Positions 1 through 64,000 of a stretch of DNA of 64,000 nt are shown here, piece after piece. Positions within the stretch are counted from its first letter, which is position 1; each line of letters opens with the position of its first letter. Both the position numbers and the translations under genes were made by a program. This stretch comes from Nonomuraea indica (lineage in GTDB: Bacteria; Actinomycetota; Actinomycetes; Streptosporangiales; Streptosporangiaceae), in assembly GCF_002850745.1 (NCBI RefSeq), contig NZ_KZ559481.1:78841-142840 (forward strand), given 5' to 3'. The notes beneath the pieces are model-generated. The model ran no database searches and was not told where the DNA came from. It was given only the letters and a program-made list of their open reading frames with translations.

Positions 1-89
1 CCCGGCGCGCCGAGCGCTTCCATGATCCCGGTCGCCCAGCCGATGATGCCGTCCGTGTTCTGTGCCGTCATCGGGTTCTGTGCCGTCAT
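1..89 (-). CDS. DedA-family membrane protein, N-terminal 29 codons only
   Basis: Only the first 29 codons lie in the window; the gene continues past the left edge. The readable stretch IIGWATGIMEALGAPG is the usual lead-in to the first hydrophobic segment of DedA (VTT-domain) membrane proteins, a family that includes polyprenyl-phosphate lipid translocases. The start at 89 is chosen because a GGAGG-type ribosome site lies just upstream on this strand. The next in-frame ATG (71) has none and exists only because the first six codons are nearly duplicated (MTAQNP then MTAQNT). The family call rests on a short piece and is inferred. Confidence 0.55.
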   Translation of the reverse strand, partial: MTAQNPMTAQNTDGIIGWATGIMEALGAP

Positions 90-93
90 CGGC
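58..93. repeat. 18-nt direct repeat at a start codon
   Basis: Two adjacent 18-nt copies (58-75 and 76-93), 17 of 18 identical, each contain the start codon of the DedA-like gene on the minus strand. The duplication adds six codons (MTAQN plus P or T) and a second in-frame ATG. Confidence 0.8.
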
Positions 94-265
94 CCTGCCC
101 TCCACGTCGCCCGGCGGTCGGAGATCCTCTAGCCGCAGCGCGGCGGTCTATGCGTCCCCGGGGACACGGGCCTGGCGTCGATCATGCGGCCGTGCACGGA
201 GGTGCCGGGGTGGCGTGTGGGACGCGGCCAGGCATGGACGGGCCTCCGGCGGGAAGCTGATCGCC

Positions 266-568
266 GTGAACCCCGCACCAGAGGACGCGTCGGCGCTGGC
301 GAGCCGCGTCCGCCACGAACTGGAGAACGCGGGATTCACGGTGGAACGGCATCCGCTGCACGCCGACGGCGGCCTCAGCGTCCGGCACGACCCGGCCCGG
401 GGGGTGGTGGTGTCGTGGGGCCCGGCGACGGGGGTCGGCGGCGACGACGTGGCGAGGTTCCCGACGATCCGCAACGTGGTCCGGCTGGCGCTGCGGACGA
501 TCCTCGCGGAGGCCGGCTACCAGGTGACGGAGGACGGCGGCGAGATGGTCGTCACCGGGCGTGCCTGA
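266..568 (+). CDS. Hypothetical protein, 100 aa
   Basis: Not recognised. A small acidic soluble protein without signal peptide or membrane segment; predicted alpha/beta with a conserved-looking centre (GVVVSWGPATG, residues about 50-60). The GTG at 266 is preferred over longer upstream readings, which run through low-complexity Arg-rich sequence typical of a shadow frame; an AG-rich GGGAAG lies 10-15 nt upstream. It converges on the nucleotidyltransferase gene and overlaps its stop by 17 nt. Divergent from the DedA gene with 176 nt between them. Confidence 0.6.
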   Translation: MNPAPEDASALASRVRHELENAGFTVERHPLHADGGLSVRHDPARGVVVSWGPATGVGGDDVARFPTIRNVVRLALRTILAEAGYQVTEDGGEMVVTGRA

Positions 569-1634
569 CCGTCAGCTCCTCGGCGAGCCCGCGCAGCCAC
601 GGCAGCGCCGCCCGCACCTCCTCCGCGCGCCGGTGCCGCCGGGCGGGCGTGTCAGCGCCGAGGTCGGCGAGCAGGTCACGGAACCCGTCCTCGTACGGCG
701 AGCCGTCGGCGCCCGCCAGCGACAGCTTCGTCAGGCACCGCGCATAGGTGGCGACCAGCCAGAAGACGGCCTCCCGGTGCAGCCCGCGCGCGATCAGGTC
801 GCGGCTGCCGCCGATGGAGACGGGCCGGCCGGAGGCGCTGACGTCGGAGGCGAACGGGTAGGACGCGGCGGTGACCCGCTCGGCGGCGTCGAACGCCCGC
901 TCCAGTACGCCGAGGTGCCGTTCGACCCGGTCGGCGCCCAGCTCGGCGCAGCCGAGGAGCTCCAGCAGCCGCTCGTGGTGGTGGGGCAGGCCGTGGCCGG
1001 CCAGCAGCTCGCGGGTCGCCGCGTAGCGGCTGCGGACGGTCGGGTTGCGCAGCGCGGCCACCAGCGGCACGTGCGCGGTGATGCCGGTCCCGAACAGCCA
1101 GGCGTTCACCGCCTCCGGCCGCACCGCGCTCCCCTGCCGCTCGGCGGCGGGTTCCACCTGGTCGAGGGTGCGGCGGATCAGGTCGAGGACGGCGGCGGTG
1201 CGGGCCCGGACCCAGCGCGGAGCGGCGAACTCGCCTGACACCGTCCGGTGCAGCGCCTCCAGGCGTCCCGTCGGGTCGGCCAGCACGCCCGGCAGGTGGA
1301 AGGCCCCCGCCAGGTGATGGTCGCGCAGGACGTCCTCGGCGGACCCGAGCCGCGCGGCCGGCAGGTACGACACCTCCAGCAGCACCCCGTCGTAGCGGAA
1401 CTTGCCGGGTTTGACCGGCGGTTCGGCCGCGTCGAGCACGACCATGACGTCGACGTCCGAGGCGGGGCCGAGGAGCGTCCCGGCCGGGGCCCACAGCGCC
1501 GAGCCGGTCAGGAACGCTCCGGCGAAGCCCGGCAGCGCCGCGCCCTCCCGCGCCACCCATCGCCGCGCGACCCGCCTGGCCGCGCCGACCCGCACCCCGC
1601 CCGTCCCCACCCCGCCGACCTCCACCTCGCCCAC
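552..1634 (-). CDS. Nucleotidyltransferase-fold protein
   Basis: About 360 aa. The N-terminal part carries the polymerase-beta-type nucleotidyltransferase signature: Gly-Ser at residues 44-45 followed by the metal-binding DVD at 60-62 (context GPASDVDVMVV). The remaining 250 residues are mostly helical and of unknown function. Such proteins transfer a nucleotide to a drug, protein or RNA; the acceptor cannot be told from sequence. The start is uncertain: GTG at 1634 lacks a ribosome site, whereas GTG at 1610 has GGAGG 8 nt upstream. It lies 24 nt downstream of the desaturase gene, so the two are probably co-transcribed. Confidence 0.7.
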   Translation of the reverse strand: MGEVEVGGVGTGGVRVGAARRVARRWVAREGAALPGFAGAFLTGSALWAPAGTLLGPASDVDVMVVLDAAEPPVKPGKFRYDGVLLEVSYLPAARLGSAEDVLRDHHLAGAFHLPGVLADPTGRLEALHRTVSGEFAAPRWVRARTAAVLDLIRRTLDQVEPAAERQGSAVRPEAVNAWLFGTGITAHVPLVAALRNPTVRSRYAATRELLAGHGLPHHHERLLELLGCAELGADRVERHLGVLERAFDAAERVTAASYPFASDVSASGRPVSIGGSRDLIARGLHREAVFWLVATYARCLTKLSLAGADGSPYEDGFRDLLADLGADTPARRHRRAEEVRAALPWLRGLAEELTVRHAR

Positions 1635-1658
1635 GTGCCCGGCCCGTACGCGGTGAGG

Positions 1659-2717
1659 CTAGCGCGGGTGGGCGGGGCGGCGGAGGGGGGCGCCGACCGC
1701 GTGGAGGTGGCGCAGCGCCTGGCCCCAGGAGGCCAGCAGCCCGCACTCCACGTACGGCACGCCGAGCGCGGCGCAGTGCTCGCGGACCAGCGGCCGGGCG
1801 CGGCGCAGGTTGGGTGTGGGCATGCTGGGGAACAGGTGGTGCTCGATCTGGTAGTTCAGCCCGCCCAGCGCGGCGGTCAGCAGCCGGCCGCCGCTCACGT
1901 TGCGCGAGGTGAGCACCTGACGGCGCAGGAAGTCGAGCTGGTCCTCGGCGGTGAGCACCGGCATGCCCTTGTGGTTGGGCGCGAACGAGCAGCCCAGGTA
2001 GACGCCGAAGCACGCCTGGTGCACCACCAGGAAGACCAGCGCCTTGCCGGCCGGGAGCACCGCGAAGACGGCGCCCAGGTACGCGGCGAAGTGGGCGAAC
2101 AGCAGCAGCCCCTCGAGGCCGCGCCGCCGGACCGGCGAGTCGCCGCGCAGCAGCGACCGCACGCTGGAGACGTGCAGGTTCACGCCCTCCAGGGTGAGCA
2201 GCGGGAAGAACAGGAACGCCTGCCGGCGCCCCAGCAGGCGGACGAGCCCCGTGCTGGCCTCGGCCTGCTTGACCGACCAGACGAGCACGTCGGGAGAGAC
2301 GTCGGGGTCGTGGTCCTCGTGGTTGGGGTTGGCGTGGTGGCGGGTGTGCTTGTCCTGCCACCAGCCGTATCCGAGGCCGATGCCGAGGTTGCCGGTGAGC
2401 CGCCCGGCGAGCGCGCCGGCGCGGCGGGAGCGGAACACCTGGCCGTGCGCGAGGTCGTGGGCGAGCAGCGCCGCCTGACCGAACGCGACCGCGAGGACGA
2501 CGGCGACCGCGATCTGCCACCAGGAGTCGCCCACGGCGGCGAAGGCGGCCCACCCGCCGGCGAACAGGCCGGCCACCAGGGCCGACCGCACCGCGTAGTA
2601 GCCGGGGCGGCGGTCCAGCAGCCCGGCCTGGGCGACGGCGCGGGACAGGCGTGCGAAGTCGCTGCCCCGCCGGGCGCCGGCCGCGTCCGGTGGGTGGGTG
2701 GTCCGCGCAGATGTCAC
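1659..2717 (-). CDS. Fatty acid desaturase family protein
   Basis: 352 aa integral membrane di-iron enzyme. All three histidine boxes are present: HDLAH (87-91), HTRHH (124-128) and QIEHH (290-294), the last with Gln instead of His as in front-end/linoleoyl-type acyl desaturases. Hydrophobic segments flank the boxes. It should introduce a double bond into membrane-bound acyl chains with O2 and an electron donor. I start it at GTG 2717, which has GGAGGA immediately upstream; the open frame extends to 2795 without a better site. First gene of a probable two-gene transcript with the nucleotidyltransferase. Confidence 0.85.
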   Translation of the reverse strand: MTSARTTHPPDAAGARRGSDFARLSRAVAQAGLLDRRPGYYAVRSALVAGLFAGGWAAFAAVGDSWWQIAVAVVLAVAFGQAALLAHDLAHGQVFRSRRAGALAGRLTGNLGIGLGYGWWQDKHTRHHANPNHEDHDPDVSPDVLVWSVKQAEASTGLVRLLGRRQAFLFFPLLTLEGVNLHVSSVRSLLRGDSPVRRRGLEGLLLFAHFAAYLGAVFAVLPAGKALVFLVVHQACFGVYLGCSFAPNHKGMPVLTAEDQLDFLRRQVLTSRNVSGGRLLTAALGGLNYQIEHHLFPSMPTPNLRRARPLVREHCAALGVPYVECGLLASWGQALRHLHAVGAPLRRPAHPR

Positions 2718-3031
2718 AGGTCCTCCGAAGTGCCGTGGTTGAGCGATCATCACCAGCATGGGGTCCGCGCGGGCGCGGCGGACCCGGGCAGGCACCCGTG
2801 TCCGGGGTATGGCTGGCCCTACCCCGCCCTGCCGCCTGGGCGAGCCTGCCGGCCGCCTGGACGCGGCCGGGAGGGCGCGCGGCCGGGAGGGCGCCGGGCG
2901 CGGGACGGGAGCGCTACGGACGCAGGACGCGCGAGCACGACGGGAGCGCGGCGGGAGCGCGGCGGGAGCGCGGCGGGCGGGGGCGTGGGAGCATGGCTTC
3001 GTCCGCCGTCGCCGTCCCCGGGAGGGCCGTC
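2718..3031. other. Divergent intergenic region, 314 nt
   Basis: Lies between the desaturase (leftward) and CBS (rightward) genes and should hold both promoters. It is extremely GC-rich and repetitive, with three tandem 11-nt units at 2942-2974. I see no convincing gene, RNA or operator in it. Confidence 0.6.
2942..2974. repeat. 11-nt tandem repeat, three copies
   Basis: Three perfect copies of gggagcgcggc in the noncoding stretch upstream of the CBS gene. Degenerate relatives of the unit continue on both sides. Confidence 0.85.
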
Positions 3032-3475
3032 ATGCGTGCCAGTGATCTCGTCGCCGACTTCCCCACCGTCGGGCTCGACACGCCCGTGGCGGAGGCCGCC
3101 CGGCTGCTCGCCGAGCAGGACCTGCCCGGCCTGATCGTGGTGGACGAGCGTGGCCTGCCGTCGAGCATCCTGCCCGGCACGCAGGTGCTCCGGCTGGCGG
3201 TGCCCGGCTACTGCCTCGACGATCCGGCCCTGGCCCGGGTGGTGGACGAGGCGCACGCGGACGCGTTCCTGGACAAGCTGGCGGGCCGTACGGTCCGCGA
3301 GGCGCTGCCGGCGCGGGCGCGGGAGCTGCCGGTGGCCGCCCCGGACGCGACGGTGCTGGAGCTGGCGGCGCTGATGGCGCGCACGCACAGCCCGCTGGTC
3401 GCGGTGGTGGACGAGCAGGGGCTGCAGGGCGCGGTCACGCTGCAGGCGCTGGTGGACCGGCTGGTGGAGGGGTGA
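3032..3475 (+). CDS. CBS-domain pair protein
   Basis: 147 aa made of two CBS motifs (about residues 1-60 and 85-145) joined by a linker. Free-standing CBS pairs bind adenosyl ligands and act as sensors or regulatory subunits. Examples of the CBS beta-strand/helix pattern are PGLIVVDERG and SPLVAVVDEQG. ATG 3032 is used because GGGAGGG lies 6 nt upstream; longer in-frame starts run into the 11-nt repeats. It sits 126 nt before a TrkA-like gene in the same direction, which suggests but does not prove a link to ion transport. Confidence 0.8.
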   Translation: MRASDLVADFPTVGLDTPVAEAARLLAEQDLPGLIVVDERGLPSSILPGTQVLRLAVPGYCLDDPALARVVDEAHADAFLDKLAGRTVREALPARARELPVAAPDATVLELAALMARTHSPLVAVVDEQGLQGAVTLQALVDRLVEG

Positions 3476-3601
3476 GCGGGCGCGCCGGCCGGCCGATCCC
3501 GTACGGCGGGGAGGATCTCGGCGGAGCCGCCCACTCCCCCGGGCGGCGATGCTGCTACGGTGACCCGGTTCGAGGCGTTTCGACCCGAAGGCAGGTGGGC
3601 G

Positions 3602-4261
3602 ATGGGTGACAAGACGAGCGACCCCGTCGTGGTGATCGGGCTCGGCCGCTTCGGCACGTCGCTGGCCCTGGAACTGGTCAGGCACGGCACCGAGGTGCTG
3701 GCCATCGACAGGCGGCCCAAGGTCGTCCAGGCGCTGGCCGGGCAGATCACGCAGATCGCCGCGGCCGACGCGACGGACATCGAGGTGCTCCGGCAGCTGG
3801 GCGTGCCCGACTTCTACCGGGCGGTCGTGTCGATCGGCGGTGACCTGGAGGCGAGCATCCTCACCGCGTCGCTGCTGGTCGAGCTGGAGATCAACGACAT
3901 CTGGGCCAAGGCCGTCAGCAAGCAGCACGGGCGCATCCTGAACCGGATCGGCGCCCACCACGTGGTGCTGCCCGAGCACGACATGGGCGAGCGGGTCGCC
4001 CATCTGGTGAGCGGGCGGATGCTCGACTTCATGCAGGTGGACGAGAACTTCGCGCTGGCCAAGACGCGCCCGCCGAAGGAGTACGTCGGCCTCCCCCTCG
4101 GCCGGTCCAACCTGCGCCGCAAGCACGGCATCACGATCGTCGCGGTCAAGAGCCCGGACGAGGAGTTCACCTACGCGACGGCCGAGACGGAGCTGACGTA
4201 CAACGACGTCATCATCGTCTCGGGCCGCACCGAGGACGTGGAGCGCTTCGCCGAGCTGTGA
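3602..4261 (+). CDS. TrkA/KtrA-type potassium-uptake regulatory subunit
   Basis: 219 aa with an N-terminal RCK (Rossmann) domain. The dinucleotide-binding GLGRFG is at residues 13-18 and an acidic residue ends strand 2 (LAIDRR). A C-terminal RCK_C domain follows from about residue 135. Such cytosolic subunits gate TrkH/KtrB K+ channels in response to NAD(H), ATP/ADP or c-di-AMP. No TrkH/KtrB membrane partner lies in the window, so the partner is elsewhere. Start ATG 3602 has AGGTGGG upstream. A possible -10 element (CTACGGT) lies around 3570. Confidence 0.88.
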   Translation: MGDKTSDPVVVIGLGRFGTSLALELVRHGTEVLAIDRRPKVVQALAGQITQIAAADATDIEVLRQLGVPDFYRAVVSIGGDLEASILTASLLVELEINDIWAKAVSKQHGRILNRIGAHHVVLPEHDMGERVAHLVSGRMLDFMQVDENFALAKTRPPKEYVGLPLGRSNLRRKHGITIVAVKSPDEEFTYATAETELTYNDVIIVSGRTEDVERFAEL

Positions 4262-4360
4262 CCGGGGCCGCACGGCAAAAATTCGGAAGAGCAGGGTTCG
4301 ACCGTCCCGAGCCGGGAAGGGCTGGCAACTCATGTACGTCGAGTACGAGGAGGAGCCGCA

Positions 4361-4648
4361 GTGCTCACCCTGACAGCCAACGCAGCCCAGGCCATCCGCG
4401 ACCTGACGGCCTCCGCTCCGGAGCCGTCCCAGAGCGGCATCCGGATCGCGTCCCAGGGGGAGGACACGGGTTCGCTGACCCTCTCGCTGGCGAGCCGCCC
4501 CGAACCCGCCGACGCGGTGGTGGAGGCGGAGGGCGCCCGCGTGTACCTCGACCCCGTGGCCGCGACCGTCCTGGACGACAAGTCGCTCGATGCGGGGGCG
4601 GACGACCAGGGGGCGGTGTCCTTCCTGGTCACCGACCAGACCGTCTGA
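4361..4648 (+). CDS. HesB/IscA-like protein lacking cysteines
   Basis: 95 aa with the fold signature of the IscA/HesB (A-type Fe-S carrier) family: opening LTLTANAAQAIRDLT, then a GIRIASQGED strand region and VYLDPVAATVLDDKSLD. True A-type carriers need three conserved Cys (one mid-protein, a CxC near the C terminus). This protein has none, so Fe-S transfer by the usual mechanism is unlikely. Start GTG 4361 has GAGGAGG about 8 nt upstream. Followed by a strong hairpin shared with the convergent esterase gene. Confidence 0.75.
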   Translation: MLTLTANAAQAIRDLTASAPEPSQSGIRIASQGEDTGSLTLSLASRPEPADAVVEAEGARVYLDPVAATVLDDKSLDAGADDQGAVSFLVTDQTV

Positions 4649-4667
4649 CGCCGCCCGCCCCGTCCGC

Positions 4668-4703
4668 CCATCGGCCCGGTACCCTGCCGTACCGGGCCGA
4701 TGG
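4668..4703. terminator. Perfect 15-bp hairpin between convergent genes
   Basis: Inverted repeat with arms 4668-4682 and 4689-4703 and a 6-nt loop, without mismatch. It lies between the stops of the HesB-like and esterase genes, so it can act for both directions. There is no T-tract, as is common for actinobacterial terminators. Confidence 0.8.
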
Positions 4704-4725
4704 CATGTCCGGCCGGTGAACGGCC

Positions 4726-5706
4726 TCAGCCGGCCGAGAGCAGCTTGTGCAGGTAGCGGAGCTGTTCCTCGCGCTGGTAGCCCTGGCCGCCCTCGTGGCG
4801 GTTCCACGGCCAGACACTGATCTCCTTGGGCCCCTGCCAGTGGTTGTAGGCGGCGAACACCGTGGACGGCGGGCAGACCTCGTCCATCAGCGCGACCGAG
4901 TAGAGGGCGGGCACCGTGGCGCGGGCGGCGAAGTGCAGGCCGTCGAAGTAGGCCAGCGTGCCGAACACCGTCTCGGCCGCCTCGCGGCGGGTGGCGAGGA
5001 AGCGGACGAGCTCCTGGTACGGGTCGGCGTCGGTGATCTCGACGGCCCGGCGGAAGTGGGTCAGGAACGGCACGTCGACGAGCGCGGCGATGACCCCGGG
5101 GTGCAGCGCGGCGGTCGCCTGGGCGATGCCGCCGCCCTGGCTGCCGCCGGAGACGACGATGCGGGAGGCGTCCACGGCCGGGTGCCCGGCCGCCGTGTCC
5201 ACCGCGCGGACGGCGTCGGTGAAGACGCGGCGGTAGTAGTAGTCGTCCGGGTCGAGGATGCCGCGGGTCATCATCCCGGCCGCCTGGGCGTGGGCGCTGC
5301 CGTGCGGGTCGCCGGTGGTGCCGGGAGCGTTCGGGCTGGCGCCGCCGTGTCCGCGGGTCTCCATGACGAACACGGCGTATCCGGCGGCGGGCCACAGCAG
5401 GTGGTCGTGCGGGAAGCCGCGGCCGCCGTTGTAGCCGATGTAGTGCATGACGCACGGCACGGGGCCGTCGGCGCCGCGCGGGGTCAGGAACCAGCCGTTG
5501 ATCCGGTGGCCGCCCCAGCCGGCGAAGGAGACGTCGTACACCTCGACGGCCGTGTAGGGCGCGTCGTACGGCGTGAACTCGGGCGCCAGGTCGAACTCGG
5601 CGGCCTCGGCGAGTGTGCGCGCCCAGAAGGCGTCGAAGTCGGCGGGCTCGTCACGGTCGGGGCGGTAGGAACGCAACTGCTCCAGCGGCAGGTCGAACAG
5701 GGCCAC
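4726..5706 (-). CDS. Acetylxylan esterase / cephalosporin C deacetylase (CE7)
   Basis: 326 aa alpha/beta hydrolase that removes acetyl groups from xylo-oligosaccharides and other acetylated small molecules. CE7 landmarks are all in order: nucleophile Ser189 in GGSQGG (187-192), Asp275 in LMDEVCPP, and His304 in the HE motif (RHEGG). The usual family motif RGQ is RGH here (118-120). No signal peptide, so probably cytoplasmic, as for most CE7 enzymes. GTG 5706 has GGAG upstream. Two palindromes just upstream suggest sugar-responsive repression. The regulator is not adjacent. Confidence 0.88.
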   Translation of the reverse strand: MALFDLPLEQLRSYRPDRDEPADFDAFWARTLAEAAEFDLAPEFTPYDAPYTAVEVYDVSFAGWGGHRINGWFLTPRGADGPVPCVMHYIGYNGGRGFPHDHLLWPAAGYAVFVMETRGHGGASPNAPGTTGDPHGSAHAQAAGMMTRGILDPDDYYYRRVFTDAVRAVDTAAGHPAVDASRIVVSGGSQGGGIAQATAALHPGVIAALVDVPFLTHFRRAVEITDADPYQELVRFLATRREAAETVFGTLAYFDGLHFAARATVPALYSVALMDEVCPPSTVFAAYNHWQGPKEISVWPWNRHEGGQGYQREEQLRYLHKLLSAG

Positions 5707-5731
5707 GAGATCTCCAGCCTGTAGCGGTCGT

Positions 5732-5769
5732 GGTGATATTTCACCTCATAGCAGTGGAAAGCGCTATCC
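5732..5769. promoter_or_regulatory. Two palindromes upstream of the CE7 esterase
   Basis: Site 1 (5732-5745) is GGTGA-N4-TCACC. Site 2 (5756-5769) is ggaaagcgctatcc, palindromic except for one base pair and centred on CG, as LacI-family operators usually are. Both lie within 65 nt upstream of the esterase start. Function as operators is inferred. Confidence 0.55.
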
Positions 5770-5808
5770 CAGGGTCACGAATCATGCTCGCGGGGTAGAG
5801 GCGGGCGC

Positions 5809-6111
5809 ATGAACGGTCGCCCGAACGATCACCTGGTCCGACTCGCGCACTCCCACCTCTATCCCGGCATCACGTTCGAGGCTCCGCCGGACGCCACGGA
5901 CTTCCTGCTGCTGTTCACCGACGACTCCGAGTCGCGGACCCGGCTGCTGCGGGACACCGCGGGCCGCCCGGTGCTGCGCGTGGGCGCCCGCATGAACCCC
6001 AAGGGGACGGTCGTGGACGAACAGGTGTGGGAGGTCCGGGAACTGGTCGAGGACGGCGACCTGCTCGTCCTGCGCCTGGGCAATCCGATCCCCGCCGCCC
6101 CTACTCGATGA
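5809..6111 (+). CDS. Hypothetical protein, 100 aa
   Basis: Not recognised. Soluble, no signal peptide. It contains beta-rich segments (ATDFLLLFTDDSESRTRLL, VWEVRELVEDGDLLVLRLG). ATG 5809 has GAGGCGGG upstream. Its 3' end overlaps the convergent ohr gene by 11 nt. Divergent from the esterase with 102 nt between, so it may share the control region containing the two palindromes. Confidence 0.65.
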   Translation: MNGRPNDHLVRLAHSHLYPGITFEAPPDATDFLLLFTDDSESRTRLLRDTAGRPVLRVGARMNPKGTVVDEQVWEVRELVEDGDLLVLRLGNPIPAAPTR

Positions 6112-6508
6112 CGGTCTCGACCGCGATGTTGCCGCGGGTGGCGTTGGAGTAGGGGCACAGCCGGTGGGCGGCCTCCACCAGCGACCGCCCGGTCTCTCCG
6201 GCCAGGTGGTCGGGGAGCTCCACGCGCAGCGTGACGGCGAGCTGGAACCCGCCGGCGTCGTTCGGCCCGAGGCCGACCTCGGCGGTGACCGAGACGTCGG
6301 ACGCCTCGACCTTGGCGCGCCTGGCGGCCAGTCCGAAGGCGCTGGTGAAGCAGGCGGCGTAGCCCGCGGCGAAGAGCTGCTCGGGGTTGGTGCCGGCACC
6401 GGTGCCGCCCATCTCCTTCGGCAGGGCGAGGGTGACGTCGAGGCGGCCGTCGGAGGAGACGGCGCGGCCGTCGCGCCCGGAGGCGGTGGCGATGGCGGTG
6501 TACAGCAT
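6101..6508 (-). CDS. ohr: Organic hydroperoxide resistance protein Ohr
   Basis: 135 aa OsmC/Ohr-family thiol peroxidase that reduces organic and lipid hydroperoxides. The two catalytic cysteines are present, Cys53 (AACFTSAF) and Cys118 (RLCPYSNATRGN), as are the supporting Glu in NPEQLF (43) and Arg15. Size and motif order match Ohr rather than OsmC. It is divergent from the MarR-type gene ohrR across an 82-nt control region that holds an OhrR-like site. This is the classical peroxide-induced arrangement. Confidence 0.95.
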   Translation of the reverse strand: MLYTAIATASGRDGRAVSSDGRLDVTLALPKEMGGTGAGTNPEQLFAAGYAACFTSAFGLAARRAKVEASDVSVTAEVGLGPNDAGGFQLAVTLRVELPDHLAGETGRSLVEAAHRLCPYSNATRGNIAVETVIE

Positions 6509-6532
6509 GGGGGAAGCTCCTTTTCAATTGCC

Positions 6533-6547
6533 TACAACTCGATTGTG
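6533..6547. promoter_or_regulatory. Probable OhrR operator
   Basis: The sequence tacaactcgattgtg contains ACAA-N5-TTGT and lies inside an AT-rich island (6521-6560), unusual in this window, between ohr and ohrR. It resembles the TACAATT/AATTGTA boxes known for OhrR. Further CAATTG and TTAATTG half-sites flank it. Confidence 0.65.
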
Positions 6548-6590
6548 CACAACTTAATTGGGCGCGTCAAGCTGGCGGTAGACTGGCTCC

Positions 6591-7025
6591 ATGAACGCCC
6601 TCCACCTCGACAACCAGCTGTGCTTCGCCGTGCACGCCGCCTCCCGGGCCTTCGACGCCCTCTACCGGCGGCAGCTCACGGAGCTGGGGCTCACCTACCC
6701 GCAGTACCTCGTCATGCTGGTGCTGTGGGAGCGGGAGCCGCTCTCGGTCAAGGAGCTCGGCACGGCGCTGCGGCTCGACTCCGGCACGCTGTCGCCCCTG
6801 CTGAAGCGGCTGGAGGCGGCGGGGCTGGTGGACCGCGAGCGCGACCCCGCCGACGAGCGGTCGGTGCTGGTCCGGCTCACGCCGGAGGGCGCGCGGCTGC
6901 GGGAGCGGGCCGAGCCGCTGCCGGGCCGCATGCTGGAGTCCACCGGGATGAGCCCTGGCGAGCTGGCGGACCTGCACGCGGCGCTGGGCAGGCTCACCCG
7001 GTCCCTCACCGAAGCCGCGCGCTGA
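6591..7025 (+). CDS. ohrR: MarR-family peroxide sensor OhrR
   Basis: 144 aa winged-helix repressor. The sensing cysteine of OhrR proteins is at Cys11 (LDNQLCFAVHAASRAF), and two conserved Tyr follow (ALYRR, YPQYLVM). The DNA-binding helices span about residues 50-75 (LGTALRLDSGTLSPLLKRLE), followed by the wing DERSVLVRLT. Oxidation of the Cys by organic peroxide should release it from DNA and induce ohr. Start ATG 6591. Pairing with ohr fixes the assignment. Confidence 0.93.
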   Translation: MNALHLDNQLCFAVHAASRAFDALYRRQLTELGLTYPQYLVMLVLWEREPLSVKELGTALRLDSGTLSPLLKRLEAAGLVDRERDPADERSVLVRLTPEGARLRERAEPLPGRMLESTGMSPGELADLHAALGRLTRSLTEAAR

Positions 7026-7111
7026 GGCGCGCGGGACCCGCCGCGGTGCCATGCCCGGCCGTCCCCGGGGTACGGCTGGGGTCGTACGACCGCTGACGAA
7101 AGGTGTGCGTC

Positions 7112-7966
7112 ATGTGCCGCTGGCTTGTCTACTCGGGTACGCCCGTCCTGCTCAGGGACGTGCTCTACCGGCCGGTGCCGTCGCTGATCGACCAGAGTCT
7201 GCGCTCGCGGATGGGCGTCGAGACCACCAACGGCGACGGGTTCGGCGTCGGCTGGTACACCGGTGACATCGAGACCCCGGCGATCGTCCGCGACACCGGA
7301 CCGGCGTGGAACAACCGCAACCTGCGCGAGCTCGCCGACCACGTCCGCTCTCCGTTGTTCTTCGCCCACATCCGGGCCTCGACCGGCACGGCGGTGCAGC
7401 AGACCAACTGCCACCCGTTCCGCCACGGCCGCTGGATGTGGATGCACAACGGCATGATCGCCGGGTTCGACCGGCTCAGGCGCGAGCTGCTGTTCGCCGT
7501 GGACCCCGAGCTGTTCTCGTCCATCGAGGGCACGACGGACTCCGAGGTGATGTTCTACCTGGCGCTCACGTTCGGCCTGGACGAGGACCCGCCGGGAGCC
7601 GTGGCGCGCATGGCGGGCCTGGTGGAGCGGCTTGGGCACCAGATCGGCGTGGAGCACCCGCTGCAGATGACCGTCGCGACGTCGAACGGCGAGCGGGTGT
7701 GGGTGTTCCGCTACTCCAGCCGGCACGAGTCGCGGACGCTGTTCTACAGCACCTGCGTGGAGTCCCTGCGGGTGCTGCACCCGGACGTGGCGTGGCTGCA
7801 CAAGCTGTCGGCCGACACGCGCATCGTGGTGTCGGAGCCGCTGGGCGACCTGCACGGCGCCTGGAACGAGCTGCCCGAGAGCACCTACGGCGTCATCCCG
7901 GCCCAGGACGGGGAGATGCTCGCCGACTTCGAGGTGCCCCGGCTCACCGGGCCGGGCGTCCGCTAG
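7112..7966 (+). CDS. Class II glutamine amidotransferase (EgtC/YafJ-like)
   Basis: 284 aa Ntn-type glutaminase domain. ATG 7112 is chosen over the GTG three codons earlier because the catalytic Cys must be residue 2 (MCRWLVYSG). Family motifs follow: TNGDGFGVGWY, FFAHIRASTG and the oxyanion-forming MHNGMIA. This family hydrolyses gamma-glutamyl amides; EgtC does so in ergothioneine synthesis, but no other egt gene is nearby, so the substrate is open. The 3' end overlaps the large convergent gene by 23 nt, leaving no room for a terminator. Confidence 0.85.
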   Translation: MCRWLVYSGTPVLLRDVLYRPVPSLIDQSLRSRMGVETTNGDGFGVGWYTGDIETPAIVRDTGPAWNNRNLRELADHVRSPLFFAHIRASTGTAVQQTNCHPFRHGRWMWMHNGMIAGFDRLRRELLFAVDPELFSSIEGTTDSEVMFYLALTFGLDEDPPGAVARMAGLVERLGHQIGVEHPLQMTVATSNGERVWVFRYSSRHESRTLFYSTCVESLRVLHPDVAWLHKLSADTRIVVSEPLGDLHGAWNELPESTYGVIPAQDGEMLADFEVPRLTGPGVR

Positions 7967-10900
7967 CGCAGCGGCCGGCCCGCGCGCCGCTCACCTTCCA
8001 CTCGGCGCCGGGGAACGGCGACATGAAGTGGGTGAGCAGGTCCACCGCGTAGTCCGGCACCCGGCCGCCCGGGTCCAGCAGCGACACCATCTGCGGCCCG
8101 TCGGAGCCGCGCAGCGTGATCGCCTCCCCGGAGCGGGCGCCGGCGAACCCGGGCCTGGCGTCCACGGTCAGGCAGGCCAGCCGCACCCCGGCGGCGCTGA
8201 TCTCCTGCCTGGCGGAGACGCGCCGCATCCGCTGGTCGTAGCGGCGCGGGGCGAGGGAGGTGACGGGGCCGAGCCGGACCGACTCGCGGAAGACGTCGGC
8301 GCCGACCTTCCGGCTCAGCCGGGCGTCGAGCCTGACATCGGGCCGCAGGTCCACGCCCTTCGCGGCGAGGTCGAGCCGCCCGTAGCCGCCCTCGAACGCG
8401 GGCGCGACGTACCCGAGCGCGGCGGGCGCCTTCAGCCCGAACGGCACCTTGCCGGGGCGGACGCGCAGCCACGACAGGCGGCGCACGGTGAGCGACAGGT
8501 CGTCGATGGTGCTGCGCCCCAGCGCGAGGTCGCCGGCGAGGTGGTAGGTGAGGAGGCCGCCGGTGTGCGGGATCTCCTTGCCGGCCGTGAAGCGCTGCCG
8601 GGCGACAGGATCGATGGTGACGCCGGCGTGCAGCTCGACCCGTTTCGTCGGCACCGGGCGGGACACCAGGTCCAGGCCGCCGCCGGGGACGAGCCGGACG
8701 GTGGTGTCGGCGGCGAGGTCGGCGACGGCCAGCGACAGCGCGCCGAGCCTGCCGGCGCGGTCCACGAGTCCGCCCTGGACGGCGAGGTGACCGTCCAAGG
8801 TGCTGGCGCCGCCCTCGGCCCGGTAGGTGACGGCCGGCGCCCGCACCTCCCCCGCCACGGCGTCGGCGTCCACGCCGAACACGGCGGGCACGTCGCCGAA
8901 GCGCGCCTCGCCGGTGCCCGCCCCGGGCACGGTGACGGCCGCGCTGAGCCGCCTCACGGCCGCGGAGTTGCGCACCCGGACGCGGGTGCGCGGCCCGTAC
9001 GCGGCCTGGACGGACAGGGTGGCCGGGACCGGGTCGACGGCGAGCCGGCCGCGCAGACCGCCCGCCTCGGCGTGCACGGTGAGCGAGCCGAGCGTGGCGG
9101 CCGGCTCGACGCGGTACGCGGCCCGCACGGCGCCGCCCGCGACCTCGAACGGGCCGAGCGACATGGCGGTGACGGTCCGGGGCAGCCCCGCCACCGTGAC
9201 CCTGGCCTCGACCGGCACGGGCGCGAGGACGGTGCTGCGCAGGTAGAGGCCCAGCCTGTCGCCCGCGGGCCGGTAACCGGCGAACGTGAACGTCTTCCTG
9301 GTGGCGTCCACCGTGATCCGCTCCGGCAGCCCGGTCACGTCCAGGTGACCGCGGACGGCGAAGCAGCCCCGCTCCCCCACGCAGAACGGGCCGGGAGCGC
9401 AGCCCTCGCTCCCCACCGCGCAGCCGCCGTCCACGACGGAGACGCCGCCCGCCACGGCCGGCGCCGGCGGCAGGCCGCGCAGCGCGGCCGCCTTGCCGAG
9501 CCAGGCGCGGGCCCGCACGTCCAGCCGCGAGCCGGTGTACGTCAGCGCGCCGCCGTCCACGGACACGGCGAGCCGGCCGGGCACCGGGCCCAGCCGGCCC
9601 AGCGCGCCGAAGCGCAGGTCGCCCCGGGTGACGTCGGTGTCGAGCGCGATCGTCTGCCGGGCGGCGCGGAAACCGGCGGCGAACCCGGAGCCCGCAGGGC
9701 CGAACTCGACCCGCGACAGTCCCTTCACCAGCACGCTCGCGTCGAGGTCACCGGACGCCTCGTCGTAGTGGGCCGCCAGGTGCGGGCCGGTGGGCGCCTG
9801 CGCGCCGTCGTGGTTGGTGACGGCTACGGCGGCCGAGCCGAGCGGCCCGGACAGGCCGCGGAATCGGTACCCGGCGGGATCCCACGAGGCGTCGAAGCGG
9901 GCGGGCACGCCGGTCACGCGGGCGGCGGCCCTGACGTCCCGGCCGCGCACGTGGGCCCGGGCGAGGGCCGAGACGGAGTCGACCGGGCCGGTGGCGGTCC
10001 AGGTCAGCGTCCTGGCCCCGGTGTCGGCGACCAGCCGCGCCTTCCCCCGCAACCCCCGCACCTCAGCCCACACCCCCTCGCCACGCACGCCTCCCCCGCG
10101 CGAGTCACCTTCCCCGCGCACATCACCCCCGCGCACACCTCCCCCGCGCACACCTCCCCCGCGCACATCACCCCCGCGTAGGCCGCCCCCGCGCGTGGCC
10201 GCTTCCCGCGAGGCCGGGGCGGGTGCACGGCCGGCGTGGAGCCGGACCGCGCGCAGACGCGAGGAGGTCGTCACCTCGGCCGCCGGACGCTCACCGAGCG
10301 TCCAGGACGCCTCGACCTCGCCGCGCAGCCCGAGCACGGTGCCGTCGAACGTGGGACCCGCCTTCAGGCCGGTGTACGCGGCCCGCGCCCGCCTGACGGG
10401 GCCGCCGGCACGGTAGACGGCCCGGCCGGCCACCGGGTCGAGGTCCACCTCCAGCGTGCGCGGAAGGTTGGAGACCTCCACGCCCGCCACGTGGACGCCG
10501 TCGAGGCCGGCGGCCCCGGTGAACGGCCGGTCGCTCGGCCGGACCTCCAGACGGGCCCGCGGGCGCGCGCCGTAGGTGACGTCGAACCCCGCCAGCCCGG
10601 CCAGCCGCGCCGACACGCCGAGAGCCGGCCCGTTCTTGATCATGGTGAGGTGGTGGCCGCCCGGGGTGGCCAGGGCGCCCCCGCCGCGCTGCAGCACCAC
10701 GGCGAGACGGCCGAGGGGCGAGCTGGTGGTCTGGGCCAGCCGGTGCCTGGCCGGGTCGTGCACCAGCCGCACCTTCGCGGGCAGGTCGTCCAGCTCGGCC
10801 CGCAGGACGGTCCCGGCCGACGCCCGGTCGTAGTACAGCAGCCGCGCCGAGCCCGCCCCGGACCGGCCGGAGTCGACGGTCAGCGTCCGCGTGCCGTCCT

Positions 10901-12239
10901 CCGTGCCCTCCGGCGCGTACGCGGCCGTCAACGAGGGCGGGGCGCGGCGTACCTCGACGCTCGCCGCCCGGGACAGGCGGCCGTCCCGGTAGTGGTAGGT
11001 GCGCAGCTCGGCGCGGCGTACGGCGCTCGGGCCCGTGAAGCGGACCCGGGCGGACCCGGCGTCGCCCCGGGCGAGCTCCACCCGGGCGCGGGCGGGCATC
11101 CGGTCGAGCAGCGCCCGCGTGTACCGGCCGCGCTGGACGGCCACCGCCTCGACGGCGGCGGGCGCGGACGCGTCGAGGGCGAGGGAGACGGCGTCACGCC
11201 CGGTGGGCTCCGCGCCGGAGGCGTCGCGACCGGCGGAGTCCCCATCGGCAAGGTCACGACCGGCGGGGTCCCGGGAGGTCGCTCCCAGGGAGGCGTCCAC
11301 GGTCAGCTTCTCGGTGGCGGGGGTCTGGCGCAGGCTGACCGCGGTGCGGCCGATCAGTCCGGCCACGACGGCGGCGGTGGCGCCCGGCCGGGTGCGCCGC
11401 ACGTTCGCCGTCACCCTGCTGCCGGACAGGTCCACCGTGAACGTGCCCCGTTCCGCCTCCGGCAGCTCCGCGCCGCCCCGCAGTCCGTCGAACCCGACCG
11501 CCACCCGGCCGTCGTACTCGGCCCAGACGAGCGCCCTGAGGCGGCCGGCCGCGCCGGGCAGCCGGCGGACCGCGAACGCCAGCCCCGCGGCCGCCTCGCG
11601 CGGGGCGGCGGCGGGGGTGAGGACGGCCGCGAGATCGGGGACGCCGTCGCCGGTGACGTCCGCCGCGACGGGCGTGGCCACGAGCCGGGTGGCCGAGCAC
11701 GAGACGGGCACGCCGGGACCGCGCACGCACAGCCGGTACGCCGGCCCGGTACCGGCGGACGCGGCGCCGGAACCTCCGGGCAGGCCCAAGGCGCCGAGGA
11801 CCTTCCGGGCAGGAGCCTTCAGCGGCAGGGGCCGCGCCCGGGCTGTGTCGGGCAGCACGTCGCCCACGTCGGGGCCGCGGCCGCCCACCTGCTCGGCCGC
11901 CTCCCGCTCGATCTCGCGGACCAGCCCCGGGCCGGCGGGCGTCGTCACCTCGGGAGCGGCGGGGCCGGTGCCGTGATCGCCGGGCTCGCGCAGGGCCAGG
12001 GACGGTTCGCGGGGAACGTCCACGGCGGCGCCCGCCGGCTTCCGTACGCCGGGGACCGGCCGTACCCGCACGCCGGCGGTCGGGGTGCCGCCGTCGCGGA
12101 CGGGGCTCGTGACGGCGGGACCGGCCACCCAGCCGGCGGGACCGGCGTGGACGGCGGCCGGAGTGGCCGCCAGGGTGGCACTCGCCAGGGACGCGGAGGC
12201 GAGCACGCGGACGAGCACGTGCCGTGGGAACCGCGGCAT
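7944..12239 (-). CDS. Very large exported beta-repeat protein, 1431 aa
   Basis: I do not recognise a family over the full length. The N-terminal 32 residues are a signal peptide (MPRFPRHVLVRVLASASLAS...AAVHA), so ATG 12239 is taken as start although the frame opens at 12314. A VTGDGVPDLAAVLT segment near residue 195 resembles an FG-GAP/VCBS calcium-type motif. The rest is a chain of similar beta-strand units with recurring GLP-R-V-T-V-D phrases (VSNLPRTLEVDLD, VTGLPERITVDAT, VAGLPRTVTAMSL). A Gly-Arg tract of 5-residue repeats lies at about 680-720 and a four-Cys loop at about 936-966. No sortase motif or membrane anchor is seen at the C terminus, so it is probably secreted or wall-associated. 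Confidence 0.75.
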   Translation of the reverse strand: MPRFPRHVLVRVLASASLASATLAATPAAVHAGPAGWVAGPAVTSPVRDGGTPTAGVRVRPVPGVRKPAGAAVDVPREPSLALREPGDHGTGPAAPEVTTPAGPGLVREIEREAAEQVGGRGPDVGDVLPDTARARPLPLKAPARKVLGALGLPGGSGAASAGTGPAYRLCVRGPGVPVSCSATRLVATPVAADVTGDGVPDLAAVLTPAAAPREAAAGLAFAVRRLPGAAGRLRALVWAEYDGRVAVGFDGLRGGAELPEAERGTFTVDLSGSRVTANVRRTRPGATAAVVAGLIGRTAVSLRQTPATEKLTVDASLGATSRDPAGRDLADGDSAGRDASGAEPTGRDAVSLALDASAPAAVEAVAVQRGRYTRALLDRMPARARVELARGDAGSARVRFTGPSAVRRAELRTYHYRDGRLSRAASVEVRRAPPSLTAAYAPEGTEDGTRTLTVDSGRSGAGSARLLYYDRASAGTVLRAELDDLPAKVRLVHDPARHRLAQTTSSPLGRLAVVLQRGGGALATPGGHHLTMIKNGPALGVSARLAGLAGFDVTYGARPRARLEVRPSDRPFTGAAGLDGVHVAGVEVSNLPRTLEVDLDPVAGRAVYRAGGPVRRARAAYTGLKAGPTFDGTVLGLRGEVEASWTLGERPAAEVTTSSRLRAVRLHAGRAPAPASREAATRGGGLRGGDVRGGGVRGGGVRGGDVRGEGDSRGGGVRGEGVWAEVRGLRGKARLVADTGARTLTWTATGPVDSVSALARAHVRGRDVRAAARVTGVPARFDASWDPAGYRFRGLSGPLGSAAVAVTNHDGAQAPTGPHLAAHYDEASGDLDASVLVKGLSRVEFGPAGSGFAAGFRAARQTIALDTDVTRGDLRFGALGRLGPVPGRLAVSVDGGALTYTGSRLDVRARAWLGKAAALRGLPPAPAVAGGVSVVDGGCAVGSEGCAPGPFCVGERGCFAVRGHLDVTGLPERITVDATRKTFTFAGYRPAGDRLGLYLRSTVLAPVPVEARVTVAGLPRTVTAMSLGPFEVAGGAVRAAYRVEPAATLGSLTVHAEAGGLRGRLAVDPVPATLSVQAAYGPRTRVRVRNSAAVRRLSAAVTVPGAGTGEARFGDVPAVFGVDADAVAGEVRAPAVTYRAEGGASTLDGHLAVQGGLVDRAGRLGALSLAVADLAADTTVRLVPGGGLDLVSRPVPTKRVELHAGVTIDPVARQRFTAGKEIPHTGGLLTYHLAGDLALGRSTIDDLSLTVRRLSWLRVRPGKVPFGLKAPAALGYVAPAFEGGYGRLDLAAKGVDLRPDVRLDARLSRKVGADVFRESVRLGPVTSLAPRRYDQRMRRVSARQEISAAGVRLACLTVDARPGFAGARSGEAITLRGSDGPQMVSLLDPGGRVPDYAVDLLTHFMSPFPGAEWKVSGARAGRCASGRPAR
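10083..10197. repeat. 15-nt minisatellite inside the large exported protein gene
   Basis: About seven imperfect 15-nt units of the type cacctcccccgcgca. They encode the five-residue GGGVR/GGDVR tract at about residues 680-720 of the exported protein, so length changes by whole units keep the frame. Confidence 0.85.
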
Positions 12240-12491
12240 GAAACGCTTAACCCCCGAAGCGGTATCAATCATCACAACAGAAACATCTGTCACGACCTGA
12301 CCACACCTGTTCACTGGGCGTCAATCTGCCGCCGACATGGGGCTCCAGCTCGTGACAGCCCGTCTCCGGCTCCCGCAGGGCCGCGACGGTCCGTGACGCC
12401 CGGCGGACCCGAGCCTCCCTCTGCTTCCGTGCTTGATCGGCGTCGACCCGGGTAGCGGGAGCCGACCACGGAGATGAAGGGAGCGAGGATC
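12240..12491. other. Divergent intergenic region upstream of dodecin
   Basis: 252 nt between the large exported protein gene (leftward) and dodecin (rightward). An A/T-richer part (12240-12310) probably holds the leftward promoter. A GGGTAG at about 12450, preceded by a GCTTGA-like element, could be a SigB-type promoter for dodecin. I see no RNA element. Confidence 0.4.
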
Positions 12492-12698
12492 ATGTCATCG
12501 GTCGCCCGCGTCACCGAGATCAGCGCGGTGTCGGAGAAGAGCTTCGAGGACGCCGTCCGAGTCGGCATCGAGAGAGCCGGCCAGACCCTGCGAGGGCTCC
12601 GGTCAGCCTGGATCAAGGAGCAGGAGGTGCAGCTCGACGAGAACGGCGGCATCACCGGCTACAAGGTCAACATGCTGATCACGTTCGTGCTGGAGTAG
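12492..12698 (+). CDS. Dodecin, flavin-binding storage protein
   Basis: 68 aa, the typical length of dodecin subunits, which assemble into a hollow dodecamer that binds and shields flavins. Family features are SVARVTEISAVSEKSFEDAV, the ring-stacking Trp in SAWIKEQEVQLD and the final strand GYKVNMLITFVLE. ATG 12492 is used because AAGGGAGCGAGG precedes it; the ATG six codons earlier would embed that ribosome site in the gene. Monocistronic: a 14-bp hairpin follows directly. Confidence 0.93.
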   Translation: MSSVARVTEISAVSEKSFEDAVRVGIERAGQTLRGLRSAWIKEQEVQLDENGGITGYKVNMLITFVLE

Positions 12699-12710
12699 GG
12701 CCCGCGCCGG

Positions 12711-12743
12711 CCGTCTCCGCCCGGACGTACCGGGCGGAGACGG
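12711..12743 (+). terminator. Perfect 14-bp hairpin after dodecin
   Basis: Arms 12711-12724 and 12730-12743 around a 5-nt loop, no mismatch, starting 12 nt after the dodecin stop. No T-tract follows. Confidence 0.8.
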
Positions 12744-12796
12744 TCACCGGAAAACCCGTTGAGCGGCCGCCGGAAGGGTGGTTACCGTGGCGTGCC

Positions 12797-13342
12797 GTGG
12801 AGATCTACCTCACGACCGACCGGCTCGTCCTGCGCCGCTTCACCGATGCCGACGCCGATGACCTGGTCGCGCTGCACAACGACCCCGCCGTCATGCGCTT
12901 CCTCAACGGCGGCAGGCCCACGCCGCGCGAGGTGATCGTCCACGAGACACTGCCCGCGTTCGCCGCCTCCGGCTTCTTCGCCGCCGTCGAGCGGGCCACG
13001 GGCCTGTTCACCGGCTGGTTCCACCTGCGGGCGGCTCAGGGCGGCGCCTCCGACGAGCCCGAGCTGGGCTACCGCCTGCACCGGGCGCACTGGGGCAAGG
13101 GTTACGCCACGGAGGGCTCGCTGGCCCTGATCGACAAGGCCTTCGGCGAGCTGGGCGCCCGGCGCGTCTTCGCCCAGACGATGACCGTCAACCGCGGCTC
13201 ACGCCGCGTCATGGAGAAGTGCGGGCTGCGCCACGTGCGCACGTTCTTCCCCGACTGGCCGGACGTCATCGACGGGTCGGAGGAGGGCGAGGTCGAGTAC
13301 GAGCTCCTCCGCGCCGACTGGGAGGCCCGCCGTACCAGCTGA
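12797..13342 (+). CDS. GNAT-family N-acetyltransferase (RimJ/RimL-like)
   Basis: 181 aa acetyl-CoA-dependent acetyltransferase. The pattern TDRLVLRRFTDADADDL at the start is typical of the RimJ/RimL subgroup. The acetyl-CoA pyrophosphate loop is HWGKGYATEG (about residues 100-109), and NRGSRRVMEKCGLRHV is the conserved C-terminal element. The substrate, a protein N terminus or a small amine, cannot be predicted. GTG 12797 is the first plausible start. A long perfect hairpin separates it from the DinB-like gene. Confidence 0.85.
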   Translation: MEIYLTTDRLVLRRFTDADADDLVALHNDPAVMRFLNGGRPTPREVIVHETLPAFAASGFFAAVERATGLFTGWFHLRAAQGGASDEPELGYRLHRAHWGKGYATEGSLALIDKAFGELGARRVFAQTMTVNRGSRRVMEKCGLRHVRTFFPDWPDVIDGSEEGEVEYELLRADWEARRTS

Positions 13343-13376
13343 CCCGCTCGGCGGGGCGGCGCCGGGGTGGCCGAGA

Positions 13377-13411
13377 GGCGCGTTCCGGACGGAGAACGTC
13401 CGGAACGCGCC
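13377..13411. terminator. Perfect 14-bp inverted repeat before the DinB-like gene
   Basis: Arms 13377-13390 and 13398-13411, loop of 7 nt, no mismatch. It starts 34 nt after the GNAT stop and ends 5 nt before the first possible start of the next gene. It could be a terminator, a leader hairpin hiding the ribosome site, or a repressor site. Confidence 0.65.
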
Positions 13412-13425
13412 CTAGCATGCGCACC

Positions 13426-13968
13426 ATGACCGACGACACCGTCTTCAGCGAGCCGTCTTCGACCGCCGGCGAGGTCGAGATGCTGCTGTTCGCGCTCGAC
13501 CGTTCCCGTGCCACGTTCGCCTGGAAGACCGGGGGCCTCGATGCGGCCGCCCTGCATCGGCCGCACCCGCCGAGCGCGATGACCCTGGCCGGGTTGATCA
13601 AGCATCTGACCCGGGTCGAGGAGGAGACGGCGGCCTGGCGCCTGTTCGGGGAGCGGCCCACGCCGCCCTGGGACACCGCCGCACGCGGCTGGGAGTGGCA
13701 GGCCGCGGCCGCCGACACGCCCGGCGAGCTCTACACCCGGTGGAGCGAGGCCGTGGCCCGCTCGCGGGCCGCCGTGGCCAGGATGCTGGCCGACGGCGGC
13801 CTTGACCGGCCCGCCGGGTTCGTCGTCACCGGGGACGGGCAAGCGCCCAACGTGCGCCGCGTGCTGGTCGACCTCCATGACGAGTACGCCCGGCACGTCG
13901 GCCACGCGGACCTGTTCCGCGAGGCGATCGACGGCCTGACGGGCGAGGATCCGCCCCAGCCGGCTTAG
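13426..13968 (+). CDS. DinB-like/DUF664 four-helix protein
   Basis: 180 aa. The order of helices and the spaced histidines (IKHLTRVEEETAAW; LVDLHDEYARHVGHADLFREAIDG) match the DinB/DUF664 superfamily. These are metal-binding four-helix bundles that include mycothiol- and bacillithiol-dependent S-transferases. The C-terminal ARHVGHADLFRE signature is typical of actinobacterial DUF664 proteins. ATG 13426 and ATG 13417 are both possible; neither has a clear ribosome site, and the large hairpin ends 5 nt before 13417. Function beyond the family is unknown. Confidence 0.78.
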   Translation: MTDDTVFSEPSSTAGEVEMLLFALDRSRATFAWKTGGLDAAALHRPHPPSAMTLAGLIKHLTRVEEETAAWRLFGERPTPPWDTAARGWEWQAAAADTPGELYTRWSEAVARSRAAVARMLADGGLDRPAGFVVTGDGQAPNVRRVLVDLHDEYARHVGHADLFREAIDGLTGEDPPQPA

Positions 13969-14169
13969 GTCTCCGACCGGCGGCGCGCACGGCGAACCGG
14001 CCCGGCGAGAGAACGCGGTCGGCGAGCGGACGGCGGCTGTGCGGGCTGCCGAGGCCCGGGAACGGAGGGTGCGCGGCGGGTTGACCGCGCTGCCGGTGAT
14101 CTCGTGAGCTGCGCGGGCGAGCCCGAACCCCGGCTGCCGGCTTCCGCCTCCAGCCTGTCAGGCTGGTGT

Positions 14170-14184
14170 ACTGGTCGGACCAGT
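14170..14184. promoter_or_regulatory. FadR-type palindrome upstream of the SDR gene
   Basis: actggtcggaccagt is a perfect 15-bp palindrome 16 nt upstream of the SDR start. The same palindrome, differing only at the central base, occurs at 26822-26836 beside the GntR gene. TGGT-N3-ACCA is the known core of FadR-subfamily operators. Its position over the transcription start suggests repression. Confidence 0.8.
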
Positions 14185-14200
14185 CACTAAGGTGGGCGGC

Positions 14201-14965
14201 ATGACGGGATACGAGGGGTTGTTCCGCCTGGACGGGCGGCGGGCTGTGGTCATCGGGGCCGGGAGCGGCATCGGACGGGAGGCGGCGCTGGCGCTGGCCG
14301 CCCAGGGCGCCGAGGTGGTGTGCGCCGACCGCGACGTGGCCGCCGCCCGGGAGACGGCCGGCCGGTGCGGCGGGACGGCGCGGCTGCTCGACGTGCTCGA
14401 CGGCGACGCCGTGCGCCAGGCGGCCGCGGACGAGCCTGCCGACGTGCTGGTGTTCACGGCCGCGACGAACGTTCGCAAGCGGCTGCTCGACTACACCGCC
14501 GAGGAGTTCGGCCGCGTCGTGGACCTCAACCTGCGGGCCTCGTTCGACGTGGTGCGGGCCTTCGGGGCGGCGATGGTGGCGCGGGGCCGGGGATCGATCA
14601 TCGGGTTCGCGTCGATCCGGGCGGCGGTGACGGAGCCGGGCCAGGGCGTGTACTCGGCGACGAAGGCGGGGCTGGTGCAGTTGCTGCGGACCGCCGCCGC
14701 CGAGTTCGGCCCGCACGGGGTGCGGGTCAACGCCATCGCGCCGGGCGTGGTGGAGACGCCGCTGACCCGGCAGATCAAGGACGATCCCGCCTGGTACGGC
14801 GCGTACGCGGCCAAGAGCGCGCTGGGCCGGTGGGCGCGCGCCGAGGAGATGGCCGGGGCGGTGGTCTACCTGGCGAGCGACGCGGCGAGCTTCGTGACCG
14901 GCTCGGTGCTGTACGTGGACGGAGGCTGGACCGCGGTGGACGGCCGCTTCGACCCGCCCAACTGA
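14201..14965 (+). CDS. SDR-family oxidoreductase (gluconate 5-dehydrogenase-like)
   Basis: 254 aa classical short-chain dehydrogenase. The cofactor loop is GAGSGIG and the active site has Ser in GSIIGFASIRAA followed by YSATK (Tyr-x-x-x-Lys). An acidic residue after strand 2 (VVCADRD) predicts NAD(H). The usual NNAG motif is replaced (VFTAATNVRK), although the following NVRK is typical of gluconate 5-dehydrogenase/KduD-like members. ATG 14201 follows AGGTGG. It carries the FadR-type operator and is followed 94 nt on by an aldo/keto reductase, suggesting a joint redox step on a sugar acid, aldehyde or ketone. Confidence 0.88.
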   Translation: MTGYEGLFRLDGRRAVVIGAGSGIGREAALALAAQGAEVVCADRDVAAARETAGRCGGTARLLDVLDGDAVRQAAADEPADVLVFTAATNVRKRLLDYTAEEFGRVVDLNLRASFDVVRAFGAAMVARGRGSIIGFASIRAAVTEPGQGVYSATKAGLVQLLRTAAAEFGPHGVRVNAIAPGVVETPLTRQIKDDPAWYGAYAAKSALGRWARAEEMAGAVVYLASDAASFVTGSVLYVDGGWTAVDGRFDPPN

Positions 14966-15059
14966 TCGCCCCCGCGGGCGTCCCCCGAAGGGCGGTGAAA
15001 CGCCGTCCGGCGGTGATGTTAGCGTTCGCAGCGGGAGAGAGCGAGAGAAGGGGGATCAC

Positions 15060-16043
15060 GTGGAGCAGCGAGTTCTCGGCCGGACCGGCCGCCGGGTGGG
15101 CGTGGTGGGGCTCGGCGCGTGGCAGCTCGGCGCCGACTGGGGCGAGGTGCCCGAACAGGAGGCGCTGGCGACGCTGGCCGCCGCCGCGGACGCCGGGATG
15201 ACGTTCATCGACACGGCCGACGTCTACGGGGACGGGACCAGTGAGCGGCTCGTCGGCCGGTTCCTGAAGTCCCGCCCGGGGCACGGCATCACGGTGGCGA
15301 CCAAGATGGGCCGCCGGATGCCGCAGGAGCCGGGCAACTACACGCTCGCCAACTTCCGCGCCTGGACCGATCGCTCCCGGGCCAACCTGGGCGTCGACGT
15401 GCTGGACCTGGTCCAGCTGCACTGCCCGCCGACGGCCGTCTACTCCTCCGGCGAGGTGTTCGACGCGCTCGACACGCTGGTCGCCGAGCAGCGGATCGCG
15501 GCGTACGGCGTCAGCGTGGAGACGCGCGCGGAGGCGCTGACCGCGATCGCGCGGCCGGGCGTGGCGAGCGTGCAGATCATCCTCAACATGCTGCGGCTCG
15601 GCCCGCTGGCGGAGGTGCTGCCCGCGGCGCGCGAGGCGGGCGTGGGCGTCATCGCGCGGGTGCCGCTGGCCAGCGGCCTGCTGTCGGGCAGGTACGACGA
15701 GAACACGACGTTCGCGGCGAACGACCACCGGACCTTCAACCGGCACGGCGAGGCTTTCGACGTCGGCGAGACGTTCTCGGGGGTGGAGTTCTCGACGGGG
15801 CTGGCGGCGGTGCGACGGCTGGCGCCGCTCGTGCCGGACGGCGCGACCATGGCGCAGTTCGCGCTGCGCTGGATCATCGACCAGCCCGGGGTGAGCGTGG
15901 TGATCCCGGGCGCCCGCAACCCGGAGCAGGCCCGGTCCAACGCGGCCGCCGCGGATCTGGCGCCGCTGGCGGAGCGGCACCTGGAGGCCGTGCGCGAGGT
16001 CTACGAGGAACTCCTCGCACCGCAGGTGGCCGACCGCTGGTGA
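15060..16043 (+). CDS. Aldo/keto reductase
   Basis: 327 aa TIM-barrel NAD(P)H-dependent oxidoreductase. The AKR catalytic set is visible: Asp and Tyr in FIDTADVYGDG, Lys in TKMGRR, and His in LVQLHCPP. The C-terminal cofactor region is IPGARNPEQARSNAAA. GTG 15060 has AAGGGGG upstream. It lies downstream of the operator-bearing SDR gene in the same direction and is likely in the same transcript. In the wider regulon it could reduce or oxidise an aldehyde intermediate. Confidence 0.9.
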   Translation: MEQRVLGRTGRRVGVVGLGAWQLGADWGEVPEQEALATLAAAADAGMTFIDTADVYGDGTSERLVGRFLKSRPGHGITVATKMGRRMPQEPGNYTLANFRAWTDRSRANLGVDVLDLVQLHCPPTAVYSSGEVFDALDTLVAEQRIAAYGVSVETRAEALTAIARPGVASVQIILNMLRLGPLAEVLPAAREAGVGVIARVPLASGLLSGRYDENTTFAANDHRTFNRHGEAFDVGETFSGVEFSTGLAAVRRLAPLVPDGATMAQFALRWIIDQPGVSVVIPGARNPEQARSNAAAADLAPLAERHLEAVREVYEELLAPQVADRW

Positions 16044-16091
16044 CCTCCCCGGGCGACCGGGTCGCGGGTGACCGGGCCCGCGTGACGCGGG

Positions 16092-16709
16092 TCAGTCGCG
16101 GCGGCCCGGCCAGGCGGCCAGGGCCACCTCGGCGATCGTGGCGAGCTCCTCCGGCCCGGCGCCGTCACGGGCGCGCTGCGACATGCCCTGGATGACGGCC
16201 CCGAAGTAACCGGCCAGCGCGCGGGGATCGGCGCCGGCGGGCAGCTCGCCCCGCTCGCGCGCCTCGCGCAGCCGCGCCTCGAAGACGACGAGGTTGGCGT
16301 TGCGCAGGTCGCGAAGGTACTCCCCCACCTCGGCGTCCTGGACGGTGACGTTGGTGGCCGCGCAGATGGTCAGGCAGCCCGCCGGATGCGACGGGTCGGG
16401 GTAGATCGACGCCGCCTCGCGCAGGATCCGGGCGAAGGCGCCGTACGCCGTCGGCTCCTCGCGCAGGGCGTCGGCCATGAAGGTGCCGAGCGGCGAGCGC
16501 CCGTAGGTTTCCACCACTTCCCTGAACAGGGCCTTCTTGTCGCCGAACGCGGCGTAGAGGCTGCCGGGCCGGATGCCCATCGCCTCGGTCAGCTCGCCGA
16601 CCGAGGTCGCCTCGTAGCCGCGCTCCCAGAACAGCCGCGTCGCCTCGGCCAGCGCCGTGTCCCGGTCGAAGCCGCGCGGGCGGCCCCGCGTCCCCCCTGT
16701 CGTCGCCAT
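16092..16709 (-). CDS. TetR-family repressor
   Basis: 205 aa. The N-terminal helix-turn-helix (residues 16-60: ALAEATRLFWERGYEATSVG then LTEAMGIRPGSLYAAFGDK) is canonical. The C-terminal half resembles the TetR_C subgroup found beside SDR and quinone-type reductases. It is divergent from an SDR gene across an 80-nt region with two near-palindromic sites, so it probably represses both itself and that gene. The ligand is unknown, probably a reactive aldehyde or ketone substrate of the SDR. Confidence 0.9.
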   Translation of the reverse strand: MATTGGTRGRPRGFDRDTALAEATRLFWERGYEATSVGELTEAMGIRPGSLYAAFGDKKALFREVVETYGRSPLGTFMADALREEPTAYGAFARILREAASIYPDPSHPAGCLTICAATNVTVQDAEVGEYLRDLRNANLVVFEARLREARERGELPAGADPRALAGYFGAVIQGMSQRARDGAGPEELATIAEVALAAWPGRRD

Positions 16710-16721
16710 GCCCTCATTCTA

Positions 16722-16770
16722 GAGCGCTCACTCAAGAATCCGTGCTACTGTATTTCTTGAGTGACCGCTC
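16722..16770. promoter_or_regulatory. Paired TetR operators between tetR and SDR genes
   Basis: Arms 16722-16738 and 16754-16770 are inverted copies matching at 16 of 17 positions, 15 nt apart. Each arm with its flanks is itself a near palindrome of the form TTGAGTGA[C/G]CGCTC[A/T]A, so there are probably two dimer sites covering both promoters. Confidence 0.8.
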
Positions 16771-16789
16771 AACAAATAGGAGGCATGTC

Positions 16790-17560
16790 ATGAGCAAGCC
16801 GTTGGACGGCAAGATCGCACTGGTCACCGGTGGGAGCCGCGGGATCGGCCGGGCCATCGCCGAGCGGCTGGGCCGCGACGGAGCGGTCGTGGCCGTCGCG
16901 TACGCCCGCGAAGAGGTCGCCGCCAAGGAGGTCGTGGCGCGCATCGAAGGCGGCGGCGGCCGGGCGTTCCCGCTCCGCGCGGAGCTGGGCGGCCACGGTG
17001 ACGCGGTGGCGCTGTGGGACGCCTTCGACGCCGCGGTCGCCGCCTACGCGCCGCGGGGAGGCGTGGACATCATCGTCAACAACGCCGCCATCGCCACCAG
17101 TTCGGACCTGGACGGGCTCACGGAGGAGGAGTTCGACCAGGTGTTCGCGGTGAACGTCCGGGCGCCGTTCTTCATCGTCAAGGAGGCGCTGCGGCGGGGG
17201 CTGCGCGACGGCGGGCGCGTCGTGAACATCTCCAGCGGGGTCACCCGCATCGCGCTGCCCGACGTCATCGCCTACTCCGCCACCAAGGGGGCCCTCGATG
17301 TGTTCACGCTGACGCTGGCCAAGCAGCTCGGTCCGCGCGGCATCACGGTCAACTCGGTCGCGCCCGGCTACGTGGACACCGACGTGAACGCCGGGTGGCT
17401 GAGCGACCCGGAGGCGGCGGCCCAGGCCGCGGCCGCCTCGGTGTTCGGCCGGATCGGGCAGCCGGACGACATCGCGGGCGTCGTGGCGTTCCTCGCCTCC
17501 GACGACGCCCGCTGGGTGACGGGCCGGGTGATCGACGCGACGGGCGGCTCCCTGCTCTGA
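16790..17560 (+). CDS. SDR-family oxidoreductase (FabG-like)
   Basis: 256 aa classical short-chain dehydrogenase: cofactor loop GGSRGIG, NNAA, catalytic Ser in VVNISSGVT and YSATKGA. AYAREE after strand 2 points to NADP(H). ATG 16790 has an ideal AGGAGG 6 nt upstream. Control by the divergent TetR gene is likely. Probably reduces a xenobiotic or metabolic carbonyl compound. The substrate cannot be told from sequence. Confidence 0.9.
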   Translation: MSKPLDGKIALVTGGSRGIGRAIAERLGRDGAVVAVAYAREEVAAKEVVARIEGGGGRAFPLRAELGGHGDAVALWDAFDAAVAAYAPRGGVDIIVNNAAIATSSDLDGLTEEEFDQVFAVNVRAPFFIVKEALRRGLRDGGRVVNISSGVTRIALPDVIAYSATKGALDVFTLTLAKQLGPRGITVNSVAPGYVDTDVNAGWLSDPEAAAQAAAASVFGRIGQPDDIAGVVAFLASDDARWVTGRVIDATGGSLL

Positions 17561-17612
17561 AGCGAGGTCGCCCGGGAAGGCTCAGGGCCCGTTGTCGGTG
17601 GCGGGTGGGATC

Positions 17613-18203
17613 ATGCCGGGCATGCGAACTCGTGCGGATTTCCGCTGGCTCGGCGAAGACGACGCCCTGGACGACGTCTACTGCGTGTCGTTCGTCCGCG
17701 ACCTGTCCCCCCGGGAGGCGCTCCGGCGGTTCGGCGTGGACGAGAGCACGATGGAGGAGATGACCTTCGACGAGCTGAGCGAGCGGTCGGCGGCCAACGC
17801 CGACGGCGCGGCCGGTTGCGTCGGCGCCGTGCGGATCGGCGGCTGGACCATGGTCGTCGAGCCGGGCGGCTGGAAGCTCGCGATCGACTCCGACACGGGC
17901 GCCCGGGTCTCGGCCGGGACCGAGCTGGTGTCGGTCTGCCGCCACGACTACGCCGCCGACCGCTTCACCTGTCTGGCCGACGGCGAGGTCGTCACCTCCT
18001 TCGACCCGATCGCCCCCGGCGCGCGGGAGGGCGGCGACCCCGACCGCTTCCTCACGTGGATGCGTGAGACCGGCCTCGATCCCGGCGACGGCGACCCGCC
18101 GATCCCCGCCTGTTTCGCGCTGGCGAGCCGGATCACGGGCCTGCCGTTCACCCGCGACCTGCTGGAGCTGGGGTTCCTCGGCGCGGAGCCGCTCGAGCAG
18201 TGA
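17613..18203 (+). CDS. DUF6461 family protein
   Basis: About 196 aa. The opening DFRWLGEDDALDDVYCVSFVRDLSPREALRRFGV and the central GWTMVVEPGGWKLAI match the actinobacterial DUF6461 family, of unknown function. Soluble, acidic, without signal peptide. ATG 17613 has GGTGGGA too close upstream, while ATG 17622 gives normal spacing; the choice is open. The stop is directly adjacent to the stop of the convergent aldehyde dehydrogenase gene (0 nt). Confidence 0.78.
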   Translation: MPGMRTRADFRWLGEDDALDDVYCVSFVRDLSPREALRRFGVDESTMEEMTFDELSERSAANADGAAGCVGAVRIGGWTMVVEPGGWKLAIDSDTGARVSAGTELVSVCRHDYAADRFTCLADGEVVTSFDPIAPGAREGGDPDRFLTWMRETGLDPGDGDPPIPACFALASRITGLPFTRDLLELGFLGAEPLEQ

Positions 18204-19652
18204 TCACGGGCGGATGATGGCCATGCGGGTGACCGTCAGCTCCTCGATGGCGAAGCGGGGGCCCTCACGGCCGGCGCCGCTGTCCTTGACGCCTCCGTAG
18301 GGCATGTTGTCCGCGCGGAACCCCGGCACGTCGTTGACCACCACGCCGCCCGCCTCGATGCGGTCGATCGCGGCGAAGGCCGTGGCCAGCGAGCGGGTGA
18401 AGACGCTGGCGTGCAGCCCGTACCTGGAGGCGTTGACCGCGGCGAAGGCGGCGTCGAGGCCGGGCACCGGGCGGACGCACACCACCGGGCCGAAGATCTC
18501 CTCGTCCCAGGCGGCGGCGCCGTCGGGGACGCCGGCGAGGACGGTCGGGGTGATGGCGCGGCCGTCGAGGGCGCCGCCGGTGACCAGCGTGCCGCCCGAC
18601 TCGCGGACCCAGGCGAGGACGCGTTCGGTGGCGGCCGGGTCGATGAGCGGGGCGACCCGCGTCTCGGGCGAGCGGGGGTCGCCGACGACGACGTCCGCCA
18701 TCCGCTCGGCCAGCAGCGCGACGAACTCGTCGTGGACGGGCTCCTCGACCAGGACCCGCTGCACGGAGATGCACGCCTGGCCGGAGGCGTAGTAGCCGCC
18801 GCGCACGACGGCCGCGGCGGCGGCCTCGAGGTCGGCGTCGGCGGCGACGACGAGGGCGGCGTTGGAGCCGAGCTCCAGCAGCACCTTGGTGGGGGCGGCG
18901 GCGCGGGCGATGGCGTGACCGGCCGACGCGGAACCGGTGAACGACACGGCGCCGATCCGGCGGTCCTCCACGAGCGCTCGCCCCACCTCGACGTCCCCCG
19001 TGACGAGCTGCACGCCCGCCGGCGGGAGCGCGCCCTCCCCGTCCGCGGCGGCGCGCAGCAGGTGGACGAGCCAGAGGGTGGCCAGGGGCGTCGCGGGAGC
19101 GGGTTTGACGATGACCGGGCAGCCCGCCGCCAGCGCGGGCGCGATCTTGTGGGCGGCCAGCAGCAGCGGATAGTTGAAGCCGGTGATCCCGACGACCACG
19201 CCGATGGGCCGCCGCGTCCAGAACCCGAACAGCCCCTCCCCCGCCGGCAGCAGGTCGAGCGGCACGGTCTCCCCGTGCAGCCGGGCCACCTCCTCGGCGG
19301 CGGTGGCCAGCGTGACGAGCGTGCGCGCCACCTCGACGCGGCAGTCCACCAGGGGCTTGCCGGTCTCCAGCACGAGCAGCCGTTCGAAGGCCTCGCGCCG
19401 GGCCGCCAGCGCGTCGTGCGCGCCCATGAGGGCGGCGCGGCGGGCGTGCGAGGGCAGCGCCGCCACGGCGGGCGCGACGGCGAGGGCCTCGTCCACGGCC
19501 CGGCGGGCCAGTTCGGCGGTGCCCACCGGGGCCGCGCCCACCACGGAGCCGTCGTACGGGAAGACGACCTCGCGGGTGGCGCCCGTCTCGACCCAGCCCG
19601 GCCCGACGGGCAACCCCTCCGGCCAGCCGTCCTCTATATCGTGAAAAATCAC
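18204..19652 (-). CDS. NAD(P)-dependent aldehyde dehydrogenase
   Basis: 482 aa with a complete active site: Asn160 (GFNYP), Lys183 (VKPAP), Glu260 (LELGSN) and nucleophile Cys294 (GQACISVQR). It resembles the semialdehyde/glycolaldehyde/benzaldehyde-type branch. It is last in the eight-gene operon. Its GTG start overlaps the stop of the P1 peptidase gene by 4 nt (GTGA), implying translational coupling. It should oxidise an aldehyde released from the imported substrate to the carboxylic acid. Confidence 0.92.
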   Translation of the reverse strand: MIFHDIEDGWPEGLPVGPGWVETGATREVVFPYDGSVVGAAPVGTAELARRAVDEALAVAPAVAALPSHARRAALMGAHDALAARREAFERLLVLETGKPLVDCRVEVARTLVTLATAAEEVARLHGETVPLDLLPAGEGLFGFWTRRPIGVVVGITGFNYPLLLAAHKIAPALAAGCPVIVKPAPATPLATLWLVHLLRAAADGEGALPPAGVQLVTGDVEVGRALVEDRRIGAVSFTGSASAGHAIARAAAPTKVLLELGSNAALVVAADADLEAAAAAVVRGGYYASGQACISVQRVLVEEPVHDEFVALLAERMADVVVGDPRSPETRVAPLIDPAATERVLAWVRESGGTLVTGGALDGRAITPTVLAGVPDGAAAWDEEIFGPVVCVRPVPGLDAAFAAVNASRYGLHASVFTRSLATAFAAIDRIEAGGVVVNDVPGFRADNMPYGGVKDSGAGREGPRFAIEELTVTRMAIIRP

Positions 19653-20683
19653 GCCACTCCCCCTACAGCGCTGGGAAACACGTCCAGGTACGCGGGCGCG
19701 CCGTCCCGTCCGGTGGCTGCCAGCACGGCGTGCGCCACGGCGCGGCTGAACACGTCGGCCCCGGCGGCGAGCACGTCCTGCAGGTCGTCGGCGCCGGGGG
19801 CCGGCCCGCGGCAGCCGGCCAGGCCGAAGATCGTGTCACCGTCGACCATGGTGTGGGCCGGTCTGATCGCGCGGGCCAGGCCGTCGTGGGCGACGCCCGC
19901 CAGCTTGCCGCACTGCGCCTTGGTGAGCGTGAGGTCCGTGGCGACGACGCCGATCGTGGTGTTGAACGACGTCACGGCGCCGGGCCGCCAGGCGGCGGCC
20001 TCCTGCGCGAGCGGCTCGCGCAGGTGTCCGAACTCGCCCGGCAGGCCGTACCTGGCGCCGGACAGGAACGCGCCGCCGGGGTCGAGCACGGACCCGGCGG
20101 CGTTGACCACGGCGAGGGCGGCCACGGTGGCGCCGGACGGCAGGACGGCGCTGGCCGTGCCGACGCCGCCGGCGAGTCCGCCCGCCACGGCGCCGGCGCC
20201 CGCGCCGATCGATCCGTTGCGGGCCTCGGAAGCCGACGCCGCGTCGTAGGCGGCCGCGCCCAGCGCGCCGTCCGGCACGGCGCGGAACCGGCCGCCGCGC
20301 CCCAGGTCGTAGATGACGGCGGCGGGCACGATGGGCACCACGCCACCAGCGACGGGGAAGCCCGTCCCCGCGTCCGCCAGCCGGTCCATGACGCCGCACG
20401 CCGCGCTCAGGCCGAAGGCGCTGCCGCCGGTGAGGACGACGGCGTGCACGCGTTCGACGAGATTGCGGGGATCGAGCAGCTCGGTCTCGCGCGTGCCCGG
20501 CGCGGCCCCGCGCACGTCCACCCCGGCCACCATGCCGCCGGGGGGCGCGAGCACGACGGTCGTGCCGGTGCGGTGGCCGTCGCCGATCCGCTCGGCGTGA
20601 CCGACCCGCAGCCCGGCCACGTCCACCAGCGCGTTCGCGGCGCCCGCCACCGGCCCCGCCACCCGGCCCGGCCCGGTGCTCAC
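19649..20683 (-). CDS. P1-family (DmpA/NylC-like) self-processing peptidase
   Basis: 344 aa Ntn-type hydrolase of MEROPS family S58/P1, which includes DmpA aminopeptidase, beta-peptidases and the nylon-oligomer hydrolase NylC. Enzymes of this group cleave themselves before a Ser or Thr that becomes the nucleophile. Here the expected site is Asn241/Thr242 in SFNTTIGVVATD. Other family motifs are TGGSAFGLSAACGVMD and RPAHTMVDGDT. The GTG start at 20683 overlaps the upstream M20 stop by 4 nt. Its unusual substrate range (beta-peptides, D-residues, omega-amides) makes it a clue to the compound imported by the operon. Confidence 0.88.
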   Translation of the reverse strand: MSTGPGRVAGPVAGAANALVDVAGLRVGHAERIGDGHRTGTTVVLAPPGGMVAGVDVRGAAPGTRETELLDPRNLVERVHAVVLTGGSAFGLSAACGVMDRLADAGTGFPVAGGVVPIVPAAVIYDLGRGGRFRAVPDGALGAAAYDAASASEARNGSIGAGAGAVAGGLAGGVGTASAVLPSGATVAALAVVNAAGSVLDPGGAFLSGARYGLPGEFGHLREPLAQEAAAWRPGAVTSFNTTIGVVATDLTLTKAQCGKLAGVAHDGLARAIRPAHTMVDGDTIFGLAGCRGPAPGADDLQDVLAAGADVFSRAVAHAVLAATGRDGAPAYLDVFPSAVGGVA

Positions 20684-21857
20684 GGCAGGTCCCGGGTGAG
20701 GAAGCGTCGGGCGGCCTCGGCGAAGACGCGGGTGCACCGGACGATCTCGGCCACCTCGACGTACTCGTCGGCCTGGTGCGCGATCCACTTGCCGCCCGGC
20801 CCGTAGACGACGGACGGGATGCCGCCCCAGTGGGTGAGCACGGTCCCGTCGGTCGAGCCGGGCACCCCGCCGTAGACGGGCTCCGCGCCCGTGACGGCCC
20901 GATGGGCGGCGGCGAGCGCGACCACGACCGGGTCGTCCACGGGCACGTCCACCGGTGGCCGGTCCACCAGGATCGAAACCTCGGCGGCGATCCCGTCGCG
21001 GGCGGTGAGCGCGCCGACCCGGCCGGCGATCTCCTGGTGGTCCACGCCGGGGATCGTCCGCACGTCCACGAACACCGAGGCGACGGCGGGGATGACGTTC
21101 ACCTGCTCCTCGGTGCCGGCCCGGACGACGGTCGGCGTCACGTACACCTCGCCCAGGTGCTCGTGCGCCGGGTGGCGTTCCTGCAGCTCCTTCTCCAGCG
21201 TCTCCAGGGCGGCCAGCAGCGACGCGGCAGCCGGGATGGGGTTGCGGCCGTGGCGGGGCATCGCGCCGTGCGCCATCTTGCCGGTGAGGTCGATCCGCAG
21301 TCGCAGCGCGCCCTTGGCGACCGCGCAGATCTCGCCCGCCTCGGGCTCGGCGACGATGGCGCCGTCGACGTCCGCCGCGAGTCCCTCGGCGACGAAGTGG
21401 TGGGCGCCGATCATCAGGCCCTCCTCGTCGGCCAGCGCGCACACCTTGATCCGGCCGGGGAACGGCCCGGCGAGCTGCAGCGCCCGGGTGGCGTAGAGGG
21501 TGGCGGCCAGGCCGGACTTCATGTCGGCGCTGCCGCGGCCCCACAGCCGTCCGTCGCGGATCTCGCCGCCGAACGGGTCCACCGTCCACTCCGACAGGTC
21601 GCCCTCGGTGACCACGTCGGTGTGCCCCTCGAACATGAGCGTCGGCCCGTCGCCCCCACCGCCCTCGACGACGGCCACCACGTTCGGCCGGCCGGGCGCC
21701 GCCTCGTGGACTGCGGGCTCCCAGCCCCATTCGCGCATCTTCGCCACGACCAGGTCGGCGGCCGGCCGTTCGCTGCGGCCCCGCGCCGGGTCGTTGGTGC
21801 TGGGGACGCGCACCAGCGCCTGCGTGAACTCCACGACCCCCTGGGCGTCGACCTCGA

Positions 21858-21861
<4 letters not shown>
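20680..21861 (-). CDS. M20-family metallo-amidohydrolase (ArgE/DapE-like)
   Basis: 393 aa di-zinc hydrolase. Metal ligands and catalytic residues are in place: His80-x-Asp82 (EGHTDVV), Asp113 (SADMKSG), the catalytic Glu pair 146-147 (ADEEG), and a late His in WIAHQADEY. The dimerisation lid lies between. Members deacylate N-acyl amino acids or split dipeptides. GTG 21861 has TTGGAGGG upstream and overlaps the DppF-type stop by 4 nt. Its place directly after the importer genes suggests it performs the first intracellular hydrolysis. Confidence 0.92.
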
Positions 21862-22670
<809 letters not shown>

Positions 22671-23539
22671 GGCCGTCTCCTGTCAGCGCGGGTTCGCTCT
22701 CGCAGGCGGGGGTGGCGTGCGGGCAGCGGTTGCGGAACACGCACCCTCCGGGGAAGTGGCCGGCGGGCGGGACGCTGCCGGCGATGGTGGCCAGCCGGGT
22801 GCCGCGCGGGGTGAGCCGGGAGGCGGCCAGCAGGCCCTCGGTGTAGCGGTGGCGAGGGCGGGCGAACACCTCGCGGAGGGGGCCGGACTCGACGACGCGC
22901 CCGCCGTACATGACGAGGACGCGGTCGCAGACCGAGGCGACCACGGCCAGGTCGTGGGTGATGAACAGCAGCGCGGGCGCGACCTCGGCGATGAGTTCCA
23001 GCATCTGTTTCTGGACGGTGACGTCGAGCGCGGTGGTGGGCTCGTCGCAGATGAGCAGGTCGGGCTCGTTGGCCAGGGCGATGGCCAGCATGACGCGCTG
23101 GCGCTGCCCGCCGGAGAGCTGGTGGGGGTAGGCGCGGGCGACCTGGGCGGGCTGCGGCAGGCGGACCCGGCCGAGCAGCTCGACGGCACGCTCGCGGGCA
23201 CGGGCGGCGGGCACGCCGTGCAGGGTCATGACCTCGGTGACCTGTGCGCCGACCCGCATGAGCGGGTTGAGCGCGGTCATCGGCTCCTGGAACACCATGG
23301 AGACCCGGCGGCCGCGCAGGTCCTTGAGCCGCCGTTCGGGGACGCCGACGAGGTCGCGCCCCTCCAGCCGGGCGGTGCCGGTCGCGGTGACGCCCTCGGG
23401 GAGCAGGCCCATGAGCGACAGCGCGGTCAGCGACTTGCCGGAACCGGACTCGCCGATGAGGCCGACCCGCTCGCCGGGGGCGATGCCGAACGACACCTCG
23501 CGCACCAGCTCGACGGGGCCCGCGTGGACGCTCAGGCGG

Positions 23540-24373
23540 TCAACCTTCAGCACGCACCCTCCTCAGCTTGGGGTCGAGGTGGTCGCGCAGGCCGTCACCG
23601 AGCAGGTTGAAGCCGAGCACGGCCAGGGCGATCGCCAGGCCCGGCCACAGGGCCAGGCGCGGGGTGGAGAACAGCAGTTCCTGCGACTCCTGCAGCATGC
23701 GGCCCCACGACGGGGTGGGCGGCCGGGTGCCGAAGCCGAGGAACGACAGCGCCGCCTCGGCCAGGATCGCGATGGCGAACGACACCGACGCCTGCACGAT
23801 GAGCACCGAGCCGATGTTCGGCAGCACGTGCCGCACCGCGATGGCGGTGCGGCGGCGGCCGGCGGCCCGGGCGGCGAGGATGTAGTCGGTCACCATGACC
23901 TGCATGGTCGCGGCGCGGGCGACGCGGGCGAACGCCGGCACGGTGGCGACCCCGATCGCGATCATCGCGGTGAGCGTGCCCGCCCCGTAGACGGCGCCGA
24001 GCATGACGGCCAGCAGCAGCGCCGGGAAGGCGAACACCAGGTCGTTGACCCGCATGACCAGCTCCGCCTGCCAGCCGCGAGGCGTCATCCCGGCGAGCAC
24101 GCCGAGCGGGGTGCCGAGCAGGGCGGCGATGCCGACGGCGACGACGCCGACGTAGAGGGTGGTGCGGGCGCCGACCATGAGCTGGCTCAGCGTGTCGCGG
24201 CCGAACTTGTCGGCGCCGAGGAGGTGGCCGCCGCCGGGTTCGCGCAGCTTGTTCGCGGCGTCGACGTAGGTGGGGTCGTGGGGGGTCCACACGAACGAGA
24301 CGAGCGCGGCGAGCACGACCAGGCCCACCAGCGCGCCGCCGGTGACGAGGGCGGTGTTGACCCGGCCCCTCAC
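23540..24373 (-). CDS. dppC: Peptide-type ABC importer permease (DppC)
   Basis: 277 aa inner-membrane permease with about six hydrophobic segments, including an N-terminal one (ALVTGGALVGLVVLAALVS) followed by the DppC-type loop HLLGADKFGRDTLSQLM. The ATPase-coupling EAA region is DYILAARAAGRRRTAIAVRH. GTG 24373 overlaps the DppB stop by 4 nt. The open frame continues far upstream but is out of phase with DppB and is not translated from there. Confidence 0.92.
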   Translation of the reverse strand: MRGRVNTALVTGGALVGLVVLAALVSFVWTPHDPTYVDAANKLREPGGGHLLGADKFGRDTLSQLMVGARTTLYVGVVAVGIAALLGTPLGVLAGMTPRGWQAELVMRVNDLVFAFPALLLAVMLGAVYGAGTLTAMIAIGVATVPAFARVARAATMQVMVTDYILAARAAGRRRTAIAVRHVLPNIGSVLIVQASVSFAIAILAEAALSFLGFGTRPPTPSWGRMLQESQELLFSTPRLALWPGLAIALAVLGFNLLGDGLRDHLDPKLRRVRAEG

Positions 24374-25317
24374 CGCGTGCCCCGCAGCCGCGGGTCGAGC
24401 GCCGCGTAGCAGACGTCCACCACGAAGTTGATCAGCAGGACGGCCACGACGAGCACCATCACCACCCCCTGGACGAGCAGCAGGTCGCGGCCGGCGACGC
24501 CGTTGAGCAGCAGGTCGCCGAGGCCGGGGATGACGAACACCCGCTCCACCACGACCGCGCCGACGAGCAGCGTGGCGAGCTGCAGGCCGAGCACGGTGAC
24601 CACGGGGACGGCGGCGTTGCGCAGCCCGTGCCGCCACAGCGCGCCCATCCGGCCGCGGCCCTTGGCGCGGGCGGTGCGCAGGTAGTCCTCGCGCATCACG
24701 TCGAGCACGGCGCTGCGCACGTACCGGGTGAGCACGGCGGCCTGCACGAGGCCGAGTGACAGCCAGGGCAGCAGCAGGCCGCGCAGCCACCCGGCGGGGT
24801 CCTCGGCGAGCGGCACGTACCCGCCGGAGGGCAGCGCCTGCGCCCGCACGGCGAAGACGAACACCAGCAGGATGCCCGCGAGGAACGCCGGGACGGCGAG
24901 GCCGACCTGGCTGGCGGCGCTGATGGCCGCGCCGAGCGGGTCGCGGTGGTGGACGGCGGCGAACGTGCCCACCGGCACCGCGACGAGCAGCGCGATGAGC
25001 ATGCCACCGGCCACGAGCACCGCCGTCACGCCGAGCCGGTCGCCGATCTGCTCGCCGACGGGTGAGCTGGTGACGTAGGAGGTGCCGAAGTCGCCCTGGA
25101 GCAGCCCGCCGAACCAGTCGAGGAACTGGACGACGGGCGGCCGGTCGGTGCCGAACTCGGCGCGCAGCCGCGCCACCGCCTCAGGTGTGGCGTTGACGCC
25201 GAGCGCGATCTCGGCCGGGTCGCCGGGCAGCACCGCCATGAACGCGAAGACGACGGCCCCGGCGACGGCGGTGCTGGCCAGGAGCACCGCCAGGCGCTTG
25301 AGCAGGTAGAGGATCAC
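24370..25317 (-). CDS. dppB: Peptide-type ABC importer permease (DppB)
   Basis: 315 aa. It begins with the typical LYLLKRLAVLLASTAVAGAV first segment, then the large external loop with LPGDPAEIALG and DFGTSYVTSSPV, and the EAA coupling loop DYLRTARAKGRGRMGALWRHGLR cut by family-typical Gly. GTG 25317 overlaps the stop of the binding-protein gene by 4 nt. Forms the translocation pore with DppC. Confidence 0.92.
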   Translation of the reverse strand: MILYLLKRLAVLLASTAVAGAVVFAFMAVLPGDPAEIALGVNATPEAVARLRAEFGTDRPPVVQFLDWFGGLLQGDFGTSYVTSSPVGEQIGDRLGVTAVLVAGGMLIALLVAVPVGTFAAVHHRDPLGAAISAASQVGLAVPAFLAGILLVFVFAVRAQALPSGGYVPLAEDPAGWLRGLLLPWLSLGLVQAAVLTRYVRSAVLDVMREDYLRTARAKGRGRMGALWRHGLRNAAVPVVTVLGLQLATLLVGAVVVERVFVIPGLGDLLLNGVAGRDLLLVQGVVMVLVVAVLLINFVVDVCYAALDPRLRGTR

Positions 25318-26798
25318 TGCTTGGCGAGTCCCGTGAAGTCGAAGGACTCGGAGATCGCGTTCTTCGGCAGGCCGGTGACGCCCTTCTCGGCCACGATCAG
25401 GTTGGGGAAGAGGAACAGCCAGTCGGCCGCGGCGTCGTCGGACAGCAGTTTGGCGGCCTTCTTGAGGTCCTCGGTCTGCTGCTGTTCGGTGCCCTCGTCG
25501 GCGGAGGCGAGCAGCTTGCCGAACTCGGGGTTGTCGTAGCGGAAGTAGTACGACTTGTCGGCGAATATGCCCATGTCGTGGGGCTCGACGTGGTTGATGA
25601 TGGACAGGTCGTAGTCGGCCTGCTTGAAGACCACGTCCAGCCACCGGGCGGGGAACTCCAGCGGCTCGATGTCGGCCGTGATGCCCACCTGGGCGAGCTG
25701 CGACTTGACCACCTGGGCGGAGGCCACGGCGTACGGCAGGTTGGGGATGCGCATCTTGACGGTGTACGTCCTGCCGCCGAGCAGTTCCTTGGCCTTGGCG
25801 ACGTCGTAGGGGTAGTCGCCGGTGCGGTCCTCGTACCAGGGGTCGGTGGGCGGCACCATCGAGCCGATCGGCCGGCCCCGCCCGGCCCAGGCGGTGTCGA
25901 GCAGCGCCTTGTGGTCGATGGCGTGCCGGACAGCCTGGCGCACCTTCTTGTCGTCGAACGGGGGGCGGCCGTTGTTCATCGACAGCACCACCTCGCCGTT
26001 GGTGGTGCCCTCGACCGTCTGGAAGCGGGCCGGGTCGGCGAACTGCTGGAGCGACTCGGGGGCCTGGACCGCGGAGATGACGTCGATGCCGCCGGTGAGC
26101 AGCGCGTTGTTCATGGCGGTGGCGTCCTTGAAGTACTTCAGCGTGACGGCCGGGAGCGCGGGCCTGGCACCCCAGTACTTCGGGTTGGCGTCGAGCCGGA
26201 TGGAGTCGCCGCGCTTCCACGCGGCCAGCTGGTAGGGACCGGTGCCGACGGGCTTGTTGGCCAGGTCGGCGACGCCGGTGCGGCTGAACATCGCGCCGAG
26301 GCGGGTGGCCAGCGCGTAGAGGAAGTCGTTGCTGGGCCGCTTCAGCGTGACGACGGCGGTCGTGTCGTCCTTCTTCTCGACCTTGTCGATGACGTCGAGC
26401 TTCGACTTGATCTTCAGCTTCCAGTCGGTCCTGACCCGGTCGAGGGAGAAGACGACGTCGTCGGCGGTGAACGGGGCGCCGCTGGTGAAGGTGACGTTCG
26501 GGCGGAGGGTGAAGGTGTAGGTCCGGCGGTCCGGCGAGACCTCCCACTTCTCGGCCAGCAACGGCTGGATCGTGCCGTCCTGGCCGAGCTTGACCAGTCC
26601 CTCGTAGACGTTGACCAGCAACGCCTGCGGGATGGCCGCGCCCTCGGTCGAGGTGAAGTCGAGATTGGCCGGCTCCGCCACGAACCCGACCGTCAGCGAC
26701 CCGCCCTTGGCCGCGCCGCCCCCGCCGGAGCCGCCGCCGCAGGCGGCCGCGCTCATCAGGAGACCGCCCAGGGCGATCCAGATGCCGATGCGCCTCAT
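25314..26798 (-). CDS. Peptide-type ABC solute-binding lipoprotein (SBP family 5)
   Basis: 494 aa. A lipoprotein signal peptide ends in the lipobox SAAAC (Cys20), followed by a Gly/Ser linker. The mature part has the family 5 (DppA/OppA) order: AEPANLDFTSTEG, EGLVKLGQDG, PNVTFTSGAPFTADDVVFSL and PVGTGPYQLAAW. This is the capture protein of the importer and the first gene of the eight-gene operon, 24 nt downstream of the FadR-type palindrome. Ribosome site GGAGG precedes ATG 26798. Family 5 also binds nickel, opines and other non-peptides, so the ligand is open. Confidence 0.93.
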   Translation of the reverse strand: MRRIGIWIALGGLLMSAAACGGGSGGGGAAKGGSLTVGFVAEPANLDFTSTEGAAIPQALLVNVYEGLVKLGQDGTIQPLLAEKWEVSPDRRTYTFTLRPNVTFTSGAPFTADDVVFSLDRVRTDWKLKIKSKLDVIDKVEKKDDTTAVVTLKRPSNDFLYALATRLGAMFSRTGVADLANKPVGTGPYQLAAWKRGDSIRLDANPKYWGARPALPAVTLKYFKDATAMNNALLTGGIDVISAVQAPESLQQFADPARFQTVEGTTNGEVVLSMNNGRPPFDDKKVRQAVRHAIDHKALLDTAWAGRGRPIGSMVPPTDPWYEDRTGDYPYDVAKAKELLGGRTYTVKMRIPNLPYAVASAQVVKSQLAQVGITADIEPLEFPARWLDVVFKQADYDLSIINHVEPHDMGIFADKSYYFRYDNPEFGKLLASADEGTEQQQTEDLKKAAKLLSDDAAADWLFLFPNLIVAEKGVTGLPKNAISESFDFTGLAKQ

Positions 26799-26821
26799 GT
26801 CCCAAGCCTCCTGGCTAGTGC

Positions 26822-26836
26822 ACTGGTCTGACCAGT
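26822..26836. promoter_or_regulatory. FadR-type palindrome between the importer operon and its GntR gene
   Basis: actggtctgaccagt, a perfect 15-bp palindrome apart from the unpaired central base. It lies 24 nt before the binding-protein gene (leftward) and 50 nt before the GntR gene (rightward), so one site can control both. The only other copy I found is at 14170-14184; both are preceded by gtgc or gtgt. Confidence 0.85.
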
Positions 26837-26885
26837 AGGCTATGCACATTGCCAGTCCACGACGGCTCAGGTCAAGGGGGCTTTG

Positions 26886-27638
26886 ATGGGTGGTCCACGC
26901 TTCGAGCCGGTGCGGGCCGTACGCGCCTACGAACGGATCGTGGAGCAGATCGAGGAGGCCGTCGAGAGCGGGGCGCTCGCCCCCGGGCAGCGGCTGCCCA
27001 GCGAGCGCGACCTCATGGGGCAGTTCTCGGTGAGCCGGTCCACGGTCCGTGAGGCGCTGCGGGTGCTGCAGGCGCGCGGCCTGGTCCGGTCCCGGCCGGG
27101 CGACCCCAACGGCGCCGAGGTGCTGCCGTTCACCCCCGCCGCGCTGCACAAGTCGATGACGACGCTCGCCCGGGTGCAGGGGCTGTCGCTGGCGGAGCTG
27201 GTGCAGTTCCGCATGGTCCTCGACTCCTCGGCCAACCTGCTGGCCGCGCGGCTGCGCACCGACGAGCAGCTCGCGGAGATGGACGCGGCCATCGACCGGA
27301 TGCGCGAGGCGGTCGAGCAGGACTACGACGCCTTCAGCGCGGCCGACGTGGCCTTCCACGACGCGGTGGCGCGGGCCAGCCGCAACAAGCTCATCCAGAT
27401 CTGCACCGAGGTGGTCCGCTCGATCGTGCTCGGCCTGGTCTCGGGCCGGATCGCCGAGGCGGACGACCGGGTGGCGCTGATGCGGCGGAGCATCCGCCAC
27501 CACGAGGAGGTGCTGGCCGCCGTCCGCGCCGGCGACGGCCCGCTCGCGGCCCGGCTGTCGCGCCGCACCATGTACGACTACTACGTGGGGTACGTGCCGG
27601 CGGAGGAGCGCGCGGCGCTGCGCGCGCTGCTGGAGTAG
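26886..27638 (+). CDS. GntR-family regulator, FadR subfamily
   Basis: 250 aa. A winged helix-turn-helix fills residues 10-75 (YERIVEQIEEAVESGALAPG, LPSERDLMGQFSVSRSTVRE, ALRVLQARGLV), and an all-helical FCD effector domain follows. The FCD metal-site residues Asp/His are visible (ADVAFHDAVARAS, HHEEVL). Divergent from the importer operon with an operator between them, it is the likely repressor of that operon and of the SDR/AKR pair. The effector is presumably the imported compound or a breakdown product. ATG 26886 has a GGGGG ribosome site. Confidence 0.93.
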   Translation: MGGPRFEPVRAVRAYERIVEQIEEAVESGALAPGQRLPSERDLMGQFSVSRSTVREALRVLQARGLVRSRPGDPNGAEVLPFTPAALHKSMTTLARVQGLSLAELVQFRMVLDSSANLLAARLRTDEQLAEMDAAIDRMREAVEQDYDAFSAADVAFHDAVARASRNKLIQICTEVVRSIVLGLVSGRIAEADDRVALMRRSIRHHEEVLAAVRAGDGPLAARLSRRTMYDYYVGYVPAEERAALRALLE

Positions 27639-27639
27639 C

Positions 27640-27718
27640 CCCGCGCCGGCGTCCTGTGCGCGGCGGCCGTCGGGCGATCCGCCGGTGGACCGCCCGCGCC
27701 GGCGCCCCGTGCGCGGCG
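27640..27718. repeat. Direct repeat of 26 nt between convergent genes
   Basis: Copies at 27640-27665 and 27693-27718 differ at two positions. They fill the gap between the GntR gene and the convergent aminotransferase gene. No transcription signal is evident. Confidence 0.7.
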
Positions 27719-27736
27719 CTCCGGCCTGGCGCGGGG

Positions 27737-28900
27737 TCAGCCGCCGGACGCCTCCTCGGCGGCATCGCGCATGCGGCGCAGAATCTCCCCGAGTATCGGC
27801 CCGGAGGTGGCGAAGTTCAGCCGCGCGAAGCCGTCCCCGCCCGGACCGAAGGCCGGACCGCCGCTGAGCATGACGCCCGCCCGCCGCAGGAAGAACTCCG
27901 CCGGGTCGGCGCCGAGCCCCAGAGCGCGGCAGTCGAGCCAGGCGAGGTAGGTCGCCTCGGGCAGGTGGTGCCGCACCCCGTCGGGCAGCGACGCGGCGAC
28001 CAGTTCGCGGTTCCTGGCGAGGGTGGCGCGTACCTCGGCGAGGTAGCTGTCGCCGTCCTGCCAGGCGGCCAGCGTGGCGAGCACGCCGAGGGAGCTGACC
28101 TCGCCGAACAGCAGCGGCGGCTGGGCGGCCAGCGCCCGGCGGACGCGGGGGTCGCCGACGTGCGCGACGGAGCAGCGCAGCCCGGCCAGGTTGAACGCCT
28201 TGCTCGCCGAGGTCAGCGTCACGGTGCGGGCGGCGTCCTCCGGACCCAGGGCGGCGAACGGGACATGGCGGTGCGGCTGGTGTACGAGGTCGGAGTGGAT
28301 CTCGTCGGAGATGACGAGGAGGTCGTGCCGGTCGGCGACCTCCGCGATCGCGGCCAGTTCGTCGCGGCCGAACGCCCGGCCGGTGGGGTTGTGCGGGTTG
28401 ACCAGGATGAGGGCCCGGCACCCGTGCCGCGCGACGTCCTCGGCCAGCCGGTCGGCGTCGAAGCGCCAGCCGTGGCCGTCGTCGACCATGGGGATGGGGA
28501 CGAGCGGGCGATCCATGTCCGTCAGCGTCTTGATGAACGGGGGGTAGGCGGGCGTGTGCACGGCCACGGCGTCGCCGGGCCGGGTGGTGACGTGCAGCAG
28601 CACCTGCAGCGCCTGGATCAGCTCGGTGAAGTGGTGGACGTGCGACGGGTCCAGGGTCCAGTCGTGCAGCCGCTTCATCCGTTCGGCGAAGGCCTCGTTG
28701 AGCGGGTTCGCCCACGGCTGGTCGTCCCAGGCGGGGTAGCCCAGATCGACCTCGATGGCGCGCGCCAGCGCTTCGCGTACCGGGGGAGGCACCGGGAAGT
28801 CCATGTCGGCGATCCAGGCAGGCAGCACCTCCGGCCCGGCCTGCGCCCACTTCACTCCGGGGCGCAGCCGCAGGACTTCGAGGTCGAGATCGTCGAACAT
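27737..28900 (-). CDS. MalY/PatB-type PLP aminotransferase / C-S lyase
   Basis: 387 aa fold-type I PLP enzyme. The PLP lysine is in TLTSASKAFNLAGLRC, the phosphate and pyridine contacts are LVNPHNPTGRAF and VISDEIHSDLV, and the N terminus (LRLRPGVKWAQ, WIADMDFPVPPPVREAL) is typical of cystathionine beta-lyase-like MalY/PatB proteins. It would split C-S bonds or transaminate. ATG 28900 has GGAG upstream and is preferred to an ATG seven codons earlier. It converges on the GntR gene. Its promoter region lacks the FadR palindrome, so it is probably not in that regulon. Confidence 0.88.
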   Translation of the reverse strand: MFDDLDLEVLRLRPGVKWAQAGPEVLPAWIADMDFPVPPPVREALARAIEVDLGYPAWDDQPWANPLNEAFAERMKRLHDWTLDPSHVHHFTELIQALQVLLHVTTRPGDAVAVHTPAYPPFIKTLTDMDRPLVPIPMVDDGHGWRFDADRLAEDVARHGCRALILVNPHNPTGRAFGRDELAAIAEVADRHDLLVISDEIHSDLVHQPHRHVPFAALGPEDAARTVTLTSASKAFNLAGLRCSVAHVGDPRVRRALAAQPPLLFGEVSSLGVLATLAAWQDGDSYLAEVRATLARNRELVAASLPDGVRHHLPEATYLAWLDCRALGLGADPAEFFLRRAGVMLSGGPAFGPGGDGFARLNFATSGPILGEILRRMRDAAEEASGG

Positions 28901-29005
28901 GGGGCTCCGTTCGCTGTCCACGATCCAATTGGATTGCCATTAGACCATTGATGGGCTCTACGTTGTCCAGCCGGCTGCGGCCCTCGCGTTCGGCCCAGGG
29001 GTGCC

Positions 29006-30031
29006 TCAGGCCAGGTCGCCGGCCGCGCCTCCCCCGCGCCCGCCCAGCGTGCTCTCCCTGGTCATGAGCCGGTACGTGGCGTGCACCTCGCGGGGCGGGC
29101 GGTCGGTCCGGCCCTCGATGCGCTGCTTGAGCAGGTCGACCGCGATCCCGGCGAGCTGCGCCTTGTCGGGGGCGACCGTGGTCAGGGTGGGCGTGGAGAA
29201 GCGGCCGTCCTCGATGTCGTCGAACCCGGCCACCGCGACGTCCTCCGGTATCCGCAGCCCGGCGGCGAGGATCGTCCGGATCGCCCCGAGCGCCAGCAGG
29301 TCGTTGAAGCAGAAGACGGCGTCGGGCCGGGCCTCCAGCAGGGCGGCCATCGCGGCGGCGCCCTCCGCCCGGCGGTAGCGGTCCACCTTCGCCACCGTCT
29401 CGGGCAGCGCGTGCGCGGCCAGGGACTCGCGGTAGCCGGCCAGGCGGGGCGGGGCCGTCCCGCTGATCGAGTTGTCCTGCGCCCCGAGGGCGGCGATCCG
29501 TCTGCGGCCGAGCCCGATGAGGTGCTCGGTGACGTCGCGGGCCGCGCGCACGTTGTCGACCGCGACATGGTCGGCCGGGCCGCCGTGGATGCGCTCGCCC
29601 AGCAGCACCAGAGCCGTGTCGTCGGTACGGGCGGCCAGCTCGTCGGCGCCGATCGCGATGGGGCTGAGGATGAGCCCGTCCACGCGGTGCCTGCGCACCC
29701 CGTCGAGCACCTGCCGCTCCCGGTCCAGGCTGCCCCCGGTCTGCTCGATGATCACCAGCCAGCCGACCTCGGCGGCGGCGTCGATGATGAACCGCGACAG
29801 CTCGGCGAAGTAGGGGGCGTCCAGCTCGGGCAGCGCCAGGGCGATCACGCCGGTGCGGCCCTGCCGCAGGTTGCGCGCCGACAGGTTGGGGCGGTAGTCG
29901 AGCTGGGAGAGCGCGTGCTCGACCTTGGCCCGGGTGGCCGGGGACACGTGGGCGTACCCGTTCACCACGTTGGAGACCGTCTTCACCGACACGCCGGCCA
30001 GGCGCGCGACGTCGCGCAGGCTCGCTCCCAT
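29006..30031 (-). CDS. LacI-family repressor of the arabinoside locus
   Basis: 341 aa. The N-terminal LacI headpiece is clear (LRDVARLAGVSVKTVSNVVN, hinge LSARNLRQGRTG), followed by a periplasmic-binding-protein-like sugar sensor. ATG 30031 with GGGAGG 9 nt upstream is preferred to GTG 30037. Divergent from the arabinofuranosidase gene across a 163-nt region that contains a 23-bp palindrome. It should repress the enzyme/transporter operon in the absence of an arabinose-containing inducer. Confidence 0.92.
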   Translation of the reverse strand: MGASLRDVARLAGVSVKTVSNVVNGYAHVSPATRAKVEHALSQLDYRPNLSARNLRQGRTGVIALALPELDAPYFAELSRFIIDAAAEVGWLVIIEQTGGSLDRERQVLDGVRRHRVDGLILSPIAIGADELAARTDDTALVLLGERIHGGPADHVAVDNVRAARDVTEHLIGLGRRRIAALGAQDNSISGTAPPRLAGYRESLAAHALPETVAKVDRYRRAEGAAAMAALLEARPDAVFCFNDLLALGAIRTILAAGLRIPEDVAVAGFDDIEDGRFSTPTLTTVAPDKAQLAGIAVDLLKQRIEGRTDRPPREVHATYRLMTRESTLGGRGGGAAGDLA

Positions 30032-30127
30032 CCGCACTCACCTCCCAAGGTCGCACGGCTCGCCTGCCGCACACGATTCGACGCCGTCGATCGTAACGCC
30101 CCGGTATCGGCGGTCCGCACAGCCATT

Positions 30128-30150
30128 TACAACGTTGAAGCAACGTTGTA
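30128..30150. promoter_or_regulatory. 23-bp palindromic LacI operator of the arabinoside operon
   Basis: Arms TACAACGTTG (30128-30137) and CAACGTTGTA (30141-30150) are perfectly complementary around AAG. Each arm holds its own 8-bp palindrome CAACGTTG with a central CG, the hallmark of LacI-family sites. So this is either two adjacent operators or one long one. It lies 45 nt before the enzyme gene and 97 nt before the regulator gene. Confidence 0.85.
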
Positions 30151-30194
30151 TCAATACCTCCACGAAACGTCGCGTTCACAGTGAGGTTGTTGTC

Positions 30195-31703
30195 TTGGCG
30201 ACCACCGCTCGTCTCACCCTGGATCCCGCCTTCCGCGTCGCGCCGGTCGAGCCCCGGCTCTTCGGGTCGTTCGTCGAACACATGGGCCGGTGCGTGTACA
30301 CCGGCATCTACGAACCCGGCCACCCGCTGGCCGACGCCGACGGCCTGCGCACCGACGTGCTCCGGCTGGTGCGCGAACTGGGCGTCACCGTCGTCCGCTA
30401 CCCGGGGGGCAACTTCGTCTCCAACTACCGCTGGGAGGACGGCGTCGGCCCGGTCGAGGAGCGGCCGGCGCGGCTGGACCTCGCCTGGCGGAGCCTGGAG
30501 GACAACCGGTTCGGCCTGAACGAGTTCATGGCCTGGGCGGCGAAGGCCGGCGTGGAGCCGATGATGGCGCTGAACCTGGGCACGCGCGGCGTGGCCGAGG
30601 CGCTGGAGCTCGTCGAGTACGCCAACCACCCCGGCGGCACCCGTCTGTCCGACCTGCGGCGGGCGCACGGCGTGGACAAGCCGCACGACATCCGGCTGTG
30701 GTGCCTGGGCAACGAGCTCGACGGCCCCTGGCAGATGGGGCACAAGACCGCGGCCGAGTACGGCCGGCTCGCCGCCGAGACGGCGCGGGCGCTCAGGCGC
30801 CTGGACCCGGGCCTGTCGCTGGTGGCCTGCGGCAGCTCCAACAGCACCATGCCGACGTTCGCCGCGTGGGAGGCCGAGGTGCTGGAGGCCGCCTACGACC
30901 TGGTCGACTACATCTCGTTGCACGCCTACTACGACCCGACCGACGGCGACGTCGACTCGTTCCTGGCCAGCGGCGCGGACATGGAGCACATGATCCGTTC
31001 CATCGCCGCCACCGCCGATCACGTGGGCGCGAAGCTGCGCAGCCGCAAGCGGCTCAGGCTCTCCTTCGACGAGTGGAACGTCTGGTACCAGAGCCGTTTC
31101 CACGGCGAGTCCTCGCTGGAGTGGAGCGAGCACCCTCGGCTGATCGAGGACTCCTACGACGTCACCGACGCGGTGGTGGTGGGCAGCCTGCTCATCACGC
31201 TGCTGCGCAACGCCGACCGGGTCGGCGTCGCCTGCCTGGCCCAGCTCGCGAACGTGATCGCGCCCATCCGGACCGAGCCGGGCGGCCCCGCCTGGCGGCA
31301 GAGCATCTTCCACCCGTTCGCGCTGACCGCCCGGCACGCCCGCGGCGAGGTGCTGCGGGTGGAGCCCGACTGCGCGACGATCCCGACCGCCAAGTACGGC
31401 GATGCGCCCGCGATCTGGGCGACGGCCACCCACGACGCGGCGACCGGGGAGATCTCGCTGTTCGTCGTCAACCGCGACCGGCACGGCCCGTGCGCGCTGG
31501 AGATCGCGCTGCCCCCGGGCCTGCGCCCGGTGGAGCACCTGGAGCTGTCCGACGACGACCTCTCGGCCGTCAACACGGCCGACGCCCCCGACCGGGTCGC
31601 CCCTCGGGCCGGCACCGGGCTCGACCAGGCGGGACACGGGGCAACCCTGACGCTTCCGCCCGTTTCTTGGAGTATTGTCCGCTTCGCTCCCAGCGTCCCG
31701 TAG
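30195..31703 (+). CDS. GH51 alpha-L-arabinofuranosidase
   Basis: 502 aa. It releases terminal arabinofuranosyl residues from arabinoxylan or arabinan oligosaccharides. The acid/base is Glu174 (LGNELDGPW) and the nucleophile Glu293 (SFDEWNVWY); positions agree within one residue with characterised GH51 enzymes. No signal peptide, so it acts in the cytoplasm on imported oligosaccharides. The start is TTG 30195, with GTGAGG 8 nt upstream; no ATG or GTG fits. It is first in an operon with a sugar ABC importer and is probably repressed by the divergent LacI protein. Confidence 0.92.
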   Translation: MATTARLTLDPAFRVAPVEPRLFGSFVEHMGRCVYTGIYEPGHPLADADGLRTDVLRLVRELGVTVVRYPGGNFVSNYRWEDGVGPVEERPARLDLAWRSLEDNRFGLNEFMAWAAKAGVEPMMALNLGTRGVAEALELVEYANHPGGTRLSDLRRAHGVDKPHDIRLWCLGNELDGPWQMGHKTAAEYGRLAAETARALRRLDPGLSLVACGSSNSTMPTFAAWEAEVLEAAYDLVDYISLHAYYDPTDGDVDSFLASGADMEHMIRSIAATADHVGAKLRSRKRLRLSFDEWNVWYQSRFHGESSLEWSEHPRLIEDSYDVTDAVVVGSLLITLLRNADRVGVACLAQLANVIAPIRTEPGGPAWRQSIFHPFALTARHARGEVLRVEPDCATIPTAKYGDAPAIWATATHDAATGEISLFVVNRDRHGPCALEIALPPGLRPVEHLELSDDDLSAVNTADAPDRVAPRAGTGLDQAGHGATLTLPPVSWSIVRFAPSVP

Positions 31704-31711
31704 GAGTCACC

Positions 31712-33049
31712 ATGAGCAGTTCCCTGTCCCGTCGCTCGTTCCTCGGTCTGTCCGGCGCCGTGGGGCTCACCGCCCTGACCGCCTGCGGGGGCGGCACCAA
31801 GATCGGCGCCGGATCCGGCTCCCCCGCCTCGGCCGCGCCGACCTTCTCCGGCGGGGAGTACACCGGGCCCAAGGTCACCCTGGACTACTGGAACGGGTTC
31901 ACCGGCGGCGACGGCCCGCACATGCGGGCGATGCTGGAGACGTTCAACAAGCAGTTCGCCGGGCGCATCGAGGTCCGCAACGTCACCCGGCGCTGGGAGG
32001 ACCTCTATCCCGCGATGCCGACGGCCATCGCCGCCGGCAAGGGTCCCGACGTGGCGGTCATCCACAACGACTGGGTGGGCACCTTCGCCGCCCGGCGGAC
32101 GCTGCTGCCGCTGGACGACGTCGTCGGCGCGCTGTCTCTGAGCGAGGCGGACTTCATCCCCGCCGTCTGGAACGCCGGCGTCTACCAGGGCAAGCGCTAC
32201 AGCGTGCCGCTCGACGTGCACTGCCTCGGCGACTACTGGAACCGGGCCCACCTGCAGAAGATAGGGCTGAGCGAGGCCCCGGCCGACAGGGCCGGCTACG
32301 AGGACGCGCTCGCGCAGCTGAAGAAGGCCGGGATCGCCGCCCCGTTCTGGATGCCGAACAAGTGGCCCGCCCACCTGATGTTCATGAGCCTGCTCTGGCA
32401 GCACGGCGGCGAGCTCTACAGCGACGACGGCACGCGGGCCCTGTGGGGCGGCGAGCCGGGCGTGCGGGCGCTGAGCTGGATGGTCGAGCAGATCGACAAG
32501 GGCTTCAGCCCCGCCCAGGTCGCCCAGGACAGCCAGTACGCCGCCTTCAAGAACGACAAGGTCAGCTTCACCTGGGACGGCATCTGGCAGATCAACGACC
32601 TGAAGACGAACGCCAGGTCGCTGCAGTGGGGCCTCGGCCCGGTCCCGAACATCGGCGGCACGGCGGCGGTGTGGAGCTCCTCCCACAACTTCGTGATGAC
32701 CTCCCAGGCCGGCAAGGACGGCGACAAGGTGCAGGCGGCCAAGTTCTTCATCGACCACATGGGCCGGCTGTCCACCGAGTGGGCCAAGGCCGGCATGATC
32801 CCGGCCCGCAACTCCGCCCGCGAGGACCCCGCCGTGGCCGAGTTGCCGCAGATCAGGCTGGCCGCCGACCTGGACTCCTTCCGCTTCCTGCCGGCGCTGC
32901 CCGGGGTCGGCGACGTGCAGTCCAAGGCCCTCGAACTGGCGGTGGCCAAGGCGGTGCTCAAGCAGGCGTCCCCGAGCGAGGCACTGAAGGAGGGCGTCGC
33001 GACAGCGAACAAACTGCTCGCCGACAACAAGCGGAAGTACGCCCGGTGA
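31712..33049 (+). CDS. Sugar-binding lipoprotein of ABC importer (SBP family 1), Tat-type
   Basis: 445 aa. The signal sequence has a twin-arginine motif (SRRSFLG, residues 6-12) and a lipobox LTAC with Cys25, so it is likely exported folded by Tat and lipidated. The mature protein has family 1 features (VTLDYWNGFTGGDGPHM, GKGPDVAVIHNDW). Ribosome site AGGAG precedes ATG 31712. Between GH51 and two permeases, it probably binds arabino-oligosaccharides. Confidence 0.92.
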   Translation: MSSSLSRRSFLGLSGAVGLTALTACGGGTKIGAGSGSPASAAPTFSGGEYTGPKVTLDYWNGFTGGDGPHMRAMLETFNKQFAGRIEVRNVTRRWEDLYPAMPTAIAAGKGPDVAVIHNDWVGTFAARRTLLPLDDVVGALSLSEADFIPAVWNAGVYQGKRYSVPLDVHCLGDYWNRAHLQKIGLSEAPADRAGYEDALAQLKKAGIAAPFWMPNKWPAHLMFMSLLWQHGGELYSDDGTRALWGGEPGVRALSWMVEQIDKGFSPAQVAQDSQYAAFKNDKVSFTWDGIWQINDLKTNARSLQWGLGPVPNIGGTAAVWSSSHNFVMTSQAGKDGDKVQAAKFFIDHMGRLSTEWAKAGMIPARNSAREDPAVAELPQIRLAADLDSFRFLPALPGVGDVQSKALELAVAKAVLKQASPSEALKEGVATANKLLADNKRKYAR

Positions 33050-33984
33050 GCCTGCTGACCCGGCCGCGCGGCCTGCCCGGCGCCCAGGCGCCCGGCAGGC
33101 CCGCCCCGCGCACCCCGCGGATGCGGCCCTGGACGCCGTACGCCTTCCTCGCCCCCTACCTCGTGCTGTTCGCCGTCTTCATGCTGGCGCCCATCGCGTT
33201 CGGCGGCTGGACGAGCCTGCACGAGTGGGACATCAACCTGCCGGCCAAGCCGTTCGTCGGCCTGCGGAACTACGCCGACCTGTTCGACCCGGCAGACGTG
33301 GACGGGGCACGATTCTGGACGGCGATGCGGGCGACCGCGATCTTCACGGTGGCCTCGGTCCCCCTGCTGATCGTGCTGCCCCTGCTCGTGGCGCTGCTGA
33401 TGAACGGCCGGTTCAAGGGGCGCGACCTCTACCGCGCCGTCTACTTCGCCCCCTACGTGCTGGGCGTCGCGGTCGTCGGCCTCGTCTGGCGGTTCCTGCT
33501 CGACGGCAACATCGGCCTGGTCAACCACTACCTGGGCCTGGACGTGCAGTGGACCACCGCCGTACCGCCCGCCTGGGTCGCCCTCGTCGGGGTGACGGTG
33601 TGGTGGACGCTGGGCCTGAACTCGGTCATCTTCCTCGCCGGCCTGCAGGACATCCCGCGCGAGCTGCACGAGGCGGCGATGGTGGACGGCGCCTCGGCCT
33701 GGCACCGGTTCCGCGCGGTGACCCTGCCCGGCCTGCGACCGGTCACGGTATTCGTGGTCAACGCGACGATCCTGGCCTCGGCCAACATGTTCGGCCAGTC
33801 CTACCTGATCACGGGAGGCGCCCCGGCCGACCAGACGAAGACGGCGATCTACCTCATCGCCGAGACGGGCCTGCGCCAGTTCGACATGGGCACCGCCTCG
33901 GCCATGAGCTTCGTCCTGGCGGGCTGCCTCATGGTCGTCAGCGCCCTGGTCTTCGGCGCCTTCAGGGGAAGGAGCAAGCCGTGA
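33046..33984 (+). CDS. Sugar ABC permease, MalF/UgpA type
   Basis: 312 aa with about six membrane segments starting at residue 30 (YAFLAPYLVLFAVFMLAPIA). The coupling loop is ELHEAAMVDGASAWHRFRAVTLP. GTG 33046 overlaps the binding-protein stop (GTGA). Pairs with the next permease. Confidence 0.93.
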   Translation: MSLLTRPRGLPGAQAPGRPAPRTPRMRPWTPYAFLAPYLVLFAVFMLAPIAFGGWTSLHEWDINLPAKPFVGLRNYADLFDPADVDGARFWTAMRATAIFTVASVPLLIVLPLLVALLMNGRFKGRDLYRAVYFAPYVLGVAVVGLVWRFLLDGNIGLVNHYLGLDVQWTTAVPPAWVALVGVTVWWTLGLNSVIFLAGLQDIPRELHEAAMVDGASAWHRFRAVTLPGLRPVTVFVVNATILASANMFGQSYLITGGAPADQTKTAIYLIAETGLRQFDMGTASAMSFVLAGCLMVVSALVFGAFRGRSKP

Positions 33985-34817
33985 CCCGAGACGTGCGCGG
34001 CCTGCGGCGGGCGCTGCTCCACCTGGTCCTCGTCGTGCTGGCGGCGCTGTACCTCAGCCCGCTGATCTACATGGTCGCCACCTCGTTCAAGACCCGGGAG
34101 AGCGCCGGATCGACCGAGCCGGCGTGGCTCCCGGACCCGTTCACCACCGGCGCCTACCGCGAGATCCTCTCCAGCGCCGACAGCCCCGTCATGACGTGGT
34201 TCGTCAACAGCCTCGTGGCGGCCACCGGGCACGCCGCCCTCGTCCTCGTCACGGCGGCGCCGGCCGCCTACGCGCTGGCCCGGCTCCGGTTCCGGGGCCG
34301 GGGGGTGATCTTCACGTCGATCGTCGCGACGCTGTTCGTGCCGCCGGTCGTGCTGCTGGTCCCCAACTTCCTGATCGTCAACGAGCTGTCCTGGGTGGAC
34401 AGCCTGCCCGCCGTGATCGTTCCCGCGGCCGCGGGGGCGTTCGGGGTGTTCTTCCTGCGGCAGTTCTTCCTGACCCTGCCGGCCGAGCTGGAGGAGGCGG
34501 CCGAGCTGGACGGGTGCGACCGGTGGCGGATCTTCGTCACGATCGCGCTGCCGCTGGCCAGGCCCGCTCTCGTGACGCTCTTCCTGCTGTCCTTCCTCAC
34601 CAACTGGAACGACTTCCTGTGGCCGCTGTACGTGCTGCTCAGCCCCGAGTCGCTCACCCTGCCGGCGGGCCTGGGCAACTTCCAGAGCGCCAACAGCATC
34701 CGCTACGACCTGCTGATGGCCGGGGCGGTGATCGCCAGCCTGCCGGTGCTCGCGCTGTACCTGATCGCCCAGCGGTGGGTGATCGAGGGGATCTCCCGCT
34801 CCGGCCTCAAGGGGTGA
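33981..34817 (+). CDS. Sugar ABC permease, MalG/UgpE type
   Basis: 278 aa, six predicted membrane segments, coupling loop ELEEAAELDGCDRWRIFVTIALP. GTG 33981 follows GGAAGGAG and overlaps the previous stop (GTGA). No ATPase gene follows, so this importer must borrow a shared MsmK-type ATPase. The one at 54711-55904 is a candidate. Confidence 0.93.
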   Translation: MTRDVRGLRRALLHLVLVVLAALYLSPLIYMVATSFKTRESAGSTEPAWLPDPFTTGAYREILSSADSPVMTWFVNSLVAATGHAALVLVTAAPAAYALARLRFRGRGVIFTSIVATLFVPPVVLLVPNFLIVNELSWVDSLPAVIVPAAAGAFGVFFLRQFFLTLPAELEEAAELDGCDRWRIFVTIALPLARPALVTLFLLSFLTNWNDFLWPLYVLLSPESLTLPAGLGNFQSANSIRYDLLMAGAVIASLPVLALYLIAQRWVIEGISRSGLKG

Positions 34818-34902
34818 CCCGCCCCGGCCGGAGGGCGCCGCGCCCGGCCCCCACCTTGGCAAATGGGGGCAAAACGGGACCCTCTCATCCCCCGTCGCGG
34901 TG

Positions 34903-34908
34903 TATCTT
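34903..34908 (+). promoter_or_regulatory. Possible -10 box of a leaderless cyclase transcript
   Basis: TATCTT ends 5 nt before the cyclase ATG and no ribosome site lies between, a spacing expected for a leaderless mRNA. No clear -35 is seen. Confidence 0.4.
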
Positions 34909-34913
34909 GCAGC

Positions 34914-35885
34914 ATGACGCACGAGGATCCTGACGGGCTTGCAGAGGCGTTCCTGCGCGAGCCCCGTCGCTACACCAGCCACCAGGTCGCGCACATGGCC
35001 GGGGTGCCGGTCTACCGCGCGCGCCGGTTCTGGCGGGCGCTGGGGTTCCCGAACGTCGCCGACGACGCGGTCGAGTTCACCGACTCCGACGTCGAGGCGC
35101 TCAAGACGCTGATCGGGATGGTCACCGACGGCGTCTACGACGAGGAGCACGTGCTGCTCACGGCCCGCTCGCTGGGCCGGGCGACGGCGCGGCTGGCCGA
35201 GTCGCAGGCGCAGCTCGGCGTGGAGACGCTCGACCAGGCGGGCGTGCCGCTGTCGGAGCGGGCCAGGGCCTGGCGACGCCGGGCCGACCGGGTCGTCCCG
35301 CCGCTCGCGCGACTGCTCGTCTACTCCTGGCAGCGGCAGCTCGCCGCCGCGGCCGGCCGCATGGTCGACCAGGACCACACCGCGACGCGGCTCGCGGTGG
35401 GATTCGCCGACCTGGTCGGGTTCACCCGTCTGAGCAGGCAGATCACCGAACGGGAGCTGGCCGAGCTGGTCGACCAGTTCGAGGGCCGCTCGGCCGACGT
35501 CGTCACCTCCTCCGGCGGGCGGGTGGTCAAGACGCTCGGCGACTCGGTGCTGTTCGTCTCCGGGAAGGCGCACGAGACGGCGGAGATCGGGCTGCGGCTC
35601 ATCGAGACGCACGCCAAGGCGCGCTCCATGCCGCAGCTGCGGGTGGGGATGGCCGCCGGGCCGGTCGTCTGGCGGATGGGCGACGTGTTCGGCACCACGG
35701 TGAACCTCGCCAGCAGGCTCACGGCCCTGGCCAACCCGGGCACGATCCTCGCCGACCCGGAGATGGCCGAGGAACTGGAGGGCGACCGGGCGTTCGAGCT
35801 GCGTCCGGTCAACCGGCTGTCGGTGCGCGGCCTGGGCGAGCTGGCCCCGTTCACCATCGTCCGCGCCGGCCGCACCACCACCTGA
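34914..35885 (+). CDS. Class III adenylate cyclase with Rv1264-type regulatory domain
   Basis: 323 aa. Residues 15-100 (RRYTSHQVAHMAGVPVYRAR, RFWRALGFPN) match the helical regulatory domain that makes Mycobacterium Rv1264 pH-sensitive. Residues 155-320 form the cyclase homology domain: metal ligands Asp166 (VGFADLVGFT) and Asp210 (LGDSV), adenine-selecting Lys206 and Asp257, and transition-state residues Asn264 and Arg268 (VFGTTVNLASR). The complete set predicts real ATP-to-cAMP activity. Soluble, and works as a homodimer. Probably monocistronic. Confidence 0.9.
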   Translation: MTHEDPDGLAEAFLREPRRYTSHQVAHMAGVPVYRARRFWRALGFPNVADDAVEFTDSDVEALKTLIGMVTDGVYDEEHVLLTARSLGRATARLAESQAQLGVETLDQAGVPLSERARAWRRRADRVVPPLARLLVYSWQRQLAAAAGRMVDQDHTATRLAVGFADLVGFTRLSRQITERELAELVDQFEGRSADVVTSSGGRVVKTLGDSVLFVSGKAHETAEIGLRLIETHAKARSMPQLRVGMAAGPVVWRMGDVFGTTVNLASRLTALANPGTILADPEMAEELEGDRAFELRPVNRLSVRGLGELAPFTIVRAGRTTT

Positions 35886-36109
35886 CCGCCGCCGGACCGC
35901 CGCCTGCGCGTGGCCCCCGCGTGGCCCGAGCGCGGCCTGCGCCCTTTCGGCCGCCTGCCGTCTCCCGGGCACTTCCGATCGTCCGCCTGCCCGGGCAACC
36001 CGGGTCCGGTGTCGATGCGTCACTACCGGCAGTGGCCCCGGACGCCCGGGGCCACACGGCCGGAATGTGGTGAGCGGGCGCCGGCAGGAGCGCTGACAGG
36101 AGGCAGCAC

Positions 36110-36598
36110 GTGGCAGATCGGGCGACATATCAGGACTTCGTGCTTGCGCGGTCCGACCTGCTGTTACGCACGTCCTACCTGCTGACCCGGGACTGGGCGC
36201 TGGCGGAGGACCTGCTGCAGGAGTCGCTGGCCAAGGCGTGGTTCGCCTGGCCGGGCGTGGAGGAGCCCGAGGCGTACGTGCGCAGGGTGCTCGTGACCAC
36301 CTACACGTCGTGGTGGCGGCGCCGGTGGCGCCGCGAGCTGCCGAGCGCCGACCTGCCCGACATCCCGGCCGGCGACGCCGCCGCCGGGCTGGGCGAGCGG
36401 GAGGCGCTCTGGCAGGCCGTGGGCCGGCTGCCCGCCAAGCAGCGCGCCGTGCTCGTGCTGCGCTTCTACGAGGACCTGCCCGTGACCGAGGTGGCCCGGC
36501 TGATGGGCTGCAATCCCGGCACGGTGAAGAGCCAGACGGCCAAGGCGCTGGCCAAGCTGCGCGTGGACGAGTCGATCGTGAGGGAGTTGCACCGGTGA
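36110..36598 (+). CDS. SigE-family ECF RNA polymerase sigma factor
   Basis: 162 aa. Region 2 includes DLLLRTSYLLTRDWALAEDL and LLQESLAKAWFAWP; region 4 includes LPAKQRAVLVLRFYEDLPVT and EVARLMGCNPGTVKSQTAKA. This matches the actinobacterial SigE-family (ECF41-unrelated) group. GTG 36110 follows GGAGG. Its stop overlaps the start of the next gene (GTGA), which encodes a one-pass membrane protein and probable regulator of this sigma factor. Confidence 0.92.
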   Translation: MADRATYQDFVLARSDLLLRTSYLLTRDWALAEDLLQESLAKAWFAWPGVEEPEAYVRRVLVTTYTSWWRRRWRRELPSADLPDIPAGDAAAGLGEREALWQAVGRLPAKQRAVLVLRFYEDLPVTEVARLMGCNPGTVKSQTAKALAKLRVDESIVRELHR

Positions 36599-37626
36599 CC
36601 GTACAGGATCTGCGGGACGTGCTGCGCGAGCGCGGCGAGGGGCCGGCGCCGGCGAACCCCTCCCGGCACGACCAGGTACGGGCGCGCATCCGCCGGATGC
36701 GCCGGCGCCGGCGCGCCGTCGTGGCCGCCGCCGCGGGGACGGCCGTGGCGGCGGTCGCCGCGCTCGGTCCGAGCCTTCTTCCCGGCGCGCAGGCCGCGCG
36801 CCCGGCCGACGGCACCGCGGTCGTCACCCGGAGCGCGGACCGGCCCGAACTGCCCGAGTCCTTCACCTCGGCGGACGGCGCCAGGTACCGGCGCCTGGGC
36901 ATGGCCTCCGTCGGCACGTCGTCCGGCAGGAAGACCACGATCACGATCCCCGTGACCGGCAAGCCGCTGGATCTGGCCTCCGTCTGTTCCGGGAGCGGCC
37001 GGAACCACGCCTCCCTCAAGATCACCGTCGGTCGCAGGCCCGTGTTCCCCGGTGTGTTCTGCCTGAAGGGCAGAAGGCTGATCTCGCTGCCCGTGCCGCA
37101 GGGCACCGGGAAGGAGGTCACGATCTCCTTCGACACGACGACCCAGGGCTGGGGTTGCGTGCGCGACAAGCCGTCCGATCCGTGCCGGAAGGTGAAGGAG
37201 GACCCGGCCGACTGGTCGCTGGCGGTGTACGAGTGGACGCCGCCCGAGCGGCCGGTGGAACCGCCCGCGCCGCGGGCGCTCCCGCGCCGCGAGGGTGACC
37301 TCACGCTGGAGGAGACCCGGTCGGGCACGTGGCCGCGCGAGTCCTCCGCCACGTTCCGGGTCCGAGGGGACGGCCGGGAAGTCGGCATCGACCAGATCTG
37401 CACCGGCGAGCTGGCCGACCGGCTGCGGTTCAGCTCCCGGGTGGACGGCCGGGACCTGGGCAGCAACACCTCGTGCGGCGTGTGGAAGAGCGGGTCGTTC
37501 CCGTCGGCGATGATGGGGATCACCGTGCCGAAGGGGAAGACGGTGACCATCACGGTGAAGGCGTCCATGCCGGCCGAGGCCCCGAACCGGCTCGTCCGTT
37601 GGTCGGTCGGCCTCTACCGGAAGTAG
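36595..37626 (+). CDS. Membrane-anchored partner of the SigE-type sigma factor
   Basis: 343 aa. A cytoplasmic Arg-rich N-terminal segment of about 40 residues (DLRDVLRERGEGPAPANPSR, then RRMRRRRR) precedes a membrane segment (42-60, AVVAAAAGTAVAAVAALG). The extracytoplasmic part has two related beta-domains of about 110 residues. Each has a central Cys pair and a TITVK/ITIPV strand (VCSGSGRNHA...FCLKGRR and ICTGELADRL...CGVWKSG). The layout suits an anti-sigma factor or signal receptor, but no zinc-type anti-sigma motif is present, so the role is inferred from position. Confidence 0.7.
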   Translation: MTVQDLRDVLRERGEGPAPANPSRHDQVRARIRRMRRRRRAVVAAAAGTAVAAVAALGPSLLPGAQAARPADGTAVVTRSADRPELPESFTSADGARYRRLGMASVGTSSGRKTTITIPVTGKPLDLASVCSGSGRNHASLKITVGRRPVFPGVFCLKGRRLISLPVPQGTGKEVTISFDTTTQGWGCVRDKPSDPCRKVKEDPADWSLAVYEWTPPERPVEPPAPRALPRREGDLTLEETRSGTWPRESSATFRVRGDGREVGIDQICTGELADRLRFSSRVDGRDLGSNTSCGVWKSGSFPSAMMGITVPKGKTVTITVKASMPAEAPNRLVRWSVGLYRK

Positions 37627-37645
37627 GAATTCTCCGCGTCCATCG

Positions 37646-38644
37646 GTGTTGCACCCGTATGTGACCAGGCTCTCGATCCTCGACCGCTCGCTCGTCCGGC
37701 AGGGACACCCGCCGGACGAGGCGCTGCGCGACACCGTCCGCTTCGCGCGGCAGGCCGAGGAGCTCGGCTACCACCGGTTCTGGGTGTCGGAGCACCACAG
37801 CGTCCCCGGCGCCGCGGGGTCCGCGCCGACCGTGCTGGCCGCCGCCGTTGCCGCCGCCACCTCCCGCATCCGGGTGGGCACCGGCGGGGTGATGCTGCCC
37901 AACCACCGGCCGCTGGTGGTGGCCGAGCAGTTCGGCGTGCTGGAGTCGCTGTACCCGGGCCGTGTCGACATGGGGCTCGGCCGGTCCGTGGGGTTCACGG
38001 GCGGCATCCGGCGGGCGTTGGGGGTCGGCAAGGAGGAGGCGGACGAGTTCGGCGACCGGCTGGCGGAGCTGCTCGGCTTCTTCACCGGGCGCTCCGCCTA
38101 TCCGGGCGTGCACGCGCTGCCCGCCGAGGGGCTCAGGCCGCAGGCGTTCGTGCTGGCCATGGGGGCGGGCGCGGACATCGCCGCCGCGCACGGGCTGCCG
38201 CTGGTGATCGGCGCGACGGGCGGGCGGGCCCGGGAGGCGGTGGGGCGGTACCGCGCCGGCTTCCGTCCCTCGACGTGGGCGGCGCGGCCGTACGTGGTGG
38301 CGGCGGTGGACGTCGCGGTCGGCCCGACGGCGCGGGAGGCGGCGCTGCTGCAGGTGCCGGAGGCGTGGTCCACGGCCCACGCCCGCGCCCGCGGCTCCTT
38401 CCCGCCGCTGCTCCCGCCGCAGGAGGTGCTGGCGCTGGAGATGACCGACCGGGAGCGGGCGCTGTTCGAGGAGGCGCGCAAGGGGCGCGTCCACGGGACG
38501 GCGCAGGAGGTCGCGCTGGAGCTGGCCGGCCTGGTGGAGCTGACGGGGGCGGACGAGGTGCTGGTGACCATGAACACCTACGACCTGGACCGCCGCCTCG
38601 ACTCCTACCGCCGGCTGGCGGCAGCCTGGCCCGCGACGGCGTGA
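37646..38644 (+). CDS. LLM-class flavin-dependent oxidoreductase
   Basis: About 332 aa luciferase-like TIM barrel using FMNH2 or F420. Typical segments are LDRSLVRQGHPPDEALRDTV, GYHRFWVSEHHSVPG, RIRVGTGGVMLPNHRPLVVA and FGVLESLYPGRVDMGLGRS. It belongs to the MsnO8-like group often found without an assigned substrate. The start is either GTG 37646 or GTG 37661; neither has a ribosome site. Only 19 nt separate it from the preceding gene. Confidence 0.9.
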   Translation: MLHPYVTRLSILDRSLVRQGHPPDEALRDTVRFARQAEELGYHRFWVSEHHSVPGAAGSAPTVLAAAVAAATSRIRVGTGGVMLPNHRPLVVAEQFGVLESLYPGRVDMGLGRSVGFTGGIRRALGVGKEEADEFGDRLAELLGFFTGRSAYPGVHALPAEGLRPQAFVLAMGAGADIAAAHGLPLVIGATGGRAREAVGRYRAGFRPSTWAARPYVVAAVDVAVGPTAREAALLQVPEAWSTAHARARGSFPPLLPPQEVLALEMTDRERALFEEARKGRVHGTAQEVALELAGLVELTGADEVLVTMNTYDLDRRLDSYRRLAAAWPATA

Positions 38645-38650
38645 CCCCGC

Positions 38651-39775
38651 TCAGCCGACGGGGTGCCACTCGTGCAGGGCGAACGGCACGCCGTCCCTGA
38701 TGTGCGCGAGCGCGGCGTCCGGATAGCCGACCATGTCGTGCGGCAGCTTGTCCAGCGGCCACCAGCCGAGCTCGGAGCACTTGTGCGGCTCGGCGTTGTA
38801 CGGCTCGCCCCGCCACCGGGTGGCGGCGAAGAACAGGCCGACCCGCTCCGGCGCCCGGTGCATGACGTGGACGAACGTCAGGTCGGCCGGGTCGAGGACG
38901 ACGCCCGTCTCCTCGCGCGCCTCGCGCACCGCGGCCTCGATCACCGACTCCCCCGCCTCCAGGTGGCCGGAGGGCAGGTGCCACAGGCCGTCGCCGTACC
39001 CGGTGCCCGCCCGCCGCCCCAGCAGCACCTCGCGCACGCGAGCACCCGTCGGGGGTGCGCCCGTCGGGGGTGCGCCCGTCGGGGGTGCGCCCGTCGGGGG
39101 TGCGCCCGTCCGCGCCCTGCCGCCCGGCCCGCCCGGCGCGAGCCCGCCGTCCCCTACGGATCCGCCGCCCCGCATGAGCCTGCCGTCCGGCATGAACTCG
39201 TCGTCCCGTACGGGCCCGTCCTCCCACGTGGGCCCGCCGTCCCGCGTAGGGCCGCCGTTCCCTGTGCGGCCGCCGTCCCACGTGGGCCCGCCGTCCCGCG
39301 TACGGCCGCCGTTCCCTGTGCGGCCGCCGTCCCACGTGGGCCCGCCGTCCCGTGCGGGCCGGAGCAGGAGGACGTGCACGTCCACGATGGCGCGGAAGCG
39401 CTGCCGGACCCGCCGCGGCGGGGGCTCGCGGCGCCGGTCGAGCGCCTGGACCCACTTGACGGCCACCGCGGCCACCTGGATCAGCTCGGCGCGCAGGGCG
39501 GCCGGGTCGTCCTCGGCGAACGCCTCCAGGACCTCCTCGTGCAGGACGTGCCGCCACGTCAGCGCGCCGCGCGCGGCCGCCTCCGTCACCTCCCGCTTGG
39601 CCCGGCCGGCGGCCTCACCCGCCTCCCGGACCCCGCCGGCGCCCACGAGGGCCGTGCGCCCCGTGCCGTCGGGGAAGTCCTGGAACCCCCACATCGCGTC
39701 CTGCGCGGCGCGCTCGGCCGCGACCTCGGCCAGCACACCGCGCAGGGAGCCGGACGCCTCACCGTCATGTGTCAT
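38651..39775 (-). CDS. MazG-like/NUDIX fusion protein with internal repeat insert
   Basis: 374 aa. Residues 10-115 (ERAAQDAMWGFQDFPDGTG, TWRHVLHEEVLEAFAEDDPA) resemble small MazG-like proteins; the EExxE metal motif is Glu80-Glu81 with Glu84. Residues 125-374 are a NUDIX hydrolase with an intact NUDIX box at 270-292 (Gly270, Glu276, Arg284-Glu285, Glu288-Glu289, Gly291). Between the first two NUDIX beta strands (DVHVLLLRP and REVLLGRR) sit about 105 residues of repeats: 6-residue xDGGxT units, then TGAPP four times. Both catalytic parts look intact, so the insert is probably a tolerated surface loop. Likely a nucleotide-pool cleaner. Confidence 0.85.
   Translation of the reverse strand: MTHDGEASGSLRGVLAEVAAERAAQDAMWGFQDFPDGTGRTALVGAGGVREAGEAAGRAKREVTEAAARGALTWRHVLHEEVLEAFAEDDPAALRAELIQVAAVAVKWVQALDRRREPPPRRVRQRFRAIVDVHVLLLRPARDGGPTWDGGRTGNGGRTRDGGPTWDGGRTGNGGPTRDGGPTWEDGPVRDDEFMPDGRLMRGGGSVGDGGLAPGGPGGRARTGAPPTGAPPTGAPPTGAPPTGARVREVLLGRRAGTGYGDGLWHLPSGHLEAGESVIEAAVREAREETGVVLDPADLTFVHVMHRAPERVGLFFAATRWRGEPYNAEPHKCSELGWWPLDKLPHDMVGYPDAALAHIRDGVPFALHEWHPVG
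39046..39105. repeat. 15-nt minisatellite, four perfect copies, in the NUDIX fusion gene
   Basis: Unit ccgtcgggggtgcgc repeated four times without mismatch. It encodes TGAPP x4 on the minus strand. Perfect identity suggests recent or ongoing expansion. Confidence 0.95.
39223..39360. repeat. 54-nt tandem repeat, 2.5 copies, in the NUDIX fusion gene
   Basis: Copies at 39223-39276 and 39277-39330 and a partial one to 39360, nearly identical. Each encodes 18 residues composed of three 6-residue xDGGxT units, so there is a shorter ancestral period of 18 nt. Confidence 0.92.
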
Positions 39776-39949
39776 GGCTCAGGAGTCTGCCCGATCGGCC
39801 TCCGGCTCGGGGGCGCGAACGACAGGGTGGGCCACATCCTGCGGGCGCGAATGCCCACACATGCCTCAGCGGACGGCCGGCGGGGACTCCAGGACCCGGC
39901 CAGGACGGGGACGCGGATCTGTCGGTGGCGGGGAGTAGGGTTGCGGACC

Positions 39950-40774
39950 ATGGACCGGCAACTCACCCTCATGGCCGTGCACGCCCACCCCGACGACGAG
40001 TGCCTGAGCACCGGCGGCGTCCTCGCCCGCTACACCGCTGAGGGCATCCGCACCGTGCTGGTCACCTGCACCAACGGCGAGCAGGGCGACGGCCCCGGAG
40101 GCGTCAAGCCGGGCGACGACGGCCACGACGACGCGGCGGTCGCCGAGCGGCGGCTGGCCGAGCTGCGCGAGTCGGTCTCCGTGCTCGGCATCGACCACCT
40201 GGAGCTGCTCGGCTACCGCGACTCCGGCATGGACGGGTGGGAGACCAACAACCACCCCGACGCGTTCGCCAACGTGCCCGTCGACACGGCCGCGGCCCGC
40301 CTCGCCGAGCTGATGGAGCGCTACCGGCCCGACGTGGTCGTCACCTACGACGAGACCGGCGGCAGCGGCTACTTCCACCCCGACCACGTCCAGGCTCACC
40401 GCATCACCGCCGCGGCCGTCGAGGCGTCCGGCGTCCCGGCCAAGTTCTACTACACCGCGATCCCCCGCTCGGCGATCAAGCGGATGTTCGAGTTCATGCG
40501 TGAGAGCGGGGCCGACCTGGGCGACTTCCAGCCGTCCGACGACTTCGGCACTCCCGACGAGCTGGTCACCACGGTCGTCGACGTCGCCCCCTACGTGGAG
40601 CGCAAGCTCAAGGCGCTGATGGCCCACGAGAGCCAGGGCGAGAACATCTTCCTGCTCCGCATGCCGGAGGAGACGCAGCGTCAGGCGTTCTCCCACGAGG
40701 CGTTCATCCGGGTCCTGTCCCGCGTCGACGCCCCCGACCACGAGGACGACCTGTTCGCCGGCCTGCGCCCATGA
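39950..40774 (+). CDS. PIG-L/LmbE-family zinc deacetylase (MshB/Mca-like)
   Basis: 274 aa. The zinc-binding HPDD is at residues 13-16 (VHAHPDDECLSTGG) and the third ligand lies in YFHPDHVQAH. The family comprises GlcNAc-inositol deacetylase MshB and mycothiol S-conjugate amidase Mca; the extended C-terminal part (FAGLRP end, HESQGENIFLLRMPEE) fits this actinobacterial branch. It could take part in mycothiol synthesis or detoxification. ATG 39950 has a GGGGAG site upstream. It overlaps the next NUDIX gene by 4 nt. Confidence 0.88.
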   Translation: MDRQLTLMAVHAHPDDECLSTGGVLARYTAEGIRTVLVTCTNGEQGDGPGGVKPGDDGHDDAAVAERRLAELRESVSVLGIDHLELLGYRDSGMDGWETNNHPDAFANVPVDTAAARLAELMERYRPDVVVTYDETGGSGYFHPDHVQAHRITAAAVEASGVPAKFYYTAIPRSAIKRMFEFMRESGADLGDFQPSDDFGTPDELVTTVVDVAPYVERKLKALMAHESQGENIFLLRMPEETQRQAFSHEAFIRVLSRVDAPDHEDDLFAGLRP

Positions 40775-41241
40775 CCCAGGCCGACCCGGTGGCCGTGGCA
40801 CACGACCTGGTGGCGCGGGCCCGTCGCGACGGTGTCGGCAAGCTGGTGGTCGGGGCCGTCGTGCACCGCGCGGGCCGGGTGCTGCTGCTGCGCCGCTCGG
40901 CCCGCGACGCTTTCCTGCCGGGCATCGAGGAGTTGCCCTCCGGCGGCGTCGAGGACGGCGAGGACCTGATGTCCGCGCTCGGCAGGGAGCTGGTGGAGGA
41001 GATCGGCTGGAGCGGGCCGCCGACCGGCGACTTCGCCGCGACGTTCGACTACACGTCGGGTTCGGGCCGCAGGGCCCGCCAGGTCACGTTCGCGGTGCCC
41101 TACCCCGACGGTCCGGTGGTCCTGTCGGACGAGCACGAGTCCTACCGCTGGGCCGAGGTGGGCGACCTCGACGGCTCGGACGTGACCCCGGAGACGGCCC
41201 GCACCGTCCGCGCCTGGGCCGCGACCGTCCACCCCACCTGA
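40771..41241 (+). CDS. NUDIX hydrolase
   Basis: 156 aa with a canonical NUDIX box GGVEDGEDLMSALGRELVEEIGW. It hydrolyses a nucleoside-diphosphate-linked compound. ATG 40771 overlaps the PIG-L stop (ATGA), so the two are translationally coupled; the NUDIX product may act in the same detoxification or thiol pathway. Substrate unknown. Confidence 0.9.
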   Translation: MTQADPVAVAHDLVARARRDGVGKLVVGAVVHRAGRVLLLRRSARDAFLPGIEELPSGGVEDGEDLMSALGRELVEEIGWSGPPTGDFAATFDYTSGSGRRARQVTFAVPYPDGPVVLSDEHESYRWAEVGDLDGSDVTPETARTVRAWAATVHPT

Positions 41242-41367
41242 CCACCGCCGTACACCGTGCGAGGCCAGGCGAGGGGCCAGACACGCGGGGCGTCACACGG
41301 GCCGCGCATCACACGGCAGGCATCAAGCAGGCGACGCGTCAGGCGGCCGGGCATCAAGCAGGCGGCG

Positions 41368-41442
41368 CGTCACGAGGCCGGGCGTCACGAGGCCGGGCGT
41401 CACGAGGCCGGGCGTCACGAGGCCGGGCGTCACGAGGGCGGG
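41368..41442. repeat. 15-nt minisatellite at the 3' end of a LacI gene
   Basis: Four perfect copies of cgtcacgaggccggg (41368-41427) and a fifth degenerate one reaching into the stop codon region of the LacI gene. The 126 nt to the left hold older, diverged units. It forms most of the gap between convergent NUDIX and lacI genes. Noncoding. Confidence 0.93.
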
Positions 41443-42452
41443 GGGATCTCTCCGGAGCCGCGGGGGATGAGACGGGTGGGGATGACGAGGCGGCGGGCCG
41501 CCTTGGAGCGGTGGCCGTCGAGTCGTGACAGCACCAGCTCGGCGGCGGCCGCGCCGATCGCGGCCGGGTCCTGGGCGACGACCGTCAGCGGCGGGTCGAG
41601 CACCTCCGCGAGGGTGAGGTCGTCGAACCCGACGAGCGCCACGTCGCGCCGCCCCGTTCGGGCGAGGGCCACGACGGCGCCCATGGAGGCGAAGTTGTTC
41701 GCCGCGAACAGAGCCGTCGGCGGGTCGGGCAGCGCCAGCAGCCGCAGCACGGCGGCGCAGGCCGCCTCCTGGTCGTGGCCGCTCTCGACGAGCATCCGGT
41801 CGAACGGCACGCCCGCCGCCTCCAGGGCGTCGCGGTAGCCCTGGAAGCGTTCGCGGCGGGTGTAGAGGGTGGCGGGCAGGTCGCCGACGAAGCCGATCCT
41901 GCGGTGCCCGCCCGCGAGGAGGTGCGCGACGCCATCGCGGGCGCCGTCGCGGTTGCCGCTGACCACCTGGTCGGCGGCCATCCCGACGGCCGGGCGGTCG
42001 AGGAAGACGACCGGCAGCCCGGCCGCCCGTTCGGCGCGCAGGTGGCGGTGGTCGCCGGTGGCGGACGGCACCACCATGAGGGCGCTGACCCTGCGCGCCA
42101 GGAACGTGGCGATCAGCGACTGCTCCAGGTCGGCCGTCTCGCTCGAGGAGCCGACGATGAGGGTCAGGCCGCGGGCGCGGACGGCGCTCTCGACGGCGCC
42201 CGCGACCGTGCCGAAGAACGGGTTGCCCATCTCGGGAATGACCAGGCCGATCGCGGCGTCGCGGGCGCCGACCCGCATGTTGCGGGCCATCAGGTTGGGC
42301 TGGTAGCCCAGCCTGCGCACCGCCGCGAGGACGCGCTCGCGGGTGTCGGCCGCGACGGGTCCGTCGTCGTTGAGCACCCGCGAGACGGTCTTGGCGGTCA
42401 CGCCGACCTCGCGGGCGACGTCTGCCATCGTGGGGCGCCGCATTCCGACCAT
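41430..42452 (-). CDS. LacI-family regulator of the 42-46 kb sugar locus
   Basis: 340 aa. Headpiece TMADVAREVGVTAKTVSRVLN and hinge NLMARNMRVGARD are followed by a sugar-binding-type core. It is the fourth gene of the importer operon, starting 13 nt after the ATPase stop. Its probable operator is the tandem palindrome at 45293-45324 between the importer and kinase promoters, so it would control its own expression with the operon. ATG 42452 or 42443 may be used. Confidence 0.9.
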   Translation of the reverse strand: MVGMRRPTMADVAREVGVTAKTVSRVLNDDGPVAADTRERVLAAVRRLGYQPNLMARNMRVGARDAAIGLVIPEMGNPFFGTVAGAVESAVRARGLTLIVGSSSETADLEQSLIATFLARRVSALMVVPSATGDHRHLRAERAAGLPVVFLDRPAVGMAADQVVSGNRDGARDGVAHLLAGGHRRIGFVGDLPATLYTRRERFQGYRDALEAAGVPFDRMLVESGHDQEAACAAVLRLLALPDPPTALFAANNFASMGAVVALARTGRRDVALVGFDDLTLAEVLDPPLTVVAQDPAAIGAAAAELVLSRLDGHRSKAARRLVIPTRLIPRGSGEIPPPS

Positions 42453-42465
42453 GGTAGTGGCCCGG

Positions 42466-43272
42466 CTACAGCCCGATCGCCTCCGCTGCGCCCTGGTCGG
42501 CGACCACCGTCCTGCCGTCCTTGACCTGCATCGCCCCGGTCATGATGGCGACGACCTGAGCCATGTTGTAGTCGCCCGGTCTGATCTGGGCGACCCGGCG
42601 ACCGAGCCGCTGGACGTGGATGCGGTCGGCGATCTCGAACACGTGCGGCATGTTGTGGCTGATCAGCACGACAGGGGTGCCGCTGTCGCGGACCCGCCTG
42701 ATCATGTCGAGCACCTGGCCCGACTCCTTGACGCCGAGCGCGGCGGTGGGCTCGTCCATGACGACGACGTTGGAGGCCCATGCGACGGCCCTGGCCACGG
42801 CGACGCCCTGCCGCTGGCCGCCGGACAGCGACTCGACGGGCTGCGTGAGCGAGCGCAGGCCGATCTTGAGGTCGGCCATGTGCCGGGCCGACTCCTCGCG
42901 CATGCGCCTCTTGTCCAGCATCCGGAACACGGTGCCGAGCAGCCCCGGCTTGCGGATCTCCCGGCCGAGGAACATGTTCGTGGCGATGTCGAGGGAGGCG
43001 GCGACGGCGAGGTCCTGGTAGACGGTCTCGATGCCGTGCCGGCGCGCCTCCAGCGGGTCACGGAAGCGCACGGCCTTGCCGTCGAGGAGGATCTCGCCCT
43101 CGTCCGGCTGCAGGGCGCCGGTCAGCGCCTTGATGAGGCTCGTCTTGCCGGCGCCGTTGTCGCCGATGACCGCGAGCACCTCACCGGGCATCAGATCGAA
43201 GTCCGCGCCGTCGAGCGCGGTGACGTGGCCGTAGCGTTTGACCAGGCCGCGAGCCTGGAGCACGGGGGTCAT
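42466..43272 (-). CDS. Monosaccharide ABC importer ATPase (FrcA-like)
   Basis: 268 aa single-domain ATPase of the CUT2 type, as in FrcA of fructose importers, not the duplicated RbsA/XylG form. Walker A GDNGAGKTS (37-45), signature LSGGQRQGVAVARA and Walker B VVVMDEPTAAL are present. ATG 43272 overlaps the permease stop (ATGA). Confidence 0.9.
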   Translation of the reverse strand: MTPVLQARGLVKRYGHVTALDGADFDLMPGEVLAVIGDNGAGKTSLIKALTGALQPDEGEILLDGKAVRFRDPLEARRHGIETVYQDLAVAASLDIATNMFLGREIRKPGLLGTVFRMLDKRRMREESARHMADLKIGLRSLTQPVESLSGGQRQGVAVARAVAWASNVVVMDEPTAALGVKESGQVLDMIRRVRDSGTPVVLISHNMPHVFEIADRIHVQRLGRRVAQIRPGDYNMAQVVAIMTGAMQVKDGRTVVADQGAAEAIGL

Positions 43273-44240
43273 CGGTTCCTCCTGCGGGACAGCTGGTCGA
43301 CGGTGACGGCGAGGATGACCAGGATGCCGGTGATGAGGGTCTGGTAGATCGACGGTACGCCCATGAGCTGCAGCCCGTTGCGGAACACCCCCACGATCAG
43401 GGCGCCGATCAACGTGCCGAGCACCAGCCCCCGCCCGCCGAACAGGCTCGTGCCGCCGAGGACGACCGCGGTGATGCTGTCGAGGTTGTCGGTCTGCCCC
43501 GCCTGCGGGTCGCCCACTCCGGTGCGCGACACCAGCAGCAGGGCGGCGATGCCGTACACGAAACCGGCGACCGTGTAGACGCCGACGATGAGCCGGTTGG
43601 TGCGGATGCCGGTCAGCCGGGCCACCTCGGGGCTGTTGCCGAGCGCGTACACGTGGCGGCCCCAGGCGGTCTGGCCGAGCAGGTAGGCGAACAGCAGGAA
43701 CAGCAGGATGGTGAGCAGGGAGCCGTAGGTGACGTTCGTCCCGCCGAGGTTGAAGGTCTGGCCCAGGTACGTCATCGCGGGCGGCAGGTCGGTGACCGTC
43801 TGGTCCTGCGAGTAGATGTGGGTCAGCGCGAAGACCACGTTGAGCATGCCGAGGGTCACGATGAACGGCGGCAGCGAGATCTTCATCACGAGCAGCCCGT
43901 TGAGCAGCCCGAACGCCGCGCAGACGGCAAGCCCGGCGGCGATGGCGAGCAGCGGCGGCAGGCCGCTGTCGACGGCCAGCTTCGTCATCACGATTCCGCC
44001 GAACGCCATGATGGCGCCGTTCGACAGGTCGATGCCCGCGGTCAGGATGATCAGCGTCTGGCCGATGGCGAGCGTGCCGACGACCATGACCTGCTGGATG
44101 ATGAGCGAGAAGTTGCCCCCGGTGAGGAACTGCTCGGAGTTGACCGAGAAGAACACGCACGCCAGCAGCAGCGCCGCCAGCGGGCCCGCGGTGGGGGTGG
44201 TGATGAGACGCCGCGGCAGCGTCGCTTCCATGACGGCCAT
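43269..44240 (-). CDS. Monosaccharide ABC importer permease (RbsC/FrcC-like)
   Basis: 323 aa with eight or more hydrophobic segments. CUT2 signatures are TAGIDLSNGAIMAFGGIV, ALGNSPEVARLTGIRTNRL and VVLGGTSLFGGRGLVLGTLI. Starts 1 nt after the binding-protein stop. Homodimeric pore of a pentose/hexose importer. Confidence 0.92.
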   Translation of the reverse strand: MAVMEATLPRRLITTPTAGPLAALLLACVFFSVNSEQFLTGGNFSLIIQQVMVVGTLAIGQTLIILTAGIDLSNGAIMAFGGIVMTKLAVDSGLPPLLAIAAGLAVCAAFGLLNGLLVMKISLPPFIVTLGMLNVVFALTHIYSQDQTVTDLPPAMTYLGQTFNLGGTNVTYGSLLTILLFLLFAYLLGQTAWGRHVYALGNSPEVARLTGIRTNRLIVGVYTVAGFVYGIAALLLVSRTGVGDPQAGQTDNLDSITAVVLGGTSLFGGRGLVLGTLIGALIVGVFRNGLQLMGVPSIYQTLITGILVILAVTVDQLSRRRNR

Positions 44241-44241
44241 G

Positions 44242-45237
44242 TCAGCCCCAGCAGTTGGCGAGGCCGAAGGCGGTGTCCTTGGCCTCGACGCCGCCGACCG
44301 CCTTGTCGGTGATCAGCGTGACGCCGGTGTCGGTGTAGCCGGTCGCCTTCTTGCCGCCCTTGGCGAAGTCGGCCACCGCCTTGACGCCGTCTTCGGCCAT
44401 CTTCAGCGGGTACTGCTGGGAGGTGGCGGCGATCTGGCCGCTCTGCACGGCTTTGACGCCGGTGCAGCCGCCGTCCACGGAGACGATCAGCACGTCCTTC
44501 TCACGGCCCTTGGCCTTCAGCGCGGTGTACGCGCCGAGCGCGGCCGGCTCGTTGATGGTGTAGACGACGTTGATGTCGGGGGCCTTCTGCAGGCAGTTCT
44601 CCATCGCGGTCTGGCCCTTGGACTGGTCGCCGCGGGTGTCCTGGGAGCAGACGATCGACGGGTCCCCCTCGGCGACGCCGAAGCCCTTGAGGAAGCCGTC
44701 GTGACGGAGCTGACCGACCGTGATGCCGGGCGCCAGGTCGAGGGTGGCGATCTTGGCGGGCTTGCCCGCCATGGCGGCCTTGGCGTACTGCCCGATGAGC
44801 TCGCCCGCCTTGAAGTTGTCGGTCGCGAGCAGCGCGTCTGTGGCGTCTTGGGGGTCTGTCGGTGTGTCGAGCGCGATGACGAGGACTCCCGCGTCGCGGG
44901 CCTTCTTGACGGCCGGGACGATCGCCTTGGTGTCGCTCGGCGTGATGAGGATGCCCTTGACGCCGGCGGCCACCATGTTCTCGATGGCGGTGATCTGGGA
45001 GGCGTTGTCTCCGTCGAACTTGCCCGCGGCCGTCATCAGCTCCATGCCGTTGGCCTGTGCGGACTTCTGCGCGCCTTCCTTCATCTTCACGAAGAACGGG
45101 TTGGTCTCCGTCTTGGTGATCAGACCGACCTTGGCGCTGGAGGCGGCCTGCTGGCCGCTGCCGCCGCCGTCGTCGCCTCCACATCCGGCGGCGAGGAGTG
45201 CGGCAGCCAGGAGACCGGCCGAGAGCCTAGCTTTCAT
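44242..45237 (-). CDS. Monosaccharide-binding lipoprotein (RbsB/FrcB-like)
   Basis: 331 aa. Lipobox LAAGC with Cys19, then a Gly/Ser linker and a periplasmic-binding-protein type I fold ([54 protein letters not shown]). The fingerprint is close to fructose-binding FrcB. First gene of the operon; the tandem LacI operator lies 55-90 nt upstream. Confidence 0.92.
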
Positions 45238-45292
45238 GGTGGCGTCCTATCAGATTGGTCTCGGATCTCATCCTACTATCAGGGCGAACACA

Positions 45293-45324
45293 ATGTCATC
45301 GTTGACATATGTCATCGTTGACAT
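45293..45324. promoter_or_regulatory. Tandem LacI operators between importer and kinase genes
   Basis: Two exact, abutting copies of atgtcatcgttgacat (45293-45308 and 45309-45324). Each has complementary arms ATGTCA/TGACAT. The pair sits between the divergent binding-protein and kinase genes and probably serves both promoters. The regulator is most likely the LacI protein encoded at 41430-42452. Confidence 0.9.
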
Positions 45325-45413
45325 CGGCTGTGTTGCGATGATGAACTCCGATCCGGGAAACGTCAATGGTCCACGGCCGTAACGAATCGGCAACGCGGTG
45401 AGAGGCGACTGTG

Positions 45414-46385
45414 ATGATCTCTGTCCTCGGGGAGTGCGTGGCCGACGCCTTCGCGGGCCGCGCGAGCGGCGAAGACGCCCGTCCCGGGGCCGGTCGGGGG
45501 GCCGGTGACCCGGAGCTGGCGCTGCGGGTGCTGCCCGGCGGGGGCCCGGCGAACACGGCGGTGGCGCTCGCGCGGCTCGGCACACCCACGCGGTTCCTGG
45601 GCCGGATCTCCCGCGACGTGTTCGGGGGGCTGTTCCGCGACCGGCTGGCCGCCTCGGGCGTGGACGTGTCGGGCTGCGTGGAGGCGGCAGAGCCGAGCAC
45701 GCTCGCCGTCGCCTCGCTCGACGCCCGCGGCCAGGCCGCCTACAGCTTCCACGCCGAGGGGGCGGCCGACTGGCGGTGGACCGCCGGCGAGCTGGCCGCA
45801 GCCGGTCTCGGCGGCTCCTCCTGCCTGCACACGGGATCACTCGCCCTGGTCAGGGAGCCGGGACGGGAGGCGGTGCTGCGCTTCGCCGCGGAGGCCGCCG
45901 CGCGGGCGACGGTCTCCATCGACCCGAACGTCCGGCCCGGCCTCGCGCCCCGTGAGGCCTACGACGTGCCGCGCTGGTGCGCCTTCGCCGACATCGTCAA
46001 GCTGAGCGAGGACGACCTGGCCTTCCTCGCCCCCGGCGAGCCGGCGGAGGACGCCTGCGACGCCTGGCACGCGGCGGGCGCCCGCCTCGTGGTGGTGACC
46101 AGGGGCGCGGCCGGAGCGCTCGTCTCCCTCGACGGCTCCCGCGCGCGGGTGGCGGCCCCCCGCGTCGGCGTGGTGGACACGGTCGGCGCGGGCGACGCCT
46201 TCACGGCGGGGCTGCTGCACCGCCTGGGCGAGCGCGGCCTGCTCGGCGGGCGGCTGGACGGCCTGGATGTGGACACGGCGGCCGACGCCGCCGCGTTCGC
46301 GGCCCGGGTCGCCGCCCTGACGTGCGCCGTCGCGGGGGCCAACCCGCCGTGGGCGTACCAGCTCACCGAACCGGCGCCGTCGTGA
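45414..46385 (+). CDS. PfkB-family carbohydrate kinase (fructokinase-like)
   Basis: 323 aa ribokinase-fold sugar kinase. Substrate-side motif LPGGGPANTAVALARLG, C-terminal PfkB motif DTVGAGDAFTAGLL with the catalytic Asp. It phosphorylates the sugar brought in by the divergent importer, most likely fructose or a related ketose by the resemblance of both halves to Frc-type systems. ATG 45414 gives 8-nt spacing to AGAGG; GTG 45411 is an alternative. Confidence 0.9.
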   Translation: MISVLGECVADAFAGRASGEDARPGAGRGAGDPELALRVLPGGGPANTAVALARLGTPTRFLGRISRDVFGGLFRDRLAASGVDVSGCVEAAEPSTLAVASLDARGQAAYSFHAEGAADWRWTAGELAAAGLGGSSCLHTGSLALVREPGREAVLRFAAEAAARATVSIDPNVRPGLAPREAYDVPRWCAFADIVKLSEDDLAFLAPGEPAEDACDAWHAAGARLVVVTRGAAGALVSLDGSRARVAAPRVGVVDTVGAGDAFTAGLLHRLGERGLLGGRLDGLDVDTAADAAAFAARVAALTCAVAGANPPWAYQLTEPAPS

Positions 46386-46550
46386 CGTGGCCGGCGAACC
46401 GCCCGCCGCCACGACCACAGCCTCCGCCACACCACCACACCACGCCACCACGCCGCCGTGCCGGGCGCGGGTGTGGGTGCGGGGGTCAGCGTGCCACAGC
46501 CGTCCCCGCGCGTCGTTTGCCCCGGCGGGCGGTGGGTACGGCCGGGTGAC

Positions 46551-46979
46551 ATGGCAGAGTACGAGGCGACGCGGGGGATGCCCGCGGACAGCGATATCAC
46601 GTTCGGCGTCGCGTCCGACGTCGACATGGTCAACAGGTGGCTGCCGCACGGCCTGCTCGTGCGCGACAGCGGTCCCGGCACCGTGGAGGCGACCGGTGAC
46701 CTGGTCCCCGGGGACGGCGCGCACGAGGGGCTGTTCCGGGTCTCGCGCGAGCAACTGCGCGTGGAGTGGGGCGGCCGTGACCATCCCGAGTACGCGGGCT
46801 GGCTGCAGGTGACCGACTCCGGCACCGGGACCAGCGAGGTGGTCGTGCACCTGTCGCTGCTCGGCGAGCCGGACGAGCGGACGTCACCGGAGCGGCGGGC
46901 CGAGGTTCAGGGTCTGCTGGAGGAGGCGCTCGGCAGGCTGGCCGACGAGGTCACCCGGCGCGTCACCGACGCCGGGTGA
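46551..46979 (+). CDS. SRPBCC-like hypothetical protein
   Basis: 142 aa. The order of strands and the final long helix (SPERRAEVQGLLEEALGRLA) suggest the START/SRPBCC ligand-binding fold, and SDITFGVASDVDMVNRWLPH resembles the opening of such proteins. No catalytic motif is recognised. ATG 46551 follows GGGTG; a longer reading from 46458 runs through Pro-rich shadow sequence. It converges on the next gene across a strong hairpin. Confidence 0.65.
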   Translation: MAEYEATRGMPADSDITFGVASDVDMVNRWLPHGLLVRDSGPGTVEATGDLVPGDGAHEGLFRVSREQLRVEWGGRDHPEYAGWLQVTDSGTGTSEVVVHLSLLGEPDERTSPERRAEVQGLLEEALGRLADEVTRRVTDAG

Positions 46980-47022
46980 CCCGGCCCCGCGCCGGGTGAT
47001 CCGACCCGCCCCAGGTGACCCG

Positions 47023-47054
47023 GCCCCGCGCCGGGCGGGCGCCCGGCGCGGGGC
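47023..47054. terminator. Perfect 14-bp GC hairpin between convergent genes
   Basis: Arms 47023-47036 and 47041-47054, 4-nt loop, no mismatch. Placed between two converging stops, so bidirectional. Related ccccgcgccggg elements upstream make alternative folds possible. Confidence 0.75.
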
Positions 47055-47064
47055 GGGCGGAAGG

Positions 47065-47433
47065 TCAGGTGTCCTTCCTGTTCGGATTCTCCAGCCGGAA
47101 GAAGTTGCTGTCCTTGCCGTCCTTGGTGTGCTCCTGGTAGATGAAGTTCAGCTTGCGCGCGTCGAACGTGGCGAACCAGTCGTCCCAGGAGATCTCCTCC
47201 AGGTCGGCGCCGCCGTAGCCGGGGAAGTCGAAGCGGAGCACGCCGGGGCGTCCCTCGTGCTCCGAGCCCGGCGCCGTCGCCGGGCGGCCCCCGCGCTTCT
47301 CCGCCCACTGGCGGATCACCTCGTGGTCGGTGGTGATCAGGCTGCGGCCGGGCCGCTCCTCGTGCTCCTCCGCCGAGCCGATCTCCTGCTCGTACTTGTG
47401 CTCCCCCTGGACGGGGTGGTGCTTGTCTGCCAC
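47065..47433 (-). CDS. Conserved hypothetical protein, 122 aa
   Basis: Highly charged and soluble. The core TTDHEVIRQWAEKRGGRPAT, RFDFPGYGGADLEEISWDDW and FDARKLNFIYQEHTKDGKDS matches a small bacterial family I know only as hypothetical; its members often sit near stress genes. GTG 47433 has GGGGGAA upstream. No catalytic residues can be named. Confidence 0.75.
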   Translation of the reverse strand: MADKHHPVQGEHKYEQEIGSAEEHEERPGRSLITTDHEVIRQWAEKRGGRPATAPGSEHEGRPGVLRFDFPGYGGADLEEISWDDWFATFDARKLNFIYQEHTKDGKDSNFFRLENPNRKDT

Positions 47434-47501
47434 GGTTCCCCCCGATTACTCGTAGCGTTCCCCGTCCGGTTACCCTCGCTGCCCCCGGGCATGCCCGGCC
47501 G

Positions 47502-48011
47502 CTACCCGCGCCGGTCGTCGGAGAGCGTGGTCTCCCGCTCCGGCGCGCCGGAGCGGTCGAGCGCCGGCTGGACGAACCACGACCACACGGCGAGCAGCGC
47601 CACGACCGCCGCCGTGACGGCCCCGATCGTGCTGTCGAAGAGGTAGTCGACCACGAGCATGGTGGCCGCGGTCATCGACACGGCGAGAGCCAGGGCCCCG
47701 GCGATGCCGTAGAAGTTGGACCGGCGTACCAGCGTCTCCTTCAGCCCCTGGCGGAACAGCACGCGGTGCTGCGCGGCGGGCGCGATGTAGCAGATGGACG
47801 CGATCGCGGCGCTGACCAGCGCCACGTAGAACAACCTCCGGTCGAACGCGTCCAGCCGGGTGAAGCCCGGCGAGAACGGAACCGTGAGCAGGAACGCGAA
47901 CAGCACTTGCACCCCGGTCACGGCCACGCGGGCGCCCTGCAGCAGCTCCACGAAGTTGCGATCGGCGCGGTCGCCGCCGGATTCCCCGCCCGACTCCAGT
48001 CCCTCGCTCAC
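47502..48011 (-). CDS. DUF6328-family membrane protein
   Basis: 169 aa with four hydrophobic segments (VTGVQVLFAFLLTVPF, LFYVALVSAAIASICYIAP, NFYGIAGALALAVSMTAATM, AVTAAVVALLAVWSWFVQPA). The motif ELLQGARVAVTGVQVLFAFL followed by LLTVPFSPGFTRLDAFDR is diagnostic for DUF6328, function unknown. GTG 48011 has AAAGGA upstream. Lies 68 nt upstream of the 122-aa gene in the same direction. Confidence 0.85.
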   Translation of the reverse strand: MSEGLESGGESGGDRADRNFVELLQGARVAVTGVQVLFAFLLTVPFSPGFTRLDAFDRRLFYVALVSAAIASICYIAPAAQHRVLFRQGLKETLVRRSNFYGIAGALALAVSMTAATMLVVDYLFDSTIGAVTAAVVALLAVWSWFVQPALDRSGAPERETTLSDDRRG

Positions 48012-48273
48012 CTGGCCCGTCCTTTCCCTCGCAGGTCGTCACTCAGACGCTATGACTTACCGGGCTTTTCCCTGCAAAACCTGACCTTTTGCCCCGCTGG
48101 CCTGCGTCGCTGATCAGAGCACGCGTGACGGCACGACGGGGACGAGTATGAGTGCCCCGCAGCCGGTTAGGAAGGGGTGGGGCCGGCAGTCCCCCGAGTC
48201 GCGGCGACCCGCGGCCAGGCCCGGCGCGCCGGGACCGGATCCACCACAGCAGAGACCGAGGAGCAGTGCCATC

Positions 48274-49374
48274 GTGACGAGCGTGCTCACCGTCAACGCC
48301 GGATCGTCCAGCCTCCGGCTCGACCTCGTGGACGGCGGGGCGCTCATCGACAGCGCGCACGCCGGACGGGCCATGGACCCGGAGGCCGCCCGGGACGAGC
48401 TGTCGTCGTTCCTCGGCCGCCATCTCGACCGCGACATCGAGGCCGTCGCGCACCGCCTGGTGCACGGCGGCGAGGCCGTGCGGAGCGCGGTGGTCGCCGA
48501 CGACGACCTCCTGGAGGCGGTGCGCGCCGTGCGCGGGCTGGCGCCGCTGCACCTGCCGCCGGCGCTGGCGCTGGTGGACGCGGCCCGCGAGCTGCTGCCC
48601 GCCGTGCCGCACGTGCTCTGCCCCGACACCGCCTTCCACGCCGGCCTGCCCGCCGAGGCCGCGACGTACGCGCTGCCGGCGCGGTGGCGCGAGCGGTACG
48701 GGCTGCGCCGCTACGGCTTCCACGGCCTGTCCTACGCCTGGGCGGCCGACCGGGTGGCGGAGCTGACGGGCCGGCCGGTGGAGGAGCTGGACCTGGTGCT
48801 CGCCCATCTGGGCGGCGGCGCGTCGGTGTGCGCCGTGTCCGGCGGGCGCAGCGTGGACACCTCGATGGGCTGGACGCCGCTGGACGGGGTGCCGATGAGC
48901 AAGCGGTCCGGCGCGGTCGATCCGGGGATGCTGCTGTGGCTGCTGGCGGAGGGCGGGCTCACGGCCGAGGAGCTGGGCGAGGGGCTGTGGCGCGAGTCCG
49001 GGCTGCTCGGGTTGTCCGGCGGCCGGTCCGGCGACACGCGGGAGCTGGTGGCGGCCCAGGCCGACGGCGAGGCGGCGGCGTCGCTGGCGCTGGCCGTGTT
49101 CTGCCACCGGGTGGCCAGGGAGATCGCCGCCGTGGCGACCTCCCTGCGCCGGGTGGACGCGCTCGTGCTCACCGGCGAGATCGGTTGGGACCAGCCCGAG
49201 GTGCGCGACGACGTCTGCCGGCGGCTGCGGGTGCTCGGCGTCGAGCCGCCGACCGTGACGCACCGGTCCGAGGACGGCCCGGTGAGCGCGGAGGGCGCCG
49301 CCGTGCCCGTCTACGTCGTCGAGCCGCGCGAGGAGCTGCAGCTCGCCCGCGAGGCCCTCGCGGCGCTGGACTGA
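48274..49374 (+). CDS. ackA: Acetate/propionate kinase (short form)
   Basis: 366 aa, about 30 residues shorter than typical AckA. ASKHA-fold features are present: NAGSSSLR (Asn8), AHRLVHGGE (substrate Arg), YGFHGLSY, LAHLGGGASVCAVSGGRSVD, DTSMGWTPLDGVPMSKRSG and a late acidic residue in LTGEIGWDQPEVR. It interconverts acetyl phosphate and ATP. The usual partners (Pta or phosphoketolase) are absent here, unlike most actinobacterial loci. GTG 48274 with GAGGAG upstream. It is possible that it acts on another acyl phosphate. Confidence 0.85.
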   Translation: MTSVLTVNAGSSSLRLDLVDGGALIDSAHAGRAMDPEAARDELSSFLGRHLDRDIEAVAHRLVHGGEAVRSAVVADDDLLEAVRAVRGLAPLHLPPALALVDAARELLPAVPHVLCPDTAFHAGLPAEAATYALPARWRERYGLRRYGFHGLSYAWAADRVAELTGRPVEELDLVLAHLGGGASVCAVSGGRSVDTSMGWTPLDGVPMSKRSGAVDPGMLLWLLAEGGLTAEELGEGLWRESGLLGLSGGRSGDTRELVAAQADGEAAASLALAVFCHRVAREIAAVATSLRRVDALVLTGEIGWDQPEVRDDVCRRLRVLGVEPPTVTHRSEDGPVSAEGAAVPVYVVEPREELQLAREALAALD

Positions 49375-49473
49375 ACCCGTCCGAGCGGGCCCTCCCGCCC
49401 TGCCGGCCGAAGAGCTTCATGCGGGGCGGGTCGATGAACGTCTACGCCTGCCACCGGTGCCTGAACGTCACCC

Positions 49474-49504
49474 CGCGCGGCGGAACCGGCTCTTCCGCCG
49501 CGCG
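49474..49504. terminator. 12-bp perfect hairpin after the acetate kinase gene
   Basis: Arms 49474-49485 and 49493-49504, 7-nt loop. About 100 nt after the kinase stop and 94 nt before the convergent gene's stop. Candidate terminator for either side. Confidence 0.55.
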
Positions 49505-49597
49505 TTCCGCGGGGGCCTCCTCCGGCAGCCGGGGTGATGAGGGGGATGTCGACCGGCGTGCCACGCCCCCGGCCGCTGTTCGGCATCCCTGCCCCGG

Positions 49598-50209
49598 TCA
49601 GGAGGGCGGCGAGTACAGCCACGGGGAGCGCAGGTCGTGGAAGTCCGGCCGCCCGTCGAACAGGCTCATCATCTCCTCGAACGACTCGCGCAGGCGTGGC
49701 GACAGTTCCTTGCGCTCGCCCTGCCTGGCCTCCTCCTCGCTGGTGAAGTACGCCACGTCGACGTAGGCCCCGTCGTCCTCGACGGCGGCGAGCCCGCCGA
49801 TGAGGTCGGGCCGCTCCCCGGCGAGGTCCGCCTCGCCGGCCCGCATCAGCTCACGGACCCGGCCGGCGTCGCGGACGCGACCCCGGATCACCTGGACGAA
49901 CCCGGCGGAGTCGGACCCACCGCGCAGGTACGGCTCGGCCCGGTCGGAGTCGTGGAAGGAGACCTCCCCGGCGAACAGCTTCGCCGTCTCCATCCACCAC
50001 TGGTGCTGCTCGGGACGTTCGGAGTTGGCGCGGGCGGCCTCACGCGACTCGAACCGCGCGATGGCGACGAACGTGCCGTCGTCCGTCACCCCGGCCGTGG
50101 TGCCGAGCCAGCCGCGCGCGGCCGGCTGGAGCTCCCGCAGCCACTGGTCGAGCGCCCCGCGGATCTCCCCTGCGTCGCCGACCTGCCCCTGCATGACCTG
50201 GATGAACAT
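49598..50209 (-). CDS. Tandem ABM-like (dimeric ferredoxin-fold) protein
   Basis: 203 aa built from two similar halves. Each begins with FIQVMQGQVGDAG or FVQVIRGRVRDAG, continues with GTFVAIARFESREAARAN or GAYVDVAYFTSEEEARQG, and ends with a FHD motif (VSFHDSD, PDFHDLR). This is the antibiotic-biosynthesis-monooxygenase-like ferredoxin fold that normally dimerises; here the dimer is encoded in one chain. No catalytic residue can be assigned. ATG 50209 has GGGGAGG upstream. Confidence 0.75.
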   Translation of the reverse strand: MFIQVMQGQVGDAGEIRGALDQWLRELQPAARGWLGTTAGVTDDGTFVAIARFESREAARANSERPEQHQWWMETAKLFAGEVSFHDSDRAEPYLRGGSDSAGFVQVIRGRVRDAGRVRELMRAGEADLAGERPDLIGGLAAVEDDGAYVDVAYFTSEEEARQGERKELSPRLRESFEEMMSLFDGRPDFHDLRSPWLYSPPS

Positions 50210-50429
50210 GTCCTCCCCTTTCCGGCGGTGCCACCTCCCTCCACGCTAGGAACGGTCCGGTCGCGCGGTCGATCTCCAGGGGGCCAAGACCTCGTTGCGG
50301 CCCGTTGACCGAAGCGCTGTCCACGTACAGAGCACGTTGTCTTCATATGGAGCTGGCATCCATGTCGCGAGCAGAGCGGCTCGCAGGTTGGTAAGGTGTC
50401 AACCGTTGGAGCCCTCTGATCTCGAGCGG

Positions 50430-51254
50430 ATGATCGCGATGACCCTTCCCGTTGATGCCGCGGCGGACGGCGGAGCGCAGACCGGCGTCCGCGGGGTGAA
50501 GTCCGCCGCGCGCACGGTGGAGCTCTTGGAGCTGCTCGCCTCGCGCCAGAACCGCCCGGCGAGGCTGCGCGAGCTCAGCGACGCCCTCGGCGCGCCGCGG
50601 AGCAGCGTCTACGCGCTCATCCGGACGCTGGCCGAGCACGGCTGGGTGCGGACCGACGCGACCGGCACGCTCTACAGCATCGGCATCCGCGCCCTGCTCG
50701 CCGGCACAACCTACCTCGACACCGACCCCTACCTGCGCATCGTCCAGCCGCACATCAACGACCTCAGCGCGCTGCTCGACGAGACGATCCACTTCGGCCG
50801 CCTCGACCGGAGCGACATCGTCTACCTGGCGACGAAGGAGTCGAGCCAGTACCTCCGCCCGTTCAGCCGGGTGGGCCGCCGGCTGCCGGCCTTCAGCACC
50901 GCCATGGGCAAGGCGCTGCTGGCCGAACGCCTCGGCACCGGCATGGAGGTGCCCGTTCCCGAGCGGCTCACCCCGCTCACCCCCAAGACCATCGTCGACC
51001 GCGACGCCCTCGTCGCCGACCTCAGGCTGACCCGCGAGCGCGGCTACGCCACCGACGACGAGGAGAACTACGAGGGCGTGGCGTGCTTCGGCTTCGCGCT
51101 GCGCTACAGCCGCCCGGCGACCGACGCGATCAGCTGCTCGGTGCCGGTCTCCCACCTCTCCCCCGAGCGGTCCCGCGAGATCGTCGAGGCGATGGAGCGC
51201 ACGCGGCTGGCCATCGAGCGGATGGCTCCGGTCGATCCGTCCGCCGAGTTCTGA
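50430..51254 (+). CDS. IclR-family regulator
   Basis: 274 aa. Winged helix-turn-helix at about 25-85 (SAARTVELLELLASRQNRPA, LRELSDALGAPRSSVYALIR) followed by the IclR effector domain (TIHFGRLDRSDIVYLATKES, GRRLPAFSTAMGKALLA, CFGFALRYSRPATDAISC). First gene of a rightward cluster with a permease 1 nt downstream. Probably responds to a sugar acid. ATG 50430 or 50439 may be used. The 220 nt upstream is the only regulatory region for this cluster apart from the internal promoter at 52046. Confidence 0.9.
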   Translation: MIAMTLPVDAAADGGAQTGVRGVKSAARTVELLELLASRQNRPARLRELSDALGAPRSSVYALIRTLAEHGWVRTDATGTLYSIGIRALLAGTTYLDTDPYLRIVQPHINDLSALLDETIHFGRLDRSDIVYLATKESSQYLRPFSRVGRRLPAFSTAMGKALLAERLGTGMEVPVPERLTPLTPKTIVDRDALVADLRLTRERGYATDDEENYEGVACFGFALRYSRPATDAISCSVPVSHLSPERSREIVEAMERTRLAIERMAPVDPSAEF

Positions 51255-51255
51255 G

Positions 51256-52041
51256 GTGGACGCCGCCTCCGCGGTCCTGCTGGTGCTGGCCGGGATCGCC
51301 TCCGGCCTGGCCGGCTCCGTCGCCGGGCTGGCCTCGCTGTTCAGCTATCCGGCGCTGCTGGCCGTCGGGCTGCCGCCGATCGTCGCCAACGTCACCAACA
51401 CGGTGGCCATGTTCTCCACCACGGTCGGCTCCGCCGCGGGGTCGCGCGCCGAGCTGCGCGGCCAGCGGACGCGCGTCGCCAAGCTGGTCGTCCTCGCCGC
51501 GGCGGGCGGCTCGCTCGGCGCGTGGCTGCTGCTGAGCACTCCGGCGTCGGCGTTCGAGCTGGTCGTCCCGTGGCTCATCGCGCTCGGCTCGGTGCTGCTG
51601 CTCGTCCGCGACCCGCTAAGAAGGTTCGCCGACCGGCGCGCCGCCGCCGCCTCGGTCATCGCCGCCACCGGCCGGGCGAGGGCGCGCCTGCCGCTGGCGG
51701 TCGCCGTGGTGCTGGTCGGCCTGTACGGCGGCTACTTCGGCGCGGCGGCCGGTGTGCTCATGCTGGCCGTGCTCTCCGCCTCGGCCACCGAGCCGCTGCC
51801 GGTGACCAACGCCGTCAAGAACATCGCCACCGGGGCCGCCAACATCACCGCCGCCGTCGCCTACGCCTTCCTGGCCCCCGTGCACTGGCCGGCCGTGGGC
51901 GCACTCGCGATCGGCTGCCTGGCGGGAAGCTGGATCGGCCCGGCCGTCGTGCGGCGGCTGCCGGAGAGGCCGCTGCGCTTCGCCATCGCGCTCGCGGGCC
52001 TCTGCCTCGCCCTGTACCTCTGGCTGTCCGCCCTCGCGTGA
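51256..52041 (+). CDS. TSUP (TauE/SafE) family permease
   Basis: 261 aa membrane protein with about eight hydrophobic segments in two repeats. Family motifs are GLAGSVAGLASLFSYPALLA and GGYFGAAAGVLMLAVL. TSUP members move sulfonates, sulfite or carboxylates. It starts 1 nt after the IclR stop and is followed by an aldarate dehydratase, so a sugar-diacid or its product is a plausible cargo (inferred). Confidence 0.88.
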   Translation: MDAASAVLLVLAGIASGLAGSVAGLASLFSYPALLAVGLPPIVANVTNTVAMFSTTVGSAAGSRAELRGQRTRVAKLVVLAAAGGSLGAWLLLSTPASAFELVVPWLIALGSVLLLVRDPLRRFADRRAAAASVIAATGRARARLPLAVAVVLVGLYGGYFGAAAGVLMLAVLSASATEPLPVTNAVKNIATGAANITAAVAYAFLAPVHWPAVGALAIGCLAGSWIGPAVVRRLPERPLRFAIALAGLCLALYLWLSALA

Positions 52042-52045
52042 CATG

Positions 52046-52074
52046 TTGTATGACGACATGGCGAGTCGTACGAT
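52046..52074 (+). promoter_or_regulatory. Internal promoter with near-ideal spacing, leaderless start
   Basis: TTGTAT (52046-52051), 17 nt, TACGAT (52069-52074), then 7 nt to ATG 52082 without a ribosome site. GTTGTATGACGAC and GTCGTACGA are GntR-like half-site patterns overlapping the promoter, so the GntR protein encoded downstream may bind here. Confidence 0.6.
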
Positions 52075-52081
52075 GATCGGC

Positions 52082-53215
52082 ATGACGTCTCCCTCCGACC
52101 GCATCGCGTGGGTCCGGCTCTCCTCCGTCCACCTGCCGCTCGACACCCCGGTCAGCGACGCGAAGGTGCTCACCGGCCGGCAGCGGCCGATGACCGAGAT
52201 CGCGTTCCTGTTCGCCGAGATCGGCGCCGAGAGCGGGCACCAGGGCTTCGGCTTCGGCTACTCCAAGCGCGCCGGTGGCCCCGGCCAGTACGCCCACGCC
52301 CGGGAGATCGCCCCCGACCTGATCGGCGAGGACCCCAACGACATCGCCCGGCTGTGGGACAAGCTCGTCTGGGCCGGCGCCTCCGTCGGCCGCAGCGGCC
52401 TGTCCACCCAGGCCATCGCGGCGCTCGACATCGCCCTGTGGGACCTCAAGGCCAAGCGGGCGGGCCTGCCCCTCGCCAAGCTGCTCGGCGCCCACCGCGA
52501 CTCGGTCCGCTGCTACAACACCTCGGGCGGCTTCCTGCACGCCCCGATCGAGCAGGTCCTCGACAACGCGAGCGCCGCCGTGGAACGCGGCATCGGCGGC
52601 ATCAAGATCAAGGTCGGCCATCCCGACGCCCGGGTGGACCTGGCCCGGGTGGCCGCCGTGCGCGAGCACCTCGGCGACGGCGTCCCGCTGATGGTCGACG
52701 CCAACCAGCAGTGGGACCGGCCCACCGCCCAGCGGCTCGGCCGGGCGCTGGAGCCGTACGGGCTGGTGTGGATCGAGGAGCCGCTCGACGCCTACGACGC
52801 CGCTGGGCACGCGGCGCTCGCGGCGTCCCTCGACACGCCGATCGCCACCGGCGAGATGCTCACCAGCGTCGGCGAGCACGCCGAGCTGATCCGCCTCGGA
52901 GCCGCCGACGTCATCCAGCCCGACGCGCCCCGGATCGGCGGGGTCACGCCGTTCCTGCGGCTGGCGGCACTGGCCGAGCACAACCGGCTGCAGCTCGCGC
53001 CGCACTTCGCCATGGAGATCCACGTGCACCTGGCCGCCGCGTACGGGCTGGAGCCGTGGGTGGAGCACTTCGAGTGGCTGGAGCCGCTGTTCGAGGAGCG
53101 GCTGGAGATCCGTGACGGCCGGATGCTCGTGCCGTCCAGGCCCGGCCTCGGCGTCACCCCCAGCGAGCAGGCCGCCCGGTGGACGGCCGACCGGTGCGAG
53201 TTCGGCACGCGCTGA
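52082..53215 (+). CDS. Enolase-superfamily talarate/galactarate-type dehydratase
   Basis: 377 aa mandelate-racemase subgroup. The second-strand base motif is K175-x-K177 (GIKIKVG), metal ligands are Asp206 (MVDANQQ), Glu232 (IEEP) and Glu258 (ATGEML), and the general acid/base His308 (LAPHFAMEIHVHLAA) is paired with Asp281. The PHFAMEIH...EPWVEHFEWLEPLF stretch (308-335) is characteristic of L-talarate/galactarate dehydratase. It removes water from an aldarate to give a 2-keto-3-deoxy acid. ATG 52082 seems leaderless. Followed by a GntR gene after 16 nt. Confidence 0.88.
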   Translation: MTSPSDRIAWVRLSSVHLPLDTPVSDAKVLTGRQRPMTEIAFLFAEIGAESGHQGFGFGYSKRAGGPGQYAHAREIAPDLIGEDPNDIARLWDKLVWAGASVGRSGLSTQAIAALDIALWDLKAKRAGLPLAKLLGAHRDSVRCYNTSGGFLHAPIEQVLDNASAAVERGIGGIKIKVGHPDARVDLARVAAVREHLGDGVPLMVDANQQWDRPTAQRLGRALEPYGLVWIEEPLDAYDAAGHAALAASLDTPIATGEMLTSVGEHAELIRLGAADVIQPDAPRIGGVTPFLRLAALAEHNRLQLAPHFAMEIHVHLAAAYGLEPWVEHFEWLEPLFEERLEIRDGRMLVPSRPGLGVTPSEQAARWTADRCEFGTR

Positions 53216-53231
53216 CCGGAGGGCGAGGACC

Positions 53232-53921
53232 ATGGCCAACCTGACCCAGAAGCTGGTCGACAGCCTGACGGCGCGGATCCAGGAGGGCGTGATCCGCCCC
53301 GGCGAGCGGCTGCCGACGGAGAGCAGCCTGGTGGAGACGTACGGTGTGAGCCGGACGGTCGTCCGCGAGGCGATCTCCCGGCTGCAGGCGGCCGGGCTGA
53401 TCGAGACCCACCACGGCCGGGGCAGCTTCGTGCTGGCCCGGCCGAGCACGGCGCGCTTCGACCTCGGCGCGCTGGCGCGGGAGGGTGAGCCCACGGTCCA
53501 CGACGTGGTGGACCTGCTCGACTTCCGGACGGCGGTCGAGGTGGAGGCGGCCGCGCTCGCGGCCGGGCGGCGCACCGAGGCCGGGCTGGCGGACCTGCGC
53601 GAGGCGCTGGACCGCTTCGCCGTGGCCGCCGATCACCCGAGCACGGCGGTCAACGCCGACTTCCTGTTCCACCTGCGGATCGCGCTGGCCACCGGCAACC
53701 GCCACTTCGGCGACCTGATCGCGTCGTTCGGCCCCTCAATGATCATCATGCCGCGTGACCGGCTGGCGGCCGCCGAGCCCGGCCACTTCGGCCGGATCGT
53801 CGCCGAGCACGAGAACATCTACGCCGCCATCGCCCGCCGCGACGCCGAAGGCGCCCGCGCCGCGGTGCGGGTCCACCTCGCCAACAGCCGCGCCCGCCTG
53901 CTCGCCACCGACCAGCGGTAG
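53232..53921 (+). CDS. GntR-family regulator, FadR subfamily (aldarate locus)
   Basis: 229 aa. Winged helix (VDSLTARIQEGVIRPGERLP, TESSLVETYGVSRTVVREAI) and FCD domain with metal-site residues Asp/His (NADFLFHLRIALATGN, EHENIYAAI, AVRVHLAN). It is co-directional with the dehydratase, 16 nt downstream, and likely governs the internal promoter. Together with IclR this cluster has two unrelated regulators for two structural genes. Confidence 0.92.
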   Translation: MANLTQKLVDSLTARIQEGVIRPGERLPTESSLVETYGVSRTVVREAISRLQAAGLIETHHGRGSFVLARPSTARFDLGALAREGEPTVHDVVDLLDFRTAVEVEAAALAAGRRTEAGLADLREALDRFAVAADHPSTAVNADFLFHLRIALATGNRHFGDLIASFGPSMIIMPRDRLAAAEPGHFGRIVAEHENIYAAIARRDAEGARAAVRVHLANSRARLLATDQR

Positions 53922-53995
53922 CACCCGCGCCGCGCCCCGCCACCACCGCACTGTTACCGTCGGTGACGGGAGGTGGACCATGGGTGAAGCAGGCC

Positions 53996-54706
53996 ATGGG
54001 TGAGGCGGGCCGGGGCGAGGCGGGCCGGGGCGAGGCGGGCCGGGGCGAGGCGGGCGCGGTGCGGGCCGGAGCGGTCCCCCCCGGGCAGGGGGCGGAGCGG
54101 GTGGCCGCGTTCGTCGACGCCGTCTTCGCGATCGCGATGACGTTGCTGGCCGTCGAGCTGCCCCGGCCGCCCGCCGAGCTGATCGAGGGCGACCAGACCC
54201 GGCCGGTCATGGCCGCCCGCCTGTGGGACTTCCTCGGCGACAACTGGGGGACGTGGCTCGCCTTCGTCATCGCGTTCCTCATCCTGTGGGGTGTCTGGCG
54301 GGAGCATCACCGCACCCTCGACCTGGTCAGCCGCGTCACCCCCCGGATGATGTGGTGGCACGTCCCCCTGCTGCTCGTCGTGGTGCTGCTTCCGTACGCG
54401 AGCGCGCTGATCGGCGAGACGGTCGCCAACCCGCTGGCCGTCTGCCTGTTCGCCGGCGCGGTGGCGGCGCTGCTGCTCACGCAGGCGGGGCTGCTGCGGG
54501 CGGTCGTCCGCGACGGGGCGCTGCGCCCCGAGGCGGACGCGCGGGAGCTGCGGGTGCGGGCCGGCACGCTCGCCGTCGTGGGGGCCTTCTGGCTGCTCAC
54601 GGCGGGACTGACCTGGCTGGTGGACGGGGTGACGCCGCTCTGGCTGCTCACCCCGGTGGTGGGGCGCGCCGCGGCGCGGGTGCTCGGCAGGACCCTGCCG
54701 GCCTGA
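53996..54706 (+). CDS. TMEM175-family potassium channel-like membrane protein
   Basis: 236 aa. After a repetitive GEAGR N terminus, the first membrane segment carries the TMEM175 signature RVAAFVDAVFAIAMTLLAVE (family consensus FSDAVFAIA, here FVD). Five more segments follow (WLAFVIAFLILWGVWREH; WWHVPLLLVVVLLPYASAL etc.), as expected for the six-helix prokaryotic K+ channel subunit. The start is problematic: ATG 53996 is in frame but the good ribosome site GGGAGG serves ATG 53980, which is out of frame. GTG 53984 is an in-frame alternative. Confidence 0.82.
   Translation: MGEAGRGEAGRGEAGRGEAGAVRAGAVPPGQGAERVAAFVDAVFAIAMTLLAVELPRPPAELIEGDQTRPVMAARLWDFLGDNWGTWLAFVIAFLILWGVWREHHRTLDLVSRVTPRMMWWHVPLLLVVVLLPYASALIGETVANPLAVCLFAGAVAALLLTQAGLLRAVVRDGALRPEADARELRVRAGTLAVVGAFWLLTAGLTWLVDGVTPLWLLTPVVGRAAARVLGRTLPA
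54002..54055. repeat. 15-nt minisatellite at the start of the TMEM175-like gene
   Basis: 3.6 perfect copies of gaggcgggccggggc, encoding GEAGR repeats. A degenerate 16-nt duplication (53980-53995 and 53996-54011, each beginning ATGGGTGA) lies at its edge. Confidence 0.93.
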
Positions 54707-54710
54707 AGGG

Positions 54711-55904
54711 TCAGCCGGCCTCGGTGAGGTTCTGGCCGCTGTCGGGGTCGAACAGGTGGATGGCCTCGCAGTCGAACCACAGTCGCAGCGGCTGCCCGCG
54801 GCGCGCCTGCGACTTCGGGTCGAGCTGGGCCACGAGCTGCGCGCCGCCTCCCGCCTCGCCGGTGGCCACGTCCTCCAGGTACCGCGACCGGACGCCGCGG
54901 GCGCCGAGGGTGAAGTAGGCCAGCTTCTCCGGCCCCATCGACTCCAGCAGATCCACCGTGCCGGTGAAGCTGCCGCCGCTGTCGCGGTCGTGCACCAGGG
55001 ACGCGTCCTCGAACGCCTCCGGCCGGATGCCGGCGATCACTTCTTTGGGTACCTCGCCGGGCTTCTCCCCGGCCGCGTCCTTCGGGCCGCGGCCCTCGAC
55101 CGCGCGGCGCAGCCGTCCCCGTAGCGGGATGTCGCCGATCGCGGTGCGCAGGCAGTCGCCGGTCACCTCGGCGGCCAGGAAGTTCATCGCCGGCGAGCCG
55201 ATGAACCCGGCCACGAACAGGTTGCGCGGGTGGTCGTACAGCTCCTGCGGCGGGCCGACCTGCTGGATGAGGCCCGCCCGCATGAGCACGATCCGGTCGC
55301 CGAGGGTCATCGCCTCGGTCTGGTCGTGGGTGACGTACACGGTGGTCGTGCCGAGGCTCTTCTGCAGGCGCGAGATGGAGGTGCGCATCTGCACGCGCAG
55401 CTTGGCGTCGAGGTTGGACAGCGGCTCGTCCATGAGGAACGCCTTGGGGCTGCGCACGATCGCCCGGCCCATCGCGACCCGCTGCCGCTGCCCGCCGGAC
55501 AGCGCGCCGGGCTTGCGGTCCAGGTACGGGGTCAGGTCCAGCAGGCCCGCGGCGTGCTCGACCTTCTCGTCGATGGCCTTCCTGTCGAGCTTGGCGAGCT
55601 TGAGGGGGAAGGCGATGTTCTCGCGGACGGTCATGTGCGGGTAGAGCGCGTACGACTGGAAGACCATCGCGATGTCACGGTCACGCGGTGCCTTGTCGTT
55701 CATCCGCACGCCGTCGATGCGCAGCTCGCCGTCGCTGATGTCCTCCAGGCCCGCGATCATGTTCAGGGTGGTGGACTTGCCGCAGCCCGACGGGCCGACC
55801 AGGATGATGAACTCGCCGTCGGCGATGCGCACGTCGAAGTCGTCCACGGCCACGGTTCCGTCGGCGAACCTCTTCGTGACGTGCTCCAGCTCGATCTCAG
55901 CCAT
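54711..55904 (-). CDS. Sugar ABC ATPase (SugC/MsmK/UgpC type)
   Basis: 397 aa. Walker [11 protein letters not shown]-loop [10 protein letters not shown], signature [16 protein letters not shown] and Walker [12 protein letters not shown], followed by the regulatory OB-fold domain of MalK-like proteins (from about 240). Last gene of a four-gene operon. MsmK-type ATPases often energise several CUT1 importers, so it may also serve the importer at 31712-34817, which lacks one. Confidence 0.93.
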
Positions 55905-55913
55905 CGTGTCGCG

Positions 55914-56747
55914 TCATCCCTTCACCGCTCCCGACGTCAGGCCGGCCACGATCCGGCGCTGGAAGAACAGCACGAAGATCACGATGGGGATCGTGATGAC
56001 CACGGCCGCCGCGGAGATGGACCCCGTGGGGTCCTCGAACTGCGTGCTGCCGGTGAAGAACGAGATCGTCGCCGGGGCCGTGCGCGCCGCGTTGGACGAG
56101 GTCAGCGAGATGGCGAACAGGAAGTCGTTCCAGCAGAAGATGAACGCCAGGATCGCCGTGGTCACCATGCCGGGAGCCGCCAGCGGCACGATGACGTGCC
56201 AGAACGCCTGGAAGGGGGTGGCGCCGTCCATCTTGGCGGCCTTCTCCAGCTCCCACGGGATCTCCCGGAAGAACGCCGACAGCGTGTAGATGGTCAGCGG
56301 CAGCGCGAACGTGATGTACGGCAGGATCAGCCCCGGCCAGGTGTTGAACAGCCCGAGGCTGCGCTCGATCTGGAACAGCGGGCTGACCAGCGAGATCTGC
56401 GGGAACATCGCGATCAGCAGTGAGACGCCGATGAGCAGCCGCTTGCCGGGGAAGGTGAGCCGGGCGATGGCGTAGGCCGCCATGGTGCCGAAGACGATGG
56501 CGACGAACGTGGAGATCAGCCCGATCCCGATGGAGTTGACCAGGCCGCGCACGAAGTCGGGGTTGTCGAAGATGCCGGCGTAGTTGGCCAGGGTCCACCT
56601 GCGCGGGATGAACGAGCCGTCGGTGAACGTGCCGGGGTCCTTGAACGACAGCGACGCGATCCACACCACGGGGATCATCGCGTACAGGAAGACCACGACG
56701 TTCACCACGGTCCAGCCGGTTGCCCGCTTGCGGTCGAGACGGTTCAT
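55914..56747 (-). CDS. Sugar ABC permease (SugB-like)
   Basis: 277 aa MalG-type permease, about six membrane segments, coupling loop [26 protein letters not shown] 56747 overlaps the upstream stop by 1 nt (TGATG). Confidence 0.92.
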
Positions 56748-57637
56748 CAGCGCCCGCTCCCCGGCGCGGCGGTGCCGAACCCGACGATGAAGAGCGTCGC
56801 GATGATCGCCACGCTGATGAGGATGAGGACGGACATGGTGGAGCCGATGCCGAGGTTCAGCCCGCCGATGAGGTTGTGGTAAGCGGTGATGGACACCGAG
56901 CTCGTGTTCTGCGAACCGTTGGTCAGCACGTAGATGTTGTCGAAGATGCGGAAGGCGTCGAGGGTGCGGAACAGCAGCGCGACGAGGATCGCCGGCTTCA
57001 TCAGCGGTAGCGTCACCCTGACGAAGCGCTGCCAGCGCGAGGCCCCGTCCATGGACGCGGCGCGCAGCAGCTCCTCCGGCACGACGGCCATGCCGGCCAT
57101 GAGCAGCAGCGCCATGAACGGCGTGGTCTTCCACACCTCGGCCAGGATGATGATCGCTATCGCGGAGACGCGGTCGGTGAGCGGCGCCGACCCCTCGGGC
57201 AGCATGCCGGCCAGCCATCCGGTGCCGGGCGTCCAGGCGTACCTCCAGCCGTAGGCCGCGGCGACCGTGACGATGCCGTACGGGATGAGCACCACGGTCC
57301 GCACCAGCCCCCGCCCGACGAGCGCCCGGTACATGGCGAAGGCCAGGGCCATGCCCAGCACCAGCTCGATGGCGACACTGATTACGGTGATGACCACGGT
57401 CACCCACAGGGCGCTCCACCAGAACCCGTTGGTCAGCACGGCGGCGTAGTTGGACAGCCCGACCCACGCCCGGTCTGCCGGGAAGCGCAGGTCGTAGCGC
57501 TGCAGCGACAGCAGCACCGAGTAGACGATCGGCCAGCCGGTGACGAGCAGCATGATGAACGCGGCGGGGGCGCACAGCCACAGCCCGAGCCGGCGTTCGG
57601 AACGCTGGCCCTCGGTGAGCGCCCGGCCGGTCGTCAC
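56747..57637 (-). CDS. Sugar ABC permease (SugA-like)
   Basis: 296 aa MalF-type permease. N-terminal segment [20 protein letters not shown], coupling loop [26 protein letters not shown] 57637 overlaps the binding-protein stop by 4 nt. Confidence 0.92.
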
Positions 57638-58887
57638 GGCAGCACCCCCTGGCTGCGCAGCGCCTCGGCGATCTGCTCGCGCAGCTGGCCGAGGGTGGCC
57701 GGCGGGTCGATCGCGGCGGGCGGCGACAGGGCGGCCGAGATCATGGTGGAGACGTTCTGGTAGGTGGGCGTCCTGGGGCGGGGCGCGGCCGTCTTCAGCG
57801 CGTCGAGGATGGCCTGCCGCATCGGGTACGGCTCCGCCATGGCCGGGTCGTCGTAGACGGCCTCGATGGTCGGCGGCAGGCCGTCCTTGACGGCGGCGGT
57901 GAGCTGGCTCGTGGGGTCGCGCAGGCACAGCGCCGCCTGGAACGACTCCTCCGGGTTCGGCGAGTAGGCGCTGACCGCGAAGTTGCCGCCGCCCAGCGGC
58001 GAGGCGCCGGGCCCCTGGATGCCCGGGTAGGGCGCCCATTTGAAGACGGGCAGCATGTCGGGCTTGTTCGACGCCATCGAGGCGTACACGAACGGCCAGT
58101 TCACCTCGAACGCGGCCCGGCCGCCCTCCATGGCCAGCCGGGCGGCGTCCTCCTGGGTGTTGGGCAGCGACGGGTCGGCGGCCTGGGAGCGGGCGTAGTC
58201 GCGCAGCACCTGCAGCGCCTTCAGCGCGGGCGGGCCGAGTTCCACCCTGGTGCCCTCGGGGTTGAGTATCCGGCCGCCGGCGGAGGCGACCAGGCTGTTG
58301 AACCAGACGACGAGCCCCTCGTACTGCGCCCCGGTCACCTCGCCGTAGTGGGGCTTGCCCCGCGCGGCCAGGTCGGCGGCGACCCGCATCATCTCGTCCC
58401 ACGTCCTCGGCGGCTCCTGGACCAGGTCGGAGCGGTACCACAGGAGCTGGACGTTGGTGTTGTACGGCGCCGCGTACAGCTTGCCCTGCCAGGTTGCCGT
58501 CTCCAGCGGCTTGGCGAGGGTGCCCGCCCGGGCCTGCCGGGCGTGCTCGCCGGTCCACTCGCGGATCCACCGCGCCTCGGCCAGCTCGGCCGTCCACGTC
58601 ACGTCCAGTCCGAGCACGTCGAGCCCGGGGTCGGCGGCGGCGAGGCGGCGCACGAGCTGCTCGCGCTGGCCGTCGGCGTCGCGCGGCAGGGTGTTGAGCA
58701 CGATCCGGTAGCGGCCGGCCGCCAGGTCGTTGCACCGGTCGACGATGGCGGCGAGATTCTCCTGCGGGGCGTTGTAGAGGTTGATCAGCTTCTGGCCCGC
58801 TCCGCCGCCGGCGCCGCAGGCGGCGGGCGCGAGCGTCACCGCGGCCAGCAGCGCCGCCGCGGTTCGTGTCCTCCTCGCACTCCGCAC
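57634..58887 (-). CDS. Sugar-binding lipoprotein (LpqY-like)
   Basis: 417 aa. Lipobox APAAC with Cys24. The mature part ([66 protein letters not shown]) resembles mycobacterial LpqY, the trehalose-recycling binding protein. The order LpqY-SugA-SugB-SugC is the same as here, so trehalose or a related disaccharide is the best guess. No ribosome site is evident before GTG 58887. Confidence 0.88.
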
Positions 58888-59009
58888 ATCGCGGATCTAC
58901 CCGATGACCTGGTGATATGACCAAGCGTGGTCCATCAATGACCCAAACGTCCGCCTCGGAGCGGCTTCGGGTCCGAACTTCCGCCGCGGAACGCGCGTCG
59001 AACCCGGGC

Positions 59010-59609
59010 ATGAGAACACGTGATCATTTTGTGCTGGCCGCGGCGTCCCTCGTGGCGGCGACGACGCTGACCGCCGCCCCCGCCCACGCCACCGCCCAAG
59101 CACAGGCCACCCCCGCACAGGCCGCCGCCCCCGGCTGTCCCGCTCCCACCCGCGCCGAGGCGCAGCGGTCGGCGTCGGGCGCGATCGACCGGCCGCCGCT
59201 GGGCGTCACGGGCGTGCGGATGCGCCACCTGCCGAAGGGATTCCGGTACGGCCAGGTGACCGCGGGCACGCGGGACGGCGTCAGGGAGTACGGCTACCGA
59301 TGGTCGGACGACCGCGACGACGTGGACCGCAAGCACAGGTCGCTGTGGGTGCGGGTGATCTGCTGGCCGGAGGCGAAGAGCCTGGCGTCGCTGCGCAAGG
59401 GGCCGTGGACCTCCGGCACCTTCGGCGACGAGGCGAAGCGGACGCGGCTCGGCGGACGCACGGTACTCGCCAAGGCGGGCGACGGCGCGCTCGGCCACGG
59501 CCGGTACGTGGGCTGGGTGGAGCGCAGGGGCGTCGTGGTCACCGTGATGGCGAGCCGGCCGCTCCTCCCCGAGCTGGGCCGGATCGTCAAGGGCATCCGC
59601 GTCCCCTGA
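59010..59609 (+). CDS. Exported hypothetical protein, 199 aa
   Basis: Signal peptide MRTRDHFVLAAASLVAATTL...PAHA (residues 1-27), then an Ala/Gln-rich linker. The domain of about 130 residues carries two Cys (GCPAP, VICWPEA) and the phrase VRMRHLPKGFRYGQVTAG, typical of small actinobacterial secreted proteins of unknown function. ATG 59010 is chosen because it starts the signal peptide. Divergent from the LpqY-like gene. Confidence 0.72.
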   Translation: MRTRDHFVLAAASLVAATTLTAAPAHATAQAQATPAQAAAPGCPAPTRAEAQRSASGAIDRPPLGVTGVRMRHLPKGFRYGQVTAGTRDGVREYGYRWSDDRDDVDRKHRSLWVRVICWPEAKSLASLRKGPWTSGTFGDEAKRTRLGGRTVLAKAGDGALGHGRYVGWVERRGVVVTVMASRPLLPELGRIVKGIRVP

Positions 59610-59669
59610 CGCGGCGGCCGGAAGAAAACCGGGCGACCGGAGGGCCGGTGGATCTCTAGGCTCGACGCC

Positions 59670-60245
59670 ATGGACGCCTCCGGGGACCTGCTGAACGTGG
59701 TGGATGTCGAGGCCACCTGCTGGAAGGGCACGCCGCCGCCCGGCGCGGTGAGCGAGATCATCGAGATCGGACTGACGGTCGTGGACCTGCGCGCGGGCGA
59801 GCGGCTGGCCCGCCACCGTATCCTCGTCCGTCCCGAGCGGTCGGCGGTGAGCGCGTTCTGTACCGAGCTGACGGGGCTGACGCAGGCCGAGGTGGACACC
59901 GGGGTGAGCTTCGCGCAGGCGTGCCGGACCCTGGCGGCCGAGCACCGGGCCGGGGCACGGCCGTGGACGAGCTGGGGTGACTACGACCGTCGCCAGTTCA
60001 CCCGGCAGTGCCGGGCCGCCGGCGTCCCCTGTCCTTTCGGCCGGCGGCACGTCAACGCCAAGGCTGCCTTCACCGGAGCGCTCGGGCTGCCCAGGCGTCC
60101 GGGCATGGCGCAGGCGTTGCGCGTCGCCGGGCTGCCGCTGGAGGGCCGCCACCACCGGGGCGAGGACGACGCCTGGAACATCGCGGCGCTGGTGCTCTTC
60201 CTCGCCCGCCGCGGCGCCTGGCCGCCGGCGCCCTCACCCGCCTGA
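59670..60245 (+). CDS. DEDDh 3'-5' exonuclease (ERI-1/KapD-like)
   Basis: 191 aa. Exonuclease motifs: Asp12 and Glu14 in VVDVEATCW, Asp104/Asp106 in SWGDYDRRQF, and His162 with Asp167 in HHRGEDDAWN. The pattern DVEATCW and WGDYDRRQ is that of the 3'hExo/ERI-1 group, which trims the ends of structured RNA. The bacterial substrate is unknown. Confidence 0.88.
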   Translation: MDASGDLLNVVDVEATCWKGTPPPGAVSEIIEIGLTVVDLRAGERLARHRILVRPERSAVSAFCTELTGLTQAEVDTGVSFAQACRTLAAEHRAGARPWTSWGDYDRRQFTRQCRAAGVPCPFGRRHVNAKAAFTGALGLPRRPGMAQALRVAGLPLEGRHHRGEDDAWNIAALVLFLARRGAWPPAPSPA

Positions 60246-60437
60246 CCCGGACTGCGCGGCCTGACCGCCGCGCGCCTGACCCGGTTGTGCGGCCCTGCCG
60301 GTGCGTGCCTGACCGGCCGCGCCCGCGCCGGGAGTACGGTCCATCGCCCTGCCGCGTCGGGACCTTCGGCCCGTCCGGTGCCCGCTTCCGGCTGCCACGC
60401 TGGCCGGGAGGCGCACACGATCGACAGGGGGGCCGGG

Positions 60438-60953
60438 ATGGACGCGGGAGATCCGTTCGACGAGACGACCGGGTTCCGGGTGTTCGTCGCGCTGGACGGT
60501 TCGCTGGCGAGCCTGGCCGCGCTGCGCCGGGCCGTGGGCGAGGCCCGGCTGCGGGACGCCCACCTGGTCGCGGTCCGTGTCCTGTCCGGGTCGGGGGCCC
60601 TGCGCGACCTCGACGGCTGTGACGAGGACCTGCAGCGGGCCCGCGACACCGTGTGGACGGCGTTCGAGGAGGCGCTGGGCCAGGTGCCGGAGGACCTCGA
60701 CATCAGCGCGATGGCCCTGCGCGGCGGGGCGGGGGCCACGCTCGTGGACCTCGCCGACCGGGCGGACGACCTGATCGTGCTCGGAGTGGGCGACCCGCGG
60801 CCGCTGCGCCGCTGGCGCGCCCGGGTGACGGCCCGCCACTGCGTGGCCCACGCCGGCTGCCCGGTGCTCGCCGTGCCGCTGCCTCACCACCTGCGCGCCC
60901 TGTCACGCACCCGGTTGCGCCCGCGAGACGTGGACCGCCTCCTGCCGGACTGA
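60438..60953 (+). CDS. UspA-like universal stress protein
   Basis: 171 aa. Rossmann-like fold starts at FRVFVALDGSLASLAALRRA and ends with LIVLGVGDPRPLRRWRARVT and CPVLAVPLP. The ATP-binding loop G-x2-G-x9-G(S/T) of classical Usp proteins is altered (GVGDPRP...ARHCVAHAG), so ATP binding is uncertain. ATG 60438 has a GGGGGG site. Confidence 0.8.
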   Translation: MDAGDPFDETTGFRVFVALDGSLASLAALRRAVGEARLRDAHLVAVRVLSGSGALRDLDGCDEDLQRARDTVWTAFEEALGQVPEDLDISAMALRGGAGATLVDLADRADDLIVLGVGDPRPLRRWRARVTARHCVAHAGCPVLAVPLPHHLRALSRTRLRPRDVDRLLPD

Positions 60954-61006
60954 CGGCGCCCGCGCCCGGTCGACGTGGAACGTCGTGTCACCCGGGGCCG
61001 GATGGG

Positions 61007-61651
61007 TCAGGAGGCGGGGCGGCCGTGGGCGACGTGGGCGACCAGCCACTCGACCAGGGGACGCAGGCGCCGCCAGTCGTCGCGGACGGCCGTCAGCGCC
61101 TGCTTGCCGGTGCCCCTGGTCTTGGGGATGCGGCGTTCGGCGCCCAGCGAGGCGAAGCGCAGCAGGTCGAGGCGCGGATGGTCGGCCGGGTAGCCGCGCG
61201 GCCGCGTCTTGACCCGCTCCCCCACCAGCTCGAAGCCGTCCTTGGTGAGGCGTTCGGTGACGGCGGCCAGCTCGGCGCCCGCCTCGTCGTCGGCCACGGC
61301 GGCCCGGTAGCGGGCGGTGTCGTCACCGCCGAAGGCGTGGAACCCGGCGCCGACGTACAACCCGGCCGCCTCCAGCTGCAGGTAGTAGCCGACGGAGCCC
61401 TCGACGGCGACGCTCGCCGTCTGCTCGGTCTTGTACGGGGACTTGTCCTTGCTGAAGCGGGTGTCGCGCTGCGGCCGGAACAGCTTGGCCGGGCCGAACT
61501 CGTCCTCCAGCTCGGCCAGCAACGCCTGGAGCGGCTCACGCACGCAGGTGTCGTACGTCTCCTTGCGGGCGTGCCAGGACTCTTTCGTGTTGTCGGCTTC
61601 CAGCTCCTTGTAGAAGTCGTAGGCCTTGCGCGGGATGCCGTCGAAGCTCAC
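61007..61651 (-). CDS. DUF2461 family protein
   Basis: 214 aa. Diagnostic segments: GIPRKAYDFYKELEADNTKE, LFRPQRDTRFSKDKSPYKTE, YYLQLEAAGLYVGAGFHAFG. Function unknown although the family is widespread. GTG 61651 with GGAGG. It starts 10 nt after the DAHP synthase stop and is the last gene of that transcript. Confidence 0.92.
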   Translation of the reverse strand: MSFDGIPRKAYDFYKELEADNTKESWHARKETYDTCVREPLQALLAELEDEFGPAKLFRPQRDTRFSKDKSPYKTEQTASVAVEGSVGYYLQLEAAGLYVGAGFHAFGGDDTARYRAAVADDEAGAELAAVTERLTKDGFELVGERVKTRPRGYPADHPRLDLLRFASLGAERRIPKTRGTGKQALTAVRDDWRRLRPLVEWLVAHVAHGRPAS

Positions 61652-61661
61652 GTCGCCTCCT

Positions 61662-62848
61662 TCACAGGACTCTCACGAACCGGTCGACCACCTCGGCCGC
61701 CTGGCCGGCGTTGAGGCGGGGGTCGCAGGCCGTGCGGTAGCGCGGCAGCGCGGGCGGCCCGGCGTGCGGGCGCGGCGCGGTGACGCACTCGGTGACGTCC
61801 TGGGGCGTCATCTCCAGGTGCAGCCCGGCCGGATGCCGCCGCTGCGCCTGGAGCACCCGGACGAACGCCACGACCTCCTCCAGGATCGCCTCCATGGGGC
61901 GGGTCTTCGGCCCGGAGCCGAGGCGCACGGTGTTGCCGTGCATCGGGTCGCACAACCACACGACCGGTGTACCCCGCCTGGTCACCTCTCCCACGATCTC
62001 GGGCAGCAACGTGCGGACCTTCGTCGCGCCGAGCCGCACCACGAACACCAGCCGCCCGGGGCGGCCGTCGGGGTTGAGCAGCCGGCTCAGCCGTACCGCC
62101 TGCGCCGGCGTGATCGACGGCCCCAGCTTGACGCCGACGGTGTTGGCGATGCCCGCGGCGAAGGCGACGTGCGGCCCGCCGGGGTCGCGGGTGCGCTCGC
62201 CGATCCACACCGAGTGGGCGGAGGAGGCGTAGGCGGCCGTGCCGTCCCGGCGGGTGAGAGGCTGCTCGTAGTCGAGCAGGAGTGCCTCGTGGGAGACGTA
62301 CGCCCGCTCCAGCGGGTCGCGGCCCCGCCACGAGCCGCGGACCTCGTGCAGCACGCGCTCCGCGCACGCGTAGGCGCGCAGCAGCCGGGACGGGTCGGGG
62401 TCGCGGGCGGCGGCATCGCTGGCGGGGCTGTTGACGGCGTCGCCGCGGTAGGCCGGGACGGGGCGGCCGTCCGCGCCGCGCTCGTACGGCGCGGAGCGCG
62501 GCTTGCCGTACTGGCCGGCCAGGCGGCCGACGGGCACGGCGGGCAGGCCGGTGGCGGCGCGCATCCCGGCGGTGAGGCCGTAGAGCTGCAGCAGCTTGGC
62601 GCCGACCTGCTCGGGCCCGGACTCGCGGAAGCGTTCGGCGCAGTCGCCGCCCTGGAGCAGCAGCGCCCGGCCGCGTTCCACCTCGGCCACCGCCTCGGTG
62701 AGCCGGGCGCACTCGGCGCGGGTGACCAGCGGCGGCAGCCCGGCGAGCGTCCGCGTGACCTCGGCCAGCAGCTCCGGATCGCCCCAGTCGGGCTGCTGGG
62801 GGGCGGTGCGCGGGTGCGCGGCCCCGCCCGCGGCGGCCGTGGCGGGAC

Positions 62849-62852
<4 letters not shown>
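61662..62852 (-). CDS. Class II DAHP synthase (3-deoxy-7-phosphoheptulonate synthase)
   Basis: 396 aa. Condenses phosphoenolpyruvate and erythrose 4-phosphate, the first step of the shikimate pathway. Class II motifs: GGDCAERF with the metal Cys, [30 protein letters not shown] and [10 protein letters not shown]. Shorter than the primary-metabolism type of mycobacteria (about 460 aa) and lacking its N-terminal extension that binds feedback inhibitors. It overlaps the DHB-ligase stop (GTGA), which marks it as a dedicated copy feeding chorismate into 2,3-dihydroxybenzoate. Confidence 0.92.

Positions 62853-64000
<1,148 letters not shown>

What the first reader, a model, noticed from the sequence alone, without database searches (positions are those of the whole stretch)
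14170..27638. A shared 15-bp FadR-type palindrome joins two distant gene sets into one catabolic regulon
ACTGGTC-N-GACCAGT occurs at 14170-14184 (before an SDR/aldo-keto reductase pair) and at 26822-26836 (between a GntR/FadR gene and an eight-gene operon). The core fits known FadR-subfamily sites, and I noticed no third copy. The regulon would contain a peptide-type ABC importer, an M20 amidohydrolase, a P1 (DmpA/NylC-like) peptidase, an aldehyde dehydrogenase, an SDR and an AKR. That set is consistent with import of an amide- or peptide-like compound, hydrolysis to an amino alcohol or aldehyde, and oxidation. I know of no described pathway with exactly this composition.
Basis: partly seen in the sequence, partly recalled or inferred. 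Interest (0 to 1): 0.78.

Follow-up and report, generated by a model that had tools for sequence, protein, structure and literature searches.

The report
Regulon predicted to break down vitamin B5
Two matching DNA switches and one predicted repressor tie together a set of soil-bacterium genes that most likely import and digest vitamin B5 (pantothenate) and its relatives, which would give gene candidates for an old degradation pathway whose key enzyme is still unidentified.

Summary
Confirmed: ACTGGTC-N-GACCAGT occurs exactly twice in the 8.29-Mb genome, at the stated places. In all 22 sampled same-genus genomes with this GntR, one copy lies between GntR and the importer operon and one before the SDR (43 of 44 exact). 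The two same-genus genomes without the GntR have none. It is the textbook FadR-type operator.

The regulon is supported: importer, M20, P1, ALDH and SDR. The AKR, beside the SDR in only 5 of 22, is probably a passenger.

Outside the genus, the ALDH-SDR pair travels with one amide hydrolase: of 18 clusters 8 have M20, 7 an amidase, none both. Eight carry an isopropylmalate/tartrate-type dehydrogenase. In single lineages a beta-alanine-type aminotransferase with MmsA, a monocarboxylate-type symporter or panC lies alongside. These steps match classical pantothenate degradation (recalled), whose first enzyme, pantothenase, was called unidentified in 2023. No activity was tested. Confidence about 0.7.

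The parts
14170..14184 (.). operator B, ACTGGTCGGACCAGT, before the SDR
   Evidence: exact in 21 of 22 genus genomes with the GntR, 1 mismatch in the other
14201..14965 (+). SDR; proposed D-pantoate 4-dehydrogenase
   Evidence: Pfam SDR; beside operator B in 22 of 22 genus genomes with the GntR; next to the ALDH in 18 of 18 ALDH clusters outside the genus; substrate inferred
15060..16043 (+). aldo/keto reductase downstream of the SDR; probably not a conserved member
   Evidence: Pfam AKR; found beside the SDR in 5 of 22 genus genomes
18204..19652 (-). aldehyde dehydrogenase; proposed aldopantoate (4-oxopantoate) dehydrogenase
   Evidence: seen in 20 of 22 genus genomes; substrate inferred
19649..20683 (-). 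P1/S58 N-terminal-nucleophile hydrolase; proposed hydrolase of pantetheine-type amides
   Evidence: best solved relative ThnT; aligned through ThnT's Asn-Thr site; not in the ThnT clade; substrate inferred
20680..21861 (-). M20 ArgE/DapE-type hydrolase; proposed pantothenase
   Evidence: replaced by an amidase in 7 of 18 clusters outside the genus, none with both; substrate inferred
21858..22670 (-). ABC importer ATPase 2
22639..23553 (-). ABC importer ATPase 1
23540..24361 (-). ABC importer permease 2
24370..25317 (-). ABC importer permease 1
25314..26798 (-). solute-binding lipoprotein of the Opp/Nik class
26822..26836 (.). operator A, ACTGGTCTGACCAGT, between GntR and the importer operon
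   Evidence: exact in 22 of 22 genus genomes with the GntR
26886..27638 (+). GntR/FadR-subfamily (FCD) regulator, predicted repressor of both units
   Evidence: GntR+FCD domains; co-occurs with the site; binding and repression inferred

Best explanation
This is a FadR-type repressor and its two operators controlling a catabolic set for pantothenate and its amides (pantetheine-like compounds). Proposed working: the Opp-type importer brings the amide in. The P1 hydrolase cuts pantetheine-type amides to pantothenate and an amine. The M20 enzyme cuts pantothenate to pantoate and beta-alanine. The SDR oxidises pantoate to 4-oxopantoate and the ALDH oxidises that to 3,3-dimethylmalate. A decarboxylating malate/isopropylmalate-type dehydrogenase then gives 2-ketoisovalerate; it is in the cluster in several genera, while in this genome the only relative found is a LeuB-like gene elsewhere. 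A pathway compound would release the GntR protein. Shown by sequence: the two sites, their conservation with the GntR, the co-inheritance of the genes, the M20/amidase exchange and the neighbouring genes. Inferred: DNA binding, repression, effector, every substrate.
For: Regulon: 2 exact sites in 8.29 Mb; site in 24 of 24 genomes with the GntR against 4 of 226 without, and in 0 of the 2 same-genus genomes without it. All 14 arm columns are invariant in 43 copies and only the centre base varies. The exact 15-mer is also in 11 of the 18 clusters outside the genus, beside GntR relatives of 34-68% identity. Pathway: of 18 ALDH+SDR clusters outside the genus (gathered by GntR, P1 and ALDH searches), 15 hold exactly one of M20 (8) or amidase (7) and none holds both. 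An Iso_dh gene is in 8 of the 18; best model tartrate DH, below its cut-off, in the two tested first, LeuB, above its cut-off, in Arthrobacter. This step was written down as a thing to look for, before it was seen. Beta-alanine-side genes: MmsA plus a PRK06062 aminotransferase, both above cut-off, next to the amidase in G311; both on a Thermus thermophilus plasmid with SDR, M20 and importer genes; MmsA beside M20 in T. brockianus; an aminotransferase relative 59% identical near the Serinicoccus SDR. panC, above its curated cut-off, lies just past ALDH-SDR-GntR on an Arthrobacter plasmid that also carries an E2-type acyltransferase, an acyl-CoA dehydrogenase and methylcitrate-cycle genes. In two f3-family (probably Streptomyces) genomes a symporter of the MctP/PanF group follows M20-ALDH-SDR, with no importer relative in the fetched 20 kb. 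P1: best solved relative ThnT, 316 bits against 168 for the next, a nylon hydrolase; [quoted passage not shown]
Against: No activity, binding or growth datum. ThnT does not fall in the clade of cluster P1s but with stand-alone Streptomycetaceae P1s, and 18 of 20 fetched P1 loci with relatives of the window P1 show no such cluster, so P1's substrate is inferred. Seven of 18 clusters show no P1 hit and G783 only a P1 paralog. This genome has no cluster Iso_dh, only a LeuB-like gene (50%), and no relative of the G311 aminotransferase at E<=1e-100, a strict limit at which an empty answer proves little. G207 lacks P1 and ALDH beside the operon. Three of 18 clusters show neither M20 nor amidase (one on a 5.5-kb contig). 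Six further related loci (Serinicoccus, Kineosphaera, Meiothermus, two Thermus, Acidothermales) show no ortholog of the ALDH, and the first two no M20 or amidase either. The exact site was not found in the fetched stretches of 7 of the 18 clusters (one of them has it with 1 mismatch). The symporter scores better for MctP (167 bits) than PanF (76 bits), both far below cut-off. The Arthrobacter plasmid also carries menB and pntAB, so panC's place may be partly accidental.
Confidence: 0.7

Rival explanations
1. Same regulon and same chemistry, but for another amide whose acid half is a 2,4-dihydroxy (or similar) acid, or another N-acyl-beta-amino acid, not pantothenate.
For: Enzyme classes fix reaction types, not substrates. 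An M20 relative (45%) sits with dihydropyrimidine dehydrogenase and dihydropyrimidinase genes in Deinococcus, so N-acyl-beta-alanines other than pantothenate are conceivable; peptide-type importer.
Against: panC and the MctP/PanF-type symporter as neighbours; I know of no other common natural amide of a 2,4-dihydroxy acid (recalled).
Confidence: 0.17
2. A peptide or amino-acid amide utilisation operon, as the first reader and family names suggest, with unrelated oxidoreductases.
For: P1 (DmpA/NylC-like), M20 and Opp-type importer names.
Against: Does not explain the fixed ALDH-SDR pair, the M20/amidase exchange, the Iso_dh gene, or the clusters in which no peptide importer and no P1 were found.
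Confidence: 0.07
3. A salvage system that frees beta-alanine from pantothenate for CoA synthesis rather than a route to carbon and energy.
For: E. coli cleaves supplied pantothenate and reuses only the beta-alanine part (PMC10393543, abstract and passages).
Against: The conserved SDR and ALDH, and Iso_dh where present, would oxidise the pantoate half; importer plus repressor looks like substrate-induced catabolism (inference).
Confidence: 0.05
4. The operators belong to a different FadR-type regulator, so that the neighbouring GntR is not the binder.
For: The site is close to the consensus of both FadR and LldR of E. coli (PMC9329746 and PMC10272880, passages).
Against: The site follows this GntR across genera and is absent in the two same-genus genomes without it.
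Confidence: 0.05

Closest known systems
Bacterial pantothenate degradation of Pseudomonas fluorescens (pantothenase, pantoate and aldopantoate dehydrogenases, dimethylmalate dehydrogenase; EC 3.5.1.22, 1.1.1.106, 1.2.1.33, 1.1.1.84; pathway and numbers recalled)
   Same: Each predicted enzyme class corresponds to one step in the same order.
   Different: The known pathway is biochemical; I found no gene assignment in the open-access papers searched. Here the genes sit in one regulon with an importer and an added P1 hydrolase.
ThnT, pantetheine hydrolase of thienamycin synthesis (P1/S58 family)
   Same: Closest solved relative of the P1 protein; aligned through the Asn-Thr site.
   Different: ThnT falls in a neighbouring clade with Streptomycetaceae stand-alone P1s and acts in antibiotic synthesis, not in a catabolic operon.
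E. coli FadR and LldR regulons
   Same: Same GntR+FCD regulator type and practically the same operator.
   Different: Target genes are not fatty acid or lactate genes; effector unknown.
DmpA/BapA/NylC peptidases and amidases
   Same: Same S58 family.
   Different: NylC-type chains score 71-77 bits against 316 for ThnT; a nylon-66 hydrolase scores 168.

Membership tests
FadR (FCD) subfamily of GntR regulators | N-terminal GntR winged helix and C-terminal FCD domain | tested here: met
   PF00392 and PF07729 above cut-offs
FadR (FCD) subfamily of GntR regulators | operator of the type TGGTC-N-GACCA beside its own gene | tested here: met
   consensus from PMC9329746
FadR (FCD) subfamily of GntR regulators | actual DNA binding and effector response | not testable with these tools
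   needs purified protein
Pantothenate degradation pathway | amidohydrolase for pantothenate (pantothenase) | tested here: inconclusive
   one M20 or amidase in 15 of 18 clusters outside the genus, none with both; activity not tested
Pantothenate degradation pathway | alcohol and aldehyde dehydrogenases for the pantoate half | tested here: inconclusive
   SDR beside ALDH in 18 of 18 ALDH clusters outside the genus; substrates not tested
Pantothenate degradation pathway | decarboxylating dimethylmalate dehydrogenase | tested here: inconclusive
   Iso_dh gene in 8 of 18 clusters outside the genus; in the window's genome only a LeuB-like gene found
Pantothenate degradation pathway | growth on pantothenate as carbon source | not testable with these tools
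   needs culture
ThnT-type pantetheine hydrolase | S58 domain with Asn-Thr autocleavage site | tested here: met
   (Thr invariant in 15 of 15 aligned rows; the Asn is His in one row, not the window's)
ThnT-type pantetheine hydrolase | falls in one clade with ThnT apart from other P1 proteins | tested here: not met
   tree of 119 rows, quick method
ThnT-type pantetheine hydrolase | hydrolysis of a pantetheine amide | not testable with these tools
   needs enzyme assay

The most novel reading that the evidence does not exclude
This is the first gene-level assignment of the whole pantothenate/pantetheine catabolic pathway: two unrelated pantothenases (M20 type and amidase-signature type) that replace each other, a pantoate dehydrogenase, an aldopantoate dehydrogenase and a dimethylmalate dehydrogenase, under one FadR-type repressor, with a P1-family bacterial pantetheinase and in some species an exported P1 paralog as the front end.
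Probability: 0.6. Interest if true: 0.83.

Novelty: new variant of a known kind. Interest (0 to 1): 0.74.

Why it matters
Vitamin B5 breakdown by bacteria was described decades ago from enzyme work (1966 and 1979 references cited in PMC10393543), and that 2023 paper still states that the pantothenase protein is unidentified (passages). If true, this gives concrete gene candidates for every step and a marker cluster to find vitamin B5 degraders. It also says what some P1-family 'peptidases' of actinobacteria may do. Vitamin consumers of this kind would matter for vitamin exchange in microbial communities.

Tried and rejected
Site as a chance repeat: rejected. AKR as a member: not conserved, though two of the 17 genomes without it have contigs that end within 0.9 kb of the SDR, so they are not fully tested. 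P1 as proof of pantetheine chemistry: rejected as proof after the tree, kept as a lead. Symporter as PanF itself: not met. Other TGGTCNGACCA cores in the genome (10 in all, both operators included): stretches round seven were fetched and not annotated; the LeuB locus of the same call was (L206). The 1-mismatch site on contig 29 falls inside a predicted gene among others that, from their first residues only, look like MBL-fold, alcohol dehydrogenase and Rieske-type proteins; no family search was made. Variovorax SDR hit: none of the other core cluster genes found in the stretch. G184 acyl-CoA dehydrogenase beside its GntR: noted, not used. Literature for a gene assignment: (and 30 for ThnT) showed none in their listings; the library is open-access only, several listings were capped, and only the papers named were opened, in passages. 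Structure prediction and fold search were not used because they would not decide substrates.
Full report
Observation. The 15-bp palindrome ACTGGTC-N-GACCAGT is at 14170-14184 and 26822-26836 and nowhere else exactly in the 8,287,624-base genome; one further copy has one mismatch. The shorter core TGGTCNGACCA occurs 10 times in the genome, the two operators included. Copy A lies between a GntR+FCD regulator and an operon of eight genes on the minus strand: solute-binding protein, two permeases, two ATPases, M20, P1/S58 and ALDH. Copy B ends 16 bases before the ATG of an SDR, which is followed by an AKR. The genus is inferred to be Nonomuraea, because the P1 protein is 82% identical to N. gerenzanensis and the layout with both sites recurs in N. 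solani, there without the AKR in the fetched stretch.

Is it a regulon? In 250 genomes of the family, the GntR protein was found at E<=1e-50 in 24, and all 24 hold at least one exact site. Of the other 226, 4 do, one of which (G184) has a more distant GntR beside it; the reversed control pattern occurs 53 times in those 226 (hand count). Of 24 same-genus genomes (own included) 22 have the GntR; the two without it have no site. In those 22 genomes site A is exact in 22, site B exact in 21, and in G207 site B has one mismatch. Over the 43 exact copies all 14 arm positions are invariant and the centre base varies; mean column conservation is 0.97 in the site against 0.77-0.79 in the 30 bases either side of site A and 0.58-0.66 for site B, though the bases touching site A are conserved too. 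The sites were picked as exact matches, so invariance is partly by choice; the real test is that an exact match was there in 43 of 44 places. Outside the genus the exact 15-mer is in 11 of 18 clusters, beside GntR relatives of 34-68% identity, some matched over part of their length. It matches the E. coli FadR consensus aaCTGGTCnGACC(T/A)Gtt (PMC9329746, one passage) and the LldR box (PMC10272880, passages), so the site names the regulator type, not the substrate.

Who belongs to it? The SDR stands beside site B in 22 of 22 genus genomes with the GntR, and in G023 and G055 it is the last gene of the operon itself. The AKR is present beside the SDR in 5 of 22 and is probably a passenger. M20 was found in 22 of 22; P1 in 20 (G207 lacks it there, the G179 contigs end); ALDH in 20 (G207 lacks it there, the G243 contigs end). 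In G069 and G188 a third exact site lies before a P1 paralog (49% identity) whose gene model begins with a signal-like stretch, judged by eye; paralogs of that kind also lie next to the GntR in G645, G673 and G783.

What does it do? The P1 protein's best solved relative is ThnT (316 bits; next, a nylon hydrolase, 168), aligned through the Asn-Thr site. ThnT degrades the pantetheinyl group in thienamycin synthesis (PMC6097109, one passage). This suggested pantothenate chemistry, and I wrote down that a dimethylmalate-type dehydrogenase and beta-alanine genes should be looked for. The lead itself is weak: P1 relatives are common (183 of 396 phylum genomes at E<=1e-40). Of the 20 P1 loci fetched from that list, only two (L186, L188) are cluster-like; 12 show P1 alone and 6 show P1 with one other hit of 29-40% identity. 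In a 119-row tree ThnT sits with Streptomycetaceae P1s, not with the cluster P1s.

The prediction was then met from several sides. (i) Iso_dh: a PF00180 gene starts the operon right after the site in G055, Humibacillus (G645), G961, G728 and G783, heads the cluster in L109 (G648), stands divergently at the site in G793 (43%) and beside ALDH-SDR in Arthrobacter (48%): 8 of 18 clusters. Best models are tartrate dehydrogenase, below its cut-off (two proteins), and LeuB in Arthrobacter, above its cut-off. (ii) Hydrolase exchange: of 18 clusters outside the genus with ALDH and SDR, 8 have M20, 7 have an amidase-signature enzyme instead, none has both, 3 have neither (one of these on a 5.5-kb contig). 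The 18 were gathered by GntR, P1 and ALDH searches; all 13 non-genus genomes that the ALDH search found have the SDR next to the ALDH. Two unrelated hydrolases filling one slot point to one amide-cleaving step. (iii) Beta-alanine side: in G311 the amidase is next to a PRK06062 aminotransferase and MmsA, both above cut-off (best solved relative of the aminotransferase is a taurine aminotransferase); on a Thermus thermophilus plasmid MmsA, aminotransferase, SDR, M20 and importer genes are adjacent; T. brockianus has M20-MmsA divergent from the SDR; Serinicoccus has the aminotransferase near its SDR. (iv) Pantoate side: on Arthrobacter plasmid pDCT5, Iso_dh, ALDH, SDR and a GntR are followed by panC (275 bits, cut-off 213), with a dihydrolipoamide acetyltransferase-family gene, acyl-CoA dehydrogenase and methylcitrate-cycle genes nearby, as expected if ketoisovalerate is the product (inference). 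(v) Transport: in two f3-family genomes (probably Streptomyces, by the named tree neighbour) the cluster is GntR-site-M20-ALDH-SDR-DUF3311-SSS symporter, with no importer relative or P1 found in the fetched 20 kb; the symporter's best models are MctP and PanF, both below cut-off. A monocarboxylate-type carrier fits pantothenate better than a peptide.

An amide hydrolase, an alcohol dehydrogenase, an aldehyde dehydrogenase and a decarboxylating malate-type dehydrogenase, with beta-alanine as by-product, are the steps of classical pantothenate degradation (recalled: EC 3.5.1.22, 1.1.1.106, 1.2.1.33, 1.1.1.84). The pantothenase protein was called unidentified in 2023 (PMC10393543, passages). Searches for a gene assignment showed none in their listings; a 2025 review on CoA metabolism in gut bacteria does not use the word pantothenase (PMC12570885, passages).

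Against. Nothing was assayed. The window's genome lacks the cluster Iso_dh and would have to use its LeuB-like enzyme or stop earlier; its beta-alanine route was not found at a strict threshold. Seven of 18 clusters show no P1 hit and one more only a paralog; six related loci lack the ALDH; G207 lacks P1 and ALDH at the operon. The exact site is missing from the fetched stretches of 7 of 18 clusters: G945 has one mismatch, and G311, G880, G852, G648, G669 and Arthrobacter show none, some of these stretches being short. The ALDH marker is rare: 16 of 394 class genomes and 3 of 396 phylum genomes, own included. I give 0.93 to the regulon (both sites served by this GntR), 0.9 to the SDR and the operon sharing one pathway, 0.7 to a pantothenate-type substrate, 0.5 to P1 acting on pantetheine, 0.2 to the AKR having a role (all judgement).

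Noticed in passing
L069:7938 and L083:8238 (G069, G188): A third exact operator stands before a P1 paralog with a signal-like start (by eye) in two same-genus genomes, beside another peptide-type ABC gene set; similar paralogs lie next to the GntR in G645, G673 and G783. It may be an exported front-end hydrolase of the regulon.
   Followed up: partly
L087 and L218 (G184): A distant version: GntR (34%) and an acyl-CoA dehydrogenase face an importer-amidase operon across an exact site, and a one-mismatch site precedes ALDH-SDR; no M20 and no P1 found there.
   Followed up: partly
L107 (Serinicoccus): The importer operon is followed by pntAB, P1 and a formyl-transferase-domain gene, with SDR, an AMP-binding enzyme and a class III aminotransferase next door; pntAB also follow the Arthrobacter cluster.
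   Followed up: no
L246 (Deinococcus aetherius plasmid): An M20 relative (45%) sits beside dihydropyrimidine dehydrogenase and dihydropyrimidinase genes, where an N-carbamoyl-beta-alanine hydrolase would be expected.
   Followed up: no
window 29006-31703: A LacI regulator lies divergently to an alpha-L-arabinofuranosidase C-terminal domain protein: an ordinary-looking sugar locus next to the regulon.
   Followed up: no
window 16092-17560: A TetR regulator and a second SDR lie divergently between the two halves of the regulon; among the fetched genus loci both were found only in the same four genomes that have the AKR (G212, G217, G227, G240).
   Followed up: partly
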